From the NCBI GenBank assembly GCA_947497245.1, contig CANMFO010000002.1, forward strand, positions 682,001-746,000: a stretch of 64,000 bases of DNA, read 5' to 3'. The notes under the pieces were generated by a model. The model searched no databases. It had not been told where the DNA came from and worked only from the letters and a program-made list of their open reading frames with translations. The DNA is from an uncultured Flavobacteriaceae bacterium (GTDB lineage Bacteria; Bacteroidota; Bacteroidia; Flavobacteriales; Flavobacteriaceae). Shown one piece after another: positions 1 to 64,000 of this stretch (positions are counted from its first letter, which is position 1; each line of letters begins with the position of its first letter). The position numbers and the translations under genes are program-made.

Positions 1-293
1 CTAAACTGGTTGGTGACAAGCCTTATGTTCATTTTCTTTTCAAAGACGGAACCTCTAAGAAGTTATATGGGGGACCACATATCGGACCTATTTTTGTCAG
101 CCGGATCTGGTTAAAATCCTTTGATGGAAAATCGAGGGAAAGATTGAGTATTTTGTCCGCTATTAAAACCATGGGATTAAAGGCGATACGATTCAATAGA
201 ACCTCCGAAAACTTTGACTATTATCTTACCGAACTTCAAGAAACTGAGATATCGAAGATTTTCCAATGCATAACTCAAAAAAATCACGGTTGA
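1..293 (+). CDS. C-terminal fragment of an unidentified protein
   Basis: An open frame read from base 3 runs without stop to TGA at 291-293, giving about 96 C-terminal residues; the start lies left of the window. The visible part is basic and hydrophilic, with no signal, membrane segment or motif that I recognise. It precedes the methyltransferase gene by 43 bases on the same strand, so it may belong to the same eCIS-associated transcript. I cannot assign a function; being the last gene before cargo-type genes it could be an accessory or effector gene, but that is only position. Confidence 0.6.
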   Translation, partial: KLVGDKPYVHFLFKDGTSKKLYGGPHIGPIFVSRIWLKSFDGKSRERLSILSAIKTMGLKAIRFNRTSENFDYYLTELQETEISKIFQCITQKNHG

Positions 294-336
294 ACAAAAA
301 GGAAAGGCCGGATTTTAGGTTAAAGCAAGTATTAAA

Positions 337-945
337 ATGACCATAGTTGAAAAACAGCGAGTTAAACAGTACCATACAGAACGCCATGGGAAATGGGGAG
401 ACGATCGAACCAAGATTCTTGGATGGACCAGTAAAAGTGCCCAGGAGGCACGATTCAAGGTAATTGCGTCCTTGGTCTGTTTTAATGGTGTTTCGGTATT
501 GGACCTGGGCTGTGGCGATGGAGATCTTAAGTATTTCTTGTCGCAACGATTTTCAGGCTTCGATTATATAGGACTGGATCAGCAAGTTGAATTCATTGAC
601 CATGCCAAACACCGTTTTAAAGATTGGCCCAACACCTGGTTCCATCACACCGATTTTACGCTTTGCCAGTTGCCCAAAATGGATGTGGTCGTGGCATGTG
701 GCTCCTTGTCCTACCGCAGTGACAATTACGATTATTACATGGACCGTGTACGGCAATTTTATGGGGTGGCCAATGATACGTTTATCTTTAATATGTTGGA
801 TCGGAACCATTTTGAGTCCGGACCTTTACTGATATCCCATGACAAAGAGCAAATGTATGGACAGTGCAGGGAAATTTGTAATGATGTAACCTTGGAAACA
901 GGCTATTTGGACAACGATTTTACAATCAAGATGCAGAAGCCATAA
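337..945 (+). CDS. class I SAM-dependent methyltransferase
   Basis: A 202-residue cytosolic protein with a Rossmann methyltransferase core. Motif I is VLDLGCGDGDL (about residues 54-64), the glycine-rich SAM loop; the acidic residue closing strand 2 is D81 in YIGLDQ; a motif IV-like strand DVVVACGSLSY follows around 115-125. Length fits a minimal class I enzyme with no added domain, so the methyl acceptor cannot be read off. It is on the + strand, 18 bases before the DUF4157 gene, which places it inside the eCIS operon. It might modify a particle protein, cargo or small molecule (inference). The ATG at 337 is the first in frame and leaves a normal gap to the previous stop. Confidence 0.8.
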   Translation: MTIVEKQRVKQYHTERHGKWGDDRTKILGWTSKSAQEARFKVIASLVCFNGVSVLDLGCGDGDLKYFLSQRFSGFDYIGLDQQVEFIDHAKHRFKDWPNTWFHHTDFTLCQLPKMDVVVACGSLSYRSDNYDYYMDRVRQFYGVANDTFIFNMLDRNHFESGPLLISHDKEQMYGQCREICNDVTLETGYLDNDFTIKMQKP

Positions 946-962
946 ATAAAAAATACGGACCC

Positions 963-3341
963 ATGGATGAACGAGTTGAAAAACCAAAAAAGCCGTCTTT
1001 ACCCAAAAAAAAGCATGAAAATAAGGCCAGGGGTCAAAACATTGGCCTTGCGAATGAAGGGTCGGATATCGTTGACAATCGCCCAACAGCAGTGAAAAAT
1101 CGCAAAATCCAGGAACACTCGGCCCAGGATTCACACTCCGAACAGAAGGTTTCGTTCCAAAAAAAGAAAAATAAAACGGGCTTGCCGGATAATCTGAAAG
1201 CGGGTATTGAAAGCTTATCCGGTCATTCAATGGATGACGTAAAAGTACACTACAACTCTGCCAAGCCTGCCCAGATAAATGCCCAAGCCTACGCACGAGG
1301 AACAGATGTTCATTTGGGTCCGGGACAAGAAAAGCATTTGCCCCATGAGGCCTGGCATGTGGTGCAGCAGAAGCAAGGCCGGGTAAAACCCACGAAGCAG
1401 ATGAAAGGAAACATAAATATCAATGATGACCAAGGCTTGGAAAAAGAGGCCGATGAGATGGGGGCAAAGAGTATGCAAAAAGGAACTAAGAATCGCCTTA
1501 CGGATGAAATGACGGTGCCAACTTCCAAGACCGTTCAGCGTCGACTGGCATGGTGGAAGGACGACAAATCTACCGGGAAACCACTACCTATGGAACTTGG
1601 AGGTAAAAATAGGATCACGGAGCTGTCCCTGGTGCATTCTAATGCACCGGACGAACTGCAAGTCGAAATTAGAAAATATGCCAAAGAAATTCAACTACTT
1701 CTGGATTCCCCCGAGGAAACAATTTGGCTAAAGGAAAAGGATATGGAAACCTATGGGACCCTACTAAAGCAGGCCAAGGCACTTCAAAAGGAAGGAACTG
1801 GAGAACAAAAGGGCGCAACAAAGAAGGTAAAGGAAAAAAATGAGGCAAGTCCGCACGATTTTGTCCAGGCAGCGTACATGTCCGGGGACCAATATGGTGT
1901 CGCATCGGCCTTGATACTTGATTCTAAATTAAGTGTTCGAATCGTCTGGGACAAAAAGTTCTATCTGGCACGATATAGATCGCAAGCAGAGGTGGAGGGC
2001 GCGCCATTGCTCGAACTTTATAACAGGACAAATCCAAATAGTGCCGTCAAGGATGATGCTGAGGTCAAAAGTAAACTGGAGTACAAACTGCATGCAGATG
2101 CACTTAACCTTAAGAAGTTTTATATATCCCTTGGGGTCAAGACCCACCAGATCCATATAGAATACTGGCCCGATGTTGGGGCTGCCTATAAAAGCTTAAA
2201 GGATAGAAAGTATGTGGGGGGAGATCACAAAAATATTGATGCCAAATACTCTGATATGATGGTGGCCAAAGGTACCCGAGTGGTCGGCGAGAAATTTGGG
2301 GAAGATCCCGGGGGTTCCCGCAAGCAACTAATAGAGAGTTGGTTCCGAAAAGAAAATGGAAAGTTCGCTGATGGATCGGACGGGGATTTTCTAGAGACCA
2401 TGCTAAAGGATAACGAAAATTTGAAGCGACTTGAAAAAGGGCCAAACTTACTTGTCTGGTTACGCGCAACGGGTGGACGACCAGAGGGGGTCCATCCCGA
2501 ATTGGACACTCATAAACCCATCGTAGCACAAATCATCAACCTCGCCCTGGGATTTAAGGGCTACAACATTTGGCTAGTTGGAGACAAGATCTACAAGCAT
2601 TTAGGTTATGGGGGCAAAAAAATCCCCAGTGGTAAGGAATGGAAAAAAAATATTGGTGCGGAAGAACAAAATATGATCAAATTTTGGGAAAGCTGGTCGC
2701 CGTCCAATGTAAATCTAACACGGCTTCAACAACTGTTCCTTTGGCATACAATAAAGGACAGATCCATTTCTATTGGGATGCGAAGCGGAATACTTGAAGG
2801 TCCCGCTCTTCTGGGTATGCGAACGATTTACATTGATTACGAGGGAAGTCCGGGCAGTGAACGTATGCAGCATTGGTCCGGACGCAGAGGGGAAACGGAT
2901 TATAAGAAAGGGCCAATGACGAACTACCGTGTGTTGCTTCTTGAATCGGAAATGGGGCAAAAATTTAGGAAATTAACATGGTATCGCAACATGCTCATTC
3001 CGTTCCGCCGTTCCGCCAAGGGAAATATTCAGGTTGAAGTGCAAAGAAAGGTCGAGTCCATAGGCCTTGATGAAATCAAGAGCGCGCGAGCTAAAGTCCA
3101 ACTTGACATAGATGAAAATAGAAACAAACCGAGTATCGTAAGTTCAGGGCATGAGGAGCTTTACAAACTCGTGCGGGGCGTACAACACGGAGAAATTGGA
3201 ATAGATGAGGATTCGAAGGTTCCCGTGATATCTTGGGTCGATGGTTTCCTAGAGGGATTGGCAGCGGCAATAGACCTTTCCAAAAAGGATAAGGCTGAAC
3301 TTAAATTACTGGTGGATCCGAAAGCCCGATGGCAAGATTAG
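963..3341 (+). CDS. DUF4157 (eCIS-core) protein, candidate injection-system cargo
   Basis: A 792-residue protein. Residues 1-70 are a Lys/Gln-rich, low-complexity leader. Residues about 72-140 form a DUF4157 domain: it opens with LPDNLKAGIESLSGHSMDDV and carries the zinc-peptidase-like HEAWH at 128-132. DUF4157 proteins are a hallmark of eCIS loci and often carry toxins. The remaining 640 residues are not a standard toxin I recognise. Two stretches, LLVWLRATGG (about 497) and IGMRSGILEGPALLGMRTIY (about 603), resemble the donor-binding half of GT-B or O-fucosyltransferase-like enzymes; this is a tentative reading. No signal peptide or membrane segment is seen, as expected for a protein loaded into a particle. 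The gene lies between the methyltransferase and the baseplate gene on the same strand. Confidence 0.8.
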   Translation: MDERVEKPKKPSLPKKKHENKARGQNIGLANEGSDIVDNRPTAVKNRKIQEHSAQDSHSEQKVSFQKKKNKTGLPDNLKAGIESLSGHSMDDVKVHYNSAKPAQINAQAYARGTDVHLGPGQEKHLPHEAWHVVQQKQGRVKPTKQMKGNININDDQGLEKEADEMGAKSMQKGTKNRLTDEMTVPTSKTVQRRLAWWKDDKSTGKPLPMELGGKNRITELSLVHSNAPDELQVEIRKYAKEIQLLLDSPEETIWLKEKDMETYGTLLKQAKALQKEGTGEQKGATKKVKEKNEASPHDFVQAAYMSGDQYGVASALILDSKLSVRIVWDKKFYLARYRSQAEVEGAPLLELYNRTNPNSAVKDDAEVKSKLEYKLHADALNLKKFYISLGVKTHQIHIEYWPDVGAAYKSLKDRKYVGGDHKNIDAKYSDMMVAKGTRVVGEKFGEDPGGSRKQLIESWFRKENGKFADGSDGDFLETMLKDNENLKRLEKGPNLLVWLRATGGRPEGVHPELDTHKPIVAQIINLALGFKGYNIWLVGDKIYKHLGYGGKKIPSGKEWKKNIGAEEQNMIKFWESWSPSNVNLTRLQQLFLWHTIKDRSISIGMRSGILEGPALLGMRTIYIDYEGSPGSERMQHWSGRRGETDYKKGPMTNYRVLLLESEMGQKFRKLTWYRNMLIPFRRSAKGNIQVEVQRKVESIGLDEIKSARAKVQLDIDENRNKPSIVSSGHEELYKLVRGVQHGEIGIDEDSKVPVISWVDGFLEGLAAAIDLSKKDKAELKLLVDPKARWQD

Positions 3342-3445
3342 GATTTGGCTATTACAAAGTCGGGTTTCCAGTACGTACGCTCACAATCATTTCCAGAATG
3401 ACCTAAAAGCAAATACCGTATTTCTACCCTTTTACAATTTGATCA

Positions 3446-5839
3446 TTGGGTCTACCTTGGAGAAAAATACCGGTTTTGAACATACCAGTTATCCATGAGG
3501 AATTTGAAACATTAAACGGGGAAAAATCCAATTACTACGAGCTCCGTAAAACAGCATTGCGATGGATTCAGATGTTGTCGGGAAAGGAATGGACAGACTA
3601 CAATGCCCACGATCCGGGAGTTACCATATTGGAAGTGCTTTGTTACACACTTACGGAAATTGAATATAAACTCAATTTTTCAATAGAAGAAATCCTTAGT
3701 TCTTCGTCTAAACTACCTTTTAATTTATCCAGCAACGCCCTTTACCTGGCCGAGGACATACTGACCACCGCTCCCGTAACCGCAGATGATTATCGCAAAT
3801 TGATTCTCGATAGGGTAGAGGTAATAAACAATGCTTGGTTGATTCCCGTAGATGATAAGGATCAAGTGTATGAGGTACTCCTCCTAAAGAAACATCTTGG
3901 AATACCTGATACAAAAGCTATCAACACTACCAAGCAAGTTCTCAGGGGCGCCAGGGGTTATGGCGCTACTATAAGTGATGTAAAGATCGCGAAATTCTGT
4001 AACATTTCATTGCACGCGCATATTTATCTCGAAAATCACCGGAATGCCGAGGAAGTTTTGGCGGAAATGTTTTTTAAGCTGAACGAAGCCTTTCTCGATC
4101 CAAACCAACACAGGCAGCCATTTTTTGAACTGGAAGAGGAAGGCAGGGATTACCTCGAGATTTTTGATGGTCCTCAAATGAGAAACGGTATAATAACCAA
4201 GGACAATCTATCGCCGTGGTCACCGTACATAACCCTTGTAAGAATAAAGCAGCTGATAGCTTCAATTCCAGGAGTGGAAATGTTGGATAAAGCAAGCATC
4301 CACCTAAAAGGTACCGCGCAAGCAGATTATTCCAATTCATTCGATGAAGACCATTTTTCCATTGAAATAGAAAAGGGGTACGTACCCTTTTTTTCCCCGG
4401 ATCCGCAATATGCAAACAATGATATGGTCGTTTTTAAAAATCAGGAACCGCTTTCCCTTAACACCCATAGAATACAGGAATTGGTATTGCGAAAGGCACG
4501 AAGGACCAAAAGAGATTACGCCCTAAAAAATAAGAACCGATCCCAAACCTATGTCTTGAAAGCCAGAGACCGTAAACTACATGACTATTATAGTATTAAG
4601 AACGATTTTCCCCAGGTTTATGGCCTCCATGCAAAAGGATATTCCATTCTTCAAAACAGAAAACTTCAGAATAGCGGCCAACTAAAAGCTTATTTAATGC
4701 CCTTTGAACAATTGCTGTCCAATTCTTTTATGCAGTTGGCCCATTTAAGGGATTTTTATGCCATTTCCGCAGTGGACGGGGAGAACTTCCAACAACCCTT
4801 AAATTGGCAATACTCCGCTCTTAAAACAATAGGGAAAAACAGCTATTCCAAAGTTTTGCGCAGAAGTCAATTCCTCACCCATCTACTGGCACGGTTCGAC
4901 GTGCATCTAGATGATTCCAATACGGCGCACGGGGTAGGGGATAAAAAAGGCCATTTGGAAAAACGCATCCTTATACAGGAGAAAATGCTCCAAAAAATAG
5001 TGAAGTTCACCTATCATAAAAGTGTATTCGATAGTACAAACAACGAGGAATTAACCAGTCTGGAAGAAGAATTATATCTCCGTTTGGGTATTTCAGAACC
5101 TCCAAAAAGACCCTTTTACGAGGCTGTTTCAGATTTAAATTTCAAGGTCAAAAAGAAGAAAAAAAGAACGCGAAAAGTCAAGAAAAGAAATATAAATGAG
5201 TCCCGGTACGAAGCAGTTCAAATTGAACGGATCCACGATTTTACCTATAAAAAAAAAGACATTGGGTTTCATTCGAGCAATAAAAATATCCTGGCCGAAC
5301 TCCTAAAAGTTGGTGTTAACAGGTCATCCTACAAATTGATCTCATCTTCAAACGGCAAAAAGCACTATGTGATTTTGGTCAACGAAGAAGGCACCAGTGA
5401 AAAATTAATAAGCATTGAAAGATCACGGGATGACGCTTCAAATTTGGTTTCTTCCCTGACGGAAACATTTAGGGACATCACCAAAAGATGTGAAGGTTTT
5501 TATTTGGTGGATCATGCCCTGTTGGAAACCGAAACCAAGGACAGCCCATTTACAAGTTTTCGCATGAGTTTTATTTTCCCCGCATGGGGGGCACGTTTTC
5601 AAAAGCGTTCCTTTCAAAAGGAAGTGGAAAGAATTGTCCAGGCCATGGTCCCCGCCCACCTTGGAATTCACTGTTTGTGGTTGGAATTTAATGATATGAC
5701 AACTTTTGAAGAACTCTACGGTCGATGGCCACGAACATATTTGGAATCGGTCGCAGGTGAAGAGGAAAGTTCCGGGAATGACAAAAAAACGAACGGCCTG
5801 CTCGTTGATTTCCTGAAACGTAAATTAAACGCTAAATAG
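3446..5839 (+). CDS. eCIS baseplate J-like protein (Afp12-type)
   Basis: A 797-residue structural protein of the contractile injection system baseplate wedge. The N-terminal signature YNAHDPGVTILEVLCYTLTE (about residues 52-71) is the stretch conserved in the gp6/J-like baseplate subunits of eCIS and R-type particles. A very basic linker lies near residues 569-590. The ending resembles the family, with an aromatic-rich C-terminal segment. The start is uncertain: the frame is closed by TGA at 3440-3442, the first usable codon is TTG 3446 (a second TTG is at 3476), and the first in-frame ATG (3572) would cut into the conserved region. It is followed after 7 bases by the tape-measure gene, implying co-transcription. 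Confidence 0.85.
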   Translation: MGLPWRKIPVLNIPVIHEEFETLNGEKSNYYELRKTALRWIQMLSGKEWTDYNAHDPGVTILEVLCYTLTEIEYKLNFSIEEILSSSSKLPFNLSSNALYLAEDILTTAPVTADDYRKLILDRVEVINNAWLIPVDDKDQVYEVLLLKKHLGIPDTKAINTTKQVLRGARGYGATISDVKIAKFCNISLHAHIYLENHRNAEEVLAEMFFKLNEAFLDPNQHRQPFFELEEEGRDYLEIFDGPQMRNGIITKDNLSPWSPYITLVRIKQLIASIPGVEMLDKASIHLKGTAQADYSNSFDEDHFSIEIEKGYVPFFSPDPQYANNDMVVFKNQEPLSLNTHRIQELVLRKARRTKRDYALKNKNRSQTYVLKARDRKLHDYYSIKNDFPQVYGLHAKGYSILQNRKLQNSGQLKAYLMPFEQLLSNSFMQLAHLRDFYAISAVDGENFQQPLNWQYSALKTIGKNSYSKVLRRSQFLTHLLARFDVHLDDSNTAHGVGDKKGHLEKRILIQEKMLQKIVKFTYHKSVFDSTNNEELTSLEEELYLRLGISEPPKRPFYEAVSDLNFKVKKKKKRTRKVKKRNINESRYEAVQIERIHDFTYKKKDIGFHSSNKNILAELLKVGVNRSSYKLISSSNGKKHYVILVNEEGTSEKLISIERSRDDASNLVSSLTETFRDITKRCEGFYLVDHALLETETKDSPFTSFRMSFIFPAWGARFQKRSFQKEVERIVQAMVPAHLGIHCLWLEFNDMTTFEELYGRWPRTYLESVAGEEESSGNDKKTNGLLVDFLKRKLNAK

Positions 5840-5846
5840 CTGCTAG

Positions 5847-8800
5847 ATGGGCAACCCACATCTCATTCGAACCTTAAAATTTGATCTGGATATTCCATCC
5901 AAATCTAAAAATACAGTTGTACAAAATAAAATTGTGGGGGTTTTCCACACACAATTTACGGCAATGTTGGAGGAAGTGTTCGATCGATATGGAAAGGAAG
6001 AACAAATTGTTATCGATTCACTCAGTTTACAACTGGGACCAATTCAGATCGACCAATTGGAAAAAAGTGTAGTGCACCAAAGTCGTGAACAGCTTATCCA
6101 ATATTTTGAAAAATACAAAACGAAAAAAAAATATGGGAATCGCGCATCAAAGGCCGCTGTGGATGATCACTCAGATGACCTACATCCTGTTTTGTTTTAT
6201 ATTCTTCACGGGGTATATCCCTGGAATGTAACGGATCCCAAGCCCTTTAGGACAGCCTGGAAGAATGCACTTGGGGGAAAAAGGTTCCTCGCACAATTGC
6301 GAGAGGTGGCCTGGAGTCCAAACGCGGTTGACCGACTGATATATCAGTTGGATGAAGCCTTGCTCCAAGAGACCATTCACTGTTTGATCGGGGCCGATTC
6401 TGCGGATGTCCGGGAATATCACGAACGGTTGTTCGCCTTTGTTGACGAAGGTAAACGTTTAAAAAAGACTTCTTCAAAGGAGTTCAGGCAAAGGACATGG
6501 GCGTGCACCCTTAATTGCCTATTGACCTTGAACAAGGTTTTTTCAATGTCAGCTTTTGTCGACGGCCATTTAAAACAGCTCATATCGAACGACAAAGTGG
6601 GTAGTAGGGAGTTGGTGCCACGTTTGTCAAAAGAGTTAAAAAAAACAAGACTCTCCCATGCAAAGGCCGAGGACCCATTGCAAATGTTTGAGATAGCGAA
6701 AGACTGGTTCAACATAAGATCGGCAAGTAAAAGACTGGTATTTGATGAAGCCCCGATCGAACAGTTGGAAACGCTTTTGGTTAGGAAAAAAAAAACAAAT
6801 AAAGAGATGACCACACTCAAACGCTGGATCGTACACCCAAAAAACAGAAAAAGTATCCAGGGGTCCTGGATAGGGCCGCTGCGTGAAAATTTGCTGGAAA
6901 TGGTTGTAACCGTTCTCGAACCTGCCTATTCTTCGGCAATATGTGCGTATCAGCATGGTTTATGGAAACTGCACGCGAAAGAAGCAATAACATCATCGTT
7001 TGAATCTTATAAGAAAACCATATGGTCCCTAACTTTCGACTATTTAACCACCTCTTTTTCGTCTGTTTTTCAAGCCAAGGAGTTTTTGCGATACCATATC
7101 AAAAAACTTTCGAACAAGTACCATATAGATCAACTGGTGCTTGTTCAAAATCTTTTGGCAAACTATCGCTCCCATCATGGATTCGGAACTAAATATGAAG
7201 AGTTCATATTGCTTCTAAATTTATTGGCAAAAGAGAACACGCCGCCGGTTTCAAAAACGGGCAAAGTCAATCAAAAACCAACAAAAAAAGATTGGAACAT
7301 AGACGAGTTAAAAACCATTCCCAAGAACAAGGGAAGGACAACATACGAACAAACCATCCTGATAAAAAAATGGTTGCTAAACCCAAACAACCGGAATTAC
7401 ATATGGAAATATTGGATCCACTCCTTTGACGAAAAACGATTGAACCAATTTATTGAAATTATTATACCGGAACAGCGCTTTTTCATCCAGCAATACCTTG
7501 GGGCGGTTAACAAGCTATTTGCCTTTATGGGGCAGACCGATAACGTTTCCATACGCTTTAAGAAAAGTTGCTATCTTCTGGTATTTGAATATATATTGCG
7601 CTCGGATTTCCAAAAGAATGCCTTTGTTGCCATTCAAATCAAAGGATTGCTTACTTTCTTCAAGTTAAACGAAAACGAATTTCGAAATGGTCTACATAAC
7701 TATTTGAGCGCCAACAAGGGTGCCCAGATCAAACACAGCCAGGTACTGTCGTTATTCAATGACCTAGCACCGAAAAAGACAAATAAATTCGATGGGAATA
7801 TACCATTTTCAATTACTCGCAATAGTAATCTGGATCAATTGTGGAAATTTTTGGAGGAAGGAAAATTGGATTCCCGCCGGACTGTATCCAGCAAGTCATC
7901 GTTCCAAGGACCATATTCCTTGGAACAATTTCAAACCGCATTGGAATATGTAATTGCAAATGAACCCAAACAATGGTTTGAGGTTGTTCAAAAACAGGGC
8001 AGACCACCACAGATCGATAGAACGCTAGAAAACAAACTGAGTATTTCGATGCGTACCGCTATTAATTTCTTCGAAATCAACTACAGAAAATGGGTTGCCG
8101 TTGAATCAAATCTACTCCAGTATGCAAAGCAGTCCTTGACCATCCCTGAAATTGCTTTCTTTTTTTTCTTGGAAGAAGGATTTTTACCGCAGTGGGAATC
8201 ACGGAAAACCATGAGGTCCATAGCCCATAACGGTCTTACGGAAAACACCGTGGCAATTCTTCTGAACTATACATGGTCGCCAAGGTCCTTACAGCATTGG
8301 ACTTATGATATGGAACATGAAGAAAAATTGGATTTCCTCAAAAAGCTGTCAAAAGGCGGCAGTGATCATTTTACTTTCCAGTTGTACAGCAATTTGTTCG
8401 GTATCTACTCCAGTGTTTGTGCCGATAAAAGGCCCCCGACATTTGCACATTTTGAAATGTCATTTTGGGAAGTACTCTTTTTCACTGGCAAGGGAAATAC
8501 ACCCATTTTGTCTTTCAGCTTTGTGGAGAAGATGCTACGGCTTTGGAAGGAGAGGTTTCGTTTGACTTTCGATGAAAATGGGGCTTTTCAAGAGGTGGTA
8601 AAGTTGAATGCAAATCGGACGGGCCAATTACCAGGCAAAAAAAACGTTCAAAGTGCGGTGGTGGTGCGCCCCAAAAAGTTGCTTTCCGATAAAATCACTA
8701 AAACACCGGCTTTTGGAAATGACATGAAAAATCGGGAACAGATCACCCGATCCTGGGCGCCGGGACCATTAAAGATGGACGATGGTCTTACGAAATGGCT

Positions 8801-9296
8801 GGTTGGGAACGCCGGGCTTGTTCTGGTGCACCCTTTTTTAATTCATTTATTTGGTCTGGTGGATTATTTAAATGAAAAAAAACAATTTAAAAATACAAAC
8901 CTCCAATTTCGGGCTGTATATCTGTTGCATTATATCGCTACCGGTCTTACCGATCACATCCATGAAATAGAGTTGGTGGTATCGAAAATACTGTGTGGCA
9001 TGTCTGTTGGGCAGGCGGTTCCGTCCGATATTGTTCTCACCAAAGAGGAAATGGACTTTTCCAATGACCTATTGCAAATGCTCATTTCCAGATGGGAAAA
9101 ACTGGGCAAAACCAGTTCAGAAGGTTTAAGGAATACATTTTTGGTGCGCAACGGGCTTTTGGAAAAAAAGGAAGCGGCATACCAATTAACGATTGAAACC
9201 AGTGGTACGGACATCTTGTTGGATTTTATTCCATGGAACATAAGTATAGTTCAACTGCCCTGGCTGGAACATATTATTTATATATCATGGAGGTAG
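5847..9296 (+). CDS. contractile injection system tape-measure protein
   Basis: A 1149-residue protein of the eCIS tape-measure family (Afp14-like), which sets tube length and occupies the tube lumen. The diagnostic N-terminus is present: HLIRTLKFDLDIPS, then an amphipathic segment ending in IDSLSLQLGPI, the usual opening of these proteins. The family's conserved C-terminal block is also present, including LTKWLVGNAGLVLVHPFLIH and the closing LPWLEHIIYISW. Most of the rest is helical with Lys-rich stretches. The last codons overlap the next start by 10 bases, a translational-coupling arrangement. Length is within the wide range seen for the family, where length varies with particle length. 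Confidence 0.88.
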   Translation: MGNPHLIRTLKFDLDIPSKSKNTVVQNKIVGVFHTQFTAMLEEVFDRYGKEEQIVIDSLSLQLGPIQIDQLEKSVVHQSREQLIQYFEKYKTKKKYGNRASKAAVDDHSDDLHPVLFYILHGVYPWNVTDPKPFRTAWKNALGGKRFLAQLREVAWSPNAVDRLIYQLDEALLQETIHCLIGADSADVREYHERLFAFVDEGKRLKKTSSKEFRQRTWACTLNCLLTLNKVFSMSAFVDGHLKQLISNDKVGSRELVPRLSKELKKTRLSHAKAEDPLQMFEIAKDWFNIRSASKRLVFDEAPIEQLETLLVRKKKTNKEMTTLKRWIVHPKNRKSIQGSWIGPLRENLLEMVVTVLEPAYSSAICAYQHGLWKLHAKEAITSSFESYKKTIWSLTFDYLTTSFSSVFQAKEFLRYHIKKLSNKYHIDQLVLVQNLLANYRSHHGFGTKYEEFILLLNLLAKENTPPVSKTGKVNQKPTKKDWNIDELKTIPKNKGRTTYEQTILIKKWLLNPNNRNYIWKYWIHSFDEKRLNQFIEIIIPEQRFFIQQYLGAVNKLFAFMGQTDNVSIRFKKSCYLLVFEYILRSDFQKNAFVAIQIKGLLTFFKLNENEFRNGLHNYLSANKGAQIKHSQVLSLFNDLAPKKTNKFDGNIPFSITRNSNLDQLWKFLEEGKLDSRRTVSSKSSFQGPYSLEQFQTALEYVIANEPKQWFEVVQKQGRPPQIDRTLENKLSISMRTAINFFEINYRKWVAVESNLLQYAKQSLTIPEIAFFFFLEEGFLPQWESRKTMRSIAHNGLTENTVAILLNYTWSPRSLQHWTYDMEHEEKLDFLKKLSKGGSDHFTFQLYSNLFGIYSSVCADKRPPTFAHFEMSFWEVLFFTGKGNTPILSFSFVEKMLRLWKERFRLTFDENGAFQEVVKLNANRTGQLPGKKNVQSAVVVRPKKLLSDKITKTPAFGNDMKNREQITRSWAPGPLKMDDGLTKWLVGNAGLVLVHPFLIHLFGLVDYLNEKKQFKNTNLQFRAVYLLHYIATGLTDHIHEIELVVSKILCGMSVGQAVPSDIVLTKEEMDFSNDLLQMLISRWEKLGKTSSEGLRNTFLVRNGLLEKKEAAYQLTIETSGTDILLDFIPWNISIVQLPWLEHIIYISWR

Positions 9297-10633
9297 ATCA
9301 TTACGTTGCTACAGAAAAGTTTTTACAAAAAGAATTCCTTTGGTTGGAGCAATTGGTTAGCGTTCGCATGGAGGCTTATTTTAAGATGAAGGAGCCCGAA
9401 CGATCAATTTACGGAATAAAACCGCCCATCATAGGCAAAGAAAGTACTTATGAACGATTTTTGCTGCACTATGAGCTGGGCTTTCCTGAACGTGTGATCA
9501 TAGCGATGGTTTCCGCTTCGGTCCTGAAGCCGGAAGTCTTCGATCTCTTTCACACCCAAAACGAAATAACGGGCATTCCATACAGCGAGTTTGGCGGAAA
9601 AATGGAGGAACATCGCTTTCTTCCAACTTTTCGTACAGCAGCATTCATTTTGAACGACAGTAAATCTGCCTTACCGGTAATTTTATATCCACTGTTTGAG
9701 CAATCCCATCCATTTAGTCATTTCTCTTTGATTGACTTTTCCGATACGACCTTTCGCACGAGGATGGAAACGATCATACGGTTTACTCCGGAAGCGGAGT
9801 ATTTACTTTTTACTGGGAATCAATATCAACCTGAATTCAACAGTGAATTTCCGGCAAAGGAACTCAAGGTCGATTTAAATTGGGAAGATTTGGTACTGCC
9901 CGGAAATGTGAAGCACGATATGGATGAGCTGCTATTTTGGTTCAGATCCGAAGAAAGGCTAAAAGAACACAAACACCTCAAAAAATGGTTGAAACCAGGT
10001 TTTCGCGCTTTGTTCTACGGTCCTTCCGGTACGGGTAAAACACTGACCGCTTCTTTATTGGGAAAAAAGGTGAACAGACCGGTTTATAGAGTTGATTTGT
10101 CCATGGTAGTTTCCAAATACATTGGTGAAACAGAAAAAAACCTTGCCAAGGTATTTGAGCGCGCAGAGAACAATCACTGGATCCTGTTCTTTGATGAGGC
10201 CGATGCATTGTTTGGCAAACGTACCAAGGCCTCCAATTCGAACGACCGGCATGCAAATCAGGAGGTGGCCTATTTACTGCAGCGAATTGAGGACTATACG
10301 GGAATGATAATTTTGGCTACAAATCTTCAAGATAATTTGGATGATGCCTTTACACGGCGCTTCCAGTTAAAGGTTCCCTTTAGTTTACCCGATAAAAAAG
10401 AACGCTCAAGACTCTGGAAACAAATTTTTGTTCCTGAGTACGGTTTGGAGGATGATTTTCTTGACCAGCTTGCGGAAAAATATGAGTTTAGCGGTGGCTC
10501 CTTGATTAATATATTAAGAACTTCCGTTTTGCACGGTTTTAGCAAAAAGGACGTCAAAATATCTACCGAGGTAGTAGAATATGCAGTTCGCAAAGAACTG
10601 GAAAAAGAGGGGAAAAGCGATATCATTTTCTAG
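9287..10633 (+). CDS. eCIS AAA+ ATPase (Afp15-type)
   Basis: A 448-residue ATPase that closes eCIS operons and is thought to act in assembly or recycling of the particle. Walker A is GPSGTGKT (about 245-252) and Walker B is ILFFDEADALFG (about 299-310); an arginine-finger region, DDAFTRRFQ, follows. The N-terminal 200 residues are the family-specific domain preceding the AAA+ core. An earlier in-frame ATG at 9233 would add 18 residues but lies deep in the tape-measure gene; ATG 9287 gives the short overlap ATGGAGGTAG with the upstream stop and is preferred. No further eCIS gene follows, so this is the 3' end of the locus. Confidence 0.9.
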   Translation: MEVDHYVATEKFLQKEFLWLEQLVSVRMEAYFKMKEPERSIYGIKPPIIGKESTYERFLLHYELGFPERVIIAMVSASVLKPEVFDLFHTQNEITGIPYSEFGGKMEEHRFLPTFRTAAFILNDSKSALPVILYPLFEQSHPFSHFSLIDFSDTTFRTRMETIIRFTPEAEYLLFTGNQYQPEFNSEFPAKELKVDLNWEDLVLPGNVKHDMDELLFWFRSEERLKEHKHLKKWLKPGFRALFYGPSGTGKTLTASLLGKKVNRPVYRVDLSMVVSKYIGETEKNLAKVFERAENNHWILFFDEADALFGKRTKASNSNDRHANQEVAYLLQRIEDYTGMIILATNLQDNLDDAFTRRFQLKVPFSLPDKKERSRLWKQIFVPEYGLEDDFLDQLAEKYEFSGGSLINILRTSVLHGFSKKDVKISTEVVEYAVRKELEKEGKSDIIF

Positions 10634-10761
10634 AGCAAATGCTATTTTACTTGCACAGGTTACCATATTTGGTACTTGACCTTAGTTCGGTAAATAGCGT
10701 ATCAACGCGGCGCCGGGCCCTGGTTTTTTGGATATTGTTGAACCATCCCGATAAGATTCCT

Positions 10762-10768
10762 TACTTTG
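10762..10768 (+). promoter_or_regulatory. possible -7 promoter element of the AraC gene
   Basis: TTACTTTG resembles the Bacteroidota -7 consensus TAnnTTTG with one mismatch. A TTG lies 20 bases upstream within GATATTGTTGAACC, the right kind of -33 partner. Only 8 bases separate the element from the TTG start at 10776, so either the leader is minimal or translation begins at the GTG at 10785. Confidence 0.35.
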
Positions 10769-10775
10769 GTTAAAA

Positions 10776-11603
10776 TTGCAAAGCGTGCTTTTTGAAACCC
10801 ATATCCCGAACAAGACATTGCAGGCCACGGTGGCCAACATGGTATACCACAAAGGATACGCCCCGGAACATAGCAAGGAAAGGTTTCTTCCGGACGGCAC
10901 GACCAATCTGGTCTTTGATTTACAGGACGGGCCCAAGCATATCTATGACAACGACAGCCTGACGGTAAAGCAACCCTGTACCGAAGCCTGGTTCTCGGGC
11001 ATGCAGACCCGGTACCTGACCATCAGTTCGGGCAAGGATGCCGAAATGTTGGTCTGTACCTTCAGCGCGGGAGGGGCACTGCCCTACGTGCAGCGGTCAC
11101 TTTACGATTTTAAGGACAAAGTGGTCCATGCCCGGTCCGTCTTTGGCGATACGGTGATGGACCTCCGGAACAGGCTGAGGGAACCTTGCGATCCCCAAGA
11201 AAAGTTCGAACTTGTGGAACAGTGGCTATCTGCCCGGGCCACGGACGATACCTTCAGCCAAAAGGTCATCAGCCCCTTTATCCGTTTGATCCAGCGTTCG
11301 CCCGAACAGATCGATCTGAACCATGCGGCCCGGCAATCGGGGTATTCCCAAAAACAGTTTATCCACCTTTTTAAAAAATATGTGGGCCTGACGCCCAAAC
11401 AGTACCATCGTATCGTGCGCTTCAACGAAATCCTGAACCGAATACACGGGAAGCAGAAAATGGAGTGGGCCCACGTGGCATCGGCCTGCGGATATTTTGA
11501 CCAGGCACATTTCATAAGGGACTTCCAAGCCTTTTCCGGACTTAACCCCACCACCTACATCAGCGATCAAGGCGATTGGCAGCACTATGTTCCCGTAAAG
11601 TAA
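10776..11603 (+). CDS. AraC-family transcriptional regulator
   Basis: A 275-residue regulator. The N-terminal 150 residues form the sensing domain seen in many Bacteroidota AraC proteins (DUF6597-like, with FLPDGTTNLVFDLQ). The C-terminal 100 residues hold two helix-turn-helix units: LNHAARQSGYSQKQFIHLFK and then VASACGYFDQAHFIRDFQ followed by the G-L-N-P-T-T-Y ending typical of AraC. The start is uncertain: TTG 10776 is the most upstream, GTG 10785 and ATG 10839 are alternatives. A TACTTTG element at 10762-10768 sits so close that TTG 10776 would leave almost no leader. The DUF1761 gene follows on the same strand. Confidence 0.85.
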   Translation: MQSVLFETHIPNKTLQATVANMVYHKGYAPEHSKERFLPDGTTNLVFDLQDGPKHIYDNDSLTVKQPCTEAWFSGMQTRYLTISSGKDAEMLVCTFSAGGALPYVQRSLYDFKDKVVHARSVFGDTVMDLRNRLREPCDPQEKFELVEQWLSARATDDTFSQKVISPFIRLIQRSPEQIDLNHAARQSGYSQKQFIHLFKKYVGLTPKQYHRIVRFNEILNRIHGKQKMEWAHVASACGYFDQAHFIRDFQAFSGLNPTTYISDQGDWQHYVPVK

Positions 11604-11636
11604 ATTTTTTACAATTCCATCACCGGAAGATATTTT

Positions 11637-11643
11637 TACTTTG
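11637..11643 (+). promoter_or_regulatory. possible -7 promoter element of the DUF1761 gene
   Basis: TACTTTG, one base short of TAnnTTTG, ends on the G of the in-frame GTG at 11643. If it is a promoter, GTG 11643 cannot be the start and ATG 11667 is the true one, with a leader of roughly 20 bases. The same TACTTTG string precedes the AraC gene and the lipoprotein gene at 44823. Confidence 0.35.
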
Positions 11644-11666
11644 TGGAAAACCAACACAACTCTTCT

Positions 11667-12074
11667 ATGGAAACGATGTACATCAATCATTTTGCCGTGT
11701 TCACCTGTGCCGTCGTCAATCTGGTATGGGGCGCCATATGGTATTCGCCAGCCCTTTTCTTCAAGGCGTGGAAGAAGGCGAACGGGCTGACCGATGCCCA
11801 CTTTCAAAATATGGGCAGGGGCAAAATGTACGCCCTGAGCTTTCTTTTGGCCCTGCTCATGTCCTACAATATGGCTTTTTTTCTTGGAGGGGCGGACACG
11901 GATGTCATTTGGGGCATTACCGCCGGATTCTTGACAGGGTTCGGATGGTGTGCGGCGATCTTTGCCGTCATCGCCGTTTTTGAATTGAGGCCGCTAAGCT
12001 ATATCCTGATCAACGGGGGGTACATTGTGGGCTATTTTACGATTATCGGATGTATTTTGGGAATTTGGAGATAA
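11667..12074 (+). CDS. DUF1761 family membrane protein
   Basis: A 135-residue integral membrane protein with four predicted helices, at about 5-25, 50-70, 80-102 and 112-133. The N-terminal pattern VNLVWGAIWYSPALFFKAW and the glycine-rich last helix match DUF1761, a small bacterial family of unknown function. ATG 11667 is preferred over the upstream GTG because a promoter-like element overlaps that GTG. It lies 63 bases after the AraC gene, and the next gene starts 14 bases after its stop, so it likely shares a transcript with the TolB-like gene. Confidence 0.75.
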   Translation: METMYINHFAVFTCAVVNLVWGAIWYSPALFFKAWKKANGLTDAHFQNMGRGKMYALSFLLALLMSYNMAFFLGGADTDVIWGITAGFLTGFGWCAAIFAVIAVFELRPLSYILINGGYIVGYFTIIGCILGIWR

Positions 12075-12088
12075 CACCTCGAAAAGCT

Positions 12089-13003
12089 ATGAAAACCACT
12101 CTTTTTTTTATCTTGTTTTTGCCTTGGATGGCCTGGAGCCAGCATTCCAACGCCATTGCCTACAATGTTCTGGAAAACCCGGAAACGGACGATTATGAGA
12201 TCTATATCATGGACCCGGACGGGAAGCACCCCAGAAACCTGACCAACCATCCCGCTGTGGACTGGGTGTACCATGCCCAAGGGAACAGGATCTATTTTTT
12301 GTCCGATAGGGATGCCTGTGCCCGCTGTCTCTACCTGTATGAAATGGATGTAACAACGGGTGACTTGCAAAAACTAACGGATTTCCAACTGGCGGACAGT
12401 TGGTTTTCCAGCCGGAACCAGGGGGGCGAATTTGTGGTAAGGCCGGCTAAAAATACATTTTCGGGAGTTTATATCATCAATCGGAAGGGCGAGGTCCTCC
12501 AGCGCGTTCCCATAGATCTTCCCTATGTCAACGATCCCGCCTTTTCGCCCGATGGGTCAGCGATCGTTTTTCGTGGGGCCAACAAGGCCTCACCAAGGGA
12601 ATTGGGTTTTAGCGATGCCCTGTACGTTATGGACCTGCCCTCGGGCAAGCCCCAAAAGATCACCACATTTCCAGAAACGGCGTCGGATGCTCAATGGAAA
12701 GGGTATTTGGCGGCGGCCCCGAGATGGCGGAAGGACGGCATGATCACCTTTGCCTCCAAAACGCGAGGGACCTACGATATTTATGAAATAAGTAAGGACG
12801 GCAGCGGGTTGCGGCGCGTGACCGAGACGGAGAACAACGAGGTTTTCCATGACTGGTCCGTGGAAGGGGACCTGGTTTTTGAGGCCTCGATGAACAATCA
12901 TGACGGTTACGAGCTTTATTTAAAAAAGCGGGGCGGGGAGATCCTCCAACTCACCCATGACGATTTGGAGCAATATGCGCCGGTATTTGTAAAAATGGAC
13001 TAG
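12089..13003 (+). CDS. secreted TolB-like (PD40) beta-propeller protein
   Basis: A 304-residue exported protein. It starts with a cleavable signal peptide (MKTTLFFILFLPWMAWSQ). Repeated WD40-like PD40 units follow, with the typical phrases IYIMDPDGKHPRNLT, FSPDGSAIVF, RKDGMITFAS and YEISKDGSGLRRVT, which fold into a propeller. Such proteins usually bind proteins or oligosaccharides in the periplasm or carry no known activity. An upstream in-frame ATG at 12050 would hide the signal peptide inside the protein and overlap the previous gene, so 12089 is chosen. A paralogous propeller is encoded convergently just downstream. Confidence 0.8.
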   Translation: MKTTLFFILFLPWMAWSQHSNAIAYNVLENPETDDYEIYIMDPDGKHPRNLTNHPAVDWVYHAQGNRIYFLSDRDACARCLYLYEMDVTTGDLQKLTDFQLADSWFSSRNQGGEFVVRPAKNTFSGVYIINRKGEVLQRVPIDLPYVNDPAFSPDGSAIVFRGANKASPRELGFSDALYVMDLPSGKPQKITTFPETASDAQWKGYLAAAPRWRKDGMITFASKTRGTYDIYEISKDGSGLRRVTETENNEVFHDWSVEGDLVFEASMNNHDGYELYLKKRGGEILQLTHDDLEQYAPVFVKMD

Positions 13004-13173
13004 GGAGCTCCCGGGCCAATGTGGCCTTTAACGATATGGCGAACGTCGGAAAGCCATTGTATTCCCTATTTCCAGGGAACCGTCTGCCCGTTCTTCGTGA
13101 AAGGGGCCCTATGCTTGAGACGGATGTTCCAGTCCATATCCAGGATTAAAACCGACCTTTTTTGATGTCTTTT

Positions 13174-14130
13174 TTATTTGACCCAGAAAGGGTACATGGC
13201 TTCTTTTTTTGTTTTTATAAGCTGCCGGATGGCGCTTCCGTCTGACCTTATCACAAACAGTTGGAAATTTCCGTTCCTCTGGGAAGCAAAGGCGATTTCC
13301 TTCCCATCGGGCGACCAGGCCGTCTGGTACCCATAAATGGGGAGCGCCCCTGGGTAATAGGGGGTATAAAGGTCCTTTTTTGCACTGTGGTTTCGCGTCA
13401 AGTCCACTTGGTTTTCCCCATTTGCATCCATAACATAAGTGTCCACATACCGTTTGCCCTTATTTTTTGGCATGTGGTGATAGGCGATCCTTTTGGAATC
13501 GGGGGACCAGCAGGGGGCAAATTCATCGATTTCGGGGGTATTGGTGAGGTTCAACTGGTTGCTCCCGTCCGGGTCCATCACATAAATGTCGAGACTCCCG
13601 TCCCTATCGGAAAAAAAAACGATTTTTTTACCATCGGGCGACCAACTGGGGCTATGGTCCAGGCCCTTGGACTGCGTTAGGTTGGTATCGCCGCTACCGT
13701 CCAGGTTCATTCGAAAGATTTCGGCGTCCCCATCAAAGTAGGGTGGGGATTTGGTGTCTACCTTAGTGTACACCAGGCTCTTGCTGTTGGGCGACCAGGA
13801 AGCGCCCCAAGTGTACTGCGGCCCCTTTGTCCATTTTTTCTGCCCTGTAAGATCCGATTTGGACAGGGCCACTTTCCACCCCCCGTATTTATAAGTGGCA
13901 AAAGTAATGTATTTCCCATCTGGGGATACCCGCCCGCCCTCGTTTCCCCGCCTGGGAACGGCATCGAAGGTAAGCTGTTGGAGATCGGTACCGTCCGCAT
14001 TGATGCGGTAAAGCTCGGAACCGCTACTGTTGGCGTTGGAATTGAAAATCAGTTGTTGTTTGCCATGGTTCTGCCCACTGAGAACAAAGAGGTTGAATAC
14101 TATAAGGAATGGGATGCACTGGATTTTCAT
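13174..14130 (-). CDS. secreted TolB-like (PD40) beta-propeller protein
   Basis: A 318-residue exported protein with signal peptide MKIQCIPFLIVFNLFVLSGQ. At least five PD40 units are legible: LYRINADGTDLQQLTF, VSPDGKYITFATY, WSPNSKSLVYT, WSPDGKKIVFFSDRDGS and AWSPDGKEIAFASQRNG. The closing unit ends FVIRSDGSAIRQL. It is related to the propeller at 12089 and the two genes converge with a 170-base gap. An upstream start at 14178 would add 16 residues before the signal peptide and is less likely. The role is probably periplasmic binding; no enzyme residues are visible. Confidence 0.8.
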   Translation of the reverse strand: MKIQCIPFLIVFNLFVLSGQNHGKQQLIFNSNANSSGSELYRINADGTDLQQLTFDAVPRRGNEGGRVSPDGKYITFATYKYGGWKVALSKSDLTGQKKWTKGPQYTWGASWSPNSKSLVYTKVDTKSPPYFDGDAEIFRMNLDGSGDTNLTQSKGLDHSPSWSPDGKKIVFFSDRDGSLDIYVMDPDGSNQLNLTNTPEIDEFAPCWSPDSKRIAYHHMPKNKGKRYVDTYVMDANGENQVDLTRNHSAKKDLYTPYYPGALPIYGYQTAWSPDGKEIAFASQRNGNFQLFVIRSDGSAIRQLIKTKKEAMYPFWVK

Positions 14131-14290
14131 GGATACGGTATTTTGGTGTTCCTGCAATGTGAATGCCGATTTTGACATTGGTTCGATGCCAAGGTATACG
14201 AATCCAAATAGTTCCGAAAAAGAGTTGTGATGAAGCGATGAATTTGTGCTGAACGGTGGTTTGACCTTTGCTCGGGGATGAAGTCCAGTG

Positions 14291-15064
14291 CTACAAATGA
14301 TGGCCGTTGTCGTTCAAAAACTGAACGAGATGCTTTTTGTACGACCTGCCAGAAATGACTTCCGTACCTGTCTTTAATCGCAATTTGTATTCGGAGTTGC
14401 CCATATAGGTACACGACCATATGTAGAGCTTGTTCAAGATCACGGCACGGTGAACCCTGAGAAAAGTGGCAGGATCCAGCTCTTCTTCCACGGCGTTCAT
14501 GGTGGCCCTGAACAGATACTTCTTCCCTTCGGTAAGTAGTTCCACATAATTGCCGCTAGATCGGATACTGACGATATCCTCTGTCAGGACCGATAGGAGG
14601 CGTCCGTTCTTCTTGATTTCAAAGGATGTTCTATGGGTATCCTCCTTTTCGGAAAGGGTGTGCAACAGCTGCTGGATCTTAGCTTCCAGAACCGAGGCCT
14701 TTTCCTTTCGCTTAAGTTCGAACATGCGCTGTAGTGCGATTCGCAGACGATCTTCGTCAAAGGGTTTTAGCAGGTAGTCCACTGCATTTATCTCAAAGGC
14801 CTTTAAGGCATACCGGTCATAGGCAGTGGTAAATATTACGAAAGGGAGCTTCTTGAGCTTTTGAAGGACGGCAAAACCATCCATATCGGGCATTTGAACA
14901 TCCAAAAAGATGAGGTCGGGCTCTTTGAGGGCGATTTTTTCCAGGGCCTCCTTGCCATTTTTGCATTCTGCAACGATCAAAATGTCCTTTTCTTCCTCCA
15001 ATAATTTGGCCAGGCGCCGGCGGGCCAAGTATTCATCGTCTATGATAATGCATCTCAATTTCAT
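14291..15064 (-). CDS. LytTR-family response regulator
   Basis: A 257-residue response regulator. The receiver domain (about 1-120) has the acidic pair D9/D10, phospho-acceptor D55 in LIFLDVQMPDMDG, and the conserved lysine in VDYLLKPFDEDRL. The C-terminal LytTR DNA-binding domain (about 150-250) shows the family's VSIRSSGNYVELL and FLRVHRAVILN blocks. Its stop is followed by no close gene, and its start lies 3 bases after the stop of the LytS-type kinase gene, so the two form a two-component system of the LytS/LytTR type that responds to envelope or extracellular cues in other Bacteroidota (family knowledge). Confidence 0.92.
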   Translation of the reverse strand: MKLRCIIIDDEYLARRRLAKLLEEEKDILIVAECKNGKEALEKIALKEPDLIFLDVQMPDMDGFAVLQKLKKLPFVIFTTAYDRYALKAFEINAVDYLLKPFDEDRLRIALQRMFELKRKEKASVLEAKIQQLLHTLSEKEDTHRTSFEIKKNGRLLSVLTEDIVSIRSSGNYVELLTEGKKYLFRATMNAVEEELDPATFLRVHRAVILNKLYIWSCTYMGNSEYKLRLKTGTEVISGRSYKKHLVQFLNDNGHHL

Positions 15065-15067
15065 TGC

Positions 15068-16174
15068 CTAACTTTTTAGGGGAAGCACAATTTGTGCCTC
15101 GTACTGTCTTGGTGCTATGGAGCGCGATTCAAAACGAAACTCCTGGTTGTAGATTCCTTCCAACCGTTTCCTGATGTTTTGTAATCCCACCCCGGTTCCT
15201 TTGGCGTCCGGTCCCGGCGCGCTTCCGTCCGAAGTGTTGGATATCTTCAGGTCCAGATATTCCCCCGACAGGTCCCCGTCCTTTCGTTTTTGGGCGACAA
15301 TACGGATCTCTCCGCGCTCCATGGCCGGGGCGATGCCGTATTTGATGGCGTTCTCCACCAAGGGCTGCAGGATCATATTGGGGATCCTGACAGGAAGCAC
15401 TTCTTGGGAAATTTCGTATTGGACATGCATCTTGTCCGCATAGCGAATCTGTTCCAAATCGAGGTAATCCTTTATAAAATGGAGCTCCTTTTCCACAGTG
15501 ATCATTTGTTCCACATCATTCTCCAGTAGGGTGCGCATCAAAGCTCCCATTTTGGTCAACATCCGTTGTGCTTTTCGGGCATCGATATCGATCATGGCCG
15601 AAATGGAGTGGAGCGTATTGAACAAAAAGTGGGGATGCAATTGCATCTGTAGACTGGTCAACTGGGCTGCGATCAACTCCTTTTGATTGCGCAGGTATCT
15701 TTTTTGGTAGTCCAGTGCCAGGAATAGGGCGATTATGACCCAAAGTTCGATAAAGCTGGAAAAGCTTCCGATACTCAGTGCCACCAGATTGTTGTGTCCA
15801 AAAAAAGCCTTCATGTATCCACTCTCCACAAAGTAGACCAGGTCATTGGCCCTTGTCACAATAAGTTGGTGGACGAAGGCAAGCGATATACCGCCCAGAA
15901 GTACCACAAGTAGGGTGGAGGCCGTATTTTTTTTTCGGCTTTGGATCCGTTTTGTTAAAGAATATGCCCAAGGTGTTAAAACGACCCATAAAAAATAGTT
16001 TATGCTTATTTTTAGGGTGTTGAGTAGCCAACTGAACTCATAATTGTACTGATTGACCAAATGGTTGGCATACGCTTTTAGAATAAAAAATAGGCTAATA
16101 ACCAAGCTTGCCGCCATCATTTGGAAAAGGGATACCGGAATTTTCTTGTAATATGAAAGGCCTTTGATGAGCAT
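15068..16174 (-). CDS. LytS-type sensor histidine kinase
   Basis: A 368-residue membrane kinase. Four transmembrane helices lie in the first 165 residues with only short loops, so it senses in or near the membrane. The His_kinase (PF06580) motif QLHPHFLFNTLHSISAMI carries the phospho-acceptor histidine near residue 199; the ATPase part shows LQPLVENAIKYGI and the glycine box GTGVGLQNIRKRL. It is the first gene of a two-gene operon with the LytTR regulator 3 bases downstream. A perfect TAnnTTTG element ends 5 bases before the ATG, implying a very short leader. Confidence 0.9.
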   Translation of the reverse strand: MLIKGLSYYKKIPVSLFQMMAASLVISLFFILKAYANHLVNQYNYEFSWLLNTLKISINYFLWVVLTPWAYSLTKRIQSRKKNTASTLLVVLLGGISLAFVHQLIVTRANDLVYFVESGYMKAFFGHNNLVALSIGSFSSFIELWVIIALFLALDYQKRYLRNQKELIAAQLTSLQMQLHPHFLFNTLHSISAMIDIDARKAQRMLTKMGALMRTLLENDVEQMITVEKELHFIKDYLDLEQIRYADKMHVQYEISQEVLPVRIPNMILQPLVENAIKYGIAPAMERGEIRIVAQKRKDGDLSGEYLDLKISNTSDGSAPGPDAKGTGVGLQNIRKRLEGIYNQEFRFESRSIAPRQYEAQIVLPLKS

Positions 16175-16179
16175 TGTAC

Positions 16180-16187
16180 CAAAAGTA
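16180..16187 (-). promoter_or_regulatory. -7 promoter element of the lytS/lytTR operon
   Basis: On the - strand this reads TACTTTTG, a perfect match to TAnnTTTG. The G is six bases from the A of the ATG at 16174, which would put transcription start at or within a base or two of the start codon. No clear TTG is seen at the -33 position. Confidence 0.45.
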
Positions 16188-16250
16188 TGGATAATTTAGG
16201 TCCCATCTGAAATTTGGTGTTTGGCAAGTTCGACCAATAACCCGTTTCCA

Positions 16251-16736
16251 ATGAAACTGAAAAACAGCGTAGTACCCTTGGTGGTTTTGTTTCTTACCTT
16301 TGGCTGTAAGGAGACCACCTCATCGAAAAAGACCACTGGCCCGGAGAATACCGCGAAGGATATCAGTGAACTATCGTATCTGGAAATTTACCAGGCACTC
16401 TTTACGGACGGCAATGGTGGTTTCGATGCGCACGGAGATCTGTATGGACAGGAAGCGACCTCGGAACTGGTGATAGAAAACGGTCCGGACCCTGCATGCG
16501 GCGAGGCACTCTCGCTAAGGAGCAAGGAAACGGAAAGGGAGATCACCTTGGCCGTCAGGGCGAACTTTGACCTACCGGGAAATCCCCATACGGAAATGCT
16601 CCGTGCCTACACGATCAAACCAACGGAAACCATATCCATAGGCACTTCCAAATTGTGCTACAATGGGAAGGAATATGCCGTACAAAGGGAAATCGTTTCC
16701 GCCGGTTTTACCAATGGCCCTCCGGTCGATGAATGA
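16251..16736 (+). CDS. small lipoprotein of unknown function
   Basis: A 161-residue predicted lipoprotein: the signal MKLKNSVVPLVVLFLTFGC ends at a lipobox cysteine, C19. The mature part is acidic, with two further cysteines about 64 and 118 residues past the lipidated one that could pair. No family recognised. ATG 16251 is chosen over an upstream in-frame codon at 16221 because it gives a canonical signal peptide. It is divergent from lytS and converges on the DinB-like gene with a 7-base gap. Confidence 0.65.
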   Translation: MKLKNSVVPLVVLFLTFGCKETTSSKKTTGPENTAKDISELSYLEIYQALFTDGNGGFDAHGDLYGQEATSELVIENGPDPACGEALSLRSKETEREITLAVRANFDLPGNPHTEMLRAYTIKPTETISIGTSKLCYNGKEYAVQREIVSAGFTNGPPVDE

Positions 16737-16743
16737 TTGTCGG

Positions 16744-17265
16744 CTACCAGCCGGATGATCCCCCGGGTGCGATTCCCTTGAGGCGGGTGTAAATGGTTGT
16801 TTTACCCTGTTCCCGTTGCAAATGGGAGGTCATGATCAAAATGGCCTGCAATCGGGACATCTTACTACCGAAAAACTCGATTTCCTCGTTCAGATCGTCA
16901 GCTGTTAATTTTTGTATCCCCCCTTTGATAAACGCAAACGAAGCCTTGAGCTCTTTAACGACCTGATCCTTCTCCTTTGTTTCCGAAGTGGGCATGGGGT
17001 CCGGGGCGTTCAGTTTCACCACCGAGGCAAAGAGATAGTTGGCTCCGGTGGTATGGCCGATCTGCTCCGCAAAATCGCGTAGTTCCTCCGTGGGTTTAAA
17101 GCCATAGTTTTCCGGGGGCATGGCCTTGGCCGTTTCCACTACCATGGTGGTCATATTGTCCCAGGCCTTCGCAATTGTCTTGGGGGCGATTTGGGAAAAC
17201 AGTGCATTTCCAAGGAACAGACAGCATAGGGCGGTCAAGCATTTTTTTCGTTTTAAACGTTTCAT
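16744..17265 (-). CDS. secreted DinB-like protein
   Basis: A 173-residue protein with an N-terminal signal (basic MKRLKRKK, then a hydrophobic run ending NALFSQ). The rest is a DinB/YfiT-like four-helix bundle. Typical features are KAWDNMTTMVVETAKAMP, the PPENYGFKPTEELRDFAEQI turn, a histidine in IGHTTGANYL, and the closing helix with ILIMTSHLQREQGK. DinB folds usually bind a divalent metal through three histidines; only two positions are clear here. Exported DinB proteins are common in Bacteroidota and their substrate is unknown. A perfect -7 element lies 27 bases upstream. Confidence 0.8.
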   Translation of the reverse strand: MKRLKRKKCLTALCCLFLGNALFSQIAPKTIAKAWDNMTTMVVETAKAMPPENYGFKPTEELRDFAEQIGHTTGANYLFASVVKLNAPDPMPTSETKEKDQVVKELKASFAFIKGGIQKLTADDLNEEIEFFGSKMSRLQAILIMTSHLQREQGKTTIYTRLKGIAPGGSSGW

Positions 17266-17291
17266 AAGGATTTATTTAAGGTTTATTGGAC

Positions 17292-17299
17292 CAAAAGTA
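17292..17299 (-). promoter_or_regulatory. -7 promoter element of the DinB-like gene
   Basis: The - strand reads TACTTTTG, matching TAnnTTTG. Its G is 27 bases from the A of the ATG at 17265, giving a leader of about 20 bases. The identical octamer serves the lytS gene. Confidence 0.45.
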
Positions 17300-17383
17300 G
17301 GGGCCGATGGGGGCTATGGAAAGCATCTTGTGGTCAACCGCCCGCGATGTGACCAACGGTTGGAAACCCTTGCCGATGTGGAA

Positions 17384-18037
17384 TTACCGTAGGGCATTAA
17401 GGGCCCTGAACAAGGGGCGGCCCGCATATTCCCGTAGTATGTGCCCGCCTTTGGGCACGATTTCCATACGCACGTCGATCCCCAATGATTCCAGAAGCCT
17501 TTTCGAATCTTTCGCCTGCTCTTTCCACCAGCTATCCCGTTCCCCGACAATGAACAGGATTTTTAGGGGCTTTAGTTTTTGCAATTTTTTGGGGTCCTTG
17601 GTCCGGGGATGTCCTGGAAGCCCCGTGACACTGGTGAATTCGGAGGCAAGATCCATTGCGATGTCAAATTCACCCGCGCTATTGGCGGAGTAGCCTAGGA
17701 AGTGGAAGCCTTCTATGGTAAAGTTGTGCTTTAGTTCGTCCAGGAGTGCCTGCATGACCTTTGAGCCCCGGATGAGCGCTACGGATTCTATCAGGATCCA
17801 ACCGTGCTGTCCGGGGTCGGGACCAAAAAAGAGGTTTAAAAGGGTCTCATCCTGCTCCATTCCCGGAGCGATGAGAACGGGATAGGCGATGTTTTCGTCG
17901 TAGTTGTCTGGCAGGGTATAGGCATAACGCAAGTCGTTTGTCCCTGCAATTTTGAGGGTTGCCTTGGTGCGTTGGGCCTGCACGATGGAAAGAAATCCAA
18001 TGGCAGCAAAGGTGAGCAGACAGTTTTTGGTCATCAT
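17384..18037 (-). CDS. secreted alpha/beta-hydrolase-like protein
   Basis: A 217-residue exported protein with signal MMTKNCLLTFAAIGFLSIVQAQ. It has the layout of a truncated alpha/beta-hydrolase: LRYAYTLPDNYDENIAYPVL near the start, the nucleophile-elbow-like FLGYSANSAGEF (G-x-S-x-N rather than the classical G-x-S-x-G), LFIVGERDSWW as the acid-bearing strand, and a late histidine in PKGGHILREY. It is shorter than full esterases and may be a plasmid-esterase-like or PHB-depolymerase-like relative. The chosen start gives a proper signal peptide; a more upstream codon at 18082 does not. Confidence 0.65.
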   Translation of the reverse strand: MMTKNCLLTFAAIGFLSIVQAQRTKATLKIAGTNDLRYAYTLPDNYDENIAYPVLIAPGMEQDETLLNLFFGPDPGQHGWILIESVALIRGSKVMQALLDELKHNFTIEGFHFLGYSANSAGEFDIAMDLASEFTSVTGLPGHPRTKDPKKLQKLKPLKILFIVGERDSWWKEQAKDSKRLLESLGIDVRMEIVPKGGHILREYAGRPLFRALNALR

Positions 18038-18054
18038 GGGTTTCGTTTTGGAAT

Positions 18055-18089
18055 GAAAGTAAGGTCGAAATGTCCAAATCAAATGGACA
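18055..18089 (-). promoter_or_regulatory. possible promoter and operator upstream of the hydrolase gene
   Basis: The - strand of 18055-18061 reads TACTTTC, one change from a TACTTTG-type -7 element, at a suitable distance from the ATG at 18037. Ten bases further upstream, TGTCCA (18071-18076) and TGGACA (18084-18089) form a perfect inverted repeat with a 7-base spacer, where a regulator would overlap the -33 region. Both are short, so chance is possible. Confidence 0.3.
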
Positions 18090-18296
18090 GTTCTACAAAT
18101 ACCTACTGAACCAATGCGAAACTAGGGGAAGGCAACGGGTGTTGAAAACGGTTTGGGACCAACGGTGCAGTTTGTTGCGAAGCGTTGTTGGAGCTGTGTG
18201 GGAGCAGATGCAGATCAGCGTCCTGTCTTCTATCACCATGATAGCAACAGGCCATATTCCAATCATCTTTCCCAATGTCCTGTTTTACAATAAACC

Positions 18297-20114
18297 TCAC
18301 TTGGTCCTCAAAAAATTATCTGGATTTACCTTTCCTATCCGGTCCATGTTCCGTTGCCCGATAACGGTCAGCAACTCGGCATAGAGCTCTTTTTCCGATT
18401 TGTGGTTCCGGACCACAAAAAAATCCGTGCCGAACAGTATCTTGGCAGCGAGCTTTTGGTTCGTTTCCAGAATCTCGAACAATAGGGGCTTCATTTCGTC
18501 AGAATGCAGTACGTAGCTGATATCGGCATAAATGCCCGAATACTGCAGCATCATGCTGCTGATGATCGAAAACCACTCAAAGTTGTTGTCCCATATCCAG
18601 GCGGGTTTGCTGTAAAGTGTGGCCGGGCTTCCGGGCAGCGGATTTTGCTTATGGAACAGTTCAATGCCCCAATCGGGGTTTTCGGTCAATTCGGCACTGA
18701 TGTCCTTGCGATCCGCCGATAGGTACCGGACCCACTCCTTGGTCCCGCCGTAATGGGCCAGGTTTATCTTCAGGCCTTCCAGGTTCTGACGGAGTGCCGT
18801 GGCGCCTTCGGTATACCCGAAAAGGCTTTGGACACGACCGCCGCATTGGCCCAGCTGTTCAAGGAGGTAATACTCCTCCAACAGCACCAAATAATTCAAG
18901 GGGTGCGTAAAATTCAGTTGTAGCCCATAATTGGATTTCACCCTGGTCTTGAGCTTTTCCCCATTGGCATCCTTAAATATGGGATGGTGCATCCACTTCT
19001 TTTTCATGTGGCCCCTGTAGAAAATGGTCCCCTCTATGCAATGCGTGGTTATGGGCACTCCGCGCTGCTTGCAATACATCCATAAGGGCAGCAAATCCTC
19101 ATTGAAGGGATAGTAACCCAGGGCCGGATAAATCTTTATTCCCTTGAAATATCCGTTCAACTGGCCCGCCTCGGAATCGCCCTCCAAACAATCCTTCAGG
19201 ACACAATCCTTTAGCACCATCCATTGTTGGGGTTTCCCATTCAGGGTCTTTTCCACAGTGTCCCATTTAAAAAAAGGCTTGGTCCCTTTTTTCGGTCCTT
19301 TTTTTCTTTCGGTCTCTATTCTGCGCGGATCTACAAAAACAAAGGGAAGCAGGTATTCATGATTGGTCTGTTTCTTGGCCTTGATCTGGGATATTTCATC
19401 GAGCTGGGCTATATAGGACTGGGTTGGACTTCCAGCTTTCATATAGGTCATATCCATCGGAAGGACCACGACCTTGGAGCCTGGATCGTACATTTTGATC
19501 AATCGGTCGTAGATGCCTTTCTGGGACTTGTACTTGGCGAATTCCGCTATGGTAAGGTAGCGCTGGATAAAACCTATCGTTTCTTCGGAAGGGACATATT
19601 TGAGCTGGGCGACCAATTTTCGGGCCAAAGACCACAGCAGTCCCGCAATTTTGGGATAAAGGAACAGCAAGACACCCACAAGCACGAATTTGTGGACTTG
19701 GGGAATCTCAAAAAAGAGGACATATCGGGCAAAACTTCCCTTGAGCGTGTTCAGCAGGTCCTGGTACCAAACGACCGATTCGGCAACACCGGACCAATCA
19801 ATGATGAACACCAATACATTGAGGGTCAGAAATAGCGATACGATATAATCGATAAAGCGAACCATCGGCGTGGTCCTTATCGTAGAGATCACCCATTTTT
19901 GGAACTTCCAAAAGGGTTTTAATCGCTCCTTGACCCGCTTATAGGCCTTGAAAAGCCTAAAAACCAATCCGATATGTAATAGGTAATAAAACGGCCAGGG
20001 CACAAAGGATTTGGCGATCAAGGGAGGAATGTTCTTCTCCGTAAAAATGTGGGTGTGGGTATTTACAAAAGGCAGATTGGACATCGTTGATCGGATTTTA
20101 GTGGGTTCGTTCAT
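18297..20114 (-). CDS. amidohydrolase-family protein with inserted membrane segments
   Basis: A 605-residue protein related to amidohydrolase-2-type metal hydrolases. The metal-binding strand 1 motif is FVNTHTHIF near the N-terminus; later come GIKIYPALGY, VPITTHC (about 345), INLAHYGGTKEWVRY and the terminal ILFGTDFF with its conserved aspartate. Unusually, two or three hydrophobic segments (about 40-60, 85-107 and 147-167) are inserted between strand 1 and the rest of the barrel, which would tether the enzyme to the inner membrane. The substrate is unknown. ATG 20114 is used; ATG 20084 (MSNLPFVNTHTH) is equally possible. It lies 63 bases after the MBL-fold gene. Confidence 0.7.
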   Translation of the reverse strand: MNEPTKIRSTMSNLPFVNTHTHIFTEKNIPPLIAKSFVPWPFYYLLHIGLVFRLFKAYKRVKERLKPFWKFQKWVISTIRTTPMVRFIDYIVSLFLTLNVLVFIIDWSGVAESVVWYQDLLNTLKGSFARYVLFFEIPQVHKFVLVGVLLFLYPKIAGLLWSLARKLVAQLKYVPSEETIGFIQRYLTIAEFAKYKSQKGIYDRLIKMYDPGSKVVVLPMDMTYMKAGSPTQSYIAQLDEISQIKAKKQTNHEYLLPFVFVDPRRIETERKKGPKKGTKPFFKWDTVEKTLNGKPQQWMVLKDCVLKDCLEGDSEAGQLNGYFKGIKIYPALGYYPFNEDLLPLWMYCKQRGVPITTHCIEGTIFYRGHMKKKWMHHPIFKDANGEKLKTRVKSNYGLQLNFTHPLNYLVLLEEYYLLEQLGQCGGRVQSLFGYTEGATALRQNLEGLKINLAHYGGTKEWVRYLSADRKDISAELTENPDWGIELFHKQNPLPGSPATLYSKPAWIWDNNFEWFSIISSMMLQYSGIYADISYVLHSDEMKPLLFEILETNQKLAAKILFGTDFFVVRNHKSEKELYAELLTVIGQRNMDRIGKVNPDNFLRTK

Positions 20115-20118
20115 ATTT

Positions 20119-20138
20119 CACGAACGGCACTGTTCGTG
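20119..20138. promoter_or_regulatory. perfect inverted repeat between MBL-fold and amidohydrolase genes
   Basis: CACGAAC (20119-20125) and GTTCGTG (20132-20138) are perfect complements separated by GGCACT. The element starts 4 bases upstream of the amidohydrolase ATG at 20114, in the only gap of the three-gene cluster. It may be an operator for an internal promoter or an intercistronic RNA hairpin limiting expression of the third gene. It is not followed by a T-run on either strand, so a terminator is less likely. Confidence 0.5.
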
Positions 20139-20177
20139 TGCCATTGAATACTGATGGCATGGCTTCCATTTAAACAT

Positions 20178-21722
20178 TCAAAACCTTATGGTCAGTTCGT
20201 GGAACAATCCATTGGGATCGGATTTGAAATTGCTTTCAAAATCAGCTTTTTCGGTCGAATCCATTTTCTCCCTGGTCTGGGCGATCTTATCGGTCAGGGA
20301 CATTTGTTTGTCATAGGGTATGCCCGTTTCATTGCTGAAAATGAGCCGCCCCTTGGTTTTCAACAATAGATCGTTCAGGATAAACTTATTGGGCATGGTG
20401 TTCTTCCACCCGGAACTAATGACATCGTAGTCCAAGGTGGCCATGGCCGTCAGTTTCGGATCGGTCATCATATCGAGGCCCAGGCGTTCCGCGGTTCCGT
20501 TATGGCTCATGTGGTGGGCGACCTTATAGAAAATGGTCCGATTGAGCAGATCCTCGGTCAGATGCTTTTTATTGGGGTCCTGCTCATTGCCCCAATCGAT
20601 ATTGTGCCAGCTCGACCAACTGCCAAACTCGGCGTCCCCGGGAAACAGCAGCACCTGTCCCGTACTTTCAAATTCTATGGCCAGTGCCAGGCTGAGGTTG
20701 TTGGTAAGGCTGTTCATCCGCAGGGCAAGGTTCCCGCTGCTGTACAGCCAGTCGTAATCTATTTTTCGCCAGGTATCGGCCTCATACTTCTCCCGGACGG
20801 TTTGCTTCCTCTCGTCCCAGGGATCCAATAATTCCAAGTTTCCGATTTTGGCGGATTCCTCACTGTCGTCGGTATAGATAAATTTTTCATCAAAAGGCAG
20901 TTTTGAGGACGGGATCTCCGCCTGGTCCTGCATCTGAAGGGCTTCGGAAAAGGCGCGATGGTCTTCCATATTGTGGCTGTGCTCGAAGGACTCCCCCGGT
21001 CCGCCAGCTTCCTTCTCCACGGTATCGTGCAGCTCGGGAGGCCCAAGCACATAGAACTTTAGGCCATTGGCCCCCGGATGGTTTTTTATCACCCGACCGG
21101 GTTTGAAGTAACGGAATCCGTCCACGTTCATATCTTCTTTCACGATCCGCATGCCCTCCATGGCGCCTTTGTACACCTTGTCCACTCCCAGATTTTGCTC
21201 AAAGTCGGTGTTGAGCTCGGCGAAATCCCCAATGACCGAAGCTTGGTTGTCGCGTAGGCTAAGCATTTGATCGGCATATCTATGCCCGTTGAACTGTTCC
21301 CTGAAATCCATCGAGTTGACTGCCCGGTCCAGAAAATGGGCCGACATGGCAAGGGCCTTTTTCTTTTCTCCGTGGTTTTTCTTCCACTTTTCCACCTTGG
21401 GGTCGCCGTCTTCCTCGGTCCAGCCCATCCATACTTGTTTTACCTCAAACCCCTGGGTGAACAGATCTTTGCACCTTTGGAACGCCAGGACATGGTCCAT
21501 GTGCTCATGGGTCACCACGAGTACATCCACCTTGTTGTTCACATACTTTTTCAGGTCCTTTACAAAGGGTTCGATGTGGTCCTTGCCCTTTTGCCAGACA
21601 CCGGCATCGATCATCATTTTGAACGCGATCTTGGTTCCGGAAAAGAACTTGAGCACAAAACAATCGCCCGTTCCCATGCGGTACATTCTGATCTGGACCC
21701 GTGTTATGGTTTCATTTGGCAT
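20178..21722 (-). CDS. metallo-beta-lactamase-fold hydrolase (ComEC/Rec2-like)
   Basis: A 514-residue cytosolic protein. The N-terminus has the opening strand of stand-alone ComEC/Rec2-type MBL domains (YRMGTGDCFVLKF), then the zinc motif THEHMDH near residue 71. A later histidine/aspartate set is present in VLLFPGDAEFGSW and KVAHHMSHNGTAE. A large insertion (about residues 100-300) separates the halves. Such proteins hydrolyse phosphoesters or other esters; the substrate is unknown. It sits between the gluzincin-like gene (12-base gap) and the amidohydrolase gene, all on the - strand. Confidence 0.78.
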   Translation of the reverse strand: MPNETITRVQIRMYRMGTGDCFVLKFFSGTKIAFKMMIDAGVWQKGKDHIEPFVKDLKKYVNNKVDVLVVTHEHMDHVLAFQRCKDLFTQGFEVKQVWMGWTEEDGDPKVEKWKKNHGEKKKALAMSAHFLDRAVNSMDFREQFNGHRYADQMLSLRDNQASVIGDFAELNTDFEQNLGVDKVYKGAMEGMRIVKEDMNVDGFRYFKPGRVIKNHPGANGLKFYVLGPPELHDTVEKEAGGPGESFEHSHNMEDHRAFSEALQMQDQAEIPSSKLPFDEKFIYTDDSEESAKIGNLELLDPWDERKQTVREKYEADTWRKIDYDWLYSSGNLALRMNSLTNNLSLALAIEFESTGQVLLFPGDAEFGSWSSWHNIDWGNEQDPNKKHLTEDLLNRTIFYKVAHHMSHNGTAERLGLDMMTDPKLTAMATLDYDVISSGWKNTMPNKFILNDLLLKTKGRLIFSNETGIPYDKQMSLTDKIAQTREKMDSTEKADFESNFKSDPNGLFHELTIRF

Positions 21723-21733
21723 GCTTTCTAGGA

Positions 21734-23794
21734 TTAATGTTGATGTAAAATGGCAAAGGGTTCGGTAAACATGAAATCGGATGCCCGGGTACCGAAATAA
21801 CGTCGAGCTTCCCCCATGTGCAGGGCCATGTCATGATATTGGTATCGTTGCTGTGCCAGGACCCGCTTTTTATCGATCACCGTATTGTTTCGCTTCAGTT
21901 CCTCGATATCCAACAGGGGCTTGTTGATCGAATATTTGAGCTCTTTGGAATCCAAGTCGAATATAAGGGTGCAGCCTCCATAAAAAATGAAGTCGTCGTC
22001 GTTGAGCAGGGCTTCAGAGTCCGGGATGAAATGGCTGATATTGCCATTCGGATCCGCCCTACAGCCGCTTTTCTGGATAATGGAAAAGACCACATGGTTC
22101 ACTTTTTGCCCATCGGGCCCCACCCGGGACACTACCCTTAGGTTTTGAATTTGAAAAGAGGGGAAGTTCCTGTCCCCGGCCGTTCGAAATCCCAGATTGG
22201 AATAGGTGGGCATAAAGGCCAGGCCCGTCATTTCGCTGAATACCTGGGAATGCATGAATTTGACCTTAATGCGATGGTGCAGGCCCTTGACAAATCGTTC
22301 CGAATCCCCGTAACTGCCGGCAATATAGTTTTTGGTGATTTCGTAAATTTCCTTTCGATCGGTGATGTATTGGATTTCCTTTGCATAGTCCTGCAAAAAG
22401 TCGATAATGATTTCGATGAGTTGGGTGGAGTTGTCGTCAAATTTGGTCTCGTATTTGCTTTGTACGAACAAGGGCTGCAACTGCTGGCCCGACCTGTCCA
22501 AGGAGAGGTCGACCGCATCGTAGCTCAGTGTTTCGATGCTCAGTGTTTTTATGGTCCTCGGATAAATGCCCCGTTTTCTGAAGGCATCGATAAAGGCGAG
22601 GCGATAATCCCATGCATCCTCTTTCATCAAGTCAATGTCCGCTGTGATGATGGCTCTCAAATAGTCCCCAAAGGTAATATCGACAGGGGGGCAGTAATCC
22701 AGGGCACGTATGCACATGTTCAGCACATGCTTGGCCGATTTGGAGGCTTCGTTGGCCAGACGGTTGGCCAGGTCGGGATGGATCTCACCTTCCTCCAATA
22801 CCCCGGTACCGTTGGTCGCTATACGGAGAAGATCGGCAATACGGCTCTCATAGATGGTCAAAAATGCCTCGAAGATTGCGGCGACCAGGATACTGCCGCG
22901 TTCATGGGGCTGCGTTACATTTTGGTAGTCATCGGAATTCGGCTCCCGGGGTTGCCATTCCCCAGTGGCCTCATTGACTTGGCCAATGGCATCCCGCAGG
23001 CTGCCATAGCCCCCTATGGCCGAGCCCAATTCCTGGGCCAGTTTGCCCAGCAAGTTCTGACTGCCGAGGTTGCCCCGTGTATTGGCGATCTCGTGTCTCA
23101 AAACTTCAGGGTGCGTAAAATGCTGGAACAGGGCCACAATATCCGCAAAGGCCTCATGGAACGCCAACATGTCGGGATTGGTCGGGTTGTTGTATTCCCT
23201 GTGGATACCATCCAAAATGGCATGGGTAACTTCATGGGAAATTACGTCATGGCTCAGGCAGGTGAACACCAGCGAATTGGGCATATGGATCACGTTGTTC
23301 GCAGGAGTGGAATTGAAATAACCGAACAAGAGCGCCTTTCTATAGGGACTGTAAAAGGCATTGGCCTCGCGCAACGCATGGGGATGAATACGTAGTTTGG
23401 GAACGTATTCCTCGTAATTGTCGTCATTGGTAAGCCTGGGCGACCAAATGATCTTTCTGCCCAGGGCACGTTCAAAATTCTGAATGGTCACCATGGCCAC
23501 GGCATATACCATTTGCTGATGGAATTGGGGATTGCTCACGCTGGGCCGAAGTCCGTTATCGGCCAGGATGGGCCGGTCGTTCAGATCCACGGGAGTATAA
23601 AAGCGTCCTATGGTGGGATCATAGTCAATTACCTCTACATACTCGCCGCAAGGACCGGGGTGCAGATCCTCCCAATCGATCATATAGGTGATCCTATTGA
23701 TTTTTGCGGTATCGATCTGTAAGGAAAGGGAAGGGTCGAAGGCGTAGGCTCGCAAATGTCGGAAATCCGGATTTTTTGTTGCTGTTATTTTCAT
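21734..23794 (-). CDS. gluzincin (M4-like) metallopeptidase-fold protein
   Basis: A 686-residue protein. The zinc site is HEVTH (187-191), with the third ligand most likely E214 in AFHEAFADIVALF, the HExxH plus ExxxD spacing of M4-type gluzincins. It lacks a signal peptide and the propeptide of secreted thermolysins, so it appears cytosolic. The C-terminal 300 residues are unassigned, with a helical stretch near 370-470. ATG 23794 (MKITATKNPD) is preferred to an upstream codon at 23842. It is the first gene of a three-gene - strand cluster with the MBL-fold and amidohydrolase genes. Its substrate is unknown. Confidence 0.75.
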   Translation of the reverse strand: MKITATKNPDFRHLRAYAFDPSLSLQIDTAKINRITYMIDWEDLHPGPCGEYVEVIDYDPTIGRFYTPVDLNDRPILADNGLRPSVSNPQFHQQMVYAVAMVTIQNFERALGRKIIWSPRLTNDDNYEEYVPKLRIHPHALREANAFYSPYRKALLFGYFNSTPANNVIHMPNSLVFTCLSHDVISHEVTHAILDGIHREYNNPTNPDMLAFHEAFADIVALFQHFTHPEVLRHEIANTRGNLGSQNLLGKLAQELGSAIGGYGSLRDAIGQVNEATGEWQPREPNSDDYQNVTQPHERGSILVAAIFEAFLTIYESRIADLLRIATNGTGVLEEGEIHPDLANRLANEASKSAKHVLNMCIRALDYCPPVDITFGDYLRAIITADIDLMKEDAWDYRLAFIDAFRKRGIYPRTIKTLSIETLSYDAVDLSLDRSGQQLQPLFVQSKYETKFDDNSTQLIEIIIDFLQDYAKEIQYITDRKEIYEITKNYIAGSYGDSERFVKGLHHRIKVKFMHSQVFSEMTGLAFMPTYSNLGFRTAGDRNFPSFQIQNLRVVSRVGPDGQKVNHVVFSIIQKSGCRADPNGNISHFIPDSEALLNDDDFIFYGGCTLIFDLDSKELKYSINKPLLDIEELKRNNTVIDKKRVLAQQRYQYHDMALHMGEARRYFGTRASDFMFTEPFAILHQH

Positions 23795-24235
23795 GAATGC
23801 TGTTTGATGATACGTCCGCCCCATTTGGTCTCCAGGCCCCATAAGGGTTCCACTAGGTCAACGGCATGGCCCATCGCCTTTTGGCCCGGGCAGGCAACCC
23901 ATTATTGGTTCGAAACCAAAGCTTTGGGCACTGGCAACCTGTAGCAAGAAGTTTTGTTACATAAAATTCAAATACAAGGGGGAATCGAAACGAATAGAAT
24001 CTGTAAGAATGGAGATATTAAATGTAGGAATAATTTTTCAAACTTAAAAATGTTTTATTGGGGCCGGGCTTTACGGTCCACGGGTTCCAGGGACATCTTG
24101 AACCGTATATCCCGGCTCCATCCCATAAACGGGAAGTGAACGTTTTTTTTTGGTTTGGAAGAACCCGAAGGTCCGGTGGCCGGCACTGACATTGGCCCCA
24201 TGGGGCATGTTTTAAAAAATTCCTGTTGGCGTACG
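23795..24235. other. intergenic region upstream of the hydrolase cluster
   Basis: No convincing gene. It must hold the 3' end of the envelope operon and the promoter of the three-hydrolase cluster. TAAGTTTG on the - strand (24039-24046) matches TAnnTTTG but would give a leader of more than 200 bases and has no clear -33 partner. A 12-base perfect palindrome GCCCCATGGGGC is at 24195-24206. Confidence 0.5.
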
Positions 24236-25195
24236 TCAGCCCTCATTGATGACCTTGTCCATTTCGCCCTGGTGCCTTGTTCGCGTAAATTCAGCCTTCG
24301 CAATCGCCCTAATTTTCTTTCTTTTTCTAATTTTTGGGGGCTCCTGGGCCGCTAGGCCCCCGGTCTTTGTACGATCTCTGGATATGGTGCCTTCGGCCTG
24401 CACCCCATTGCTGGTTTTTGTCTGAAGCTGCGCCTTTAGTTTTTGGGCAGGGGAATGGCAATTTGATTCTGCCTCTATGGACCCCAAAATTTCCAGGGCA
24501 CTTTCCTTGTTGTTCTTTGAAATCTCGGCCTTTGCCCGTACGAGGTTTTTTTCACAGGTTTTGTTCAAATACCCCTTATAGGCCTCATCCAATTTATTTT
24601 GGATTTTTTTATAACAATCGCCCCCGACCTCTTTCGGAACGGGATACAAGAGCGCAATGGCCTCATTGTACCTCTTTTGGCGTATCATGGTCGCGGCTTC
24701 GCCATGAATACGATCGCAATTGGTCCGGTAGTGGTCCAGGATTTTGGATTTAGCCTGCTGAAGAAAGTTTTCAACCTTGTCTCCCCTGGTCTTGATCTTG
24801 GAAATGGACTGATCGATCGCTTCCTTTTTGGAATATCCGTCCCCTGTGATTTCCTGTGTATATACGCTGTACACCTTTCTTGTCTTCACTTCTTTCACAA
24901 ACAAATTCACCTCTGCATCGACTACGTGGACATTTCTAAGGCCCTCTACCACTTTATGGTCATATATTTCATACTTTGGATAGAGGATGAACTTGCTGGA
25001 ATAACCCTCCCCGGAAATTCCGTAATTGCTTACCATTCGTTGCAACCTAGATTCTATTTTTGAGATTTGACCGCTCGTCAGGCCCTCCATTTGAGTTGGG
25101 GCCACCACTGAAATGGGGAGATCGTCCTCCTGTGCGGCCAAGAGGAAAAAATTAAGGATCACAAAAAGTTGAATTGCCTTTTTTATTGCTTCCAT
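24236..25195 (-). CDS. exported protein of unknown function, last gene of the envelope operon
   Basis: A 319-residue protein with a signal peptide (MEAIKKAIQLFVILNFFLLAAQ). Residues about 30-140 look like a small alpha/beta domain ending in SVYTQEITGDGYSKKEAIDQ, a pattern seen in proteins that accompany CsgG/LPP20-type lipoproteins. Residues about 155-260 are helical and TPR-like, with two cysteines. The C-terminus is strongly basic. It starts 8 bases after the stop of the preceding gene. No firm family; the context points to an outer-envelope complex. Confidence 0.65.
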   Translation of the reverse strand: MEAIKKAIQLFVILNFFLLAAQEDDLPISVVAPTQMEGLTSGQISKIESRLQRMVSNYGISGEGYSSKFILYPKYEIYDHKVVEGLRNVHVVDAEVNLFVKEVKTRKVYSVYTQEITGDGYSKKEAIDQSISKIKTRGDKVENFLQQAKSKILDHYRTNCDRIHGEAATMIRQKRYNEAIALLYPVPKEVGGDCYKKIQNKLDEAYKGYLNKTCEKNLVRAKAEISKNNKESALEILGSIEAESNCHSPAQKLKAQLQTKTSNGVQAEGTISRDRTKTGGLAAQEPPKIRKRKKIRAIAKAEFTRTRHQGEMDKVINEG

Positions 25196-25203
25196 GATAG
25201 ATT

Positions 25204-26127
25204 TTATTGAATGGTGATGTATAGACTTCCCCTACTGTTGTTGAATTTTACCGGCACTCTTATTTTGCTGAAGAACCGGTCCAATTGACGTTCGATCTTG
25301 CGAGAGGTCATATTGGTGCAGTTTTTAGGGTCCCTGACGGGATACCGGTACTCTTCGACCATCATTTTGGTTTCGGTCACGGAAGTGAGCACATAGTAGT
25401 TATGGAAAGCGTTCCCCTCCAACCAATCCTCGATGACATATTTTAATTTGTCGCCCGCAGATTCAACCTTCTCGTCCATATTGAAACGGGAACCCTCCGA
25501 CAGGCTGAATTCCATTTTGATCGACTTGCCCTGCTCCCTTATCCCGGCCCATTTTTCATTCATCTTTCTTAAAAATTCGTCCAGGTACAGTTCCTTTTGC
25601 TCGTTTTTCTTTTTTAAGGTGGCGCCGATCAACAAAATTTTATCCGGTGTTTTCCAGGCATTGCCAACGATGGGTACACTGGCCATGGAGTTCCCATTGT
25701 CGGTCACATTGGCCTCTAGGACCAGGGTGGCCCTGGTATCCGTGCCCGAGCTACTGAATATGGGATCGATCTCCACGACAATATCCGAAGGGATGTTTCT
25801 GAATATCCGGTTCCTAAACTCGGTCTGCGATTCCTTGGTCACCGCTTCATCGCGCATTCTGGCCCTTAGGGTCGTTTCAAAATCCAAGGTGGTGTACCCC
25901 CTTTCGTCAAAGGCCTGTTTTACTTTTGAAATGGCGACCCGGACTTCCGGTTGCTCGTCCATTATGGTCCGTAGGTCCTCTCCCTCCACCGTTCGTGGCA
26001 AGACCATGATGCTGGGCTGTAGGGTACTGACGTCACAGTCTTCTTGGCCACTTGACTGCCACGCATGGCAAAAAAGAAAGAGTAAAAAGAGCCCGTTGAT
26101 CCCATTGCTGTATCTCCTTGCTTTCAT
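25204..26127 (-). CDS. exported DUF6175-like protein
   Basis: A 307-residue protein with an N-terminal signal (hydrophobic run LFLLFLFCHAW). After PSIMVLPRTVEGEDLRTIMD it contains a repeated alpha/beta arrangement with FDERGYTTLDFETTLR and a central EIDPIFSSSGTDTRATLVLE. I read it as similar to the DUF6175 proteins found beside CsgG-like genes in Bacteroidota; this is from memory of the family and not certain. Its start overlaps the upstream lipoprotein stop as ATGA, so the two are translationally coupled. Confidence 0.6.
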   Translation of the reverse strand: MKARRYSNGINGLFLLFLFCHAWQSSGQEDCDVSTLQPSIMVLPRTVEGEDLRTIMDEQPEVRVAISKVKQAFDERGYTTLDFETTLRARMRDEAVTKESQTEFRNRIFRNIPSDIVVEIDPIFSSSGTDTRATLVLEANVTDNGNSMASVPIVGNAWKTPDKILLIGATLKKKNEQKELYLDEFLRKMNEKWAGIREQGKSIKMEFSLSEGSRFNMDEKVESAGDKLKYVIEDWLEGNAFHNYYVLTSVTETKMMVEEYRYPVRDPKNCTNMTSRKIERQLDRFFSKIRVPVKFNNSRGSLYITIQ

Positions 26128-26582
26128 AAACCGAATTTTTTAATGATTTTTTTGTCTTCCAGGTCTTTTCTCAAGGCCCTTAAATTAATCTTAAGGCTCA
26201 CACTTGCCCGTTTCCGTCCACCCTTTACTTTTTCCAGTCTTTTGCTTGAACCGAGGATGAACGATTCCATGCGATTGGAATAAAAGTCGGTCAAATAGGT
26301 TTTGTGCTTGCTGTGTTCCTCCCGTTCGTCTATTCCTATCAGGGGGTCGTTGAAGGGGGAACCCGAGATTCCGCGAAAAAACAAGTTTTGAAAGGCCAAT
26401 TTCCTCGCATTGAAAACGGCCTGGTTTTCATTGTCCCCATAGTCGATACTAAGTACGCTTACCGTGTTTCGGCCTTCGTTTTCCAAATAATTTACCTGGG
26501 CCGAACTTAAATCGGCCTTGCCACTTGTACTCTTGCATGCCATGAATGCCATAAAAAGAAGTACGCTTAAAATCTTTTTCAT
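26124..26582 (-). CDS. LPP20-like lipoprotein
   Basis: A 152-residue lipoprotein: MKKILSVLLFMAFMAC gives lipobox MAC with C16. The mature part has the LPP20/FlgT-N-like pattern: a strand-helix unit where NQAVFNARKLAFQNLFFRGI is the signature helix, and a basic tail. LPP20-type proteins partner CsgG-like proteins in several outer-membrane systems (family knowledge). It starts 1 base after the CsgG-like gene's stop and overlaps the next gene by 4 bases. Confidence 0.65.
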   Translation of the reverse strand: MKKILSVLLFMAFMACKSTSGKADLSSAQVNYLENEGRNTVSVLSIDYGDNENQAVFNARKLAFQNLFFRGISGSPFNDPLIGIDEREEHSKHKTYLTDFYSNRMESFILGSSKRLEKVKGGRKRASVSLKINLRALRKDLEDKKIIKKFGL

Positions 26583-26583
26583 C

Positions 26584-27450
26584 CTATTTCGATTTGCAGA
26601 TCAGTTTTCCTCCCGATTCAAAGAGCTGTTTTAATGTGTCGCCGCCTTTGTCCACTTTTGCGGTGGAGAGTTTGGTACCTTCCACTGCGGTGATTTTTAG
26701 ATCCGCGATCCACTTTTCCCGCATTACATCCTCCCCGTCGATGTTCAAGGTGGTAATCTCGTACACGCTAAATTTTTTGTTTTTTTTGACGTTGGAATCG
26801 GAACCTACATTGATCAGTACCAGCTTGGCCCTGCCGTCCTCACTTTCTTCTATCGAAATCAGTTTGATGGCACTTCCCCCGGATTTGTCCAAAAACTGCC
26901 CTAGCTTTTTATCGAGTGATTTGGCGTTCAGCGCCGCACGGAAAGCCTCTTCCTTGGTAATGCCCCCGACGTTATCGGAAATTGTACCTATGGAGAATTT
27001 CTGGGAATTTACGGTAGCCCCCGTTTCCGTATCCAAAATGTCCACAGAAAAGCTAAAAATGGCACGTTGGACCCCCTTTTTTTTGGAATCGTTGTCCAGC
27101 ACATCGCTCAGTTTGAACCCGATCTTTTTGTAGGTGACATCAAACAGCTTGCTGGCGATGACGAACGCCGCGCCCTTTACCCTTCCCTGTTCCACAACCT
27201 CGGCATTTATGGAACTTATCTGTTTTTGGATTTCCTGTTCGTTCAAAATGTACCCCAGGGCTTCCCTGTCCAGCACTTCGTAGGAACCCGACCCCAAAAG
27301 GGCCTCTTTGATCTTCTGACTGACTTTCTCGGCTTCTATCGCATCCTGCATGCCCAATGCCTTTGTAGATTGCAGGCCAATCGTGGATTGCTGCCCGTAT
27401 GCCGCAAAAGAGGCAAGTAGGAATATGGAAAAATACGTTTTCATTTTCAT
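26584..27450 (-). CDS. CsgG-like secreted protein
   Basis: A 288-residue protein with signal MKMKTYFSIFLLASFAAYGQ. It follows the CsgG/FlgO layout: a first strand with TIGLQSTKALG, a helix with SQKIKEALLGSGSYEVLDRE, the connector ALGYILNEQEIQKQ, then VKGAAFVIASKLFDV and a strand with IFSFSVDILDTETGATVNSQ. CsgG-like proteins form outer-membrane pores or periplasmic rings that recruit other factors. The mature N-terminus has no lipobox cysteine, unlike curli CsgG, so it may not be lipidated. ATG 27450 is chosen because the longer frame (27513) buries the signal peptide. Confidence 0.7.
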   Translation of the reverse strand: MKMKTYFSIFLLASFAAYGQQSTIGLQSTKALGMQDAIEAEKVSQKIKEALLGSGSYEVLDREALGYILNEQEIQKQISSINAEVVEQGRVKGAAFVIASKLFDVTYKKIGFKLSDVLDNDSKKKGVQRAIFSFSVDILDTETGATVNSQKFSIGTISDNVGGITKEEAFRAALNAKSLDKKLGQFLDKSGGSAIKLISIEESEDGRAKLVLINVGSDSNVKKNKKFSVYEITTLNIDGEDVMREKWIADLKITAVEGTKLSTAKVDKGGDTLKQLFESGGKLICKSK

Positions 27451-27509
27451 GTGTTTGATTTTTAAGATTGTTCTGTTCAGCACCTGTTCGGGTGCATTGA
27501 TTTGGATTT

Positions 27510-28466
27510 TCAATCGATGTCGTAAAAAGCATCGACATAATCGTATTCAAATTGTATGACCACTTCTTCATCCCTATTGATGAAACCCTGTTGTCCGTCG
27601 ATTTTTACCGCCGCCAGACCATTCAGGAAGACAAATGCATCTTCATATTTCGGTGTTATGACCTCTTCCCCTTTTCGGTTGATGTATCCCCATTTGCCAT
27701 CGACCTTTATCGGGGCCAAATTTTCGGAGAACCCCCATGTTTGCTCAAACTTCGGTTCGACAATGGTCCTTCCATTCTTGGCGATAAAACCCCATTTCCC
27801 ATTGTGGTTTACGGCCGCGAGCCCTTCAGAAAATGGAAGCGCATAATGGTAATGGGGGGGTACAACAAGAACACCATCCTTGTTGATGAAGCCTTCCAAA
27901 CCGTTTACGCCCACGGGTGCGAGCGTTTCCGAAAACAGATAGGCACTCGAATATTCAAAGGGAATGGCCACTTCTCCCGAGGTATCTATAAAGCCCCATT
28001 TATGGTTCTTTTGGACCGCTGCCAGTCCTTCTGCGAAGGGTGTCGCCCCTTCATATTCCGTCGCAATCGCAAAGTTGCCGGCATGGTCTATAAAGCCCCA
28101 TTTCCCATCAAGTTTTGCAGCAGCCAGGCTGTCGGAAAACGGTTGTGCGTCTTCAAAGATTATGGGAATCTTTACCGCGTTGTTTTTGTCGATAAAGCCC
28201 CATTTGCCCTTTTTTTTGACCAGGGCCAGACCTTCCGACATTTTCCAGGCCATGTCATAGTGGAAGGGGATGATCCTTTTTCCGTCCCTGTCTATGAACC
28301 CCCATTTTTTCCCTGCCCGGGCAAGGGCGAGGGCTTCCACACTGCTGTTGATGTAAAAATAGAGGTAGCCCCCTGCCAACAGTGCCATGATGGCCGACAA
28401 TATGAGAATGGGCAGCTTACTTTTTTTTCGTCGTTTGCTGTTCGGTTTTGTGTTCTTAGGTCCCAT
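27510..28466 (-). CDS. WG-repeat protein with N-terminal membrane anchor
   Basis: A 318-residue protein. Residues 1-18 are highly basic, followed by a single membrane helix (about 19-38), so it is anchored with the rest outside the cytoplasm. From about 50 to 318 it is built of about six WG units of roughly 43 residues, each with a form of KWGFIDxxG...I.F.Y..A..FSEGLA. WG repeats form a beta structure used in binding. The DNA encoding them is not a nucleotide-perfect repeat. It sits between the LEA2 lipoprotein and CsgG-like genes in the operon, with about 50-base gaps. Confidence 0.85.
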   Translation of the reverse strand: MGPKNTKPNSKRRKKSKLPILILSAIMALLAGGYLYFYINSSVEALALARAGKKWGFIDRDGKRIIPFHYDMAWKMSEGLALVKKKGKWGFIDKNNAVKIPIIFEDAQPFSDSLAAAKLDGKWGFIDHAGNFAIATEYEGATPFAEGLAAVQKNHKWGFIDTSGEVAIPFEYSSAYLFSETLAPVGVNGLEGFINKDGVLVVPPHYHYALPFSEGLAAVNHNGKWGFIAKNGRTIVEPKFEQTWGFSENLAPIKVDGKWGYINRKGEEVITPKYEDAFVFLNGLAAVKIDGQQGFINRDEEVVIQFEYDYVDAFYDID

Positions 28467-28516
28467 ATTGAAACTGGATTATGGATTGGTTTGTTGCTGT
28501 TAAATTGTCAAATACC

Positions 28517-29404
28517 TCAATGGCCCCCTGGCCACTGGAACGGGTTTATCTGAACGTCAAAGTCCTTTTCAATGGGGACCTCGAATTCATAACTTGCTAT
28601 GCCCAGTCGTATGCTTCCCACGCCCGTATATTGCGAGTTACCATTTCCCCAAAAAAAGCTTCCCATGTTCTTCAGTAAACCCACATGGTGCAATTCCGCT
28701 TTCAGGGGCAGTTGGACCTTCTTTAGCCCGGGAAGCTCCATTACGGTATCCAAGGTGGTCGTGGCAAAGGCCCTGGCCGTTCCCTTTGCTTTGAATTCCA
28801 TTCTGAATCGTTTTAGGGTAATGTTGATGGGGTGTTTGTTTTGAAGCCCGATCCGGAACCGATAGTTGGATCTTGCCAGTCCGTAATTCCTGGGGGAAGC
28901 CAAATTTTGGATTTCAATTTCCCGGGAAACAAAATCAGCGCCGAACATGGCGTCAGTGATGAATTTCCTGGCCCCGAAAGGGACCTTGACGGCAAAATCC
29001 TTTCTGATTTTTTTTAAGGGATGTACCGCAAAAGCTTCCCCAACAAACTGAAATTCAACAGTGTCCTTTGATAAGATACGGTCCTGCTTTTCCTGGAGCG
29101 TTTTCAGATCAAAAAAACAGTCAAACGAAAGGACCGTTGTATCCTTGGGAAACAGATCGTGCCCCAAGTTCAATTTGCCCGACCCGAACCGTACCCCGTC
29201 ATACCAGATATCGAATAAAACATCCTTCAATTGATATTTGTACCGGGTGGGGTTGTATACCTGCGAATCCATCGAAAACCGTAGGATCGAACCGCTGAGA
29301 CCCTTAACGCTCAAATTATCGCTGGTAATAAAAACGGGCTCCTGGAAACGGCATGAGCCGCAGGAAAATAGCACTGACAAAAGGACGGTCTGGAATCGAG
29401 TCAT
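28517..29404 (-). CDS. LEA type 2 lipoprotein
   Basis: A 295-residue exported protein, probably lipidated at C15 (lipobox LFSC, second cysteine at 18). The mature part holds two LEA2-like beta-sandwich units: one around FSMDSQVYNPTRYKYQLKDV (about 43-62) and one around YRFRIGLQNKHPINITLKRF (about 182-200). LEA2 domains in bacterial lipoproteins are thought to bind lipids or protein partners. It overlaps the ABC transporter gene by ATGA, which fits a substrate-handling partner of that transporter (inference). Confidence 0.72.
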   Translation of the reverse strand: MTRFQTVLLSVLFSCGSCRFQEPVFITSDNLSVKGLSGSILRFSMDSQVYNPTRYKYQLKDVLFDIWYDGVRFGSGKLNLGHDLFPKDTTVLSFDCFFDLKTLQEKQDRILSKDTVEFQFVGEAFAVHPLKKIRKDFAVKVPFGARKFITDAMFGADFVSREIEIQNLASPRNYGLARSNYRFRIGLQNKHPINITLKRFRMEFKAKGTARAFATTTLDTVMELPGLKKVQLPLKAELHHVGLLKNMGSFFWGNGNSQYTGVGSIRLGIASYEFEVPIEKDFDVQINPFQWPGGH

Positions 29405-31161
29405 ATACTGTCCTTTTTGTGGAGTGAGATAAAAATCAACAGGTACATGATAACACTCAACACCGTTACCGCCAATAGGTTGGCATACAGGCTATTGAAC
29501 ACATCGCCAATGATGATTCCCTCATCGATCAGATCGCCATCGTACAGGCCCAACTGGTCCAAGGAACCGGCGGTTTCACATTTACAATCATTTTTATAAT
29601 AGCCATCAGGATTGAATTCGGGTACGATGACACTTTCCAGGTCCATGGAATTGTCCTGAAAATAGCGGTCCTGTATTCTTGAAAACCCCTCTGTGCCCCA
29701 TCTTCCCAAAGTGAAAAAGCTCAGGATCTCTATCAGGCCCGTATCCAATTTGGTCATGACCCCGGCCAGCATGATCTGTGGCATAAGGGTAATGGGCACT
29801 ACTGTCATTACTTTTTCCGTGTTGCTGAAATAAGAGGATAGAAACAGGCCGATCAGGGTGGCCGAACAGGAAATGAAAAAAAGGAACGCCACGCTTCCCC
29901 AAAAGGGCCTTAAGTAGGTCTCAGGAAACTCTGCGATGGCATTGATCTTGAAATTGTAATGGATGATGAACGTGAAAATGACCACCTGTACGAATGCGAT
30001 CAGGGCTAGCACGATTATTTTTGAGAAGATATAGGTATTGATGTTCAGATTGAACATCCGTTCCCTTTTGTAGATGGGCAGTTCCCCAACGATCTCTTTC
30101 GCCGAGTTGCTGACGCCGAACCAAATGGCCGAAATCGCGGTCAGAAAAATGACCCCTATCCTGAATTCGCTGAACACAAGGCTTACCAACCCGCCGATAA
30201 TGACCGGTTGCAACAGCAACAGCAATAGATTGCCGAAATCGTTCACTTTGATGTTCAAATATCTTTTGGCGAGCCAATACAGTTGTTGAAGACCGGAGTC
30301 CGGTTGGTTTTTGCTTATTTTCGGGTTTAGATCGAAGGAAATGGCATTTTCCGACGGGGCTTGGTACTTTTTTTTCACCTCGTCCAGATCACTCATCTTA
30401 CTGTACACCTCGATAATATTGTCAACGCCAAAATATGAGGTGATGTGATCCGGGTGGCCTTTGTAGACCAAGTGCCCCTTAACGCCCAGAAACACCACTT
30501 CATCGACATAGTTGAGGTCCTCGGGCTTGTGCGTTACCATGATTATGGTGGTGCCCTCTTGGGCCAGATCCCTTAGGCTTTTAAGAAAACTGTCAATAGT
30601 TTCTGGGTCCAGCGGCGAGGTGGGTTCGTCCAGGAACAATATGGTGGGCTCGGTCAAAAGCTCGACGGCAATGGAAATTCTTTTCCGTTGTCCGCCCGAT
30701 AGTTCCCTAACTTTTTTTTGTTTGATATCTTTTTGCGTGGTGTGCCTGCCCTGATCGTGCTGGCCCAGCTTGAGACTTTTTAAAACTTTGTCGATGCGCC
30801 TATCGATCTCTTCGTTTGAAGTGCCATCGGGCAATCGGAGCTTTGCCGCATAAAAAAGGGTGCTGTACACGCTCAATTCCCTGTGGATGATATCGTCCTG
30901 CGGCACGTATCCAATATTTTTCTTGACCAGGTCATAATTTTCTATCAACGGAAGGTCATGGATGTAAACGTCTCCATAGGTTGCTGGATTATCACCGTTC
31001 AAACATTTCAGCAGTGTTGATTTTCCGCATCCCGAGGGACCCATCAGGGCCACAAAACTTTTACTTTTGATGTCCAGGGACATGGGCTGCAGCCCAATTT
31101 TGTTTTTTGGATACCTTTTGGTAATGCCGACTGCTCTGATCGATAAACCTTCCTCTCTCAT
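29401..31161 (-). CDS. ABCG-like half-transporter (ATPase plus permease)
   Basis: A 586-residue fusion of an ATP-binding cassette and an ABC-2-type membrane domain. Walker A GPSGCGKS is at 41-48, the signature LSGGQRKR and the Walker B FLDEPTSPLDPE near 165-205; the D-loop reads SPLD instead of the usual SGLD. About six membrane helices lie after residue 300. This arrangement, as in ABCG and PHA-type exporters, usually moves lipids or hydrophobic molecules. Being a half-transporter it should dimerise. It lies 7 bases after the M48 gene and overlaps the LEA2 gene, making it the core of the operon. Confidence 0.88.
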   Translation of the reverse strand: MREEGLSIRAVGITKRYPKNKIGLQPMSLDIKSKSFVALMGPSGCGKSTLLKCLNGDNPATYGDVYIHDLPLIENYDLVKKNIGYVPQDDIIHRELSVYSTLFYAAKLRLPDGTSNEEIDRRIDKVLKSLKLGQHDQGRHTTQKDIKQKKVRELSGGQRKRISIAVELLTEPTILFLDEPTSPLDPETIDSFLKSLRDLAQEGTTIIMVTHKPEDLNYVDEVVFLGVKGHLVYKGHPDHITSYFGVDNIIEVYSKMSDLDEVKKKYQAPSENAISFDLNPKISKNQPDSGLQQLYWLAKRYLNIKVNDFGNLLLLLLQPVIIGGLVSLVFSEFRIGVIFLTAISAIWFGVSNSAKEIVGELPIYKRERMFNLNINTYIFSKIIVLALIAFVQVVIFTFIIHYNFKINAIAEFPETYLRPFWGSVAFLFFISCSATLIGLFLSSYFSNTEKVMTVVPITLMPQIMLAGVMTKLDTGLIEILSFFTLGRWGTEGFSRIQDRYFQDNSMDLESVIVPEFNPDGYYKNDCKCETAGSLDQLGLYDGDLIDEGIIIGDVFNSLYANLLAVTVLSVIMYLLIFISLHKKDSI

Positions 31162-31168
31162 AATGGTC

Positions 31169-32017
31169 TTAGTTCGAAATGTATTGGTGCAGACAGGCTC
31201 TTCTATCTTTTGAAAAAGGATGGGTGGCGTTGAGCTTACTGAAAATTGAAGTATTCTCGGACTTCTCCAGCCTTATGAAAAAATCTGAAAATTTGTTTTC
31301 GTCATATCCAGCGCTCCGTGCCAGCCCAAAACCGTATTTATCGGATTCATACTCATTTGCCTGGCCAAATGGCGCGGTAAACTTTGAATTGATCTCCAAT
31401 GCCATTTTGGTGAACGCTTCATTTTTGGCAAATCCGGTAAGATTGGATATCAATAGTATTTTTCCAATTTTCCTTTCAAGGTGCCGATGGACCTGGTGCC
31501 CAATTTCGTGGCTTATGATAAATGCGAGCTCATCGTCCGACTGTACAAATTGAAGTAGGCCGGTGGTAATGTAGATCCGGCCACCTATCATGGTAAATGC
31601 GTTTATTTCATCGGATTTAAGCACATAAAGATTTATTGCGGGGCCCTGGGAGGGAGCATGGTCCATTATATTTGAAAAGACCTTTCGGATACTATCGTTT
31701 ACCGATTTGGACGGGACCAGCTTGTATTTTTCCAGGACGTTCCGATGGCTTATTTTTCCTATGGAATCCTGCTGTTTTTCACTGATGGTTACCCAATGGT
31801 CTATGGACCTGTTCTCCATTTGGTTCAAGAAAAAGTTGGGTCCGTCCAGCACATGGCCACACTCGAATTTTTGAAACCGGATTTTTTGAGCATAAAAATC
31901 AACATACTCCACTAGCGCATGGTCTGCTTGGGAGTTGGCACTGCCGGGTGCAAGGAATAGGAAAAACAATAAGAACAGTGATCTGTAAATATTTTCCGTG
32001 GTACGGTACCTTGTCAT
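31169..32017 (-). CDS. secreted M48-family zinc metallopeptidase
   Basis: A 282-residue exported peptidase with signal peptide (hydrophobic run LFLLFFLFLAPGSANSQ). The zinc motif HEIGH is at 170-174, and the third ligand is the glutamate of YESDKYGFGLA, as in M48 enzymes; NAFTMIGGRIYIT preceding it is the family's substrate strand. BepA- and YcaL-like M48 enzymes in the periplasm act in outer-membrane protein and LPS assembly control. It is the first gene of the eight-gene operon. ATG 32017 gives the signal peptide; an upstream ATG at 32056 adds 13 residues. Confidence 0.85.
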   Translation of the reverse strand: MTRYRTTENIYRSLFLLFFLFLAPGSANSQADHALVEYVDFYAQKIRFQKFECGHVLDGPNFFLNQMENRSIDHWVTISEKQQDSIGKISHRNVLEKYKLVPSKSVNDSIRKVFSNIMDHAPSQGPAINLYVLKSDEINAFTMIGGRIYITTGLLQFVQSDDELAFIISHEIGHQVHRHLERKIGKILLISNLTGFAKNEAFTKMALEINSKFTAPFGQANEYESDKYGFGLARSAGYDENKFSDFFIRLEKSENTSIFSKLNATHPFSKDRRACLHQYISN

Positions 32018-32491
32018 TCTCTTGGGTATTTTTTCAAAATGGGTTCTTGTGTCCATGCATTTTGCGGTTATGTAACGATGCGCAATTTGCGGTACAAGTG
32101 TTTGGAATCAAACCTAAATACATTCACGGTCAATTCATTACGGGTTTCCGTAAAAAACAACTTCTTGGCCCAAGATTTTGATGAAAAGCAGGTTATTATC
32201 GAAGAAAGTGAGATTCCCTGTCAGATTAATCCTAATTATTCACGACGCGAAGACGTTAAAACCCGGCGAACGCCTTATACCGGATAACAAAGTATATGGA
32301 AAATTCGGAGGGCCGTTTTATCCGTTACCCGTCAAGGACTTAAGCAGTGGCTATCCGGGTTGATGGAAATAGGGGCTTCCCATTCTTTTAGAATCCGCAA
32401 AACTGTTCTATCTTCAAGGCTAGGGCCATCCCATGCAGGCAACAATAAAAAATAGGATGGCCCAAAAGAAGCACGGTAAAAATAGCACCCC
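32018..32491. other. divergent intergenic region between envelope operon and SnoaL-like gene
   Basis: Holds the promoter of the - strand operon near its left end. No gene is convincing: the frames present are short and lack a recognisable start context. A GGCCATCC/GGATGGCC inverted pair spaced by 23 bases is at about 32425-32463, just upstream of the SnoaL-like gene. Confidence 0.5.
32109..32116 (-). promoter_or_regulatory. -7 promoter element of the envelope operon
   Basis: The - strand reads TAGGTTTG, a perfect TAnnTTTG. A TTG lies 14 bases upstream, closer than the usual 17-19. The transcript would start near 32100 and give a leader of about 85 bases before the M48 ATG. Confidence 0.45.
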
Positions 32492-32971
32492 ATGTACGTA
32501 CAAAAAACAAGATTGATAGGTATTGCGATATTGACCATGATCGTTCCGGTCGATAAGGCCTTGGGCCAAATTTCCACAAGAGATGATAAGGCCGCCATTG
32601 CCGCGGTAAGCGAGGCCCGGGCCGAAGCCTTCAACCAGGGCGATGCGGAGGGCATTGCAAGGCATTTCACCAGGGATGCCGTTCTGATGGCCCCGGGAAA
32701 GCCCGCATCCGTTGGTAAGAAGTCGGTACGAGCCTACTACCAAAGTATCTTTGATGCGTTCGAAGTACAATTGGACAGTTATTACGAAGAGGTAGAGGTA
32801 TCCGGCGATATGGCTTATGGCCGCGGAGAGGCGACTGTTCGGCTTACGCCCCGAAACGGCGGGGAAACTAAGGTGACTTCCTCAAAATACCTAAACATTC
32901 TTGCCCGGCAGCCCGATGGCAGTTGGATGACCACCCATGATATCTGGAACAGTAATGGGGTCGTACCCTGA
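32492..32971 (+). CDS. secreted SnoaL-like/DUF4440 protein
   Basis: A 159-residue exported protein with signal MYVQKTRLIGIAILTMIVPV... ending near ALGQ. The mature part is a SnoaL-like cone: DDKAAIAAVSEARAEAFNQGDAEGIARHFT opens with the typical N-Q-G-D turn and helix, then a cavity-forming sheet ending in a histidine and tryptophans in SWMTTHDIWNSN. Bacterial DUF4440/SgcJ proteins bind small ligands or act as isomerases or dehydratases; no catalytic residue is certain. It is on the + strand, alone. Confidence 0.8.
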   Translation: MYVQKTRLIGIAILTMIVPVDKALGQISTRDDKAAIAAVSEARAEAFNQGDAEGIARHFTRDAVLMAPGKPASVGKKSVRAYYQSIFDAFEVQLDSYYEEVEVSGDMAYGRGEATVRLTPRNGGETKVTSSKYLNILARQPDGSWMTTHDIWNSNGVVP

Positions 32972-33180
32972 CCTTAGTGGCAAAACCCAGCACCTGCGCA
33001 GCAACGCCAGGTGTGGGGGTGTTAAAAATGTGTTGATCGCCCATTTCAAAATTCTTTTTTTATATCCCAGTAAGCCTCCCATATCATTGCAAAGGGTACC
33101 ATCAGTAGCTAGAGGTACTCCAGAGACAGTTCTATTTTGAATATTAGCGTTTTGGACAACGCCATTAAATAGAACCTTTC

Positions 33181-33752
33181 ATGAAAAGAAGAAACTTTAT
33201 CAGAAACCTGGGTGCTGCTGGGCTCGTGTTTGGAACGGTACCCTTATTTTCCTGCTCCCCTACGGGGAATCCCTTGCGTATTCCCGTTTTGGGGGGAACG
33301 GACTTTCTGGACCCCGCGGTCGTCAAAGCCGGGCTGCAAAAAGGACACCGGCTTACCTTGTTCAATGGGGAATCACCAATCCCGGGATGTTCCCCGACCT
33401 TCCCTTGATCAAGGGAGACCGGGAAAGGGGTATTGAAAAGTATGACCGCTTAAAAGAACAAAAGGTCCGTGTCTGGGACGATCTCTCGCTATGGGTGCCC
33501 TTGTCCATGGATGCCTTCATGCAGATCAGCAACGCCAAATCGCTGGCCGCTGGATTTGAATACGCACCCTTGGAGCAATCGATAGATGCCTGCCTGGCCT
33601 GGCATACCGAACAGGGCGACCCGAATATTGCCTTCGGTATGGGCACGGAACCGATAGGTCTGGAACGGTCGCGGAAGTTGGAAATGCAAAAATTATCCTG
33701 TACATGTTGTATCCGAATTCAACGGGACAAAAATGCACATGCGAATTTTTAG
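33181..33752 (+). pseudogene. broken NAD-dependent epimerase/dehydratase gene with Tat-like signal
   Basis: The 5' part encodes MKRRNFIRNLGAAGLVFGTV, a twin-arginine-like signal, and the dinucleotide-binding start (IPVLGGTDFLDPAVV). At about 33365 the frame breaks. Inserting one C (AAT-CGG-GGA) would restore the family's sequence LFNRGITNPGMFPD, and reading on from there gives KGDRERGIEKYDRL. The next stretch WDDLSLWVPLSMDAFMQ is the family's C-terminal part, so some 250 residues of the middle are missing. A second frame change near 33690 spoils the ending. Nothing here can make a working enzyme; this is a decayed gene. Confidence 0.7.
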
Positions 33753-33835
33753 CAGTCCGAAATGTATTCGACTTCAAAAGGCCTTGTTTTCCAGAGATTT
33801 TGCCTTTAGCTTTACACCAAGCATTGTGCCGTGAC

Positions 33836-34342
33836 ATGGAAAGGGAGCGAAGAATAAAATTTTGGATTTCAACGATCGCCAAGCTGGTTTTAGTGGTTTG
33901 GGTCCTGATCAAGATCGTCTCCTATTTCTCAAAAGAACAGACCAACGATACCAGTACTACCGAGAAGCCCGCTCCCAAAAGCCAAGTGGATTCCCCTGCA
34001 GAGGTCAAAATCGAAAAGGAGCCTGCCATGGTGGAACCCAAAGAGAGACTAAAAATGGCGGAAACCGAGGCACATAGGGAAATCGTTGCTGAAAACCCTG
34101 TCGCTTCTTTGGAAAAGGTCTTAAAATATCGGGGGAAAATACTCCATGGGGCCTATTTCAAAATAGCGGATTGTAAGGGCTGTACCTCCACAGTGACCAC
34201 AAAAGATGGTGTGGCCAGGGTCACCGTTCCCTCGCAGCTGATCAAGGATGATAAATTTCATGATTTCTATGTTTATGCGGCCGATACGTTGGTATACCAT
34301 AGGGCCATGCGCTTTTCGAACCTGGAGTTTAATACGTATTGA
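33836..34342 (+). CDS. small single-span membrane protein of unknown function
   Basis: A 168-residue protein with MERERRIKFW followed by one membrane helix (about 11-31), then a Pro/Lys/Glu-rich linker (about 35-75), and a globular C-terminal domain of about 80 residues with two cysteines in ADCKGCTSTVTT. It has no family I recognise. Its stop is 3 bases before the pentapeptide-repeat gene, so the two are likely an operon and may form a complex. ATG 33836 is used; an upstream frame start at 33704 would put 44 unlikely residues before the anchor and run into the pseudogene. Confidence 0.65.
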   Translation: MERERRIKFWISTIAKLVLVVWVLIKIVSYFSKEQTNDTSTTEKPAPKSQVDSPAEVKIEKEPAMVEPKERLKMAETEAHREIVAENPVASLEKVLKYRGKILHGAYFKIADCKGCTSTVTTKDGVARVTVPSQLIKDDKFHDFYVYAADTLVYHRAMRFSNLEFNTY

Positions 34343-34345
34343 TTC

Positions 34346-37300
34346 ATGACCAAAGTCAAGCTTTTTACCCTTTTTTGCCTTTTCACCGTCCTCGGGTTTG
34401 CACAGACCGTTAAGCAAGAATTGGTAGGGCATGTGAACGACGCCGTCTCAAAAAAGGGAATTGAAGGGGTTCGGGTGCAGCTCGTGTCACAGCCCGATAT
34501 TGTGCATACCGATTCCGAGGGAAAGTACAGGTTCAAACGGGCCGGCGGGTATACTGTGGGTCGGGGCTATTCCGTACTACTGTACAAAGAAGGTTATATA
34601 AATACCATGTCGACCGACAATCTGATCCTGAACGCAAACGGGATGCTGAACAACCTGTTCATGAAATCGGAGTTTGAGAAATTTCTATGGATTACGGTTA
34701 AGGACGGATTGACCAATGAACTTTTGAGCGAAGTAAAAATTGAAATCCAAGGCCAAATGGTGGTCACTAACGAACTGGGTAGGGCAAAGTTCGACTTTTC
34801 CCGTTTTGGCAATGGTAAGGCAAAAGCGGTGCTGAAACGGAACTGTTATCAAGACGAAACCGTAAGGGTGGATCTGAAGGGGGAAGAGGAAATCAAACTC
34901 ATTCCCATCTGCAGGACGGTAGAAAGGAAATCGAGCGGCCTGGACCCCCTAAGAGCGGCCCAGCTCCTGGATAGGGCCTTGGAATCCAGGAACGGCTCGA
35001 AACAGGGGCAGGTCGAGGCAATAGAATATTTACGGGGAAATGGCTATGATTTTAATTCAGTAGACTTTAGTGGGGTAAACCTTAGCGACCTGCAATTGCC
35101 GGATACCAAACTTGCTTCTGCAAATTTTGATTTTGCGGACCTCACCTCGGCCAACCTGAGCAAGGGAACCCTTTCCAAAAATAGGTTCTACCTCGCTCGA
35201 GCCGACAATGCTGATTTCAGTAGGGCCGATCTGTCTTTAAGTCGAGCTGCCTTTATGCCCGCCAGAAAGGCGAATTTTCAGGGGGCCGATCTTACCCATG
35301 TTTATTTTATCGGCTGCGATTTTAGTGATGCCGATTTTAGCGGTGCCAATTTGGAAGGGGCCATTTTTGCGCTCTGTAACCTGAGCGGGGCAACCTTCGA
35401 CAATGCGAGAATAATCAATGCTGGGCTTTCGGGAAATGTATTGGACAACGCCTCTTTCGAAGGAGCGGAAATCCGGAATACGGAAATAGCGGGGTCCGTG
35501 GTTTCAGGAAGGAAATTTGAATTTAGCGAGGAGCAGCGCTCCGGTCTGTGCAAATACCTCGATGGATATAGGAGGATATACATGGGAAGCACAAAATTTG
35601 AGTTCAAGTTTGAGTTGATCAAAGAACGTAACAGTACCTACCGGAAATATGATGAAGTGGTCCGGGAGTATGCCTTTTTTGACAATTTTGGGGGCGGTAA
35701 CTGTAAAATCTGTGATGCCGAAAAGTGGAAATCCGGAAAGTGGAGGGACTACTACAGCTTTTTTACCCTGATCAAAACAGGAGCTTTTTTGGGTAAGAAC
35801 GATAGGGTGAACTATACCCAAGATCTGGTAAAGAAACACTTGGGCTTTCTACAGGAAAAACTAATCCTTGCCAACACCTATAGGGTCGAGAGCGATTTTA
35901 AGAAATGGGATGCCGAAATAAAATCCTACTTCAAGTCCAAGAGGGTAGGGGCGAAACCCGACATGGACATAGATCTACTTACCGTGCAGATGCGCCGTTA
36001 TAAGATCATGCCCCCGGACAAGATTCCCTGGAAACTTCTGGCATATCGGCACCTTACCGATAGGTTGGGACAGGAACTGGATAAAAAGACAACTACCGAT
36101 GCAAGGGGCTTTGGGATACTGCCCAATTTGGAGAGTCTTCCCCCTGCGTATACGGTCCCCACATTTCCCCTGGATTGGGTCGATGGTTATAGATCATGGA
36201 TAAACAAAAGTTCAGGTTCCGATCATAGATCGTTCCGAATTCCGCTCAATGTTTCGCGGCTCTATGTAAAACAGGGCAGGGCTACTTTTGAAATCCTTAA
36301 AGGGAGTTACCGTCTCAGTGGGGAAGGCTATCCTAAAGAATATGCGGAACTGATGCTGAAGAACGGTATTGATCCCGACAGACTGTTGGACGCCCGGGTA
36401 CCCAATAGCAACTACTACTCTGGAAATGACCACCAATTTTACGTCAGGTACCAGTTTCTGGATACCCAGGGGCAATACGCCATAAATGTCCCGGAAGGTA
36501 CCGATAAGAAGGATCTTAATATACGCATCGAGGTAAAATTGGATAAAATGCGTTTGTTGGGAAATGGAAAAAATAGCTATTTGATATGCGATGTGGTACC
36601 TGTTGTCATTGAATACAGGATCAACGGATCGGAAAACTGGGAAAGGGGCCATGCTTTTGACAACGCTAAAAAACACGGGTTCGATCGGGACAAATACAAG
36701 AGTCTAAAAAATAGGGCACTTTTGAACAAGGATGTTGTATTGGCCGCCATGCTAAAGGAAGGTCTGTTGACGACGGATGATTTTCGATTAAGCAGTCTGG
36801 CCTCCAAACATGTGGAGGGTGCACGAAATTTTATCCACGGGGGAACCCTTTTCCCATATCAGTTTATATTTCCAAAACACGTCAAAAGAGGGATCAAACC
36901 GTTTAACTATGTGGAAAAGTACGCCCAATGGTTATCTAAAAATGCTAAGATCGGGGTAGAAACCTTCAGCATTGAATTGAAATATTTTGGGGAGGGACAT
37001 GCACAAGCCGGCAAGACCAAAAAAGTGGCCGTTCCAATATGGGACAACAGCCCCTACCACACCAGATCTGTAATCCACGATTATTTGATGGAAAACCAAA
37101 TTGAAAAACAGCAAGTAAGGGAATATCCCAGATCAAAAATTTTGATTGTCGGCACTATAAACAATGTGATGCTGATATATCCAAAGCATAAAAGGGTCGC
37201 CCATTTTGAAATTGACCAAGCTTTTAAAAAAGAAGATGTGGAATTGCGGTTGGAACTAAAATTGGATAAAATCGACTATGTTCAGGGAGTAAACAAAAAG

Positions 37301-37384
37301 GTGGTCTTATATAGCACCCCGGTGGCATTGTTTTATAGAATAGGGGACCAAAAATGGAAGATGTCGAAAGAATTTGGGGATTGA
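34346..37384 (+). CDS. large exported protein with carboxypeptidase-regulatory-like and pentapeptide-repeat domains
   Basis: A 1012-residue exported protein with signal MTKVKLFTLFCLFTVLGFAQ. Residues about 25-110 are a carboxypeptidase-regulatory-like fold (LVGHVNDAVSKKGIEGVRVQ). Residues about 230-390 form a pentapeptide-repeat helix, with many A(D/N)FSGANLEGA-type units. The following 620 residues have a Cys-x-x-Cys (GNCKICD, about 452-458) and no recognised fold; two related C-terminal segments, around HQFYVRYQFLDTQGQYAINV and around ILIVGTINNVMLIYPKHKRV, suggest a duplicated domain. Function unknown; its partner is the small membrane protein 3 bases upstream. Confidence 0.7.
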   Translation: MTKVKLFTLFCLFTVLGFAQTVKQELVGHVNDAVSKKGIEGVRVQLVSQPDIVHTDSEGKYRFKRAGGYTVGRGYSVLLYKEGYINTMSTDNLILNANGMLNNLFMKSEFEKFLWITVKDGLTNELLSEVKIEIQGQMVVTNELGRAKFDFSRFGNGKAKAVLKRNCYQDETVRVDLKGEEEIKLIPICRTVERKSSGLDPLRAAQLLDRALESRNGSKQGQVEAIEYLRGNGYDFNSVDFSGVNLSDLQLPDTKLASANFDFADLTSANLSKGTLSKNRFYLARADNADFSRADLSLSRAAFMPARKANFQGADLTHVYFIGCDFSDADFSGANLEGAIFALCNLSGATFDNARIINAGLSGNVLDNASFEGAEIRNTEIAGSVVSGRKFEFSEEQRSGLCKYLDGYRRIYMGSTKFEFKFELIKERNSTYRKYDEVVREYAFFDNFGGGNCKICDAEKWKSGKWRDYYSFFTLIKTGAFLGKNDRVNYTQDLVKKHLGFLQEKLILANTYRVESDFKKWDAEIKSYFKSKRVGAKPDMDIDLLTVQMRRYKIMPPDKIPWKLLAYRHLTDRLGQELDKKTTTDARGFGILPNLESLPPAYTVPTFPLDWVDGYRSWINKSSGSDHRSFRIPLNVSRLYVKQGRATFEILKGSYRLSGEGYPKEYAELMLKNGIDPDRLLDARVPNSNYYSGNDHQFYVRYQFLDTQGQYAINVPEGTDKKDLNIRIEVKLDKMRLLGNGKNSYLICDVVPVVIEYRINGSENWERGHAFDNAKKHGFDRDKYKSLKNRALLNKDVVLAAMLKEGLLTTDDFRLSSLASKHVEGARNFIHGGTLFPYQFIFPKHVKRGIKPFNYVEKYAQWLSKNAKIGVETFSIELKYFGEGHAQAGKTKKVAVPIWDNSPYHTRSVIHDYLMENQIEKQQVREYPRSKILIVGTINNVMLIYPKHKRVAHFEIDQAFKKEDVELRLELKLDKIDYVQGVNKKVVLYSTPVALFYRIGDQKWKMSKEFGD

Positions 37385-37452
37385 CCCTGAACCATCCATC
37401 CGTTCCGCTCTGGCACAAATACGACGGATATCCCTACAACTCCGGGCCACGA

Positions 37453-38223
37453 CTACACCAGATCATCCAAAACATCGTCCAGATCAAGCCCCTCGTAATG
37501 GTCCATAAAATCTTCCAATACCTGGCCCAGGGTAGCTTCGTTGTAGTCTATGGGTACCAGAAATAGGCCCAGGGAACCAAAAAACCTGTAAATAAGGGAG
37601 GCATGTTTTCGTTTTGATTGGATTTGTGCAATTTCCGACCTTAAGTGCGCTATGATGGAATTTTGCAATTGTATATCATCGTTCACCCTGGCCTGAAATT
37701 CCTCAAAACGCTTTTTTGTCTCTTCAAGCTCCTCTTTTATCCCATCCAACTTACGCTCCGTTATACGGATGACCAAATCCTCCAGATCGTCCTTTTTCTT
37801 GTCCAGAAAATCCAGTTTTTCCGGTCGCTTTTCAAAAATCAGCGCTATGATTTCGTCCGAAGGACGATTGTTCTTGTAATGTTCCTCAATGTCCTTGCGG
37901 TATTCCTTCTCCAGAATCTTAAATCGGGTTGGACTTTTCTTTTCGTAATGGAAGTAGGTCAGGGTATTGAGGGTCTTTATTTCGGGCAGGTTGTAATCTT
38001 GGGTCACGATTTTGCCCGCGCTCAAGTTTTTCCGCAGATTAAAAGCCCTTCGAACCGTTCGGTGCACTATCGTACCGTCATTTGAACCTGGACCGTAGGA
38101 GGCGATGATCTTGAAAATATTGCCGGTCTCTGCCCGCTCGCTATTAAAATCATACTCAATAATCTGGTCGGTCAGGAAAATAAATGCGGGCAAATGCTCT
38201 TGGGTCAGTCTGGAAATTGCCAT
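37453..38223 (-). CDS. coiled-coil protein of unknown function
   Basis: A 256-residue soluble protein. Residues about 1-120 form a mixed alpha/beta domain with FIFLTDQIIEYDFNSERAET near the start. Residues about 135-200 are a charged coiled coil (repeated E/K/L heptads, LEDLVIRITERKLDGIKEEL). A hydrophobic stretch, YRFFGSLGLFLVPIDYNEAT, follows, then a very acidic tail LDLDDVLDDLV. No family recognised. It is monocistronic on the - strand and its start is preceded by a near-perfect inverted repeat. It could be a sensor or a DNA/phage-related factor; nothing decides. Confidence 0.6.
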   Translation of the reverse strand: MAISRLTQEHLPAFIFLTDQIIEYDFNSERAETGNIFKIIASYGPGSNDGTIVHRTVRRAFNLRKNLSAGKIVTQDYNLPEIKTLNTLTYFHYEKKSPTRFKILEKEYRKDIEEHYKNNRPSDEIIALIFEKRPEKLDFLDKKKDDLEDLVIRITERKLDGIKEELEETKKRFEEFQARVNDDIQLQNSIIAHLRSEIAQIQSKRKHASLIYRFFGSLGLFLVPIDYNEATLGQVLEDFMDHYEGLDLDDVLDDLV

Positions 38224-38230
38224 GATCTAA

Positions 38231-38253
38231 AAATAGGTAAATCTACCCTATTT
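38231..38253. promoter_or_regulatory. near-perfect inverted repeat 7 bases before the coiled-coil gene
   Basis: AAATAGGTA (38231-38239) and TACCCTATTT (38244-38253) are complementary over nine pairs with one extra C in the right arm and a 4-base spacer. It occupies the place of the ribosome-binding site of the - strand gene starting at 38223, so it could be an operator for self-regulation or an RNA hairpin that blocks translation. Confidence 0.5.
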
Positions 38254-38379
38254 CCTAACAATCTCAGGCTTTTTGAAGCTGGGTCGTTTGGGACACGTGT
38301 CCCTCCATGTCTTCGTATGTCACTGATAGTCAACAGATTGAATGTTCATTTGTGATATAAATCATTAAAATTTTATATC

Positions 38380-38541
38380 ATGAAGAATCTAGTAAAAATT
38401 GCAGTAGTAGCATTCGTATTTTGTATGTTGGGAACATCTTGTACCAAAAGTAACTTGGCGGATGATCAAAACCTCTACGAGCAGGCATCGGAGGGGAACA
38501 CCGAAAACCCAAAAGAGAAAAAGGAGGATCCGAATGAATAG
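38380..38541 (+). CDS. small lipoprotein upstream of the TPR histidine kinase
   Basis: A 53-residue frame: signal MKNLVKIAVVAFVFCMLGTS, then lipobox cysteine C21 (LGTSC), then a short hydrophilic, Glu/Lys/Asn-rich tail. Size and layout are typical of small outer-membrane lipoproteins. It is 123 bases before the kinase gene on the same strand and is followed directly by a hairpin terminator, so it is likely its own transcript. No homologue can be named. Confidence 0.65.
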   Translation: MKNLVKIAVVAFVFCMLGTSCTKSNLADDQNLYEQASEGNTENPKEKKEDPNE

Positions 38542-38565
38542 CATTTAAAACTAATTTCCTAATTT

Positions 38566-38596
38566 AAGGCCGCCTAACTTTGTTGGGTGGTCTTTT
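38566..38596 (+). terminator. Rho-independent terminator after the small lipoprotein gene
   Basis: AAGGCCGCC (38566-38574) pairs with GGTGGTCTT (38586-38594) over nine positions, two of them G-U, around an 11-base loop, followed by a short T-run to 38596. It lies 24 bases after the lipoprotein stop. The loop also contains TAACTTTG, which matches the -7 consensus and could serve the kinase gene. Confidence 0.6.
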
Positions 38597-38664
38597 GGTA
38601 TAGCATAGGCCGTGTCCGCATTTTCGTTTTCCTTGGACCGTTCTCGCTCAGTATTATGTTCTCC

Positions 38665-40581
38665 ATGAAATTCCTTTTGTTCGTTTGTTGTTTTTTCGCA
38701 GTGGTAGGTTGTGAGCGTTCCCGTGTCCCATCACCCAAAAAATGGGGAAATGACCGGGCGCAAGTGCTCCTTGACAAAAGCAAGGATAAGACCATAAGTA
38801 CCGAGAAAAGGTTGGAATACCTTAATGAAGCGCTCACCGAAATCGGGGAAGACGCGTACGACTCCCTTGCCTTGGCCATTCTTCATAACAAAAGCTACTG
38901 CCACTACGCACTTGATCAAATGGACAGTTCCCATTATTACGATAGGCGGATATTGCAGAAAGCGTTGAAGATCGGCAACGATTATTATTCGGCCCGGGCC
39001 TCCAAGGATTTGGGGATCTACTATGACAACAGACAGGTTTATGATAGTTCCTACTACTACCACAACCTTTCCAAAAACTATTTCCAAAAAAACCTGGACA
39101 GTAGTCAAATAGGGCGTCGATTGCTCAGAATGGGCATCATCCAACAAAGTCAAAATGATCATTTCGGAGCGAAGGAAACCTTGACCGAAGCACTGCAGTA
39201 TCTAAAGACCACGAAGGACGAAAACTATATTGCATCGGTCTACAACGGCCTGGGGACCAATAACAGTAAATTGTTGAACCACCCGGATGCCATAGCCTAC
39301 TACCAAAAGGCGATTGCGAAGACAAATTCAAAACAGGACGTAATCTCCTATAAGAACAACTTGGCCATGGCATTTGCCAAAAAGGGAGATTATGAAGGGG
39401 CAATTGCCATACTGGGCGCTTTACTGGAGGATTCCGTATTGGATGTAAGCTCAACTACCTATGCCAGGGTCTTGCACAACCATAGCTATGCAAAATGGCG
39501 CAAAGGCATCGGGAGGCAGGACAGCCCCTTTTTTGAGGCTTTAGGGATACGAAAAGCGAAGAACGATAAAAGGGGGCAGATTTCGAGCTATACCGATTTA
39601 GGGGAATATTTCTCTAAAACCGACCCAGAGCGGGCGGAAAAGTATTTGGATACGGTCATTGGACTATCGCGGGAACTGAAGATCCCGAAGGCGGAAACCG
39701 ATGCTTTGCAATTATTGATGGGACTGGAACCCAAAAACACAGCCATCAAAGACCGTTATATTGTTCTTAAGGATAGCCTGTACCAACAGGAACTGTTGGT
39801 AAAAACCCAATTCGCCAAATTAAAATACGATGATGAAAGGGAAAAGGAGCGGATTTTGACCTTGGAGACCGAAACGGCCATCAAAAATGCGGAACTGATC
39901 GAGCAGCGTGCAGAGAAGGTGGTATACCTGTCCTTGAGCACGCTCCTTTTGCTCGGGGGAACCTTCCTTTACTTTTTTATGCGCCAAAAAAGCAAAAAGG
40001 AAAAATTGGAGGCCGTTTACACTACGGAGAAAAAAATTTCACAGCGTTTGCACGACGAAATTTCCAACGACCTCTATGGCGTGATGGTAGAGGTACAGCA
40101 ACAGTCCGAGCCCCGTTCGCTCATGGTGCTCGATCATTTGGAACATATCTATCAACGCACCCGGAGTATCTCCCATGATACCCGGGCAATCCGCACCGGG
40201 GCTCAATTTAAAGACGAACTGAAGGAGCTTTTCTCCGCTTTCAACAGCGATGAAACGGGCCTATTGGTGCGGGGCCTCAAGGATGTGGACTGGCAAGCCC
40301 TGGGCAAACATAAATGCATTGCGGTGTACAGGGTAATGAAGGAAATTCTGATCAATGTGAAGAAGCATAGTCATGCTCAGAATGTGGTACTACAGTTCGA
40401 AAAGCAAAAAAAACTGCTCAAGATCAGCTGTAGCGACAACGGCGTCGGCTGTGGTCCCAAGCAAAAATTTGGAGTGGGGCTCCAAAATACGGAAAACCGT
40501 ATTCATAGTATTGGCGGTACTTTTATATTTACCGGAAGTAAGGGAAAGGGTACACGCGTTTTGATCACCATCCCTTGTTAA
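38665..40581 (+). CDS. TPR-containing sensor histidine kinase
   Basis: A 638-residue kinase. The N-terminus MKFLLFVCCFFAVVGC looks like a lipoprotein signal (C16), and residues about 40-370 are tetratricopeptide-like repeats that would face the periplasm. One membrane helix follows (about 418-438). The cytosolic part has a HisKA_3-like box RLHDEISNDLYGVM with the phospho-acceptor histidine, and an ATPase domain with EILINVKKHS (N box), DNGVGC and FGVGLQNTENRIHSIGG. Related TPR kinases in Bacteroidota pair with LuxR-type regulators, as here: the regulator starts 14 bases after this stop. Start ATG 38665 is preferred to the longer frame from 38587. Confidence 0.82.
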   Translation: MKFLLFVCCFFAVVGCERSRVPSPKKWGNDRAQVLLDKSKDKTISTEKRLEYLNEALTEIGEDAYDSLALAILHNKSYCHYALDQMDSSHYYDRRILQKALKIGNDYYSARASKDLGIYYDNRQVYDSSYYYHNLSKNYFQKNLDSSQIGRRLLRMGIIQQSQNDHFGAKETLTEALQYLKTTKDENYIASVYNGLGTNNSKLLNHPDAIAYYQKAIAKTNSKQDVISYKNNLAMAFAKKGDYEGAIAILGALLEDSVLDVSSTTYARVLHNHSYAKWRKGIGRQDSPFFEALGIRKAKNDKRGQISSYTDLGEYFSKTDPERAEKYLDTVIGLSRELKIPKAETDALQLLMGLEPKNTAIKDRYIVLKDSLYQQELLVKTQFAKLKYDDEREKERILTLETETAIKNAELIEQRAEKVVYLSLSTLLLLGGTFLYFFMRQKSKKEKLEAVYTTEKKISQRLHDEISNDLYGVMVEVQQQSEPRSLMVLDHLEHIYQRTRSISHDTRAIRTGAQFKDELKELFSAFNSDETGLLVRGLKDVDWQALGKHKCIAVYRVMKEILINVKKHSHAQNVVLQFEKQKKLLKISCSDNGVGCGPKQKFGVGLQNTENRIHSIGGTFIFTGSKGKGTRVLITIPC

Positions 40582-40595
40582 TTCCGGGGAGCAGC

Positions 40596-41264
40596 ATGTT
40601 TAAAAAAATATTAGTAGTAGAAGATCTCGATAGTATTGGCCTGGGCCTGGCCATAATGCTGGAACGGGAATTCGGTACGGAAGAGGTCGTCATGAGCCAA
40701 TATTGCAACGATGCCTACCGAAAGTATCTAAAGGCCCTGAACGAAGGGGATCCCTTCGACCTCTTGATTACCGATCTGTCCTTTACGGAGGACTATAGGG
40801 AGAGCAGCTTGAAGAACGGTGCCCAACTTATTGAAAAAATCAGGAAGGAGGACCAAAAAATCCCAATAATCGTTTATTCTGTGGAAGAACGTCCGCTTTT
40901 GGTCAAAAGACTTTTGGAAAAATTCATGGTATCCGCTTACGTGCTCAAAGGTAGAAATGGACTGAAATACATGGCGGAAGCTACACGTGCGGTGCTTGCC
41001 GGAAGGACGTATTTGTCCACCGATATGGAATTTACCCTAAAGCGCAAGACGGTTTTCGAAATGGAAGACTACGATCTGAGCCTACTGTCCCATCTGTCGA
41101 ACGGACTTACCCAAGATGAGATATCGCAATACTTCAGCAAAAAGGGAATTACCCCCTGTAGCCTCAGTTCGATTGAAAAACGCCTGAACCGCTTGAAAGA
41201 GGAATTGCAGGCAAAGAACACCATTCAACTCATTTCCAATGCCAAGGATCTGGGACTCATTTAG
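40596..41264 (+). CDS. response regulator with LuxR-like output domain
   Basis: A 222-residue response regulator. The receiver domain has ED at 9-10, phospho-acceptor D60 in LLITDLSF, and the lysine of VLKGR near residue 114. The C-terminal third holds a helix-turn-helix, LSHLSNGLTQDEISQYFSKK followed by the recognition helix SLSSIEKRLNRLKEEL, similar to but not a textbook LuxR/GerE domain. It forms a two-component system with the kinase upstream. ATG 40596 is chosen over an in-frame codon at 40575 inside the kinase gene. Confidence 0.83.
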   Translation: MFKKILVVEDLDSIGLGLAIMLEREFGTEEVVMSQYCNDAYRKYLKALNEGDPFDLLITDLSFTEDYRESSLKNGAQLIEKIRKEDQKIPIIVYSVEERPLLVKRLLEKFMVSAYVLKGRNGLKYMAEATRAVLAGRTYLSTDMEFTLKRKTVFEMEDYDLSLLSHLSNGLTQDEISQYFSKKGITPCSLSSIEKRLNRLKEELQAKNTIQLISNAKDLGLI

Positions 41265-41392
41265 CATTTCGGGCTCCCACATACCACAATTTTGGGCCAC
41301 AGTTTACCTGACTTAAAATGCCTTTCATCTAATTTTCCGCAATAAATGGAACGGATTACGGGATGCCGTAAGGATTGTAGCTTGCCAGCTTT

Positions 41393-41400
41393 TAGGTTTG
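41393..41400 (+). promoter_or_regulatory. -7 promoter element of the small exported protein gene at 41460
   Basis: TAGGTTTG is a perfect TAnnTTTG. A TTG lies 15 bases upstream (within GATTGTAGC). The leader to the ATG at 41460 would be about 55 bases. Confidence 0.45.
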
Positions 41401-41459
41401 TGCGGTAACCACGATTCAATGGCCGCTAAGGCTATTGGAAGTTTAAGAACCGAACCGTA

Positions 41460-41717
41460 ATGAAAAGAACTTCAATTACCATTGCCCTGTTATTCTTGTT
41501 AAGCCTGACCCAATGCTCCCGAGCAGAGGACACATTGGATACCCTGAACAGTCTGGACTGTCTGGAAAAGGCGATTGACCTGAACAACCGATCGGATGAT
41601 ATGTCCTGCGATGAGCTCCGGACGGAATTGACCAAGTTGGAAAACTCCTGCCGGGAAATCCTCGATGAGGACACCAAGGCCAATATTGCGCTGCTCAAGG
41701 CATTGTGCGAAGATTAG
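41460..41717 (+). CDS. small exported protein, probably a lipoprotein
   Basis: An 85-residue protein with signal MKRTSITIALLFLLSLTQC; C19 may be a lipobox cysteine (LTQC is not canonical). The mature 66 residues are acidic and helical, with four cysteines, consistent with two disulfides. No family recognised. A hairpin with T-run 110 bases downstream may end the transcript. Confidence 0.55.
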   Translation: MKRTSITIALLFLLSLTQCSRAEDTLDTLNSLDCLEKAIDLNNRSDDMSCDELRTELTKLENSCREILDEDTKANIALLKALCED

Positions 41718-41828
41718 CAGGGCTTGCCCCTTGGTTGTCCCATATTAATAACCATTGCACTTCCGATCGCAAGACAGAATCGGGAGAATTGCGAAATAGT
41801 TGTGTTGGTTTAGTTGTCATGGTCATTG

Positions 41829-41852
41829 ATCATGGTGTATGCCATGATTTTT
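41829..41852 (+). terminator. possible Rho-independent terminator
   Basis: ATCATGG (41829-41835) and CCATGAT (41842-41848) are perfect complements around TGTATG, directly followed by TTTTT. It could end the transcript from 41460 or lie in the leader of the lipoprotein gene at 41950. Confidence 0.5.
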
Positions 41853-41949
41853 GGCCATGTATCAAAATACAAAAAATGGGCCGCCGAGGAATGACCAGAA
41901 GAAGACAGCAAATCAACAGTACACCATTAAAATTAATTCACCAAAGAAA

Positions 41950-43233
41950 ATGAAACATTTAAACAGAACCACACTGATTGCCCTATCCCTAATGCTGATG
42001 GCCTGCTCGAAAGACGATGAAGCGCCAAAAAACCAAGCTCCTGGAGCTTTTGATCTGCTCACTGTTACAGATGATGCACTGGAAGTGGTACGGAAGCCTT
42101 CCTTTAGCTGGACGTCGGCGAAAGACCCGGAAGGAGATGCCGTTACCTATGATCTTTATTTGGATACGGACAGCGGTGCCCATACCAAGCGGGCCTCCGA
42201 TCTGACCGGCACCACTTATGGGACGACCTCCGAATTGGAATTGAATACAACGTATCACTGGAAGGTTGTGGCAAAGGACGACCAGGGCGGTACCACCTCC
42301 AGCGAAACCCGCAGTTTTAAGACCATAAAGGAACTGCCGAACAACCCTCCCGAAGATTTTGCGCTGACCACGGTTGCCGACAACAGCACCGATGTTTCCC
42401 TGGCCCCTTCCTTTGGTTGGGAGACGGCCATTGACCCAGAGGGCGACAAAGTTACCTATGCGTTTTATCTCGACACGGAAATGGATCCCGCTACGCAGTT
42501 GGGAACCGCCTTGGAAGGGCCCAATTTCACACTAGATGCGGCCCTGGAACCGAATACGCTTTATTTCTGGAAGGTTATAGCCAGCGATGACCAGGGAAAC
42601 AGCGTAGAAAGTGCTATTTTTAGCTTTACCACGGGCAATGGGTTCGATGGGACCGAGAACTCTGTTTCGGACTTCTATACGCCAGAACACCTTGCCGCCT
42701 TGGACAGCCTCGGCATTACCCTTAATTTTGGGGGAAATCCTCCCGATTTGGAGGGAAGTTATGTATTTAGTCCGGTGATCTTGGAGAACAGCACCGTGCC
42801 CGGGGATATCATTGGCGCCAGATTTCAGGATTACTTGGCCACCATCAGCAATCAGAACAACGCCGATCTGACATTGGACTTTGCCGGACAACAGGGTGTC
42901 CAACAGGACAATGGTGAAGGATCCTTTGTTTCCGGGGACGGGTCCAGTTTTACGATCTATTTAAAAACCACTACCCTGATCGGCTCATTTCCCGCCGAAT
43001 CGACCATTACCATATCGGGAAAGGTGGTTGCCGATGGTTTTGAAGATGTGCAATTGGCCTTTTTGATGCTCGACAACAACGGTAATGTACAAGGTGTGTA
43101 TATTGGAAATAACACGGGGCGACTGGCTATTGATAGCGATGGTTTTTCACCGAGACAAAATACGGCCGGTAGTAAAATAAACTATAGGGATAGCCGCTTA
43201 CCGGGCTTGGCATCCGCTGTAAAAAAAAGGTAA
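41950..43233 (+). CDS. lipoprotein with two FN3-like modules
   Basis: A 427-residue lipoprotein with signal MKHLNRTTLIALSLMLMAC (C19). Two tandem fibronectin-III-like modules follow, each with a (K/I)DPEGD(A/K)VTYxxYLDT block and a (L/N)TxYxWKVxAxDDQG block, at about 40-125 and 130-220. Residues 230-427 form a beta-rich domain with no recognised catalytic site. Such proteins in Bacteroidota often bind glycans or sit in surface complexes. ATG 41950 gives the lipoprotein signal; a longer frame from 41851 does not. Confidence 0.72.
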   Translation: MKHLNRTTLIALSLMLMACSKDDEAPKNQAPGAFDLLTVTDDALEVVRKPSFSWTSAKDPEGDAVTYDLYLDTDSGAHTKRASDLTGTTYGTTSELELNTTYHWKVVAKDDQGGTTSSETRSFKTIKELPNNPPEDFALTTVADNSTDVSLAPSFGWETAIDPEGDKVTYAFYLDTEMDPATQLGTALEGPNFTLDAALEPNTLYFWKVIASDDQGNSVESAIFSFTTGNGFDGTENSVSDFYTPEHLAALDSLGITLNFGGNPPDLEGSYVFSPVILENSTVPGDIIGARFQDYLATISNQNNADLTLDFAGQQGVQQDNGEGSFVSGDGSSFTIYLKTTTLIGSFPAESTITISGKVVADGFEDVQLAFLMLDNNGNVQGVYIGNNTGRLAIDSDGFSPRQNTAGSKINYRDSRLPGLASAVKKR

Positions 43234-43342
43234 TGAAAAGGCCATGAAATATTTGAATGGATAACAATGGCTTTTTAAGCCGCATTTGCCAAATATTAGC
43301 TATTTTGAACAACGAATTATAAAATCCAAAAAATTATAACCA

Positions 43343-43870
43343 ATGAAAAAAACAATTATCTGTCTTGCGATTATTTCATTATGCTCAGCACATCTGACCC
43401 ACGCCCAGGAATTCGAAGTGGGTACCAACGTAATAAACGGGGGGATAAGCTTTGGCGGTGATTTTGGTAGCTACCGGACCTCTTCCCAAGGTCTCGGGTT
43501 CAATGTAAGTTATGAAAGGGGTATTTGGGATGTTCCAGGGCCCGGAGTAGTAAGCTTGGGAGGCTATCTGGGAACCAAAAGCTATAAGTACGATTATATA
43601 GGGGGAAACGATAAATGGACCTACACGATCGTAGGTGTCCGCGGGGCGTATCATTACACCGGTCTCGAGATCGAGAATCTGGACGTATACGGGGGGGTAA
43701 TGGCGCACTATAACATTCTCTCGTTCAGCGGAAGTGGCAGCTACGGTAGCAGGGCCAGTGCCACTCCTTTCATTGGTGGCCGTTGGTACTTTACCGAGAA
43801 CGTTGGCGTATTTGCGGAAGGAAGCTATGGTGTGGCATTTTTCACGCTAGGAGTGGCTTTTAGGATTTAG
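43343..43870 (+). CDS. small outer-membrane beta-barrel-like protein
   Basis: A 175-residue exported protein with signal MKKTIICLAIISLCSAHLTHAQ. The mature part is made of alternating aromatic and glycine-rich strands, for example TNVINGGISFGGDFGSY and GGRWYFTENVGVFAEGSYG, and ends in FTLGVAFRI, the terminal aromatic/charged signature of an 8-strand outer-membrane barrel. Its length fits the OmpX/OmpW-like class. Its function is unknown; it is 109 bases after the FN3 lipoprotein on the same strand. Confidence 0.7.
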   Translation: MKKTIICLAIISLCSAHLTHAQEFEVGTNVINGGISFGGDFGSYRTSSQGLGFNVSYERGIWDVPGPGVVSLGGYLGTKSYKYDYIGGNDKWTYTIVGVRGAYHYTGLEIENLDVYGGVMAHYNILSFSGSGSYGSRASATPFIGGRWYFTENVGVFAEGSYGVAFFTLGVAFRI

Positions 43871-43898
43871 GTAAGCAGGCGCTGGGTTTAAATTGGGG

Positions 43899-44345
43899 CT
43901 AAGGTTTTCTTTGAAACTCAAAGGTGAAATTATCACAGCAGGGATCGATAAGCCACAGGGTGCCGCTCCCCTCCAACTTAAATTGCTGTTCCACCTGATG
44001 GTCAAAACCGAGACCGATGCTTTCAAAGAGCGCGAAGGTGGTGTATTGCACGATACTGTCCTTTTCCCGTAGTGCATAGGGAGAAGTGTACACCTTTTTG
44101 CCATTGACAAACTTATTGAACACCGCATCGTGGGTAAACTCCACCTCCATGGTCCTTCCCGAACTTTCAGGTGTAATGGTCACTCCGGCGATACTTCCGG
44201 TAGAGGCGACCCAGTTCCAGCTGCCCTGGAGTCCCACGGTGCCCTTGGTCCGAGGGCCCTCTATCTGTGCATCATCACTATGGGAGCAGCTGGTTACAAG
44301 GAGGACGGAAATCGACAGGAGCAGATAGAAAATCGACTTTTTCAT
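43899..44345 (-). CDS. lipoprotein of unknown function
   Basis: A 148-residue lipoprotein with signal MKKSIFYLLLSISVLLVTSC (C20), followed by SHSDD. The mature domain is beta-rich with a clear motif LWLIDPCCDNFTFEF near the C-terminus, typical of lipocalin-like or META-like lipoproteins in Bacteroidota. No firm family. ATG 44345 gives the lipoprotein signal; a longer in-frame start at 44501 does not. It converges with the beta-barrel gene across 28 bases. Confidence 0.62.
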   Translation of the reverse strand: MKKSIFYLLLSISVLLVTSCSHSDDAQIEGPRTKGTVGLQGSWNWVASTGSIAGVTITPESSGRTMEVEFTHDAVFNKFVNGKKVYTSPYALREKDSIVQYTTFALFESIGLGFDHQVEQQFKLEGSGTLWLIDPCCDNFTFEFQRKP

Positions 44346-44822
44346 GGAAAGGGCGCGTTGCTTTATACTAGGTAGATGCGCACTGGGGAGGAGGGTTGCT
44401 TTCAAATATCCGTTTTCCGGGATGGTGCTATTAAAATTTTGGAAGAATGGCGCGTTGGGCCATCTACCGTTCCCCACCCAAATTACCCCTGGGGAGGGCA
44501 CTTTTCCTTTGCCCCAAGGGCAAAATATCCTGTAGGTACCTTCATTGGGTCACTTTCTAAGGTCTTTGCCGTTCCGACGGTGTATTCCCTACCATCCATA
44601 CAGCTACCAGGCCCATCCATACAATTTTAACCCCCTGGAGACCTTGTATCCCCTAACTTAAAAGAAGTTTGAAAAGAATTACGACCATTAGCTAGCAACC
44701 TGTGCAAATTGGGTTGCCCTTTAAACCATCCCCCTTTATTTTGAAAAGTATATCGTTTTGGTCCAAGACGCTGGCCCCAACATATACTTTGTGAATTTTG
44801 TTCGACCTAAAACCAATGTTTT
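44346..44822. other. divergent intergenic region
   Basis: No gene is convincing here; short frames are present without a start context. The right end holds a TACTTTG element for the lipoprotein at 44823. The left side must hold the promoter of the - strand lipoprotein, but no exact TAnnTTTG was found. Confidence 0.45.
44785..44791 (+). promoter_or_regulatory. possible -7 promoter element of the lipoprotein at 44823
   Basis: TATACTTTG contains TACTTTG, the same variant seen before the AraC and DUF1761 genes. It is 32 bases before the ATG, which would give a leader of about 26 bases. A TTG is found about 24-26 bases further upstream. Confidence 0.35.
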
Positions 44823-45182
44823 ATGAAACTGGAAAAAGCGGCCGTCGGTCTGGCACTTTTTATGGTACTGGCCTTTTCTTCATGCGTCAGTACCCGCGTG
44901 GAAGCCAGCCCGTACCAGGACAGTGTGGAAAATCTGGAATGTAGAAAAGAATCCAGTTGGAGCTACTTTTGGGGCCTAAAGCAAAAACGGATCGATGCAA
45001 ATCCGGAAGTGGCCGGAAACGAATGCCCTTGTCGGGAGGGAGCCCTGTCCTGGGTGGTCGTGAAGACCTCCTTTACCGATTTTCTGCTCACTACGGTAAC
45101 CCTAGGGATCGTCAACCATAGGACGGCCACCTATGGCTGTGCCCGTCCCCGACAAAATGGGGAGCCCAGTTTAGACAATTAA
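44823..45182 (+). CDS. Bor/Iss-like small lipoprotein
   Basis: A 119-residue lipoprotein with signal MKLEKAAVGLALFMVLAFSSC (C21). The C-terminal half has the layout of Bor/Iss-type lipoproteins: a tryptophan-rich strand (SWSYFWGL), a pair of cysteines (NECPC) and the closing strand TTVTLGIVNHRTATYGC. The likeness to Bor rests on this short pattern and is tentative. It is 5 bases before the FAD oxidase gene, so they are one transcript. Confidence 0.6.
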   Translation: MKLEKAAVGLALFMVLAFSSCVSTRVEASPYQDSVENLECRKESSWSYFWGLKQKRIDANPEVAGNECPCREGALSWVVVKTSFTDFLLTTVTLGIVNHRTATYGCARPRQNGEPSLDN

Positions 45183-45187
45183 AAAAT

Positions 45188-46768
45188 ATGCCCATGACGC
45201 CCACAGGAATTGATCCACTTCCCATCCAACAATGGAGCAACAAGCACGAGAATTTTACCCATGACCTGGTTGCGGGGGCTTCTTTTAAACTCTGGAATCC
45301 TTCAGGGCAAAAACATCGGGAACGGTATTTGGCCACCACTCGGAATTTTCAATGGTTGATAGATCATGCCCAAACCAACCATCTTAAATTGCGGGCCATG
45401 GGCAGCGGTTGGTCCTTCACCAAGGTAGGGGTGACCGAAGGAGGACTGATCGATACGGCTTCCCTCAATTTCTCGTTTCCGCTGACCCAAAAATATGTCA
45501 GCCCACTCTATGCTAGGCAAGCGGAGGACCTATACTTTCTGCAATGTGGGACCATAATCCATGAGGTCAATACCCGTTTGGCAACCAAAACGCCCCAACG
45601 ATCCATCAAGGCGTCGGGGGCGAGCAATGGGCAGACCATAGCCGGTGCACTGTCGACCGGAACCCACGGAGCGGCTATTGATGTAGGGGCCATACCGGAT
45701 TTTGTGGTGGGCCTGCATTTGATTACTGGGGCCGATAAACACGTTTGGCTGGAACGGGCCTCCTATCCCGTGGCTTCCCAAGAATTTGTGGAGTGGCTCG
45801 ATGCCGATTTGGTACAGGATGATGCGCTGTTCAATGCGGCCCTGGTCAGCTTTGGCAGTTTTGGTTTTATCCATGGTGTCATGATCGAAACGGAGCCCCA
45901 ATTCTTGCTTACCGAACATCGAATGGGTAATTTCGCTTATGGCGCTAGTTTGAAGCATGCCATGCGAACCTTGGATTTTTCCGGTTTGAACTTGCCGGGA
46001 GCCGGGCAAGGTGGGGATATGTACCATTTTGAGGTACTTTTTAATATCCATGACTTTGAGCCGAACAATGCGGACAAGGGAGCCTTTATAAAATATATGT
46101 TCAAAAAACCGTTCGCGCAGCCCCATACCCCTTTGCAACGAACCAACGATTTTACTTACGGCGATGACCTTTTGGGGATTATTTCCACCGTTTTGGACAA
46201 ACTACCGGGGTCGGGGGTGGGCATTCCGACCATGGTGAATTTGATGTTCGGATTGGCATTTAAGCCCGAACCACCAAGGACCGGAACAATTCGGGAAATG
46301 TTCAACTATACCAAGTTTAGGGGCAAGGTGGCCAGTGCGGCCATTGCCATTGCCGTGGCGGATTCTCCCCAGGCCGTGGAAATCATTGTGGACGTAAACA
46401 AACAGCAACCCTTTCCGGGCGGACTTTCCCTTCGTTACGTAAAGGGCACGAAGGCCACCTTGGGATTTACAAAATTTCCCAATACCTGTGTATTGGAAAT
46501 GGATGGTGTGGACGGCCAACCGGCACGGGATTTCTTCGAAACGGTTTGGACCCGACTTGAAATGGCCGGCATTTCGTACACCTTGCATTGGGGGAAGATC
46601 AACTTTAACCTGAACAAAACAAGAATCCTGCAAATGTACGGGGCCACCTCCGTGCAGTCATGGATAGATGCCCGTAACGAACTGCTCCCTGTGCCCGCAC
46701 TTTCGGTATTTACCAATACCTTCTTGGAGCGATGCGGACTCGATACCATACACGGACCCATAGTCTAG
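45188..46768 (+). CDS. FAD-linked oxidase of the VAO/aldonolactone-oxidase type
   Basis: A 526-residue flavoprotein. The N-terminal FAD-binding (PCMH) domain shows LKLRAMGSGWSF and the pyrophosphate-binding IKASGASNGQTIAGALSTGT (about 138-157). HGAA follows and starts the loop where some family members attach FAD to a histidine. The C-terminal part resembles the D-arabinono-lactone oxidase cap, including MAGISYTLHWGKIN near the end. Members oxidise sugar lactones, alditols or sterols; the substrate here is unknown. No signal peptide. Its lipoprotein neighbour is 5 bases upstream and an M15 peptidase gene follows. Confidence 0.8.
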   Translation: MPMTPTGIDPLPIQQWSNKHENFTHDLVAGASFKLWNPSGQKHRERYLATTRNFQWLIDHAQTNHLKLRAMGSGWSFTKVGVTEGGLIDTASLNFSFPLTQKYVSPLYARQAEDLYFLQCGTIIHEVNTRLATKTPQRSIKASGASNGQTIAGALSTGTHGAAIDVGAIPDFVVGLHLITGADKHVWLERASYPVASQEFVEWLDADLVQDDALFNAALVSFGSFGFIHGVMIETEPQFLLTEHRMGNFAYGASLKHAMRTLDFSGLNLPGAGQGGDMYHFEVLFNIHDFEPNNADKGAFIKYMFKKPFAQPHTPLQRTNDFTYGDDLLGIISTVLDKLPGSGVGIPTMVNLMFGLAFKPEPPRTGTIREMFNYTKFRGKVASAAIAIAVADSPQAVEIIVDVNKQQPFPGGLSLRYVKGTKATLGFTKFPNTCVLEMDGVDGQPARDFFETVWTRLEMAGISYTLHWGKINFNLNKTRILQMYGATSVQSWIDARNELLPVPALSVFTNTFLERCGLDTIHGPIV

Positions 46769-46912
46769 TTCGGCACGGTAGCGGCCAAATGCACGCGCCC
46801 ATTGGCTTTGATGAAATGGGAAAATTCCTTAAAAGAACTAAAATCGTTGTGTTCGAACAAAATTGTACTTATCTTATTTCTCCTCAAATAACGAGTGAAA
46901 AAACGTACGGCT

Positions 46913-47989
46913 ATGGCATGTTCTAACCTTATGGAAACAGCGCTTAAAAAAGGGAATATCGACCAATTCCTTTTTAAGGGGACATCGGATAAAGAATTGG
47001 TCATCGATCTTCAACGGGTATTGTTCGAATTGGGCTTTCGAACAGAACTGAAATGGGACAGTTATCAGGCAGACGGCGACTATGGTCGGGCCACGGCCAA
47101 GGCGGTCGCGGCATTCGCAAAAAGAAACAAATACAAAAGCGACGGTACCAAGGTCACCGATACCTTGGCCGGGCTCCTCCTACAGCGACATGATTTTCTT
47201 CCCGACATGTATGTGCTATGGGAAATACACCAGTCCGACCTTCGCACCAGAAAATACATTTCCAGGGGCACCCGGATGAGCATTAGAGCGGTACAGGTGC
47301 TTTTGAACGAGCTGGGTTATGGGAAACTATTGGATTTCCCCAAGTATGGCGCAGATGGCCTTTATGGTAAAAGCACTAGAAAAGCGGTCATTGCCTATGC
47401 CCAGGACCATGGGATCGATTCCGATGGCGATTGGTTGACCCGTCCCTTGATCGATATCATGATCAAGGACATCAATACATTTTACGGAACGCATTGGAGC
47501 AAACTGGCCAAAAGCAACCTTCCGAATACCCGTTCGCCCTTGGTGCTCTTCGAGGCGTCGAGATTTCGGGGGAAGCCCTGTCGTGCCGATGCGCTCTTCG
47601 TGCCCTTGCTCAAAAGGATCAATACGCATGCGGAAAGGGCCCAGGTGTATGTTCATGTCACCAGTTCGTTCCGTACAACAACCAATGTGCACGGGGCCAT
47701 TGTAAAACCTGCGACCCGTTCGAACCATTTGGCCGGACATGCAATAGACATGAACGTGATCTATGGCAACGGGAAATGGGCAAATTCCAAGGTATTGATC
47801 CAATATCCCAAAGTACCGGGACCTGTCAAGACTTTTATCCAAGCCCTCATCGATGATCCCAATTTGCGTTGGGGAGGGACATTCCAGGATAAGGATGTGG
47901 TGCATATCGATGACCACCTGAACCACGACAAAGAGCTGTGGAACGAGCGTTATCAGGCCATGCAGCGAGCGGTGCAGTTAGGGGCATAA
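46913..47989 (+). CDS. peptidoglycan-binding M15-type peptidase
   Basis: A 358-residue protein. Two PG_binding_1-like repeats come first (about 25-90 and 105-165), each with the D-G-x-Y-G-(K/R)-x-T-x-K/R-A-V pattern. The C-terminal domain (about 200-350) is M15-like: SNHLAGHAIDMNV supplies the first histidine and aspartate of the zinc site, and DVVHIDDH the last. Family members are D-Ala-D-Ala or L-Ala-D-Glu peptidases. No signal peptide is seen, so export is unclear; it may act as an endolysin-like or contact-released enzyme. ATG 46913 is preferred to GTG 46895, which adds 6 residues. Confidence 0.78.
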   Translation: MACSNLMETALKKGNIDQFLFKGTSDKELVIDLQRVLFELGFRTELKWDSYQADGDYGRATAKAVAAFAKRNKYKSDGTKVTDTLAGLLLQRHDFLPDMYVLWEIHQSDLRTRKYISRGTRMSIRAVQVLLNELGYGKLLDFPKYGADGLYGKSTRKAVIAYAQDHGIDSDGDWLTRPLIDIMIKDINTFYGTHWSKLAKSNLPNTRSPLVLFEASRFRGKPCRADALFVPLLKRINTHAERAQVYVHVTSSFRTTTNVHGAIVKPATRSNHLAGHAIDMNVIYGNGKWANSKVLIQYPKVPGPVKTFIQALIDDPNLRWGGTFQDKDVVHIDDHLNHDKELWNERYQAMQRAVQLGA

Positions 47990-48110
47990 ATGCCAGGCGG
48001 AACAACCGGTACCAAGGCCATCCGAAGGGCCGTGCCGACCTTAAAAACTGGAGATCAAAATTCCTCCCGTTCCCCAAACGTTGTATATCCCGCTTGGTCT
48101 GCTAGGGATA

Positions 48111-50225
48111 TTACTTTTTTTGTGCATGCTGTTTCCCCGGAACCGTGAGCACTCCGATCTCTCCAAAAGAAGCTCGAAAATCCGTGCCATCCACTTTGGT
48201 CCCCTTTATTTTGATGTACCTGCCCTTTTGCGGTTTAAAGCGTACGGTTTGCTCAATACGACTATTGACCACATTGGAAAATTCCCCTGTCGCGGTAATT
48301 TTCCATTTTTTATCATCGACACTGGTTGAAAATTCATAGTTGGTGATGATGCCATAGGGATAGCGTTCCTGTATGGGCCAATAGGTGAAGCCCGATAGAT
48401 CGTACACGGCGCCCAGGTCGATTACGACTTCTTGGGGCTTGGAAACTTTCTCATCAGTGGCCCAAAAAGTGTTTGGGTCTTCGTCTATCATACGGTCGGT
48501 CTCCAATTCATTGCCCGAACTGGCCCGTATTACCTTCCATTCCTTCTTGCTGATGTCCAAGTTTTTGGAAATGACGACACTTTGGCCATTATCAGGGTCC
48601 ACCGCGGCAACTTTCAAGGTACAGGGTGTGGACACCAAAAAAGGAGCGCCATACGCATTGGAATCGACAGTGGGGCCACTACCGTCGAGCGTATAGTACA
48701 GTTCCAGTTTTTTGTCCGGGACGGATAAGTGTACCAAACCATCCTTCTTGCGCTGAACGACCGGTTCCGTCAAAAAGTTGGGCGCTCTGAAGAGCTGGAT
48801 GTTCGATAGGGCCGGGGAGGCTTTCGCATCCAAGATATTCACCCGTATTTTTGTGGCCTTGATCGTATTGAACCTTAAAATACGTCGGTGCCCAATGGTT
48901 GTCTGCCCATCGATTTCCTTCCATTTTCCATCGATCTCGGCATCGATGATAAAGTGTTTTACTCGCTGACCCAATGGGATATACTCCTGCAATAAGATCC
49001 GATTTACTTCCGTTGGGTCATCGAAACTTATCGTAACCGATGCTTGGACCGTGCTGTCGTTTGTGGCCCAATAGGTATCCGGATTTCCGTCAATGGTGTT
49101 GTTTGCGCTATAGCGCATATCACTTCCGCGGACTTCACTTGCCGAGGTTTTTTGCCCCTGGGCAAGATCCACCTCAAAATCCTTATCGATTTGCTGTTTC
49201 AGGGCCATCATCCGGGCTACATCGGTTTCATGTACCAAGCCACGGGTGTCAACGGGTAAGTTCAACAAGAAATTACCATTCCGGCCGATGGATTCGTAGT
49301 ATATCTTTACCAATTGCTGCAGGGTCTTTACCTGATGATCCTCACGAGGGTGGTAGTACCAACCTGGCCGAATCGATACGTTGACCTCGGCGGGCAGCCA
49401 ATGGGTACCGTCCTCATGACCGGAGCGAAGTTCTACATATCGGGGCCATCCCGGATAGATCTCGTCCCTCCGCATGATGCTCCAGTTGGTCTCGTTCGCC
49501 CAGCCTTCCTCATTGCCTACCCAACGGATGTCCGGCCCTCCGTCACTAAAAATGACCGCATTGGGCTGCAATTCACGTACGATGGCTTCCGCCTTGTCCC
49601 ATTGGTAATAGGTTTTATTGTCTATTTTCCGGGTTTCATTGGCTCCACCATAGTAACCGGAGCCCCCGTTCGCCCCATCGAACCATACCTCGAAAATCTC
49701 TCCGTAATTGGTCAACAGCTCTCGAAGTTGGTCATGGAAAACCTTTACGTATTCCGGTTGGCCATAGTCTGCGTGGTTGCGGTCCCAAGGAGAAAGGTAG
49801 ATGCCCATTTTGAGGCCGTATTCCGCACAAGCCTCGGATAGGTCTTTCAAAAGGTCACCCTTTCCGTGCTTCCAAGGGGAGTTTTTGACCGAGTGCTCCG
49901 TGGTCTCCGTAGGCCATAGGCAAAACCCGTCATGGTGTTTGGCGGTAATGATAATGCCGGTCATTCCGGCTTCCTTGGCCACTTTGGCCCATTGTTTTGT
50001 GTCCAATTGGGAAGGGTTGAACTGCTCGGGCAACTCCCCGCCCGTGCCCCATTCCATATCGGTAAAGGTGTTCATATTGAAGTGCACGAAGGCATAATAT
50101 TTCATATCGTGCCAGGCCAACTGGCGTTCCGATGGGGTGGGGCCAATTGCCTTGGGCGGTTCCACCTGGGTACAGGAGGCCAATGAAGCGAGCGCCCCTA
50201 TATAAAATAGCTTTTTCAATTTCAT
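48111..50225 (-). CDS. GH29 alpha-L-fucosidase lipoprotein
   Basis: A 704-residue lipoprotein (lipobox LASC, C18). The GH29 catalytic domain spans about 28-345. The nucleophile is D183 in EVWFDGANG, and the substrate-binding block IIITAKHHDGFCLWP is at 91-105. The layout (WFDGANGG, with C-terminal accessory domains) fits the alpha-1,3/1,4-specific GH29-B type. A chitobiase-C-like linker domain (LELYYTLDGSGP) lies between two F5/8-type discoidin carbohydrate-binding domains (about 370-485 and 575-690). It cleaves fucose from sulfated or host-type glycans. ATG 50225 is preferred to a longer frame from 50315. It lies 86 bases after a sulfatase gene. Confidence 0.9.
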   Translation of the reverse strand: MKLKKLFYIGALASLASCTQVEPPKAIGPTPSERQLAWHDMKYYAFVHFNMNTFTDMEWGTGGELPEQFNPSQLDTKQWAKVAKEAGMTGIIITAKHHDGFCLWPTETTEHSVKNSPWKHGKGDLLKDLSEACAEYGLKMGIYLSPWDRNHADYGQPEYVKVFHDQLRELLTNYGEIFEVWFDGANGGSGYYGGANETRKIDNKTYYQWDKAEAIVRELQPNAVIFSDGGPDIRWVGNEEGWANETNWSIMRRDEIYPGWPRYVELRSGHEDGTHWLPAEVNVSIRPGWYYHPREDHQVKTLQQLVKIYYESIGRNGNFLLNLPVDTRGLVHETDVARMMALKQQIDKDFEVDLAQGQKTSASEVRGSDMRYSANNTIDGNPDTYWATNDSTVQASVTISFDDPTEVNRILLQEYIPLGQRVKHFIIDAEIDGKWKEIDGQTTIGHRRILRFNTIKATKIRVNILDAKASPALSNIQLFRAPNFLTEPVVQRKKDGLVHLSVPDKKLELYYTLDGSGPTVDSNAYGAPFLVSTPCTLKVAAVDPDNGQSVVISKNLDISKKEWKVIRASSGNELETDRMIDEDPNTFWATDEKVSKPQEVVIDLGAVYDLSGFTYWPIQERYPYGIITNYEFSTSVDDKKWKITATGEFSNVVNSRIEQTVRFKPQKGRYIKIKGTKVDGTDFRASFGEIGVLTVPGKQHAQKK

Positions 50226-50311
50226 GATCTTATTTTTACAAAATATATGTTGGTGCAGGTCTTGCCCGCTGTACGTGCAACGACTTGTCAGCGTTCTTTG
50301 GAGCGCCACTT

Positions 50312-51853
50312 TCATTCCAAAAACAGTTCAATGGGGTATGCCACGGGTAACCCGGTTTTTTTGTCGATCGGCATTTGGGCATCCACCGCTTTTAGGTGGT
50401 TGGACAGGGCTTCGGCCAATTCTTCGGCTTTCTCCGTGTGCGCTTCGATACGGTTCTCGAGTTCCCCGATATCTTCCTTGAGATTGTACAGTTCCATTTT
50501 GCCGTCCGCATGGAAATAAATGAACTTCCAATCCCCTTTGCGTATGGTACTGGCCGCTCCGATACCCGGTCCTTCTGGTCCCCATTCGTTGGGGTAGTGC
50601 CAGTATAGGGGGCGTACACCCAAATGTTCCTGTTCGCCTTTCAAAATGGGTACGAAACTTTCGCCGTCCACTTTTTGAATGGTCTTAAGACTATCAATAC
50701 CCGCAATTTCGAGAATGGTGGGGTAAAAATCCTCAATGATCACCTGATGCCCGGATACCGATTCCGGGGCGGTCTTCCCGGGCCACTTGACCAACATGGG
50801 TTCCCGGATACCCCCTTCGTACATCGATCCTTTTCCACTTGCCAAGGGCTTGTTGTGGGTGTTGGGCTCCCCTCCGCGGGCGTGGACGCTCAATCCACCA
50901 TTATCGGACATAAATAGGATGATCGTGTTTTCCGCTATATTTTTGTTCTCCAGATAATCCATGATATCCCCGAGACTTTTGTCCATGCCTTCGACCATGG
51001 AGGCATATTTGGCCTCGGTAGAATCCAATCCCTTCTCTAAATACGTCTGCAAAAAACGGCCATCGCCCATAATGGGGGTGTGCACGGCGTAATGCGACAT
51101 ATAGAGGAAAAAAGGTTGTTGGGCCGTTGTGGCCGAATCCATTGCCTTTAGGGCTTCTTGGGTAATGGCTTCCGTTAGGAAGATATCTTTGCCATGGTAC
51201 GCTTCCAAGCCGGGAACGGCCCATACCTCCTTACCCTCCTTGCCATTTCCAAAATTTTCCACACCTAGATAGCTTTCCGGGGCCCCGGCCGCATGACCGG
51301 CTATGTTCACATCGAATCCCAGGTTCAAAGGATCCTCTCCCGGGGTGCCGATGGCGCCCAGATGGGCCTTGCCCGAATGGATGGTAAAATAGCCCACATC
51401 GTGCAGTGCCTGTGGTAAGGGCGTCGCATGGACCGCTTTTGGATCTCCGGCAACCGGAGTCAGTCCATTGACGTTCCAAAGGGGGAATTCAAGGTCGGGG
51501 TGGTTCTTTTCCATGGGTTGGACGCTGTCTTTTTTTAAGGTCCAGTTCGTTACCCGATGCCGCGCCGCATTCATTCCGGTCATGAGGCTCACCCGGGTGG
51601 GGGAACAGACCGGAGTAGCATAGGCTTGCGTGAACTTCATGCCTTCCTTCGCCAAGCGCTCCATATTGGGCGTACGGTACAGGTCATTGAAGGGGGTACG
51701 TTGGTCCCAAAAAGGAACGGAGGTATCTTGCCAACCCATGTCATCCACCAAAAACAAAATAATATTGGGAGGGATTTCCTGTAGTTCTTCTGACTCACAG
51801 GAGGCCAGAGCAAAGAACAATAGGACTACAAGAACATTTTGTATGCGGTTCAT
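50312..51853 (-). CDS. S1-family sulfatase lipoprotein
   Basis: A 513-residue lipoprotein (C19, LASC). The catalytic motif CSPTR (C83-R87) carries the cysteine converted to formylglycine. Metal ligands D37 and D38 are in LVDDMG. The downstream block VSLMTGMNAARHRVTNW is typical of a subset of S1 sulfatases acting on algal polysaccharides, and the C-terminus fits S1 length. A formylglycine-generating enzyme must be supplied from elsewhere, as none is in the window. It lies between the fucosidase and another sulfatase, indicating desulfation of a fucose-containing polymer. ATG 51853 is chosen over a long frame from 52045. Confidence 0.9.
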   Translation of the reverse strand: MNRIQNVLVVLLFFALASCESEELQEIPPNIILFLVDDMGWQDTSVPFWDQRTPFNDLYRTPNMERLAKEGMKFTQAYATPVCSPTRVSLMTGMNAARHRVTNWTLKKDSVQPMEKNHPDLEFPLWNVNGLTPVAGDPKAVHATPLPQALHDVGYFTIHSGKAHLGAIGTPGEDPLNLGFDVNIAGHAAGAPESYLGVENFGNGKEGKEVWAVPGLEAYHGKDIFLTEAITQEALKAMDSATTAQQPFFLYMSHYAVHTPIMGDGRFLQTYLEKGLDSTEAKYASMVEGMDKSLGDIMDYLENKNIAENTIILFMSDNGGLSVHARGGEPNTHNKPLASGKGSMYEGGIREPMLVKWPGKTAPESVSGHQVIIEDFYPTILEIAGIDSLKTIQKVDGESFVPILKGEQEHLGVRPLYWHYPNEWGPEGPGIGAASTIRKGDWKFIYFHADGKMELYNLKEDIGELENRIEAHTEKAEELAEALSNHLKAVDAQMPIDKKTGLPVAYPIELFLE

Positions 51854-51863
51854 TTTATAGGGA

Positions 51864-53456
51864 TTATCTCGATAATATGGTTTCCGTTTGGTTCCATGCC
51901 GTACCGTTGAGGTGCAAAGGGGCGTTCGACTGTTTTTCTCCCGGAGTACTCCTACCGTTGGTAATGTAGGAGGCCATAAGTCCGTGTAGTTCTTCCACGA
52001 CCTCGGGATGCTTTCCATAAAGATTTTGTTGTTCCCCTGGATCATCTATCATGTGGTACAGTTGGAATTTGGGTAATTCTGCGATTTCCTTGTTATCCGG
52101 TCTCGGATCGCTCCAACCTCCAGAACCGGGACAAAAAACGAGTTTCCAAGGACCCCGGCGTATGGCAAAACTACCATTGATCGAATGGTGTACCGTCGCT
52201 TTCCGGGCGTATTTGCCGTCTTTGGAAGGCGCCAATAGTGGCATAAGGGAAAAACTGTCCTCACCCTCGTTTGCCGACAAGGACCGGTTGGTCAGCTCGG
52301 CACAAGTGGCTATAAGATCGGTCAGGCAGATGGTCTTATCGGAAATGGAATTGGGCTTGATCACAGCGGGCCACTTCACGATAAACGGTATGCGGTGACC
52401 CCCTTCAAAAATATCGGCCTTGTGGCCCCTGAAGCTGCCGCTCGGCCCATGGCCTTTTTCTGCCAAAAGCGGGAAATTGGCCTGAGGGGAGCAACCGTTG
52501 TCACTGGTAAAGACCAACATGGTGTTCTCGGACAGGCCTTGTTGGTCCAAGGCCTTTACCAATTGGCCGACGTAGTGGTCGACCATCATGACAAAATCAC
52601 CGTAGGGGTTGAGTCCGCTTTTGCCCTGCCATTCCGGTGTGGGCAGGATGGGCGTATGGGGGGAGGGTAAGGCCAGATACAGAAAAAATGGGGCGTCCCC
52701 CTTGGATTTCCCCTCGATATAGTCGATGGATTTTCCAAAGAAATTTGGGGTGACCTGGTCGTGGACAAAATCGGCAGCTGTGGGCCCTTTCCGCCACCAG
52801 GTATATTCTCCGGTATCTTCGGTGATGGTATCGACCACTGCGGTAGCCCTACCGTTTTCCACATATACATAGGGAGCCATATCCAGGGAGCCCGAATGTC
52901 CGTATGCATGGTCAAAACCCAGATCGTTCGGAGTGTTTTTTATTGGACCTTCAAAATCGATATTGTCGAAATCCTGGGGGTTCCAGCCTTCCCCATCAAG
53001 CGCCGTGGTGTCCTTCAGGGCCCAATCCCAGCCCAGGTGCCATTTGCCAATGAAGGCCGTTTGGTAACCCCCTTCCCTAAGAAGAGAGGCCACCGTGGTT
53101 CGCCCTTTTGGAATCAAGGCCCTGGACTTTCCGGTGAGCACTCCTTTTTTGAGTTCGCTCCGCCAGCTATAACGCCCTGTTAGAATGCCATATCGGGTAG
53201 GGGTACAGACCGCTGAGGGACTATGTGCATCCAGGAACTTCATTCCCATCGCCGCTAATCGGTCAATGTTTGGCGTGGGAATCTTTCCTTCCGGGTTAAA
53301 AGCGCCAATGTCACCATAGCCCAGATCATCGGCTAGGATGTACACAATGTTGGGCGGCCTTTCTTCTTTTTTTTTGGGTGTTTTTTGTTCCCCACAGGAT
53401 AGGAGGGACAGGACGGGAACCAAAAGTAGGCAAACGGAAATGTGAAGTGTACGCAT
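51864..53456 (-). CDS. S1-family arylsulfatase-like lipoprotein
   Basis: A 530-residue lipoprotein (C21, SLLSC). The catalytic motif is CTPTR (C84-R88) in AVCTPTRYGILTGRYSW. The metal pair D43/D44 is in LADDLGYGD, and the late metal site lies around VFTSDNGCSP. Length and sequence match S1 arylsulfatases acting on polysaccharides. It is the first gene of a three-gene - strand unit with a second sulfatase (10-base gap) and the GH29 fucosidase. Substrate specificity cannot be read off. Confidence 0.9.
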   Translation of the reverse strand: MRTLHISVCLLLVPVLSLLSCGEQKTPKKKEERPPNIVYILADDLGYGDIGAFNPEGKIPTPNIDRLAAMGMKFLDAHSPSAVCTPTRYGILTGRYSWRSELKKGVLTGKSRALIPKGRTTVASLLREGGYQTAFIGKWHLGWDWALKDTTALDGEGWNPQDFDNIDFEGPIKNTPNDLGFDHAYGHSGSLDMAPYVYVENGRATAVVDTITEDTGEYTWWRKGPTAADFVHDQVTPNFFGKSIDYIEGKSKGDAPFFLYLALPSPHTPILPTPEWQGKSGLNPYGDFVMMVDHYVGQLVKALDQQGLSENTMLVFTSDNGCSPQANFPLLAEKGHGPSGSFRGHKADIFEGGHRIPFIVKWPAVIKPNSISDKTICLTDLIATCAELTNRSLSANEGEDSFSLMPLLAPSKDGKYARKATVHHSINGSFAIRRGPWKLVFCPGSGGWSDPRPDNKEIAELPKFQLYHMIDDPGEQQNLYGKHPEVVEELHGLMASYITNGRSTPGEKQSNAPLHLNGTAWNQTETILSR

Positions 53457-53641
53457 GGTCAGGGTCGGTTTTATTGATGGCGGCCCTAAAATTAAGTAAT
53501 TCGAATCAAATTCCTACCGAATGTGAAAAAGTAAATGTTCCATATCGGGCCTGTCGCACATAGAACAAAAGCCAAGTAACCTAAATACGGTTTTGTGAAA
53601 AGTGGCTACCTTTATAATCCGACAAGATAAAAAGGCGGCCA

Positions 53642-55027
53642 TTGTATACGATTATTGACATAGAGACCACCGGAAACGGAATTAAGGGCAACCGGATCAC
53701 CGAAATCGCTATTTTCAAATATGACGGATTTGAGGTGGTGGAGGAGTTCACCTCCCTAGTGAACCCCGAATGCGAAATCCCTTATTTTATTACCGGGTTG
53801 ACCGGAATTGATAATGAAACGGTACGGGATGCCCCCAAATGGCATGAAATCGCCGCCAAGGTTTTGGAAATCACGGCGGATACCATTTTCGTGGCCCATA
53901 GCGTGAATTTTGATTACAACGTGATCAAAAACGAGTTCAAAAGCCTGGGCCTTGACTTTCGACGGAAAAAACTGTGCACGGTGCGTCTGTCCAGAAGGTT
54001 GATCCCGGGTTACCGCTCGTATAGCCTAGGGAAACTATGCTCCGCGCTGGAGATTCCCCTCACCGATCGGCATCGTGCCCGGGGAGATGCCCATGCGACC
54101 GTATTGTTGTTCAGAAAATTGTTGGGGACCGAAGGGGCCGAACAGGTATTCAAAACGTTTTTAAACGCCCGCTACCAAGAGGCCACTTTGCCGCCTTCCC
54201 TGCCGCGCGAGGCCTTTGAAAAATTACCTTCCAAACCAGGGGTCTATTATTTTAAGAACGCCGAGGGCAAGATCATCTACATTGGCAAGGCCATCAATAT
54301 CAAAAAAAGGGTATTGGGACATTTTTATGACAAGGCAACCAAGGAAGTTCGATTGTGCCGGGAAACGGCGGATATCGACTTTGTCCTGTCCGGTAGTGAA
54401 CTTTTGGCACTTCTTATGGAATCAGCGGAAATAAAGCATCACTTTCCCATATTCAACAGTGCCCAGAAAAGAACGGTGCAGCAGTACGGCATTTTTTCCT
54501 ATGAAGACAGGGCAGGTATTGTCCACCTTGCCTTCAACAAGCTGAAAATGGTCTCCAGACCTATTGCCATTTGTTATAACCCCACCGACAGCCGGGCCTA
54601 TCTGGAAAAAATCTGTAGGGACTTCAAACTCTGTCCCAAATTCTGTCATCTTCAGGAAAGCCCCGGTAGCTGTTCGCATTTCAGAATCACAGAGTGTCAT
54701 GGGGTATGTCGTGGGGAGGAGGACATTGCAATCTACAACGATCGGGTACAGGCGGCGATTGAAAATAGTCTGGCGGAAAGGGACCAGGACCTCTTGATCA
54801 GGGAAAAGGGCAGGACTCCGGAGGAAGATGCTTTCGTTATGATCAAAAATGGGCGTTACTGTGGTTACGGTTTTATCGAAAAGAAAATCCAGATACAAAG
54901 TGAGGGAGACCTTGAGGCTTATTTGATGCCACAAAAAAATACATTGGAAACACAACGGATCGTAAAATCGTACCTCGATAGGAATGAACATAGGGCCTCC
55001 GTACTGGAGGGCGGGACCATCGATTGA
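53642..55027 (+). CDS. DnaQ-like exonuclease fused to a GIY-YIG (UvrC-like) nuclease
   Basis: A 461-residue fusion. The N-terminal exonuclease (about 1-165) is a DEDDh type: D6/E8 in IIDIETTG, the aspartate in VAHSVNFDYNV, and HRARGDAHAT for the last His/Asp. The middle (about 200-280) is a GIY-YIG domain with GVYYFKNAEGKIIYIGKA. The C-terminal part has six or seven cysteines. The layout matches the DnaQ-UvrC/Cho-like proteins known in several Bacteroidota and actinobacteria, linked to DNA repair. The start is TTG at 53642, because residues MYTIIDIE are the natural beginning of the exonuclease fold and no ATG precedes. Confidence 0.85.
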   Translation: MYTIIDIETTGNGIKGNRITEIAIFKYDGFEVVEEFTSLVNPECEIPYFITGLTGIDNETVRDAPKWHEIAAKVLEITADTIFVAHSVNFDYNVIKNEFKSLGLDFRRKKLCTVRLSRRLIPGYRSYSLGKLCSALEIPLTDRHRARGDAHATVLLFRKLLGTEGAEQVFKTFLNARYQEATLPPSLPREAFEKLPSKPGVYYFKNAEGKIIYIGKAINIKKRVLGHFYDKATKEVRLCRETADIDFVLSGSELLALLMESAEIKHHFPIFNSAQKRTVQQYGIFSYEDRAGIVHLAFNKLKMVSRPIAICYNPTDSRAYLEKICRDFKLCPKFCHLQESPGSCSHFRITECHGVCRGEEDIAIYNDRVQAAIENSLAERDQDLLIREKGRTPEEDAFVMIKNGRYCGYGFIEKKIQIQSEGDLEAYLMPQKNTLETQRIVKSYLDRNEHRASVLEGGTID

Positions 55028-55031
55028 ACGT

Positions 55032-55127
55032 TCAATCGTTCATTTTCTTGTACATGTGTATGACAAAGAGCATCCAGACCATAAAGACAATGGCCACGAT
55101 AATGGAGTATAGCACTATAAAATCCAT
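55032..55127 (-). CDS. microprotein with one membrane helix
   Basis: A 31-residue frame: MDFIVLYSIIVAIVFMVWML, then FVIHMYKKMND. It is almost entirely one hydrophobic helix with a basic end. It is the last frame of the - strand sulfur module, more than 300 bases after the previous small gene. Size, clean start and stop, and composition resemble small membrane subunits; function unknown. Being so short it could be chance. Confidence 0.4.
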   Translation of the reverse strand: MDFIVLYSIIVAIVFMVWMLFVIHMYKKMND

Positions 55128-55449
55128 CGATGCGCGTTTAAATTTGTGGTCGTTGTGGAGGCTTGGCCACTTTTATGCCCGAAGGGTGACGGACCAGGGT
55201 CCCATCGGGAGGTGTTACCAGTCGGATTTGATCGTTTAAAAAGGCACTGAATTCGTAATGGAATTCCTGTTAAATATAATAAAATTCGGAGCGTTTTCCT
55301 ACTAAATCATTATGATTTTCTTAACATTTATAGAATTCCAAGGGATTTGCGCGTATTATTGATAAAATCTCAATAAAAATCGAAGGAGTCGTTGAAATAC
55401 CATGGCAAAAAATGCTGAAATAAACCGTTTCGTACCGATTGGAACAACT
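55128..55449. other. A/T-rich intergenic stretch
   Basis: No gene seen. It is A/T-rich, with a repeated hexamer GAATTC around a 6-base spacer (about 55249-55266). It might carry a promoter for the microprotein at 55032, but no perfect TAnnTTTG was found on the - strand. Confidence 0.4.
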
Positions 55450-55578
55450 TCAGTCCTTTTTTCCGCTATTCATGAAGTTGATCAGCACTACGATCAGGGC
55501 GATGACCACCGCCACGAACACACCGATCATTACAATACCATTTCCCCAGTTTACCAGAGGTAGCATACCATATCCCAT
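55450..55578 (-). CDS. microprotein with one membrane helix
   Basis: A 42-residue frame beginning MGYGMLPLVNWGNGIVMIGV, with one helix of about 20 residues and a basic tail MNSGKKD. Composition and length are those of small membrane accessory proteins. It is downstream of the DUF2892 gene on the same strand. Confidence 0.5.
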   Translation of the reverse strand: MGYGMLPLVNWGNGIVMIGVFVAVVIALIVVLINFMNSGKKD

Positions 55579-55759
55579 AATTTGCCGCTTTTTGATTTAC
55601 AATATCAAAGATATTTCCGCCTTCCTAGAAAAAACATGACAATGATCAGCGAAAATCCGGTTCTTTCAAATATAGGGGGACACTGACCGGGAAGGCTCCA
55701 AAAACATTTGGCCAAATGCGGGAAGGTACCCCGTATCCGCAAAACTTTTTTAAGGCGGG

Positions 55760-55972
55760 CTATTCCTTCCGCTTCGGCCCGCAGGTGTTCATTCCGAACA
55801 GGGCATACAAGGGACAAAAGCCGACAAGACCCGTTAAAATGAATATCGAGGCCAGGGCCAAAAAAATATAGGCCAAGGTACCGGAGACCACATTAAAATA
55901 AACCAGGAGTCCACCTATGACCGCAACAATCAGCCGGATCAATCGATCCGTTCTTCCCATATTCGTTTTCAT
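55760..55972 (-). CDS. DUF2892 (YgaP-like) membrane protein
   Basis: A 70-residue membrane protein. It begins MKTNMGRTDRLIRLIVA, the typical DUF2892 opening, and has two helices (about 12-27 and 32-50). The ending CPLYALFGMNTCGPKRKE has the conserved Cys and the C-x-P-L-Y-A-L-x-G-x-x-T-C block. In YgaP the domain is fused to rhodanese; here the rhodanese is in a separate gene upstream. It probably anchors or transports sulfur species. ATG 55972 is preferred to a longer frame start at 55996. Confidence 0.8.
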   Translation of the reverse strand: MKTNMGRTDRLIRLIVAVIGGLLVYFNVVSGTLAYIFLALASIFILTGLVGFCPLYALFGMNTCGPKRKE

Positions 55973-56060
55973 ATCAATACCATATCGGTTTAACAATCAA
56001 CATTGGCCAAATACCTTGGCCCCCATCGCCCAACGCAGGATCACATTCGGGTATGCGGTT

Positions 56061-56159
56061 TTAGCGCAAAAGATACTCGATGAAAACTACCGCGCCAGAA
56101 ACAATGCCCAGACATATGACGCATACCAGCACCAATTTCATGACTTTGCTCAACCGCAT
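56061..56159 (-). CDS. microprotein with one membrane helix
   Basis: A 32-residue frame starting MRLSKVMKLVLVCVICLGIV and ending SGAVVFIEYLLR. A basic N-terminus is followed by one hydrophobic helix. It lies between the persulfide dioxygenase and DUF2892 genes in the same direction. It could be a small subunit or a chance frame. Confidence 0.45.
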   Translation of the reverse strand: MRLSKVMKLVLVCVICLGIVSGAVVFIEYLLR

Positions 56160-56202
56160 GTTTAAAGATATGTACTGTTCGACAGATTAAATATGACCAT
56201 CA

Positions 56203-57618
56203 TCATTTCTGTTGGGTGGTGGGGCATACGTAGTCCGTCACCGCCGCTCCCTCTTTCTTAAGGGCCCCAAAACCGCCTTCAATATTGATCAGGTTGTGAA
56301 TGCCCCTACTTTTCAGGATCGACGCGGCGATGACCGATCGGTACCCTCCGGCACAATGTACATAAAAATCTTGATTATCAGGAAATTCCGTCATGTGATC
56401 GTTCAGAAAACCCAAAGGGGCATTGGTCGCATCTACAAGATGTTCCGATACATATTCACTTTCCTTGCGCACATCAAAAAGAGCGGCCTTGGTCTTGTCG
56501 ATTTCTTGTTTGGATTCTGCCGCGGATAGGGAATTGACCTTATCATACTCCATCCCGGCCTTTTTCCAGGCTTCGAACCCACCTTTTAAATAGCCGATGG
56601 TGCCATCAAAACCTACCCGGGACAAACGGGTGATGGCCTCTTTCTCCAGCCCTTCCGGTGCCACCAACAGGATAGGCTGCTTTACATCGGCGACCAGGGC
56701 ACCTACCCAGGGGGCAAAATCCCCATTTAAACCGATAAAAATAGAACGGGGGACGTGGCCCTTTACAAATTCGTCCTGATGGCGTACGTCCAAAACTATT
56801 GCGCCGGTATCGTTGGCGGCGATCTCAAGGGCTTCCGGGGTCAAGGCTGTGGTGCCCCTGTTGAGCACATCGCCAATATCCTCATACCCCTCTTTGTTCA
56901 TCTTTACATTGAGCGGAAAATATTTTGGGGGAGGTAACAGGCCGTCGGTCACTTCTCTTACGAACTCCTCCTTGGTCATATCGGCGCGTAGGGCGTAGTT
57001 CATTTTTTTTTGATTGCCCAGGGTGTCAACCGTTTCCTTCATCATGTTCTTCCCACAGGCCGAACCTGCGCCATGGGCCGGATATACGATTACCTCGTCC
57101 CCAAGGGGCATTATTTTGTTCCTTAAACTATCATAGAGTATTCCCGCTAGGTCTTCCTGGGTCATATTGGCCGCTTTTTGGGCTAGATCGGGCCTTCCCA
57201 CATCTCCCAAAAACAAAGTGTCTCCCGAAAAAATGGCATGATCTTTTCCCTTTCGGTCCTGTAGGAGATACGTAGTGCTTTCCATGGTATGTCCGGGGGT
57301 GTGCAGCACCCGTATGGTCAGATCCCCCAAGGGGAACTCCTGTTGGTCATGGGCAATAATGGCCTCAAAGGAAGGATTGGCGTTCGGCCCGAAAATGATG
57401 GGTGCACCGGTCTTCTTGGACAGCGTGACATGGCCGCTTACAAAATCGGCATGAAAATGGGTCTCAAAGATATATTTGATCTTGGCCTTGTCGTTTTTTG
57501 CTCTTTTTATATAGGGTTCCACCTCCCGCAAGGGATCTATGATGGCCACTTCACCATTGCTTTCTATGTAGTAGGCCCCTTGGGCAAGACATCCTGTATA
57601 AATCTGTTCTATGTTCAT
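56203..57618 (-). CDS. persulfide dioxygenase-rhodanese fusion (CstB-like)
   Basis: A 471-residue fusion of sulfide detoxification. The MBL-fold dioxygenase (about 1-240) has THFHADFVSGH (53-63), VLHTPGHTMES and FSGDTLF, which fit a mono-iron centre of the ETHE1/persulfide dioxygenase type. The first rhodanese domain (about 260-350) lacks the active cysteine, with APEG at that place. The second (about 365-465) has the cysteine in VHCAGGYRS. This layout matches CstB and related proteins that oxidise persulfides to sulfite or thiosulfate. It lies 63 bases after the SulP gene in the same direction. Confidence 0.88.
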   Translation of the reverse strand: MNIEQIYTGCLAQGAYYIESNGEVAIIDPLREVEPYIKRAKNDKAKIKYIFETHFHADFVSGHVTLSKKTGAPIIFGPNANPSFEAIIAHDQQEFPLGDLTIRVLHTPGHTMESTTYLLQDRKGKDHAIFSGDTLFLGDVGRPDLAQKAANMTQEDLAGILYDSLRNKIMPLGDEVIVYPAHGAGSACGKNMMKETVDTLGNQKKMNYALRADMTKEEFVREVTDGLLPPPKYFPLNVKMNKEGYEDIGDVLNRGTTALTPEALEIAANDTGAIVLDVRHQDEFVKGHVPRSIFIGLNGDFAPWVGALVADVKQPILLVAPEGLEKEAITRLSRVGFDGTIGYLKGGFEAWKKAGMEYDKVNSLSAAESKQEIDKTKAALFDVRKESEYVSEHLVDATNAPLGFLNDHMTEFPDNQDFYVHCAGGYRSVIAASILKSRGIHNLINIEGGFGALKKEGAAVTDYVCPTTQQK

Positions 57619-57681
57619 GTTTCCTATGTTTTGATTCGTGATATAAAAATAGGGTTATTCCGTGTTGTTCAACGGCAAGGG

Positions 57682-59406
57682 TTATCCCGTCCTGTTTTGG
57701 TGTGCGACCTTGCCCTGTAGATCGGAAGGCGATTTGGGGTCATCAAAGTATGCCACGGCCTCCTTTGTCTTTACAAAGAGGTGTTCTTTTTTCAGCGCGT
57801 CTATGATTCTACTGCTGTAGATGATGTCGCGGGCCGGACCAATGGCCCCAGCGATATAAAATTGGAGCCCCAAGCGATGCATTTCCGCTATGACCCTTAC
57901 CAAGGTTTTTGCGCCAGTGGAATCGATGTAGTTGATCGCTTCCGCGTTCAATACGACCCCTTTTAGCGCATCGCCTTTGTCCTTAATGTGCCGAAGCAGT
58001 TGATTTTTAAAATAGTCGGAGTTGCCAAAATAAAGCTGTGCGTCGAATCTAAGGATGAGCAGGTCTTCGCGGACAACCACTTCATCCCCAAATCGATTCA
58101 CGTTCTTGTAATACTCCGAATTACGGATGTTGCCCAGCACGGCAAAATGGGGATTGGAGGTGCGGTAGACCATCAGAAGCAGTGAAAACAGCACCCCGAT
58201 CAAAATACCTTCCTTTATCCCAACGAACAAGGTGGCCAGGAAAGTGGCCAACAGCACCATAAACTCATCCTTTCTATGTTTCCACAGACCTGCTGGATAG
58301 GGAATATCGATCAAACCAAAGACGGAGACCATAATGATACTCGCCAATACGGCATTGGGCAGGTAGTAAAAAAGGGGCGTTAGAAACAAGAGCGTCAGTA
58401 GTACCAAGCCCGCACTGATGACAGAGGCCAGGTTTGTCCTGCCACCCCCCTCGGAGTTAATGGCCGATCTTGAAAAGCTGGCGGTCGAAATGAAGGATTG
58501 AAAAAAGGAACCTACCATATTCGAAGCGCCCAGGGCCACCAACTCCTGGTTGGCCCTGATATGATCGGTACCATTCTTTTCTTCCAGGGCCTTCCCGATC
58601 GATATGGTCTCCAAATAACCCACTAAGGCCAGGGTAAGGGCAATGGGCCAGATATCCAGCACATTCTTAAGATTGATGGCCGGAACGGCAAAGGGGGGCA
58701 AGCCAGTGGGTACCGTGCCCACAATTTTTACCCCATAGGCCTGTAGATCGAGGTAGTAGACCATTAAAATGCCCAATAGAACCACAAGGAGCACTGCTGG
58801 GATCCGGCGATCGATCTTCCTGAAAAAAATGATGATGGCAATACCAGCGAGCCCAATTCCCAAATCGTACATATTGGTCCCTCCCAGTTTTTGGATCGCG
58901 TTCAGGACCAATTGATGGAATTGGTTGCTTCCTTGGATATCGACTCCGAACAGATGCTTCAGTTGACTAAAAATGATGATCACCGCCGCTCCGGAGGTGA
59001 AGCCACTGATGACCGGTTTGGACAAAAAGTTGACCAAGAACCCCATTCTAAAAAGGCCCAATATAAATTGAATGGCTCCTACCATAAAGGCGAGCACAAG
59101 GGCCATTCCTATATACTCCTCCACTCCGACCAATGACAGGGCTCCCAAACCGGCGGCCACCAAAATGGAATCCATGGCCACCGGACCCATGGCCACCTGT
59201 CGGGATGTGCCCAAAAGGGCGTACACCAATAGGGGTACCAATGAAGCGTACAGGCCGTATACCGGGGGAAGACCTGCAATCATGGCATAGGCCATTCCCT
59301 GTGGGATCAAAACAATACCTACCGTAAGTCCGGCAACCAGATCCTTGGTGAAATCCCCTTTTTTATAATGGGGCAACCATCCTAGGAAGGGAAGGAATTT
59401 TTGCAT
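57682..59406 (-). CDS. SulP-family anion transporter with STAS domain
   Basis: A 574-residue inner-membrane protein with about 11-14 helices in the first 420 residues. The family motif is present in IPQGMAYAMIAGLPPVYGLY (about 36-55), and the GSFFQSFISTASFSRSAIN block is at about 300. A STAS domain covers about 440-560, with the phosphorylation-type IDSTG. SulP proteins move sulfate, bicarbonate or other anions. It is the first gene of the module with the persulfide dioxygenase. A perfect -7 element ends 4 bases before the ATG, so the mRNA may be leaderless. Confidence 0.88.
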   Translation of the reverse strand: MQKFLPFLGWLPHYKKGDFTKDLVAGLTVGIVLIPQGMAYAMIAGLPPVYGLYASLVPLLVYALLGTSRQVAMGPVAMDSILVAAGLGALSLVGVEEYIGMALVLAFMVGAIQFILGLFRMGFLVNFLSKPVISGFTSGAAVIIIFSQLKHLFGVDIQGSNQFHQLVLNAIQKLGGTNMYDLGIGLAGIAIIIFFRKIDRRIPAVLLVVLLGILMVYYLDLQAYGVKIVGTVPTGLPPFAVPAINLKNVLDIWPIALTLALVGYLETISIGKALEEKNGTDHIRANQELVALGASNMVGSFFQSFISTASFSRSAINSEGGGRTNLASVISAGLVLLTLLFLTPLFYYLPNAVLASIIMVSVFGLIDIPYPAGLWKHRKDEFMVLLATFLATLFVGIKEGILIGVLFSLLLMVYRTSNPHFAVLGNIRNSEYYKNVNRFGDEVVVREDLLILRFDAQLYFGNSDYFKNQLLRHIKDKGDALKGVVLNAEAINYIDSTGAKTLVRVIAEMHRLGLQFYIAGAIGPARDIIYSSRIIDALKKEHLFVKTKEAVAYFDDPKSPSDLQGKVAHQNRTG

Positions 59407-59410
59407 GGGG

Positions 59411-59418
59411 CAAAGGTA
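59411..59418 (-). promoter_or_regulatory. -7 promoter element of the sulP operon
   Basis: The - strand reads TACCTTTG, a perfect TAnnTTTG, and CCCC separates it from the ATG. Transcription would begin about at the start codon. The inverted repeat at 59439-59456 covers its -33 region. Confidence 0.5.
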
Positions 59419-59438
59419 CTTTAAAAACTACAGCTGAA

Positions 59439-59456
59439 AGGTAACATGGGTTACCT
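59439..59456. promoter_or_regulatory. palindromic candidate operator upstream of sulP
   Basis: AGGTAAC-ATGG-GTTACCT is a perfect seven-pair inverted repeat, 21-38 bases upstream of the -7 element, thus over the -33 site. Its placement suggests repression or activation of the sulP operon. It might also act as a weak terminator for the sulfatase upstream, since a few T bases follow on the - strand. Confidence 0.45.
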
Positions 59457-59505
59457 AGGTGGGCGGGGTTCAAATATCCCGTCCACACCGGACTTTTACG
59501 GCCGA

Positions 59506-61125
59506 TCATTGTTCCGATGACGGGGCGATCCATCCTTTATCCCTATAGATCTGGATGTACTGATCGCTTAGTGCCTCCGAATCGCCATATTTCTTTCGAA
59601 GTCCCTCCAACTTTTGTTTCAACTCCTCGACCACGGCTGCATGCTGTGGATTCCCGTAAAGATTATGGAGTTCCTGCGGGTCTTGAGATCGATCATAGAG
59701 TTCCCATTCATCCACATCGTAGTAAAAATGGATTAATTTATAGTCCTTGGTGGCAATTCCATAGTGCCTCTTCACCGCATGTTCAGCAGGATATTCATAA
59801 TAATGGTAGTAGACTGCCTCCCGGTCCCACATCTCTTTTTTCCCTCTAAGAAGGGGGACCAGGCTTTCCCCCTGCATGTCTTCCGGGGAAACGATTCCGG
59901 CGACTTCCAGAAAGGTCTGGGCAAAATCCAGGTTCTGTACCATTTCATCCTCCGTGGTGCCGGGGCCGATTACATTCGGCCAACGGATCAATAAAGGGGT
60001 CTTAAAAGATTCCTCGTACATAAAACGTTTATCGAACCAGCCATGTTCGCCCAGGTAAAACCCTTGATCCGAAGTATAAACGACCAAAGTATTGTCGCTC
60101 AGGTCTTCACGATCTAAATAATCCAGAAGTCTGCCCACATTTTCATCCACCGCGGCAATGGTTCCTAGATAATCCTGCATATAGCGTTGGTATTTCCAGA
60201 CCATTAGCGTGGAATCGCCCATACTGGGATACTGTTTTTTAAATGCCTCGTTTATGGGCCCATAAACAGAATCCCACGATGTCTTTTGGTCCGATGTCAT
60301 GCGCTCCAGGGGATCGAACAGTTTACGGTCCTTGATTTTTAGTGCTTCGATAACCTCCGGAAACACTTTGTTGTCATAGTTCAGTATCATATGCTCCAAA
60401 ATGTTCATCTCCGCGGTTTTCGCTGCCTCGCCCCGTGTATCATAGGTGTCGAATAGGGTGGGGGGAATAGGGAAGGTCTTTTGCGTGAAGGTGGTGTAGT
60501 GCCGTTTTGCCGGCAACCATGAGCGATGGGGCGCCTTGTGCAGATACATTAGCAGAAAGGGTCTGGCAGTATCCCTTCGTTTCTCCATCCAATCCAAGGT
60601 GAGGTCGGTAATAATGTCCGTTACATAACCCGTTATGGTGGTGTCCCCTTTTGCCGTGATAAACTTTGGATTGTAATAATCGCCTTGTCCGGGAAGGATC
60701 TTAAACTCATCAAAACCTTTGGGATTGTTCCCGAAATGAAGCTTTCCGAACATGGCTGTTTGGTAGCCCGCCCCTTTTAGTAGTTGCGGAAAGGTTATGT
60801 TGGTGGTGTCGAAGGGGGATAGATTGTCGATCTTCCCGTTGATATGGGAGTGTTTTCCGGTGAGGATCACGGCCCTTGAAGGGGCGCAGATGGAATTCGT
60901 GACACTGGCATTGGTAAAGAGCATGCCCTCCTTGGCGATCCTGTCGATATGGGGGGTGTGGATCAACTGCTTGTTATAGGCACTTATGGCTTGATACGCA
61001 TGGTCATCGGACATGATGAACACAATATTGGGCCGTGTCGATATCTTTTTGGCGGGAGGGGTCTTTTTACAGGAAAGACAGAAAATGAACGAGAAAACAA
61101 AAACAAGGAGTTTGGCGGACTTCAT
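59506..61125 (-). CDS. S1-family sulfatase lipoprotein
   Basis: A 539-residue lipoprotein (C19, CLSC). The catalytic motif is CAPSR (C80-R84) in ICAPSRAVILTGKHSHING. Metal ligands D40/D41 are in IMSDDHAYQA, and the later metal site is around VVYTSDQGFYLGEHGWFDKR. The sequence is closer to choline-sulfatase/heparan-type S1 enzymes than the two sulfatases at 50.3-53.5 kb. It stands alone between the sulP module and the DUF3857 gene, all on the - strand. It needs a formylglycine-generating enzyme from outside the window. Confidence 0.88.
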   Translation of the reverse strand: MKSAKLLVFVFSFIFCLSCKKTPPAKKISTRPNIVFIMSDDHAYQAISAYNKQLIHTPHIDRIAKEGMLFTNASVTNSICAPSRAVILTGKHSHINGKIDNLSPFDTTNITFPQLLKGAGYQTAMFGKLHFGNNPKGFDEFKILPGQGDYYNPKFITAKGDTTITGYVTDIITDLTLDWMEKRRDTARPFLLMYLHKAPHRSWLPAKRHYTTFTQKTFPIPPTLFDTYDTRGEAAKTAEMNILEHMILNYDNKVFPEVIEALKIKDRKLFDPLERMTSDQKTSWDSVYGPINEAFKKQYPSMGDSTLMVWKYQRYMQDYLGTIAAVDENVGRLLDYLDREDLSDNTLVVYTSDQGFYLGEHGWFDKRFMYEESFKTPLLIRWPNVIGPGTTEDEMVQNLDFAQTFLEVAGIVSPEDMQGESLVPLLRGKKEMWDREAVYYHYYEYPAEHAVKRHYGIATKDYKLIHFYYDVDEWELYDRSQDPQELHNLYGNPQHAAVVEELKQKLEGLRKKYGDSEALSDQYIQIYRDKGWIAPSSEQ

Positions 61126-61255
61126 CTAGTTGCGTTTAAGAGGGTTCCAAGATAGTGATTTATACCGGAGCGCGGGGAACCGCTGCTGTATTGCGTTTCA
61201 AACCTGTTGGTTTTAATGGTCGGTCCGGTCCCCGTGGATAGTGGATCAATGCGGT

Positions 61256-63226
61256 CTATTGTACCTTCTTTAAAACGACCAGTGCGTTTTTTTGGATATC
61301 CATGACTCGTTTGAAGAGTTCCCGAAGCACTTGGTAATCCACCGGCTCAAAATAGGTATTGTCGATCGTAAGGTCGAAGGATATCATTACCCCCTCGTTG
61401 CTTTTGGAATGGTAATATTTCAAAGCGGCCATGTTCTCGCCCAACTTCACGACATCCTTTTTTGGGAGTTCCTGTACTTGATACCCCTCAGGCAATGCAA
61501 TATTGATCTGGTATTTGTAATGCCTGGGATAACCAAAATCCACGGGATAGTTTCGTTCTTCCTCAACGAATGGGTTTTGCTCGAAAAAACGTGCTAGGAA
61601 TGGGTTAAAGAAAATGAGATCCTGGCTGGAAAGGTAGTCCGCCTGGAATTCAACACGCTCGGAAACCTTCGTTTCGTTACTCCTTTCGGGAATGACCAAA
61701 TAGGAATTGATTTCTACATTTTCTTGGATTTTTCCAGAAATGAAACTCAGATATTGATTCTCGCTCTTTTCCGCTTTGGCCTCTCGTGCCGCAACCGCGT
61801 TGTACCCTAAGGCCATGAAATGCATGGTTCCCTTGACTATGCCCTCATCCAGGTCAAATTTGACCTGGCACCTAATTTGATCTTTGTTGTCGGGATACGG
61901 TTTGATCTTGTACCAATACCCCTTTCCTTTGAAGTCCATGACCCTCCCGTAGTGGTTCAAGGCCTTGAAGGGCAACATTCCGAATGGCACAAATTTATTG
62001 GAAGCGTCCAGCAAATAGATCTGTCCGTCTATTTCCACCCTGGCAACAAAATAATTGAAGTCGTACATGACCGGGTGTGTTCTTTTTGGTAGCCCATTTT
62101 GCCTTGTCGACATGATCATTAAGTTCGATTGGATTCCCGCATCATTCAGCAAATTGATGAGGGACATGTTGATTTCCGCCGTACATCCGATTTTGTTCCT
62201 GAATGCCTCTTTTACATTATTGTACGTATATGTTCCGTTCGTCTTGTCCCATGTGAAATGGTTCTGAATAAATGCATATAATTTCTTTGCGCGTTCAAGT
62301 GGGTTTTTAACGGCTAAAAGCTCATCCGGTATTTTTCTTCTAAAAAAACCTTTTTTCAATAATTGGGGGCCGATACTTTCCGCTTTTTTGAAATCTTCAT
62401 CGATTTTGTCCCATGTGGCCGTAATGTCAACTCTTCTTCTGTTCGAATATTTTATCTCTGCGAGCTCAAACTCCAATCGTGAACTGTAGTTGTCTGGCGA
62501 AAGGGCAAAATTGTTTTCCCTTGCCAGGGCTGGAATATCCCTCATGATGTACTTGAGCGCCTCACAATCGGCCCTTAAATATGAGGTTTTGAAACATTTT
62601 GGTTCCATTTTCGCTTCGTTGGTGTCCAAGGCCAAACTTCCGATCAAGTCTCTGTTGTATACGAAACTTCCCGGTATTTTGGCCCTAAATTCACTATATA
62701 GCTTCGGTATGTCCGCTTGAAAGTCCCATCCATCCAATTTGAAGAAATAAGGAGTAATTATTTCGTATTGATATTCAATGATGCTACCGACCTGTAATTT
62801 GGAAAAGGCAAATTTCTTGCGGGTCACGAAGTTGTTTTGTTTCAGTGTATAGATGTCTTCCGGCAATACATGGAACAGGCTGTCATTGTTGTGGGTAACG
62901 GCTTTTAGATTTACAATTTTTTCCGATCCTATATAGGGAATGTTGATATCGCCCTGTTCGAAACCTTGGGTGGTCAGGATCTTGATCTTGACATGGTACC
63001 TTTTTACAAGACGGATTACGTTCTTTATTTCCTTGAAATAATTGTCGCCCACTTCGTATAGCACCACCGCCGGGGCATCTGGGTCCTTTTCATAGGAAGT
63101 AAAACTCCTGTCTTCCTCGGTCAGTACCCCGAAAGCTTGATTTTCTTGTGCGTTTACGGTCAGCCATAGAAAAACAAAGGACAAGGTGCATGAAAGTTTA
63201 AGGCACATGGATAAGGATTTGGTCAT
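61256..63226 (-). CDS. exported DUF3857/transglutaminase-like protein
   Basis: A 656-residue exported protein with signal MTKSLSMCLKLSCTLSFVFL. Residues about 35-220 are DUF3857-like (YHVKIKILTTQGFEQGDINI and QVGSIIEYQYEI). A transglutaminase-like core follows around 310-400, with the cysteine of NKIGCTAEINMSLINLLNDA, the histidine in LPKRTHPVMYDFNYF and the acid in IYLLDAS, so the Cys-His-Asp set seems complete. The C-terminal 200 residues are beta-rich. The substrate is unknown. TTG 63232 could add two residues; ATG 63226 is chosen. It begins 25 bases after the kdsA stop, so they may be co-transcribed. Confidence 0.82.
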   Translation of the reverse strand: MTKSLSMCLKLSCTLSFVFLWLTVNAQENQAFGVLTEEDRSFTSYEKDPDAPAVVLYEVGDNYFKEIKNVIRLVKRYHVKIKILTTQGFEQGDINIPYIGSEKIVNLKAVTHNNDSLFHVLPEDIYTLKQNNFVTRKKFAFSKLQVGSIIEYQYEIITPYFFKLDGWDFQADIPKLYSEFRAKIPGSFVYNRDLIGSLALDTNEAKMEPKCFKTSYLRADCEALKYIMRDIPALARENNFALSPDNYSSRLEFELAEIKYSNRRRVDITATWDKIDEDFKKAESIGPQLLKKGFFRRKIPDELLAVKNPLERAKKLYAFIQNHFTWDKTNGTYTYNNVKEAFRNKIGCTAEINMSLINLLNDAGIQSNLMIMSTRQNGLPKRTHPVMYDFNYFVARVEIDGQIYLLDASNKFVPFGMLPFKALNHYGRVMDFKGKGYWYKIKPYPDNKDQIRCQVKFDLDEGIVKGTMHFMALGYNAVAAREAKAEKSENQYLSFISGKIQENVEINSYLVIPERSNETKVSERVEFQADYLSSQDLIFFNPFLARFFEQNPFVEEERNYPVDFGYPRHYKYQINIALPEGYQVQELPKKDVVKLGENMAALKYYHSKSNEGVMISFDLTIDNTYFEPVDYQVLRELFKRVMDIQKNALVVLKKVQ

Positions 63227-63251
63227 AGACAATAACCGCTGAACGTTCCAA

Positions 63252-64000
63252 TTATTGCAACCCGTTTACCGTTTTCCTCAAAGCCACCAGGTGGGTCAAT
63301 AACTTTTCCAAATGGTCCAAATGGAGCATATTGGCCCCGTCGCTTTTGGCATTGGCCGGATCGAAATGGGTTTCCATAAAAATTCCATCGACCCCTGAGG
63401 CAATGCCCGCACGGGCCAAGGTCCCGATCAGTTCGGGACGGCCCCCGGTAACCCCGGAGGTTTGATTGGGCCGTTGTAGCGAATGGGTCACGTCGAGTAC
63501 TACCGGGGCATATTGCTTCATGGTGGGAATCCCCCGAAAGTCGACCACCATGTCTTGATAACCGAACATGGTGCCGCGATCGGTCACCATAACCTGCCCG
63601 TTGTGCGAATCGGTCACTTTGGTCACCGCGTGCTTCATGCTTTCGGGACTCATAAACTGCCCTTTTTTGAGATTGATGGTCTTGCCGGTCCTTGCGGCCG
63701 CGACGACCAGATCGGTCTGGCGTACCAAAAATGCGGGGATTTGGAGCACATCGACATATTCGGCGGCCTTGGTGGCATCCGATATCTCATGGATGTCCGT
63801 TACCGTTGGGACTTCGAACCGCTCAGAAACTTTTCGTAGAATTTTCAAGGCTTTCTCGTCCCCGATCCCGGTAAAGGAGTCGACCCGACTGCGGTTTGCC
63901 TTTTTAAAACTTCCCTTGAACACATACGGAACCTGTAACTTATCGGTAATCGAGACGATCTTTTCCGCGATGCGCATTGCCATATCCTCCCCCTCAATGG
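63252..64000 (-). CDS. kdsA: 3-deoxy-8-phosphooctulonate synthase, N-terminally cut by the window edge
   Basis: KdsA condenses arabinose 5-phosphate and phosphoenolpyruvate into KDO 8-phosphate for LPS core. The visible 248 residues start at IEGEDMAMRIAEKI, where the usual phrase reads GPCVIEGEDMALRIAE, so about 25 residues lie right of the window. Family landmarks are VPYVFKGSFKKANRSR, FEVPTVTDIHE, DVLQIPAFLVRQTDL, VMVTDRGTMFGYQ and VFDVTHSLQ-like VVLDVTHSLQRP. The C-terminus is complete. The DUF3857 gene follows 25 bases downstream. Confidence 0.95.
   Translation of the reverse strand, partial: IEGEDMAMRIAEKIVSITDKLQVPYVFKGSFKKANRSRVDSFTGIGDEKALKILRKVSERFEVPTVTDIHEISDATKAAEYVDVLQIPAFLVRQTDLVVAAARTGKTINLKKGQFMSPESMKHAVTKVTDSHNGQVMVTDRGTMFGYQDMVVDFRGIPTMKQYAPVVLDVTHSLQRPNQTSGVTGGRPELIGTLARAGIASGVDGIFMETHFDPANAKSDGANMLHLDHLEKLLTHLVALRKTVNGLQ

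Follow-up and report, generated by a model that had tools for sequence, protein, structure and literature searches.

Rv1747 of Mycobacterium tuberculosis, with its kinase PknF, is an FHA-ABC exporter for which transport of a glycolipid (PIM) has been suggested (PMC5549992, PMC3908365). The H-ring of the Vibrio flagellum is made up of FlgT and the lipoproteins FlgO and FlgP (PMC7990780). The locus described here lies in a window of 64,000 nucleotides (the whole stretch of DNA that was analysed) from an uncultured Flavobacteriaceae bacterium and resembles each of these in part. Its exporter shares the ABC exporter layout of Rv1747, a likeness at the level of domain layout; however, Rv1747 carries FHA and has a neighbouring Ser/Thr kinase, whereas the window exporter has no FHA, neighbouring kinase or PP2C, and its set adds M48, LEA2, WG and FlgT-like proteins. 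FHA-ABC loci of Bacteroidota (within L013-L052, and L055) have the same M48, ABC and LEA2 families as the window but, unlike it, keep FHA and mostly a kinase and phosphatase; in the stretches read, a CsgG-like/DUF6175 unit was seen in one of them only, L019. As to the H-ring, a periplasmic two-domain FlgT-like protein adjoins a small lipoprotein in the window; no match to FlgO or FlgP was shown. NarL/LuxR-type two-component systems likewise have a kinase-regulator pair and a palindromic operator near the promoter; the window operator differs in being TTACGG-N4-CCGTAA with 21 bases between it and a Bacteroidota -7 box, and no description of it with this spacing was present among the literature matches listed.

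The original prediction held that no described system has this gene set, and none was found in the literature searched. The set is read here, with a probability of about 0.7, as a kinase-free derivative of the FHA-ABC export system that is now under two-component transcriptional control.

Composition and linkage of the gene set

The eight genes are as follows.

31169..32017, minus strand: M48 metallopeptidase with signal peptide (PF01435, E 1.3e-25; ORF extendable to 32056)
29401..31161, minus strand: ABCG-type half-transporter (NBD-TMD) without FHA (PF00005, PF01061)
28517..29404, minus strand: lipoprotein with two tandem LEA2-type beta-sandwich domains, as modelled (Pfam LEA_2, structure model)
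27510..28466, minus strand: WG protein, membrane-anchored and probably periplasmic (PF14903, E 9e-93, eight WG stretches; one TM)
26584..27450, minus strand: periplasmic CsgG/LpoB-fold protein, two-domain and FlgT-like (ATG start 27450; ORF opens at 27513)
26124..26582, minus strand: small lipoprotein of a conserved family, resembling LPP20 in motif only (FMAC read as lipobox)
25204..26127, minus strand: DUF6175 protein, signal peptide by reading (PF19672, E 8.6e-44)
24236..25195, minus strand: secreted protein, last of the set, C-terminal region weakly TPR-like (conserved family; weak TPR signal)

All eight minus-strand ORFs that had been proposed were found, separated by 7, -4, 50, 59, 1, -4 and 8 bases when the CsgG-like gene starts at ATG 27450 (the WG/CsgG gap becomes -4 with the longer TTG start at 27513), and the M48, ABCG, LEA2 and WG names were confirmed by Pfam (M48, ABC_tran with ABC2_membrane, LEA_2, and eight WG stretches). 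The LEA2 lipoprotein does adjoin the exporter, by the Pfam LEA_2 match and the adjacency of the ORFs. The predicted envelope location also stood; the count did not, since all eight proteins rather than seven are exported or anchored by their N-termini (reading and hydropathy scan). The span 24236..32017 takes in the eight genes but leaves out the histidine kinase and response regulator linked to them, at 38587-41264. Linkage proved to be conserved, contrary to the refuting condition set with the original prediction, with the eight genes in kept order in L009-L012 and L153, and because this identical order recurs the set lies beyond chance; it is a compact, co-directional envelope gene set whose linkage is conserved in a few Bacteroidota. 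Scanned for Rfam families and tRNAs, the window gave no matches.

Instead of the single machine first envisaged, the set is two older units joined, each of which also occurs alone: unit A (M48 peptidase, ABCG exporter, tandem-LEA2 lipoprotein), and unit B (CsgG-like, LPP20-like, DUF6175 and TPR-like proteins), which is also found without the exporter. That the two are merely adjacent and have no functional link would agree with the lack of any unit B gene near 43 of 49 ABC rows (some stretches being short) and with the absence of an exporter next to unit B at most DUF6175 loci. It is nevertheless improbable, given that DUF6175 is present in all four of the 397 Flavobacteriaceae genomes that have the FHA-less exporter, against 30/397 overall; gene order and near-zero gaps are preserved across six loci; the units are joined in L019 too, in a different order; and one promoter was found ahead of the whole set. 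In a quick tree of unit B, from which the duplicates L151, L154 and L155 were left out, exporter-linked copies form one clade that includes L019. The TPR-like gene adjoins DUF6175 in 46 loci and is missing in L144.

The exporter, the kinase ectodomain and the envelope proteins

The M48 residues H170, E171, H174, E222 and H266 are invariant in 10 aligned sequences including the window's, and the exporter, an ABC ATPase domain followed by an ABC2 membrane domain, has its ATPase residues invariant in alignment. FHA domains are absent from the exporter in all six members of the window clade (the window and five sister loci, including L153), and are present on the ABC protein in 44/44 other relatives scanned; by rows, a 49-row count that leaves out L057-L059 as general ABC ATPases and L001/L060 as duplicate or short entries gave 44/44 outside the clade and 0/5 inside, with the sixth member, L153, also without. 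These relatives were collected by matching six peptide patterns taken from the window's own exporter and are thus not an unbiased sample. A Ser/Thr kinase occurs together with a PP2C phosphatase in 33 of the 44 stretches of FHA-bearing relatives. Among the 33 loci of at least 18 kb, both are present in 26/28 FHA-bearing loci (L025 and L054 being the two without) and either gene in 0/5 FHA-less ones; neither was found in the stretches read around the window-clade exporters. In a tree rooted with Acidobacteria FHA-ABCs, from which L052 was removed for its very long branch, the FHA-less exporters form one clade (100/100) within a 21-row group (100/99), the deep branches carrying a long-branch warning. 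Because this clade nests among FHA-bearing transporters, the absence of FHA is a loss; gain of FHA by the other relatives was ruled out by the rooted tree. Judged by sequence, the exporter is a relative of the kinase-switched family, here without any part of that switch in its locus. It may export lipid; for the set as a whole a lipid, polymer or protein, as in the original prediction, may be the cargo.

A trace of the kinase seems to persist in the WG protein, which aligns without gaps to residues 316-631 of the Flavivirga Ser/Thr kinase (L019), to its last residue, with 149/316 identities; the matched part is the TM-plus-WG half of that kinase. It also matches the L157 kinase over residues 337-649, where two gaps are needed. 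The WG protein looks like the outer half of the kinase without the kinase domain, a resemblance due in part to shared repeats, and the kinase domain was probably lost rather than gained. Independent acquisition of the WG protein, or its capture by the kinases, would fit the likeness of WG repeats among themselves, the stand-alone WG proteins beside unit B in L095 and beside unit A in L022, L023 and L149, and the juxtamembrane and TM stretch (residues 1-44), which alone is not decisive at 49 for L019, 34 for L157 and 20-41 for non-kinase WG proteins. This is rather unlikely, however, when set against full-length scores of 803 for L019 and 500 for L157 (at most 471 for non-kinase WG proteins outside the clade), an ungapped match to the L019 kinase in one register scoring 757 where the next best is 501, and a score of 88 for residues 1-62, which run from the juxtamembrane part through the TM into the first repeat, where 1000 shuffles averaged 23 and reached 51 at most. 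Position agrees as well, since the WG sequence precedes the CsgG-like gene in the window just as it does within the kinases of L019 and L157.

The LEA2 beta-sandwich is supported by Pfam LEA_2, predicted structure and fold comparison, and both it and the FlgT-like assignment draw on AlphaFold models (10-11 sequences, pLDDT 76 and 69). Transglutaminases, the top Foldseek matches for the LEA2 protein, were set aside as general tandem beta-sandwich similarity; VIA-align brought up LEA14 and TMEM106B, with an archaeal protein, 3but, ranked higher and beta-galactosidase domains interspersed among them.

In unit B, the CsgG ring or pore of the original prediction was not borne out. The first domain of the CsgG-like protein has the fold common to CsgG, PelC, LpoB and the N-terminal domain of TolB, and Pfam matches are weak (CsgG, E 8e-6; LpoB, 2e-4). 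In the predicted structure, however, a FlgT-type arrangement of middle and C-terminal domains follows, and CsgG scores below both FlgT (both domains) and PelC (first domain). A lipobox Cys is absent behind the signal peptide in the window, L009-L012 and L019, by reading, and residues 112-123, where a transmembrane hairpin was sought, form a low-confidence loop. The LPP20 label was likewise not confirmed: Pfam returned nothing for the small lipoprotein up to E 0.1, and the LPP20 model had no matches in the genome. When 16 LPP20-domain sequences were used as a test, a single protein of the lipoprotein family was picked up (E 0.0066), profile-profile comparison with LPP20 (PF02169) gave a probability of 39 over 22 columns only, and the PDB profile search gave no match. 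For the TPR-like protein the same search returned a single match of E 0.91, which was disregarded. Among themselves the CsgG-like, LPP, DUF6175 and TPR-like proteins show weak likeness (probability 4-21, four pairs compared).

Candidate operator, likely promoters and the two-component pair

The features linked to the probable control of the set are as follows.

32109..32153, minus strand: promoter of the eight-gene set (operator TTACGG-N4-CCGTAA, 21 bases, -7 box TAGGTTTG)
37453..38223, minus strand: gene divergent from the histidine kinase, accompanying such pairs in relatives
38587..40581, plus strand: histidine kinase with TPR region, TM (by reading) and HATPase_c (Pfam)
40575..41264, plus strand: response regulator with receiver (PF00072, E 2.5e-6, below the Pfam cut-off) and, by reading, NarL/LuxR-like C-terminus
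41356..41400, plus strand: second promoter of identical layout (operator, N21, TAGGTTTG)
41460..41717, plus strand: gene for an 85-aa small lipoprotein, preceded by the second promoter (ORF and lipobox as read from the sequence)

A single promoter-like site had been claimed, and a likely promoter does precede the set, namely the palindrome with its -7 box at 32153-32109; sigma-70 matches, on the other hand, were at the level of chance (14 vs 14.8 expected), and a terminator scan was not above chance (8 found vs 16.4 expected). The same palindrome promoter is present in L009-L012 and L153, the N21 spacing being exact in six loci, and of three TTACGG-N4-CCGTAA palindromes in the 5.25 Mb genome two lie in this window, both with the promoter layout. 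The histidine kinase/regulator pair is directly upstream of the set on the same strand in L009-L012; three ORFs intervene in L153, and in the window the pair is 6.5 kb away on the opposite strand with unrelated genes between. The family of the divergent gene adjoins the histidine kinase in L009-L012, L153, L168, L228 and L232, and in L171 a weakly matching one. The histidine kinase and response regulator, the latter of which we take to be of NarL/LuxR type from reading, appear from this arrangement to belong to the unit, with the palindrome as candidate operator and activation by the regulator more probable than repression. The idea that the pair entered unit A as a substitute for the kinase was dropped because the same pair goes with unit B in L157 and L168; L157 has a palindrome without a matching -7 box, and L168 one-mismatch palindromes only.

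The association was also assessed in 40 operator-bearing regions of family genomes, picked by DNA pattern among the matches listed, 20 of them mostly for TAGG/TAAG -7 boxes and 20 others, several of these second 20 sharing one genome. The regulator family (>150 bits) is present in 25/40, within 1 kb of the site in 20 of these 25, compared with 0/38 and 2/39 (2/77) comparison loci, where stretches under 9 kb were omitted (38/44 of L013-L056 and 39/42 others were kept, the 39 including L101, which is an exporter locus and not one of unit B). The operator could instead serve another family-wide regulator, the histidine kinase/regulator neighbourhood being incidental: the family is missing from 15/40 regions (three of which, L223, L226 and L233, have a TAGG/TAAG -7 box), not all regions are from separate genomes, and the comparison loci span a broader set of taxa. 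Presence of the family in 20/23 regions with a TAGGTTTG or TAAGTTTG box, as opposed to 5/17 others and the low figure for comparison loci, makes this quite improbable.

A possible working scheme

In the reading of the set as a kinase-free derivative, the ancestral form would be that seen in Flavivirga (L019), a membrane Ser/Thr kinase with WG ectodomain, PP2C and an ABCG exporter whose two FHA domains would read phosphorylation. The window clade would have shed the kinase domain, phosphatase and FHA domains and kept the WG ectodomain, membrane-anchored. Control would now most likely be transcriptional, the TPR histidine kinase phosphorylating the response regulator, which would bind TTACGG-N4-CCGTAA in place of a -33 element and switch on the eight-gene set and the small lipoprotein gene. 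An ABCG homodimer would then extract a lipid-like substrate from the inner membrane, and the tandem-LEA2 lipoprotein would receive it en route to the outer membrane. There the FlgT-like, small lipoprotein, DUF6175 and TPR-like proteins may form a periplasmic platform, tied to the inner membrane by the WG protein, with the M48 peptidase possibly serving quality control. More tentatively, and as a possibility that is itself doubtful, the whole may be a trans-envelope lipid exporter from which Ser/Thr phospho-control was removed as a set in favour of a dedicated two-component switch, the orphaned ectodomain linking exporter to an H-ring-like, non-flagellar platform.

The platform might alternatively be an envelope-stress or conflict device, with the ABC protein not an exporter of structural lipid. 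Its patchy distribution (8/397 family genomes, 0/9 genomes of the same genus), the occurrence of the same histidine kinase-regulator-operator cassette elsewhere near TerB and VWA genes, and the M48 peptidase among the set would suit such a device, which is nonetheless unlikely: PADLOC matched the ABC protein through general ATPase-type models only (mad3 best, 2e-31) and gave nothing for the nine other proteins scanned, and the ABC protein carries an ABC2 membrane domain.

As a kinase-free derivative, the set would constitute a natural experiment in which a phospho-controlled exporter was stripped of its control, so that the retained M48, ABC, LEA2, WG ectodomain and platform should be the working machine and the lost FHA, kinase and PP2C the switch. 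The model predicts a two-promoter regulon with exact sites, and points to a regulator-operator cassette across Flavobacteriaceae and to a further unit, so far uncharacterised, of LPP20-like, DUF6175 and TPR-like genes in 30/397 family genomes as judged by the DUF6175 gene. In favour of the kinase-free reading, the one kinase and two FHA domains of the host genome are both in another locus on another contig; against it, this separate kinase/FHA/PP2C locus could act in trans on the set.

The eight-gene set and its relatives

The exporter belongs to a run of eight genes, whose products all appear, on reading of their N-termini, to be exported, lipidated or membrane-bound:

32017 to 24236, - strand: M48 peptidase, ABCG half-transporter, LEA2 lipoprotein, WG-repeat protein, CsgG-like protein, small lipoprotein (LPP, LPP20-like by motif only), DUF6175 protein, TPR-like protein

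The M48 gene lies upstream of the ABC gene and ends 7 bases from it. A search of the window genome (40 matches) returned a single full-length copy of the ABC protein, with the next best matches at 24-47% identity and mostly in the ATPase part. Scanning of named genomes with this protein gave 51 loci, 48 holding family members and three set aside as matching in the ATPase part only. All eight genes recur in unchanged order in Allomuricauda (L009), Poritiphilus flavus (L010), a Bacteroidia MAG (L011) and Flagellimonas hadalis (L012), and a fifth time in a genome of the window's own family, G642 (L153). At E 1e-60 or better, an ABC match was present in two of 99 near relatives (the window genome itself and one from another family of the order) and in none of nine same-genus genomes; at E 1e-100, 8 of 397 family genomes had one. 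The system is accessory and patchy in distribution. Two relatives have another CsgG-like gene after the set: L009, where a VWA_4-domain gene comes next (17034-19118), and L012 (17078-17902). Downstream of the set in the window is a 702-aa protein with, by reading, an HEVTH motif (21734-23842, - strand), for which Pfam and NCBIfam gave no match and phmmer no counterpart in L009-L012.

The exporter and the FHA/kinase/PP2C switch

Two or three FHA domains precede the ATPase in all 44 ABC relatives outside the window clade (the ABC proteins of the window, L009-L012 and L153), and a domain scan found none within it. Ser/Thr kinase and PP2C phosphatase genes occur in 26 of the 28 FHA-bearing loci of at least 18 kb, L025 and L054 being the exceptions, and neither gene occurs in the five FHA-less loci of at least that size. 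In a tree with Acidobacteria FHA-ABCs as outgroup, the six FHA-less members form a clade with 100/100 support, nested in a group of 21 rows that itself has 100/99; the deep branches carry a long-branch warning. Since the clade is nested among FHA-bearing ABCs under this rooting, the absence of FHA domains represents a loss. The exporter derives from the FHA/kinase-type family; the phospho-switch was apparently lost as a set, and the exporter has been coupled with a separate envelope unit. Such a combination was described in no literature found, DUF6175 was not found by name, and FHA, ABC, PP2C and M48 combined with Bacteroidota gave no match, in searches mostly missing subscription journals. 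Among the Rv1747/FHA/ABC transporter matches listed, titles and abstract openings indicated no Bacteroidota system.

At E 0.001 the window genome contains one kinase and two FHA domains, all in one locus on contig C1. This locus (L064:7982-12871, at about 611-616 kb) encodes FHA, FHA-RDD, Ser/Thr kinase and PP2C proteins, the only kinase/FHA matches found in the genome. Elsewhere, M48 peptidases are themselves fused to FHA domains (L032, L034, L037, L039-L042, L045-L050), and up to seven Ser/Thr kinases surround one FHA-ABC exporter in some of these loci, e.g., L034 and L049. Muricauda okinawensis (L015/L022) and M. yonaguniensis (L016/L023) each have two different FHA-ABC locus copies.

The WG-repeat protein and kinase ectodomains

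In Flavivirga amylovorans (L019), the gene order is kinase-TM-WG, PP2C, CsgG-like, LPP, DUF6175, TPR-like, M48, FHA-ABC and LEA2. Residues 3-318 of the window WG protein align without gaps to residues 316-631 of this kinase, with 149 of 316 identical, and the alignment runs to the C-terminal end of both proteins. The N-terminal 62 residues, which comprise the juxtamembrane and TM segments and run into the first repeat, give a score of 88 against the kinase (1000 shuffles: mean 23, maximum 51); the first 44 alone are less telling, scoring 49 against the L019 kinase, 34 against that of L157 and 20-41 against non-kinase WG proteins. L157 encodes a second kinase-WG protein adjoining the unit B genes (CsgG-like, LPP20-like, DUF6175, TPR-like), which gives the same alignment with two gaps (113 of 310). 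The WG protein matches a kinase of this type minus the kinase domain, and looks like a retained sensor ectodomain. Immediately next to the kinase-WG and unit B genes of L157 is a papain-like cysteine peptidase (10127-11323), where the window system has its M48 peptidase.

A shared operator and a two-component pair

In L009-L012, a TPR-histidine kinase and a response regulator immediately precede the M48 gene on the same strand, with a further gene, C17, divergent from the kinase. In the window these three genes (37453-41264) are separated from the set by a 5 kb stretch containing unrelated genes; encoded in between is a 1012-aa protein (34346-37384, + strand) that combines pentapeptide repeats with a carboxypeptidase-regulatory-like region. 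The DNA before M48, aligned in six loci, has TTACGG-N4-CCGTAA, 21 bases and TAGGTTTG in all six; TAnnTTTG is the -7 box of the phylum. The window has two copies of this composite, at 32153-32109 and at 41356-41400, whereas 100 shuffles gave none. Of the three palindromes in the 5.25 Mb genome, two lie in the window; the control, the pattern reversed, has one occurrence. An 85-aa lipoprotein gene follows the second promoter, and extra sites in L011 and L012 likewise, by reading, precede small lipoprotein genes.

The composite (N20-22) was matched in 79 of 397 family genomes, with control columns at zero among the matches listed. The response-regulator family (>150 bits) was found in 25 of 40 regions fetched around matches: 17 of 20 in a batch picked mostly by -7 box type and 8 of 20 among other listed matches, several from one genome. 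The regulator lies within 1 kb of the site in 20 of these 25, and the family is present in 20 of 23 regions with TAGGTTTG or TAAGTTTG and 5 of 17 others. Comparison loci, partly from other families, gave 0 of 38 and 2 of 39; from these counts, operator and regulator family go together. A dedicated two-component pair most likely controls the exporter set; the position of the site at the -33 region suggests that the regulator activates rather than represses. Nothing relevant to the operator was among the literature matches listed.

Genes near operator sites elsewhere include TerB, VWA and HNH genes. The cassette of histidine kinase, response regulator and TTACGG-N4-CCGTAA-N21-TAnnTTTG recurs near varied accessory genes in family genomes (L223-L262), in several cases beside a TerB-like gene, after which come a gene of about 420-450 aa and one of about 300 aa with no assigned family. 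Further exact palindromes lacking the full -7 box are found at L153:13823-13838 and L157:12612-12627, the latter between the unit B cluster and the L157 histidine kinase.
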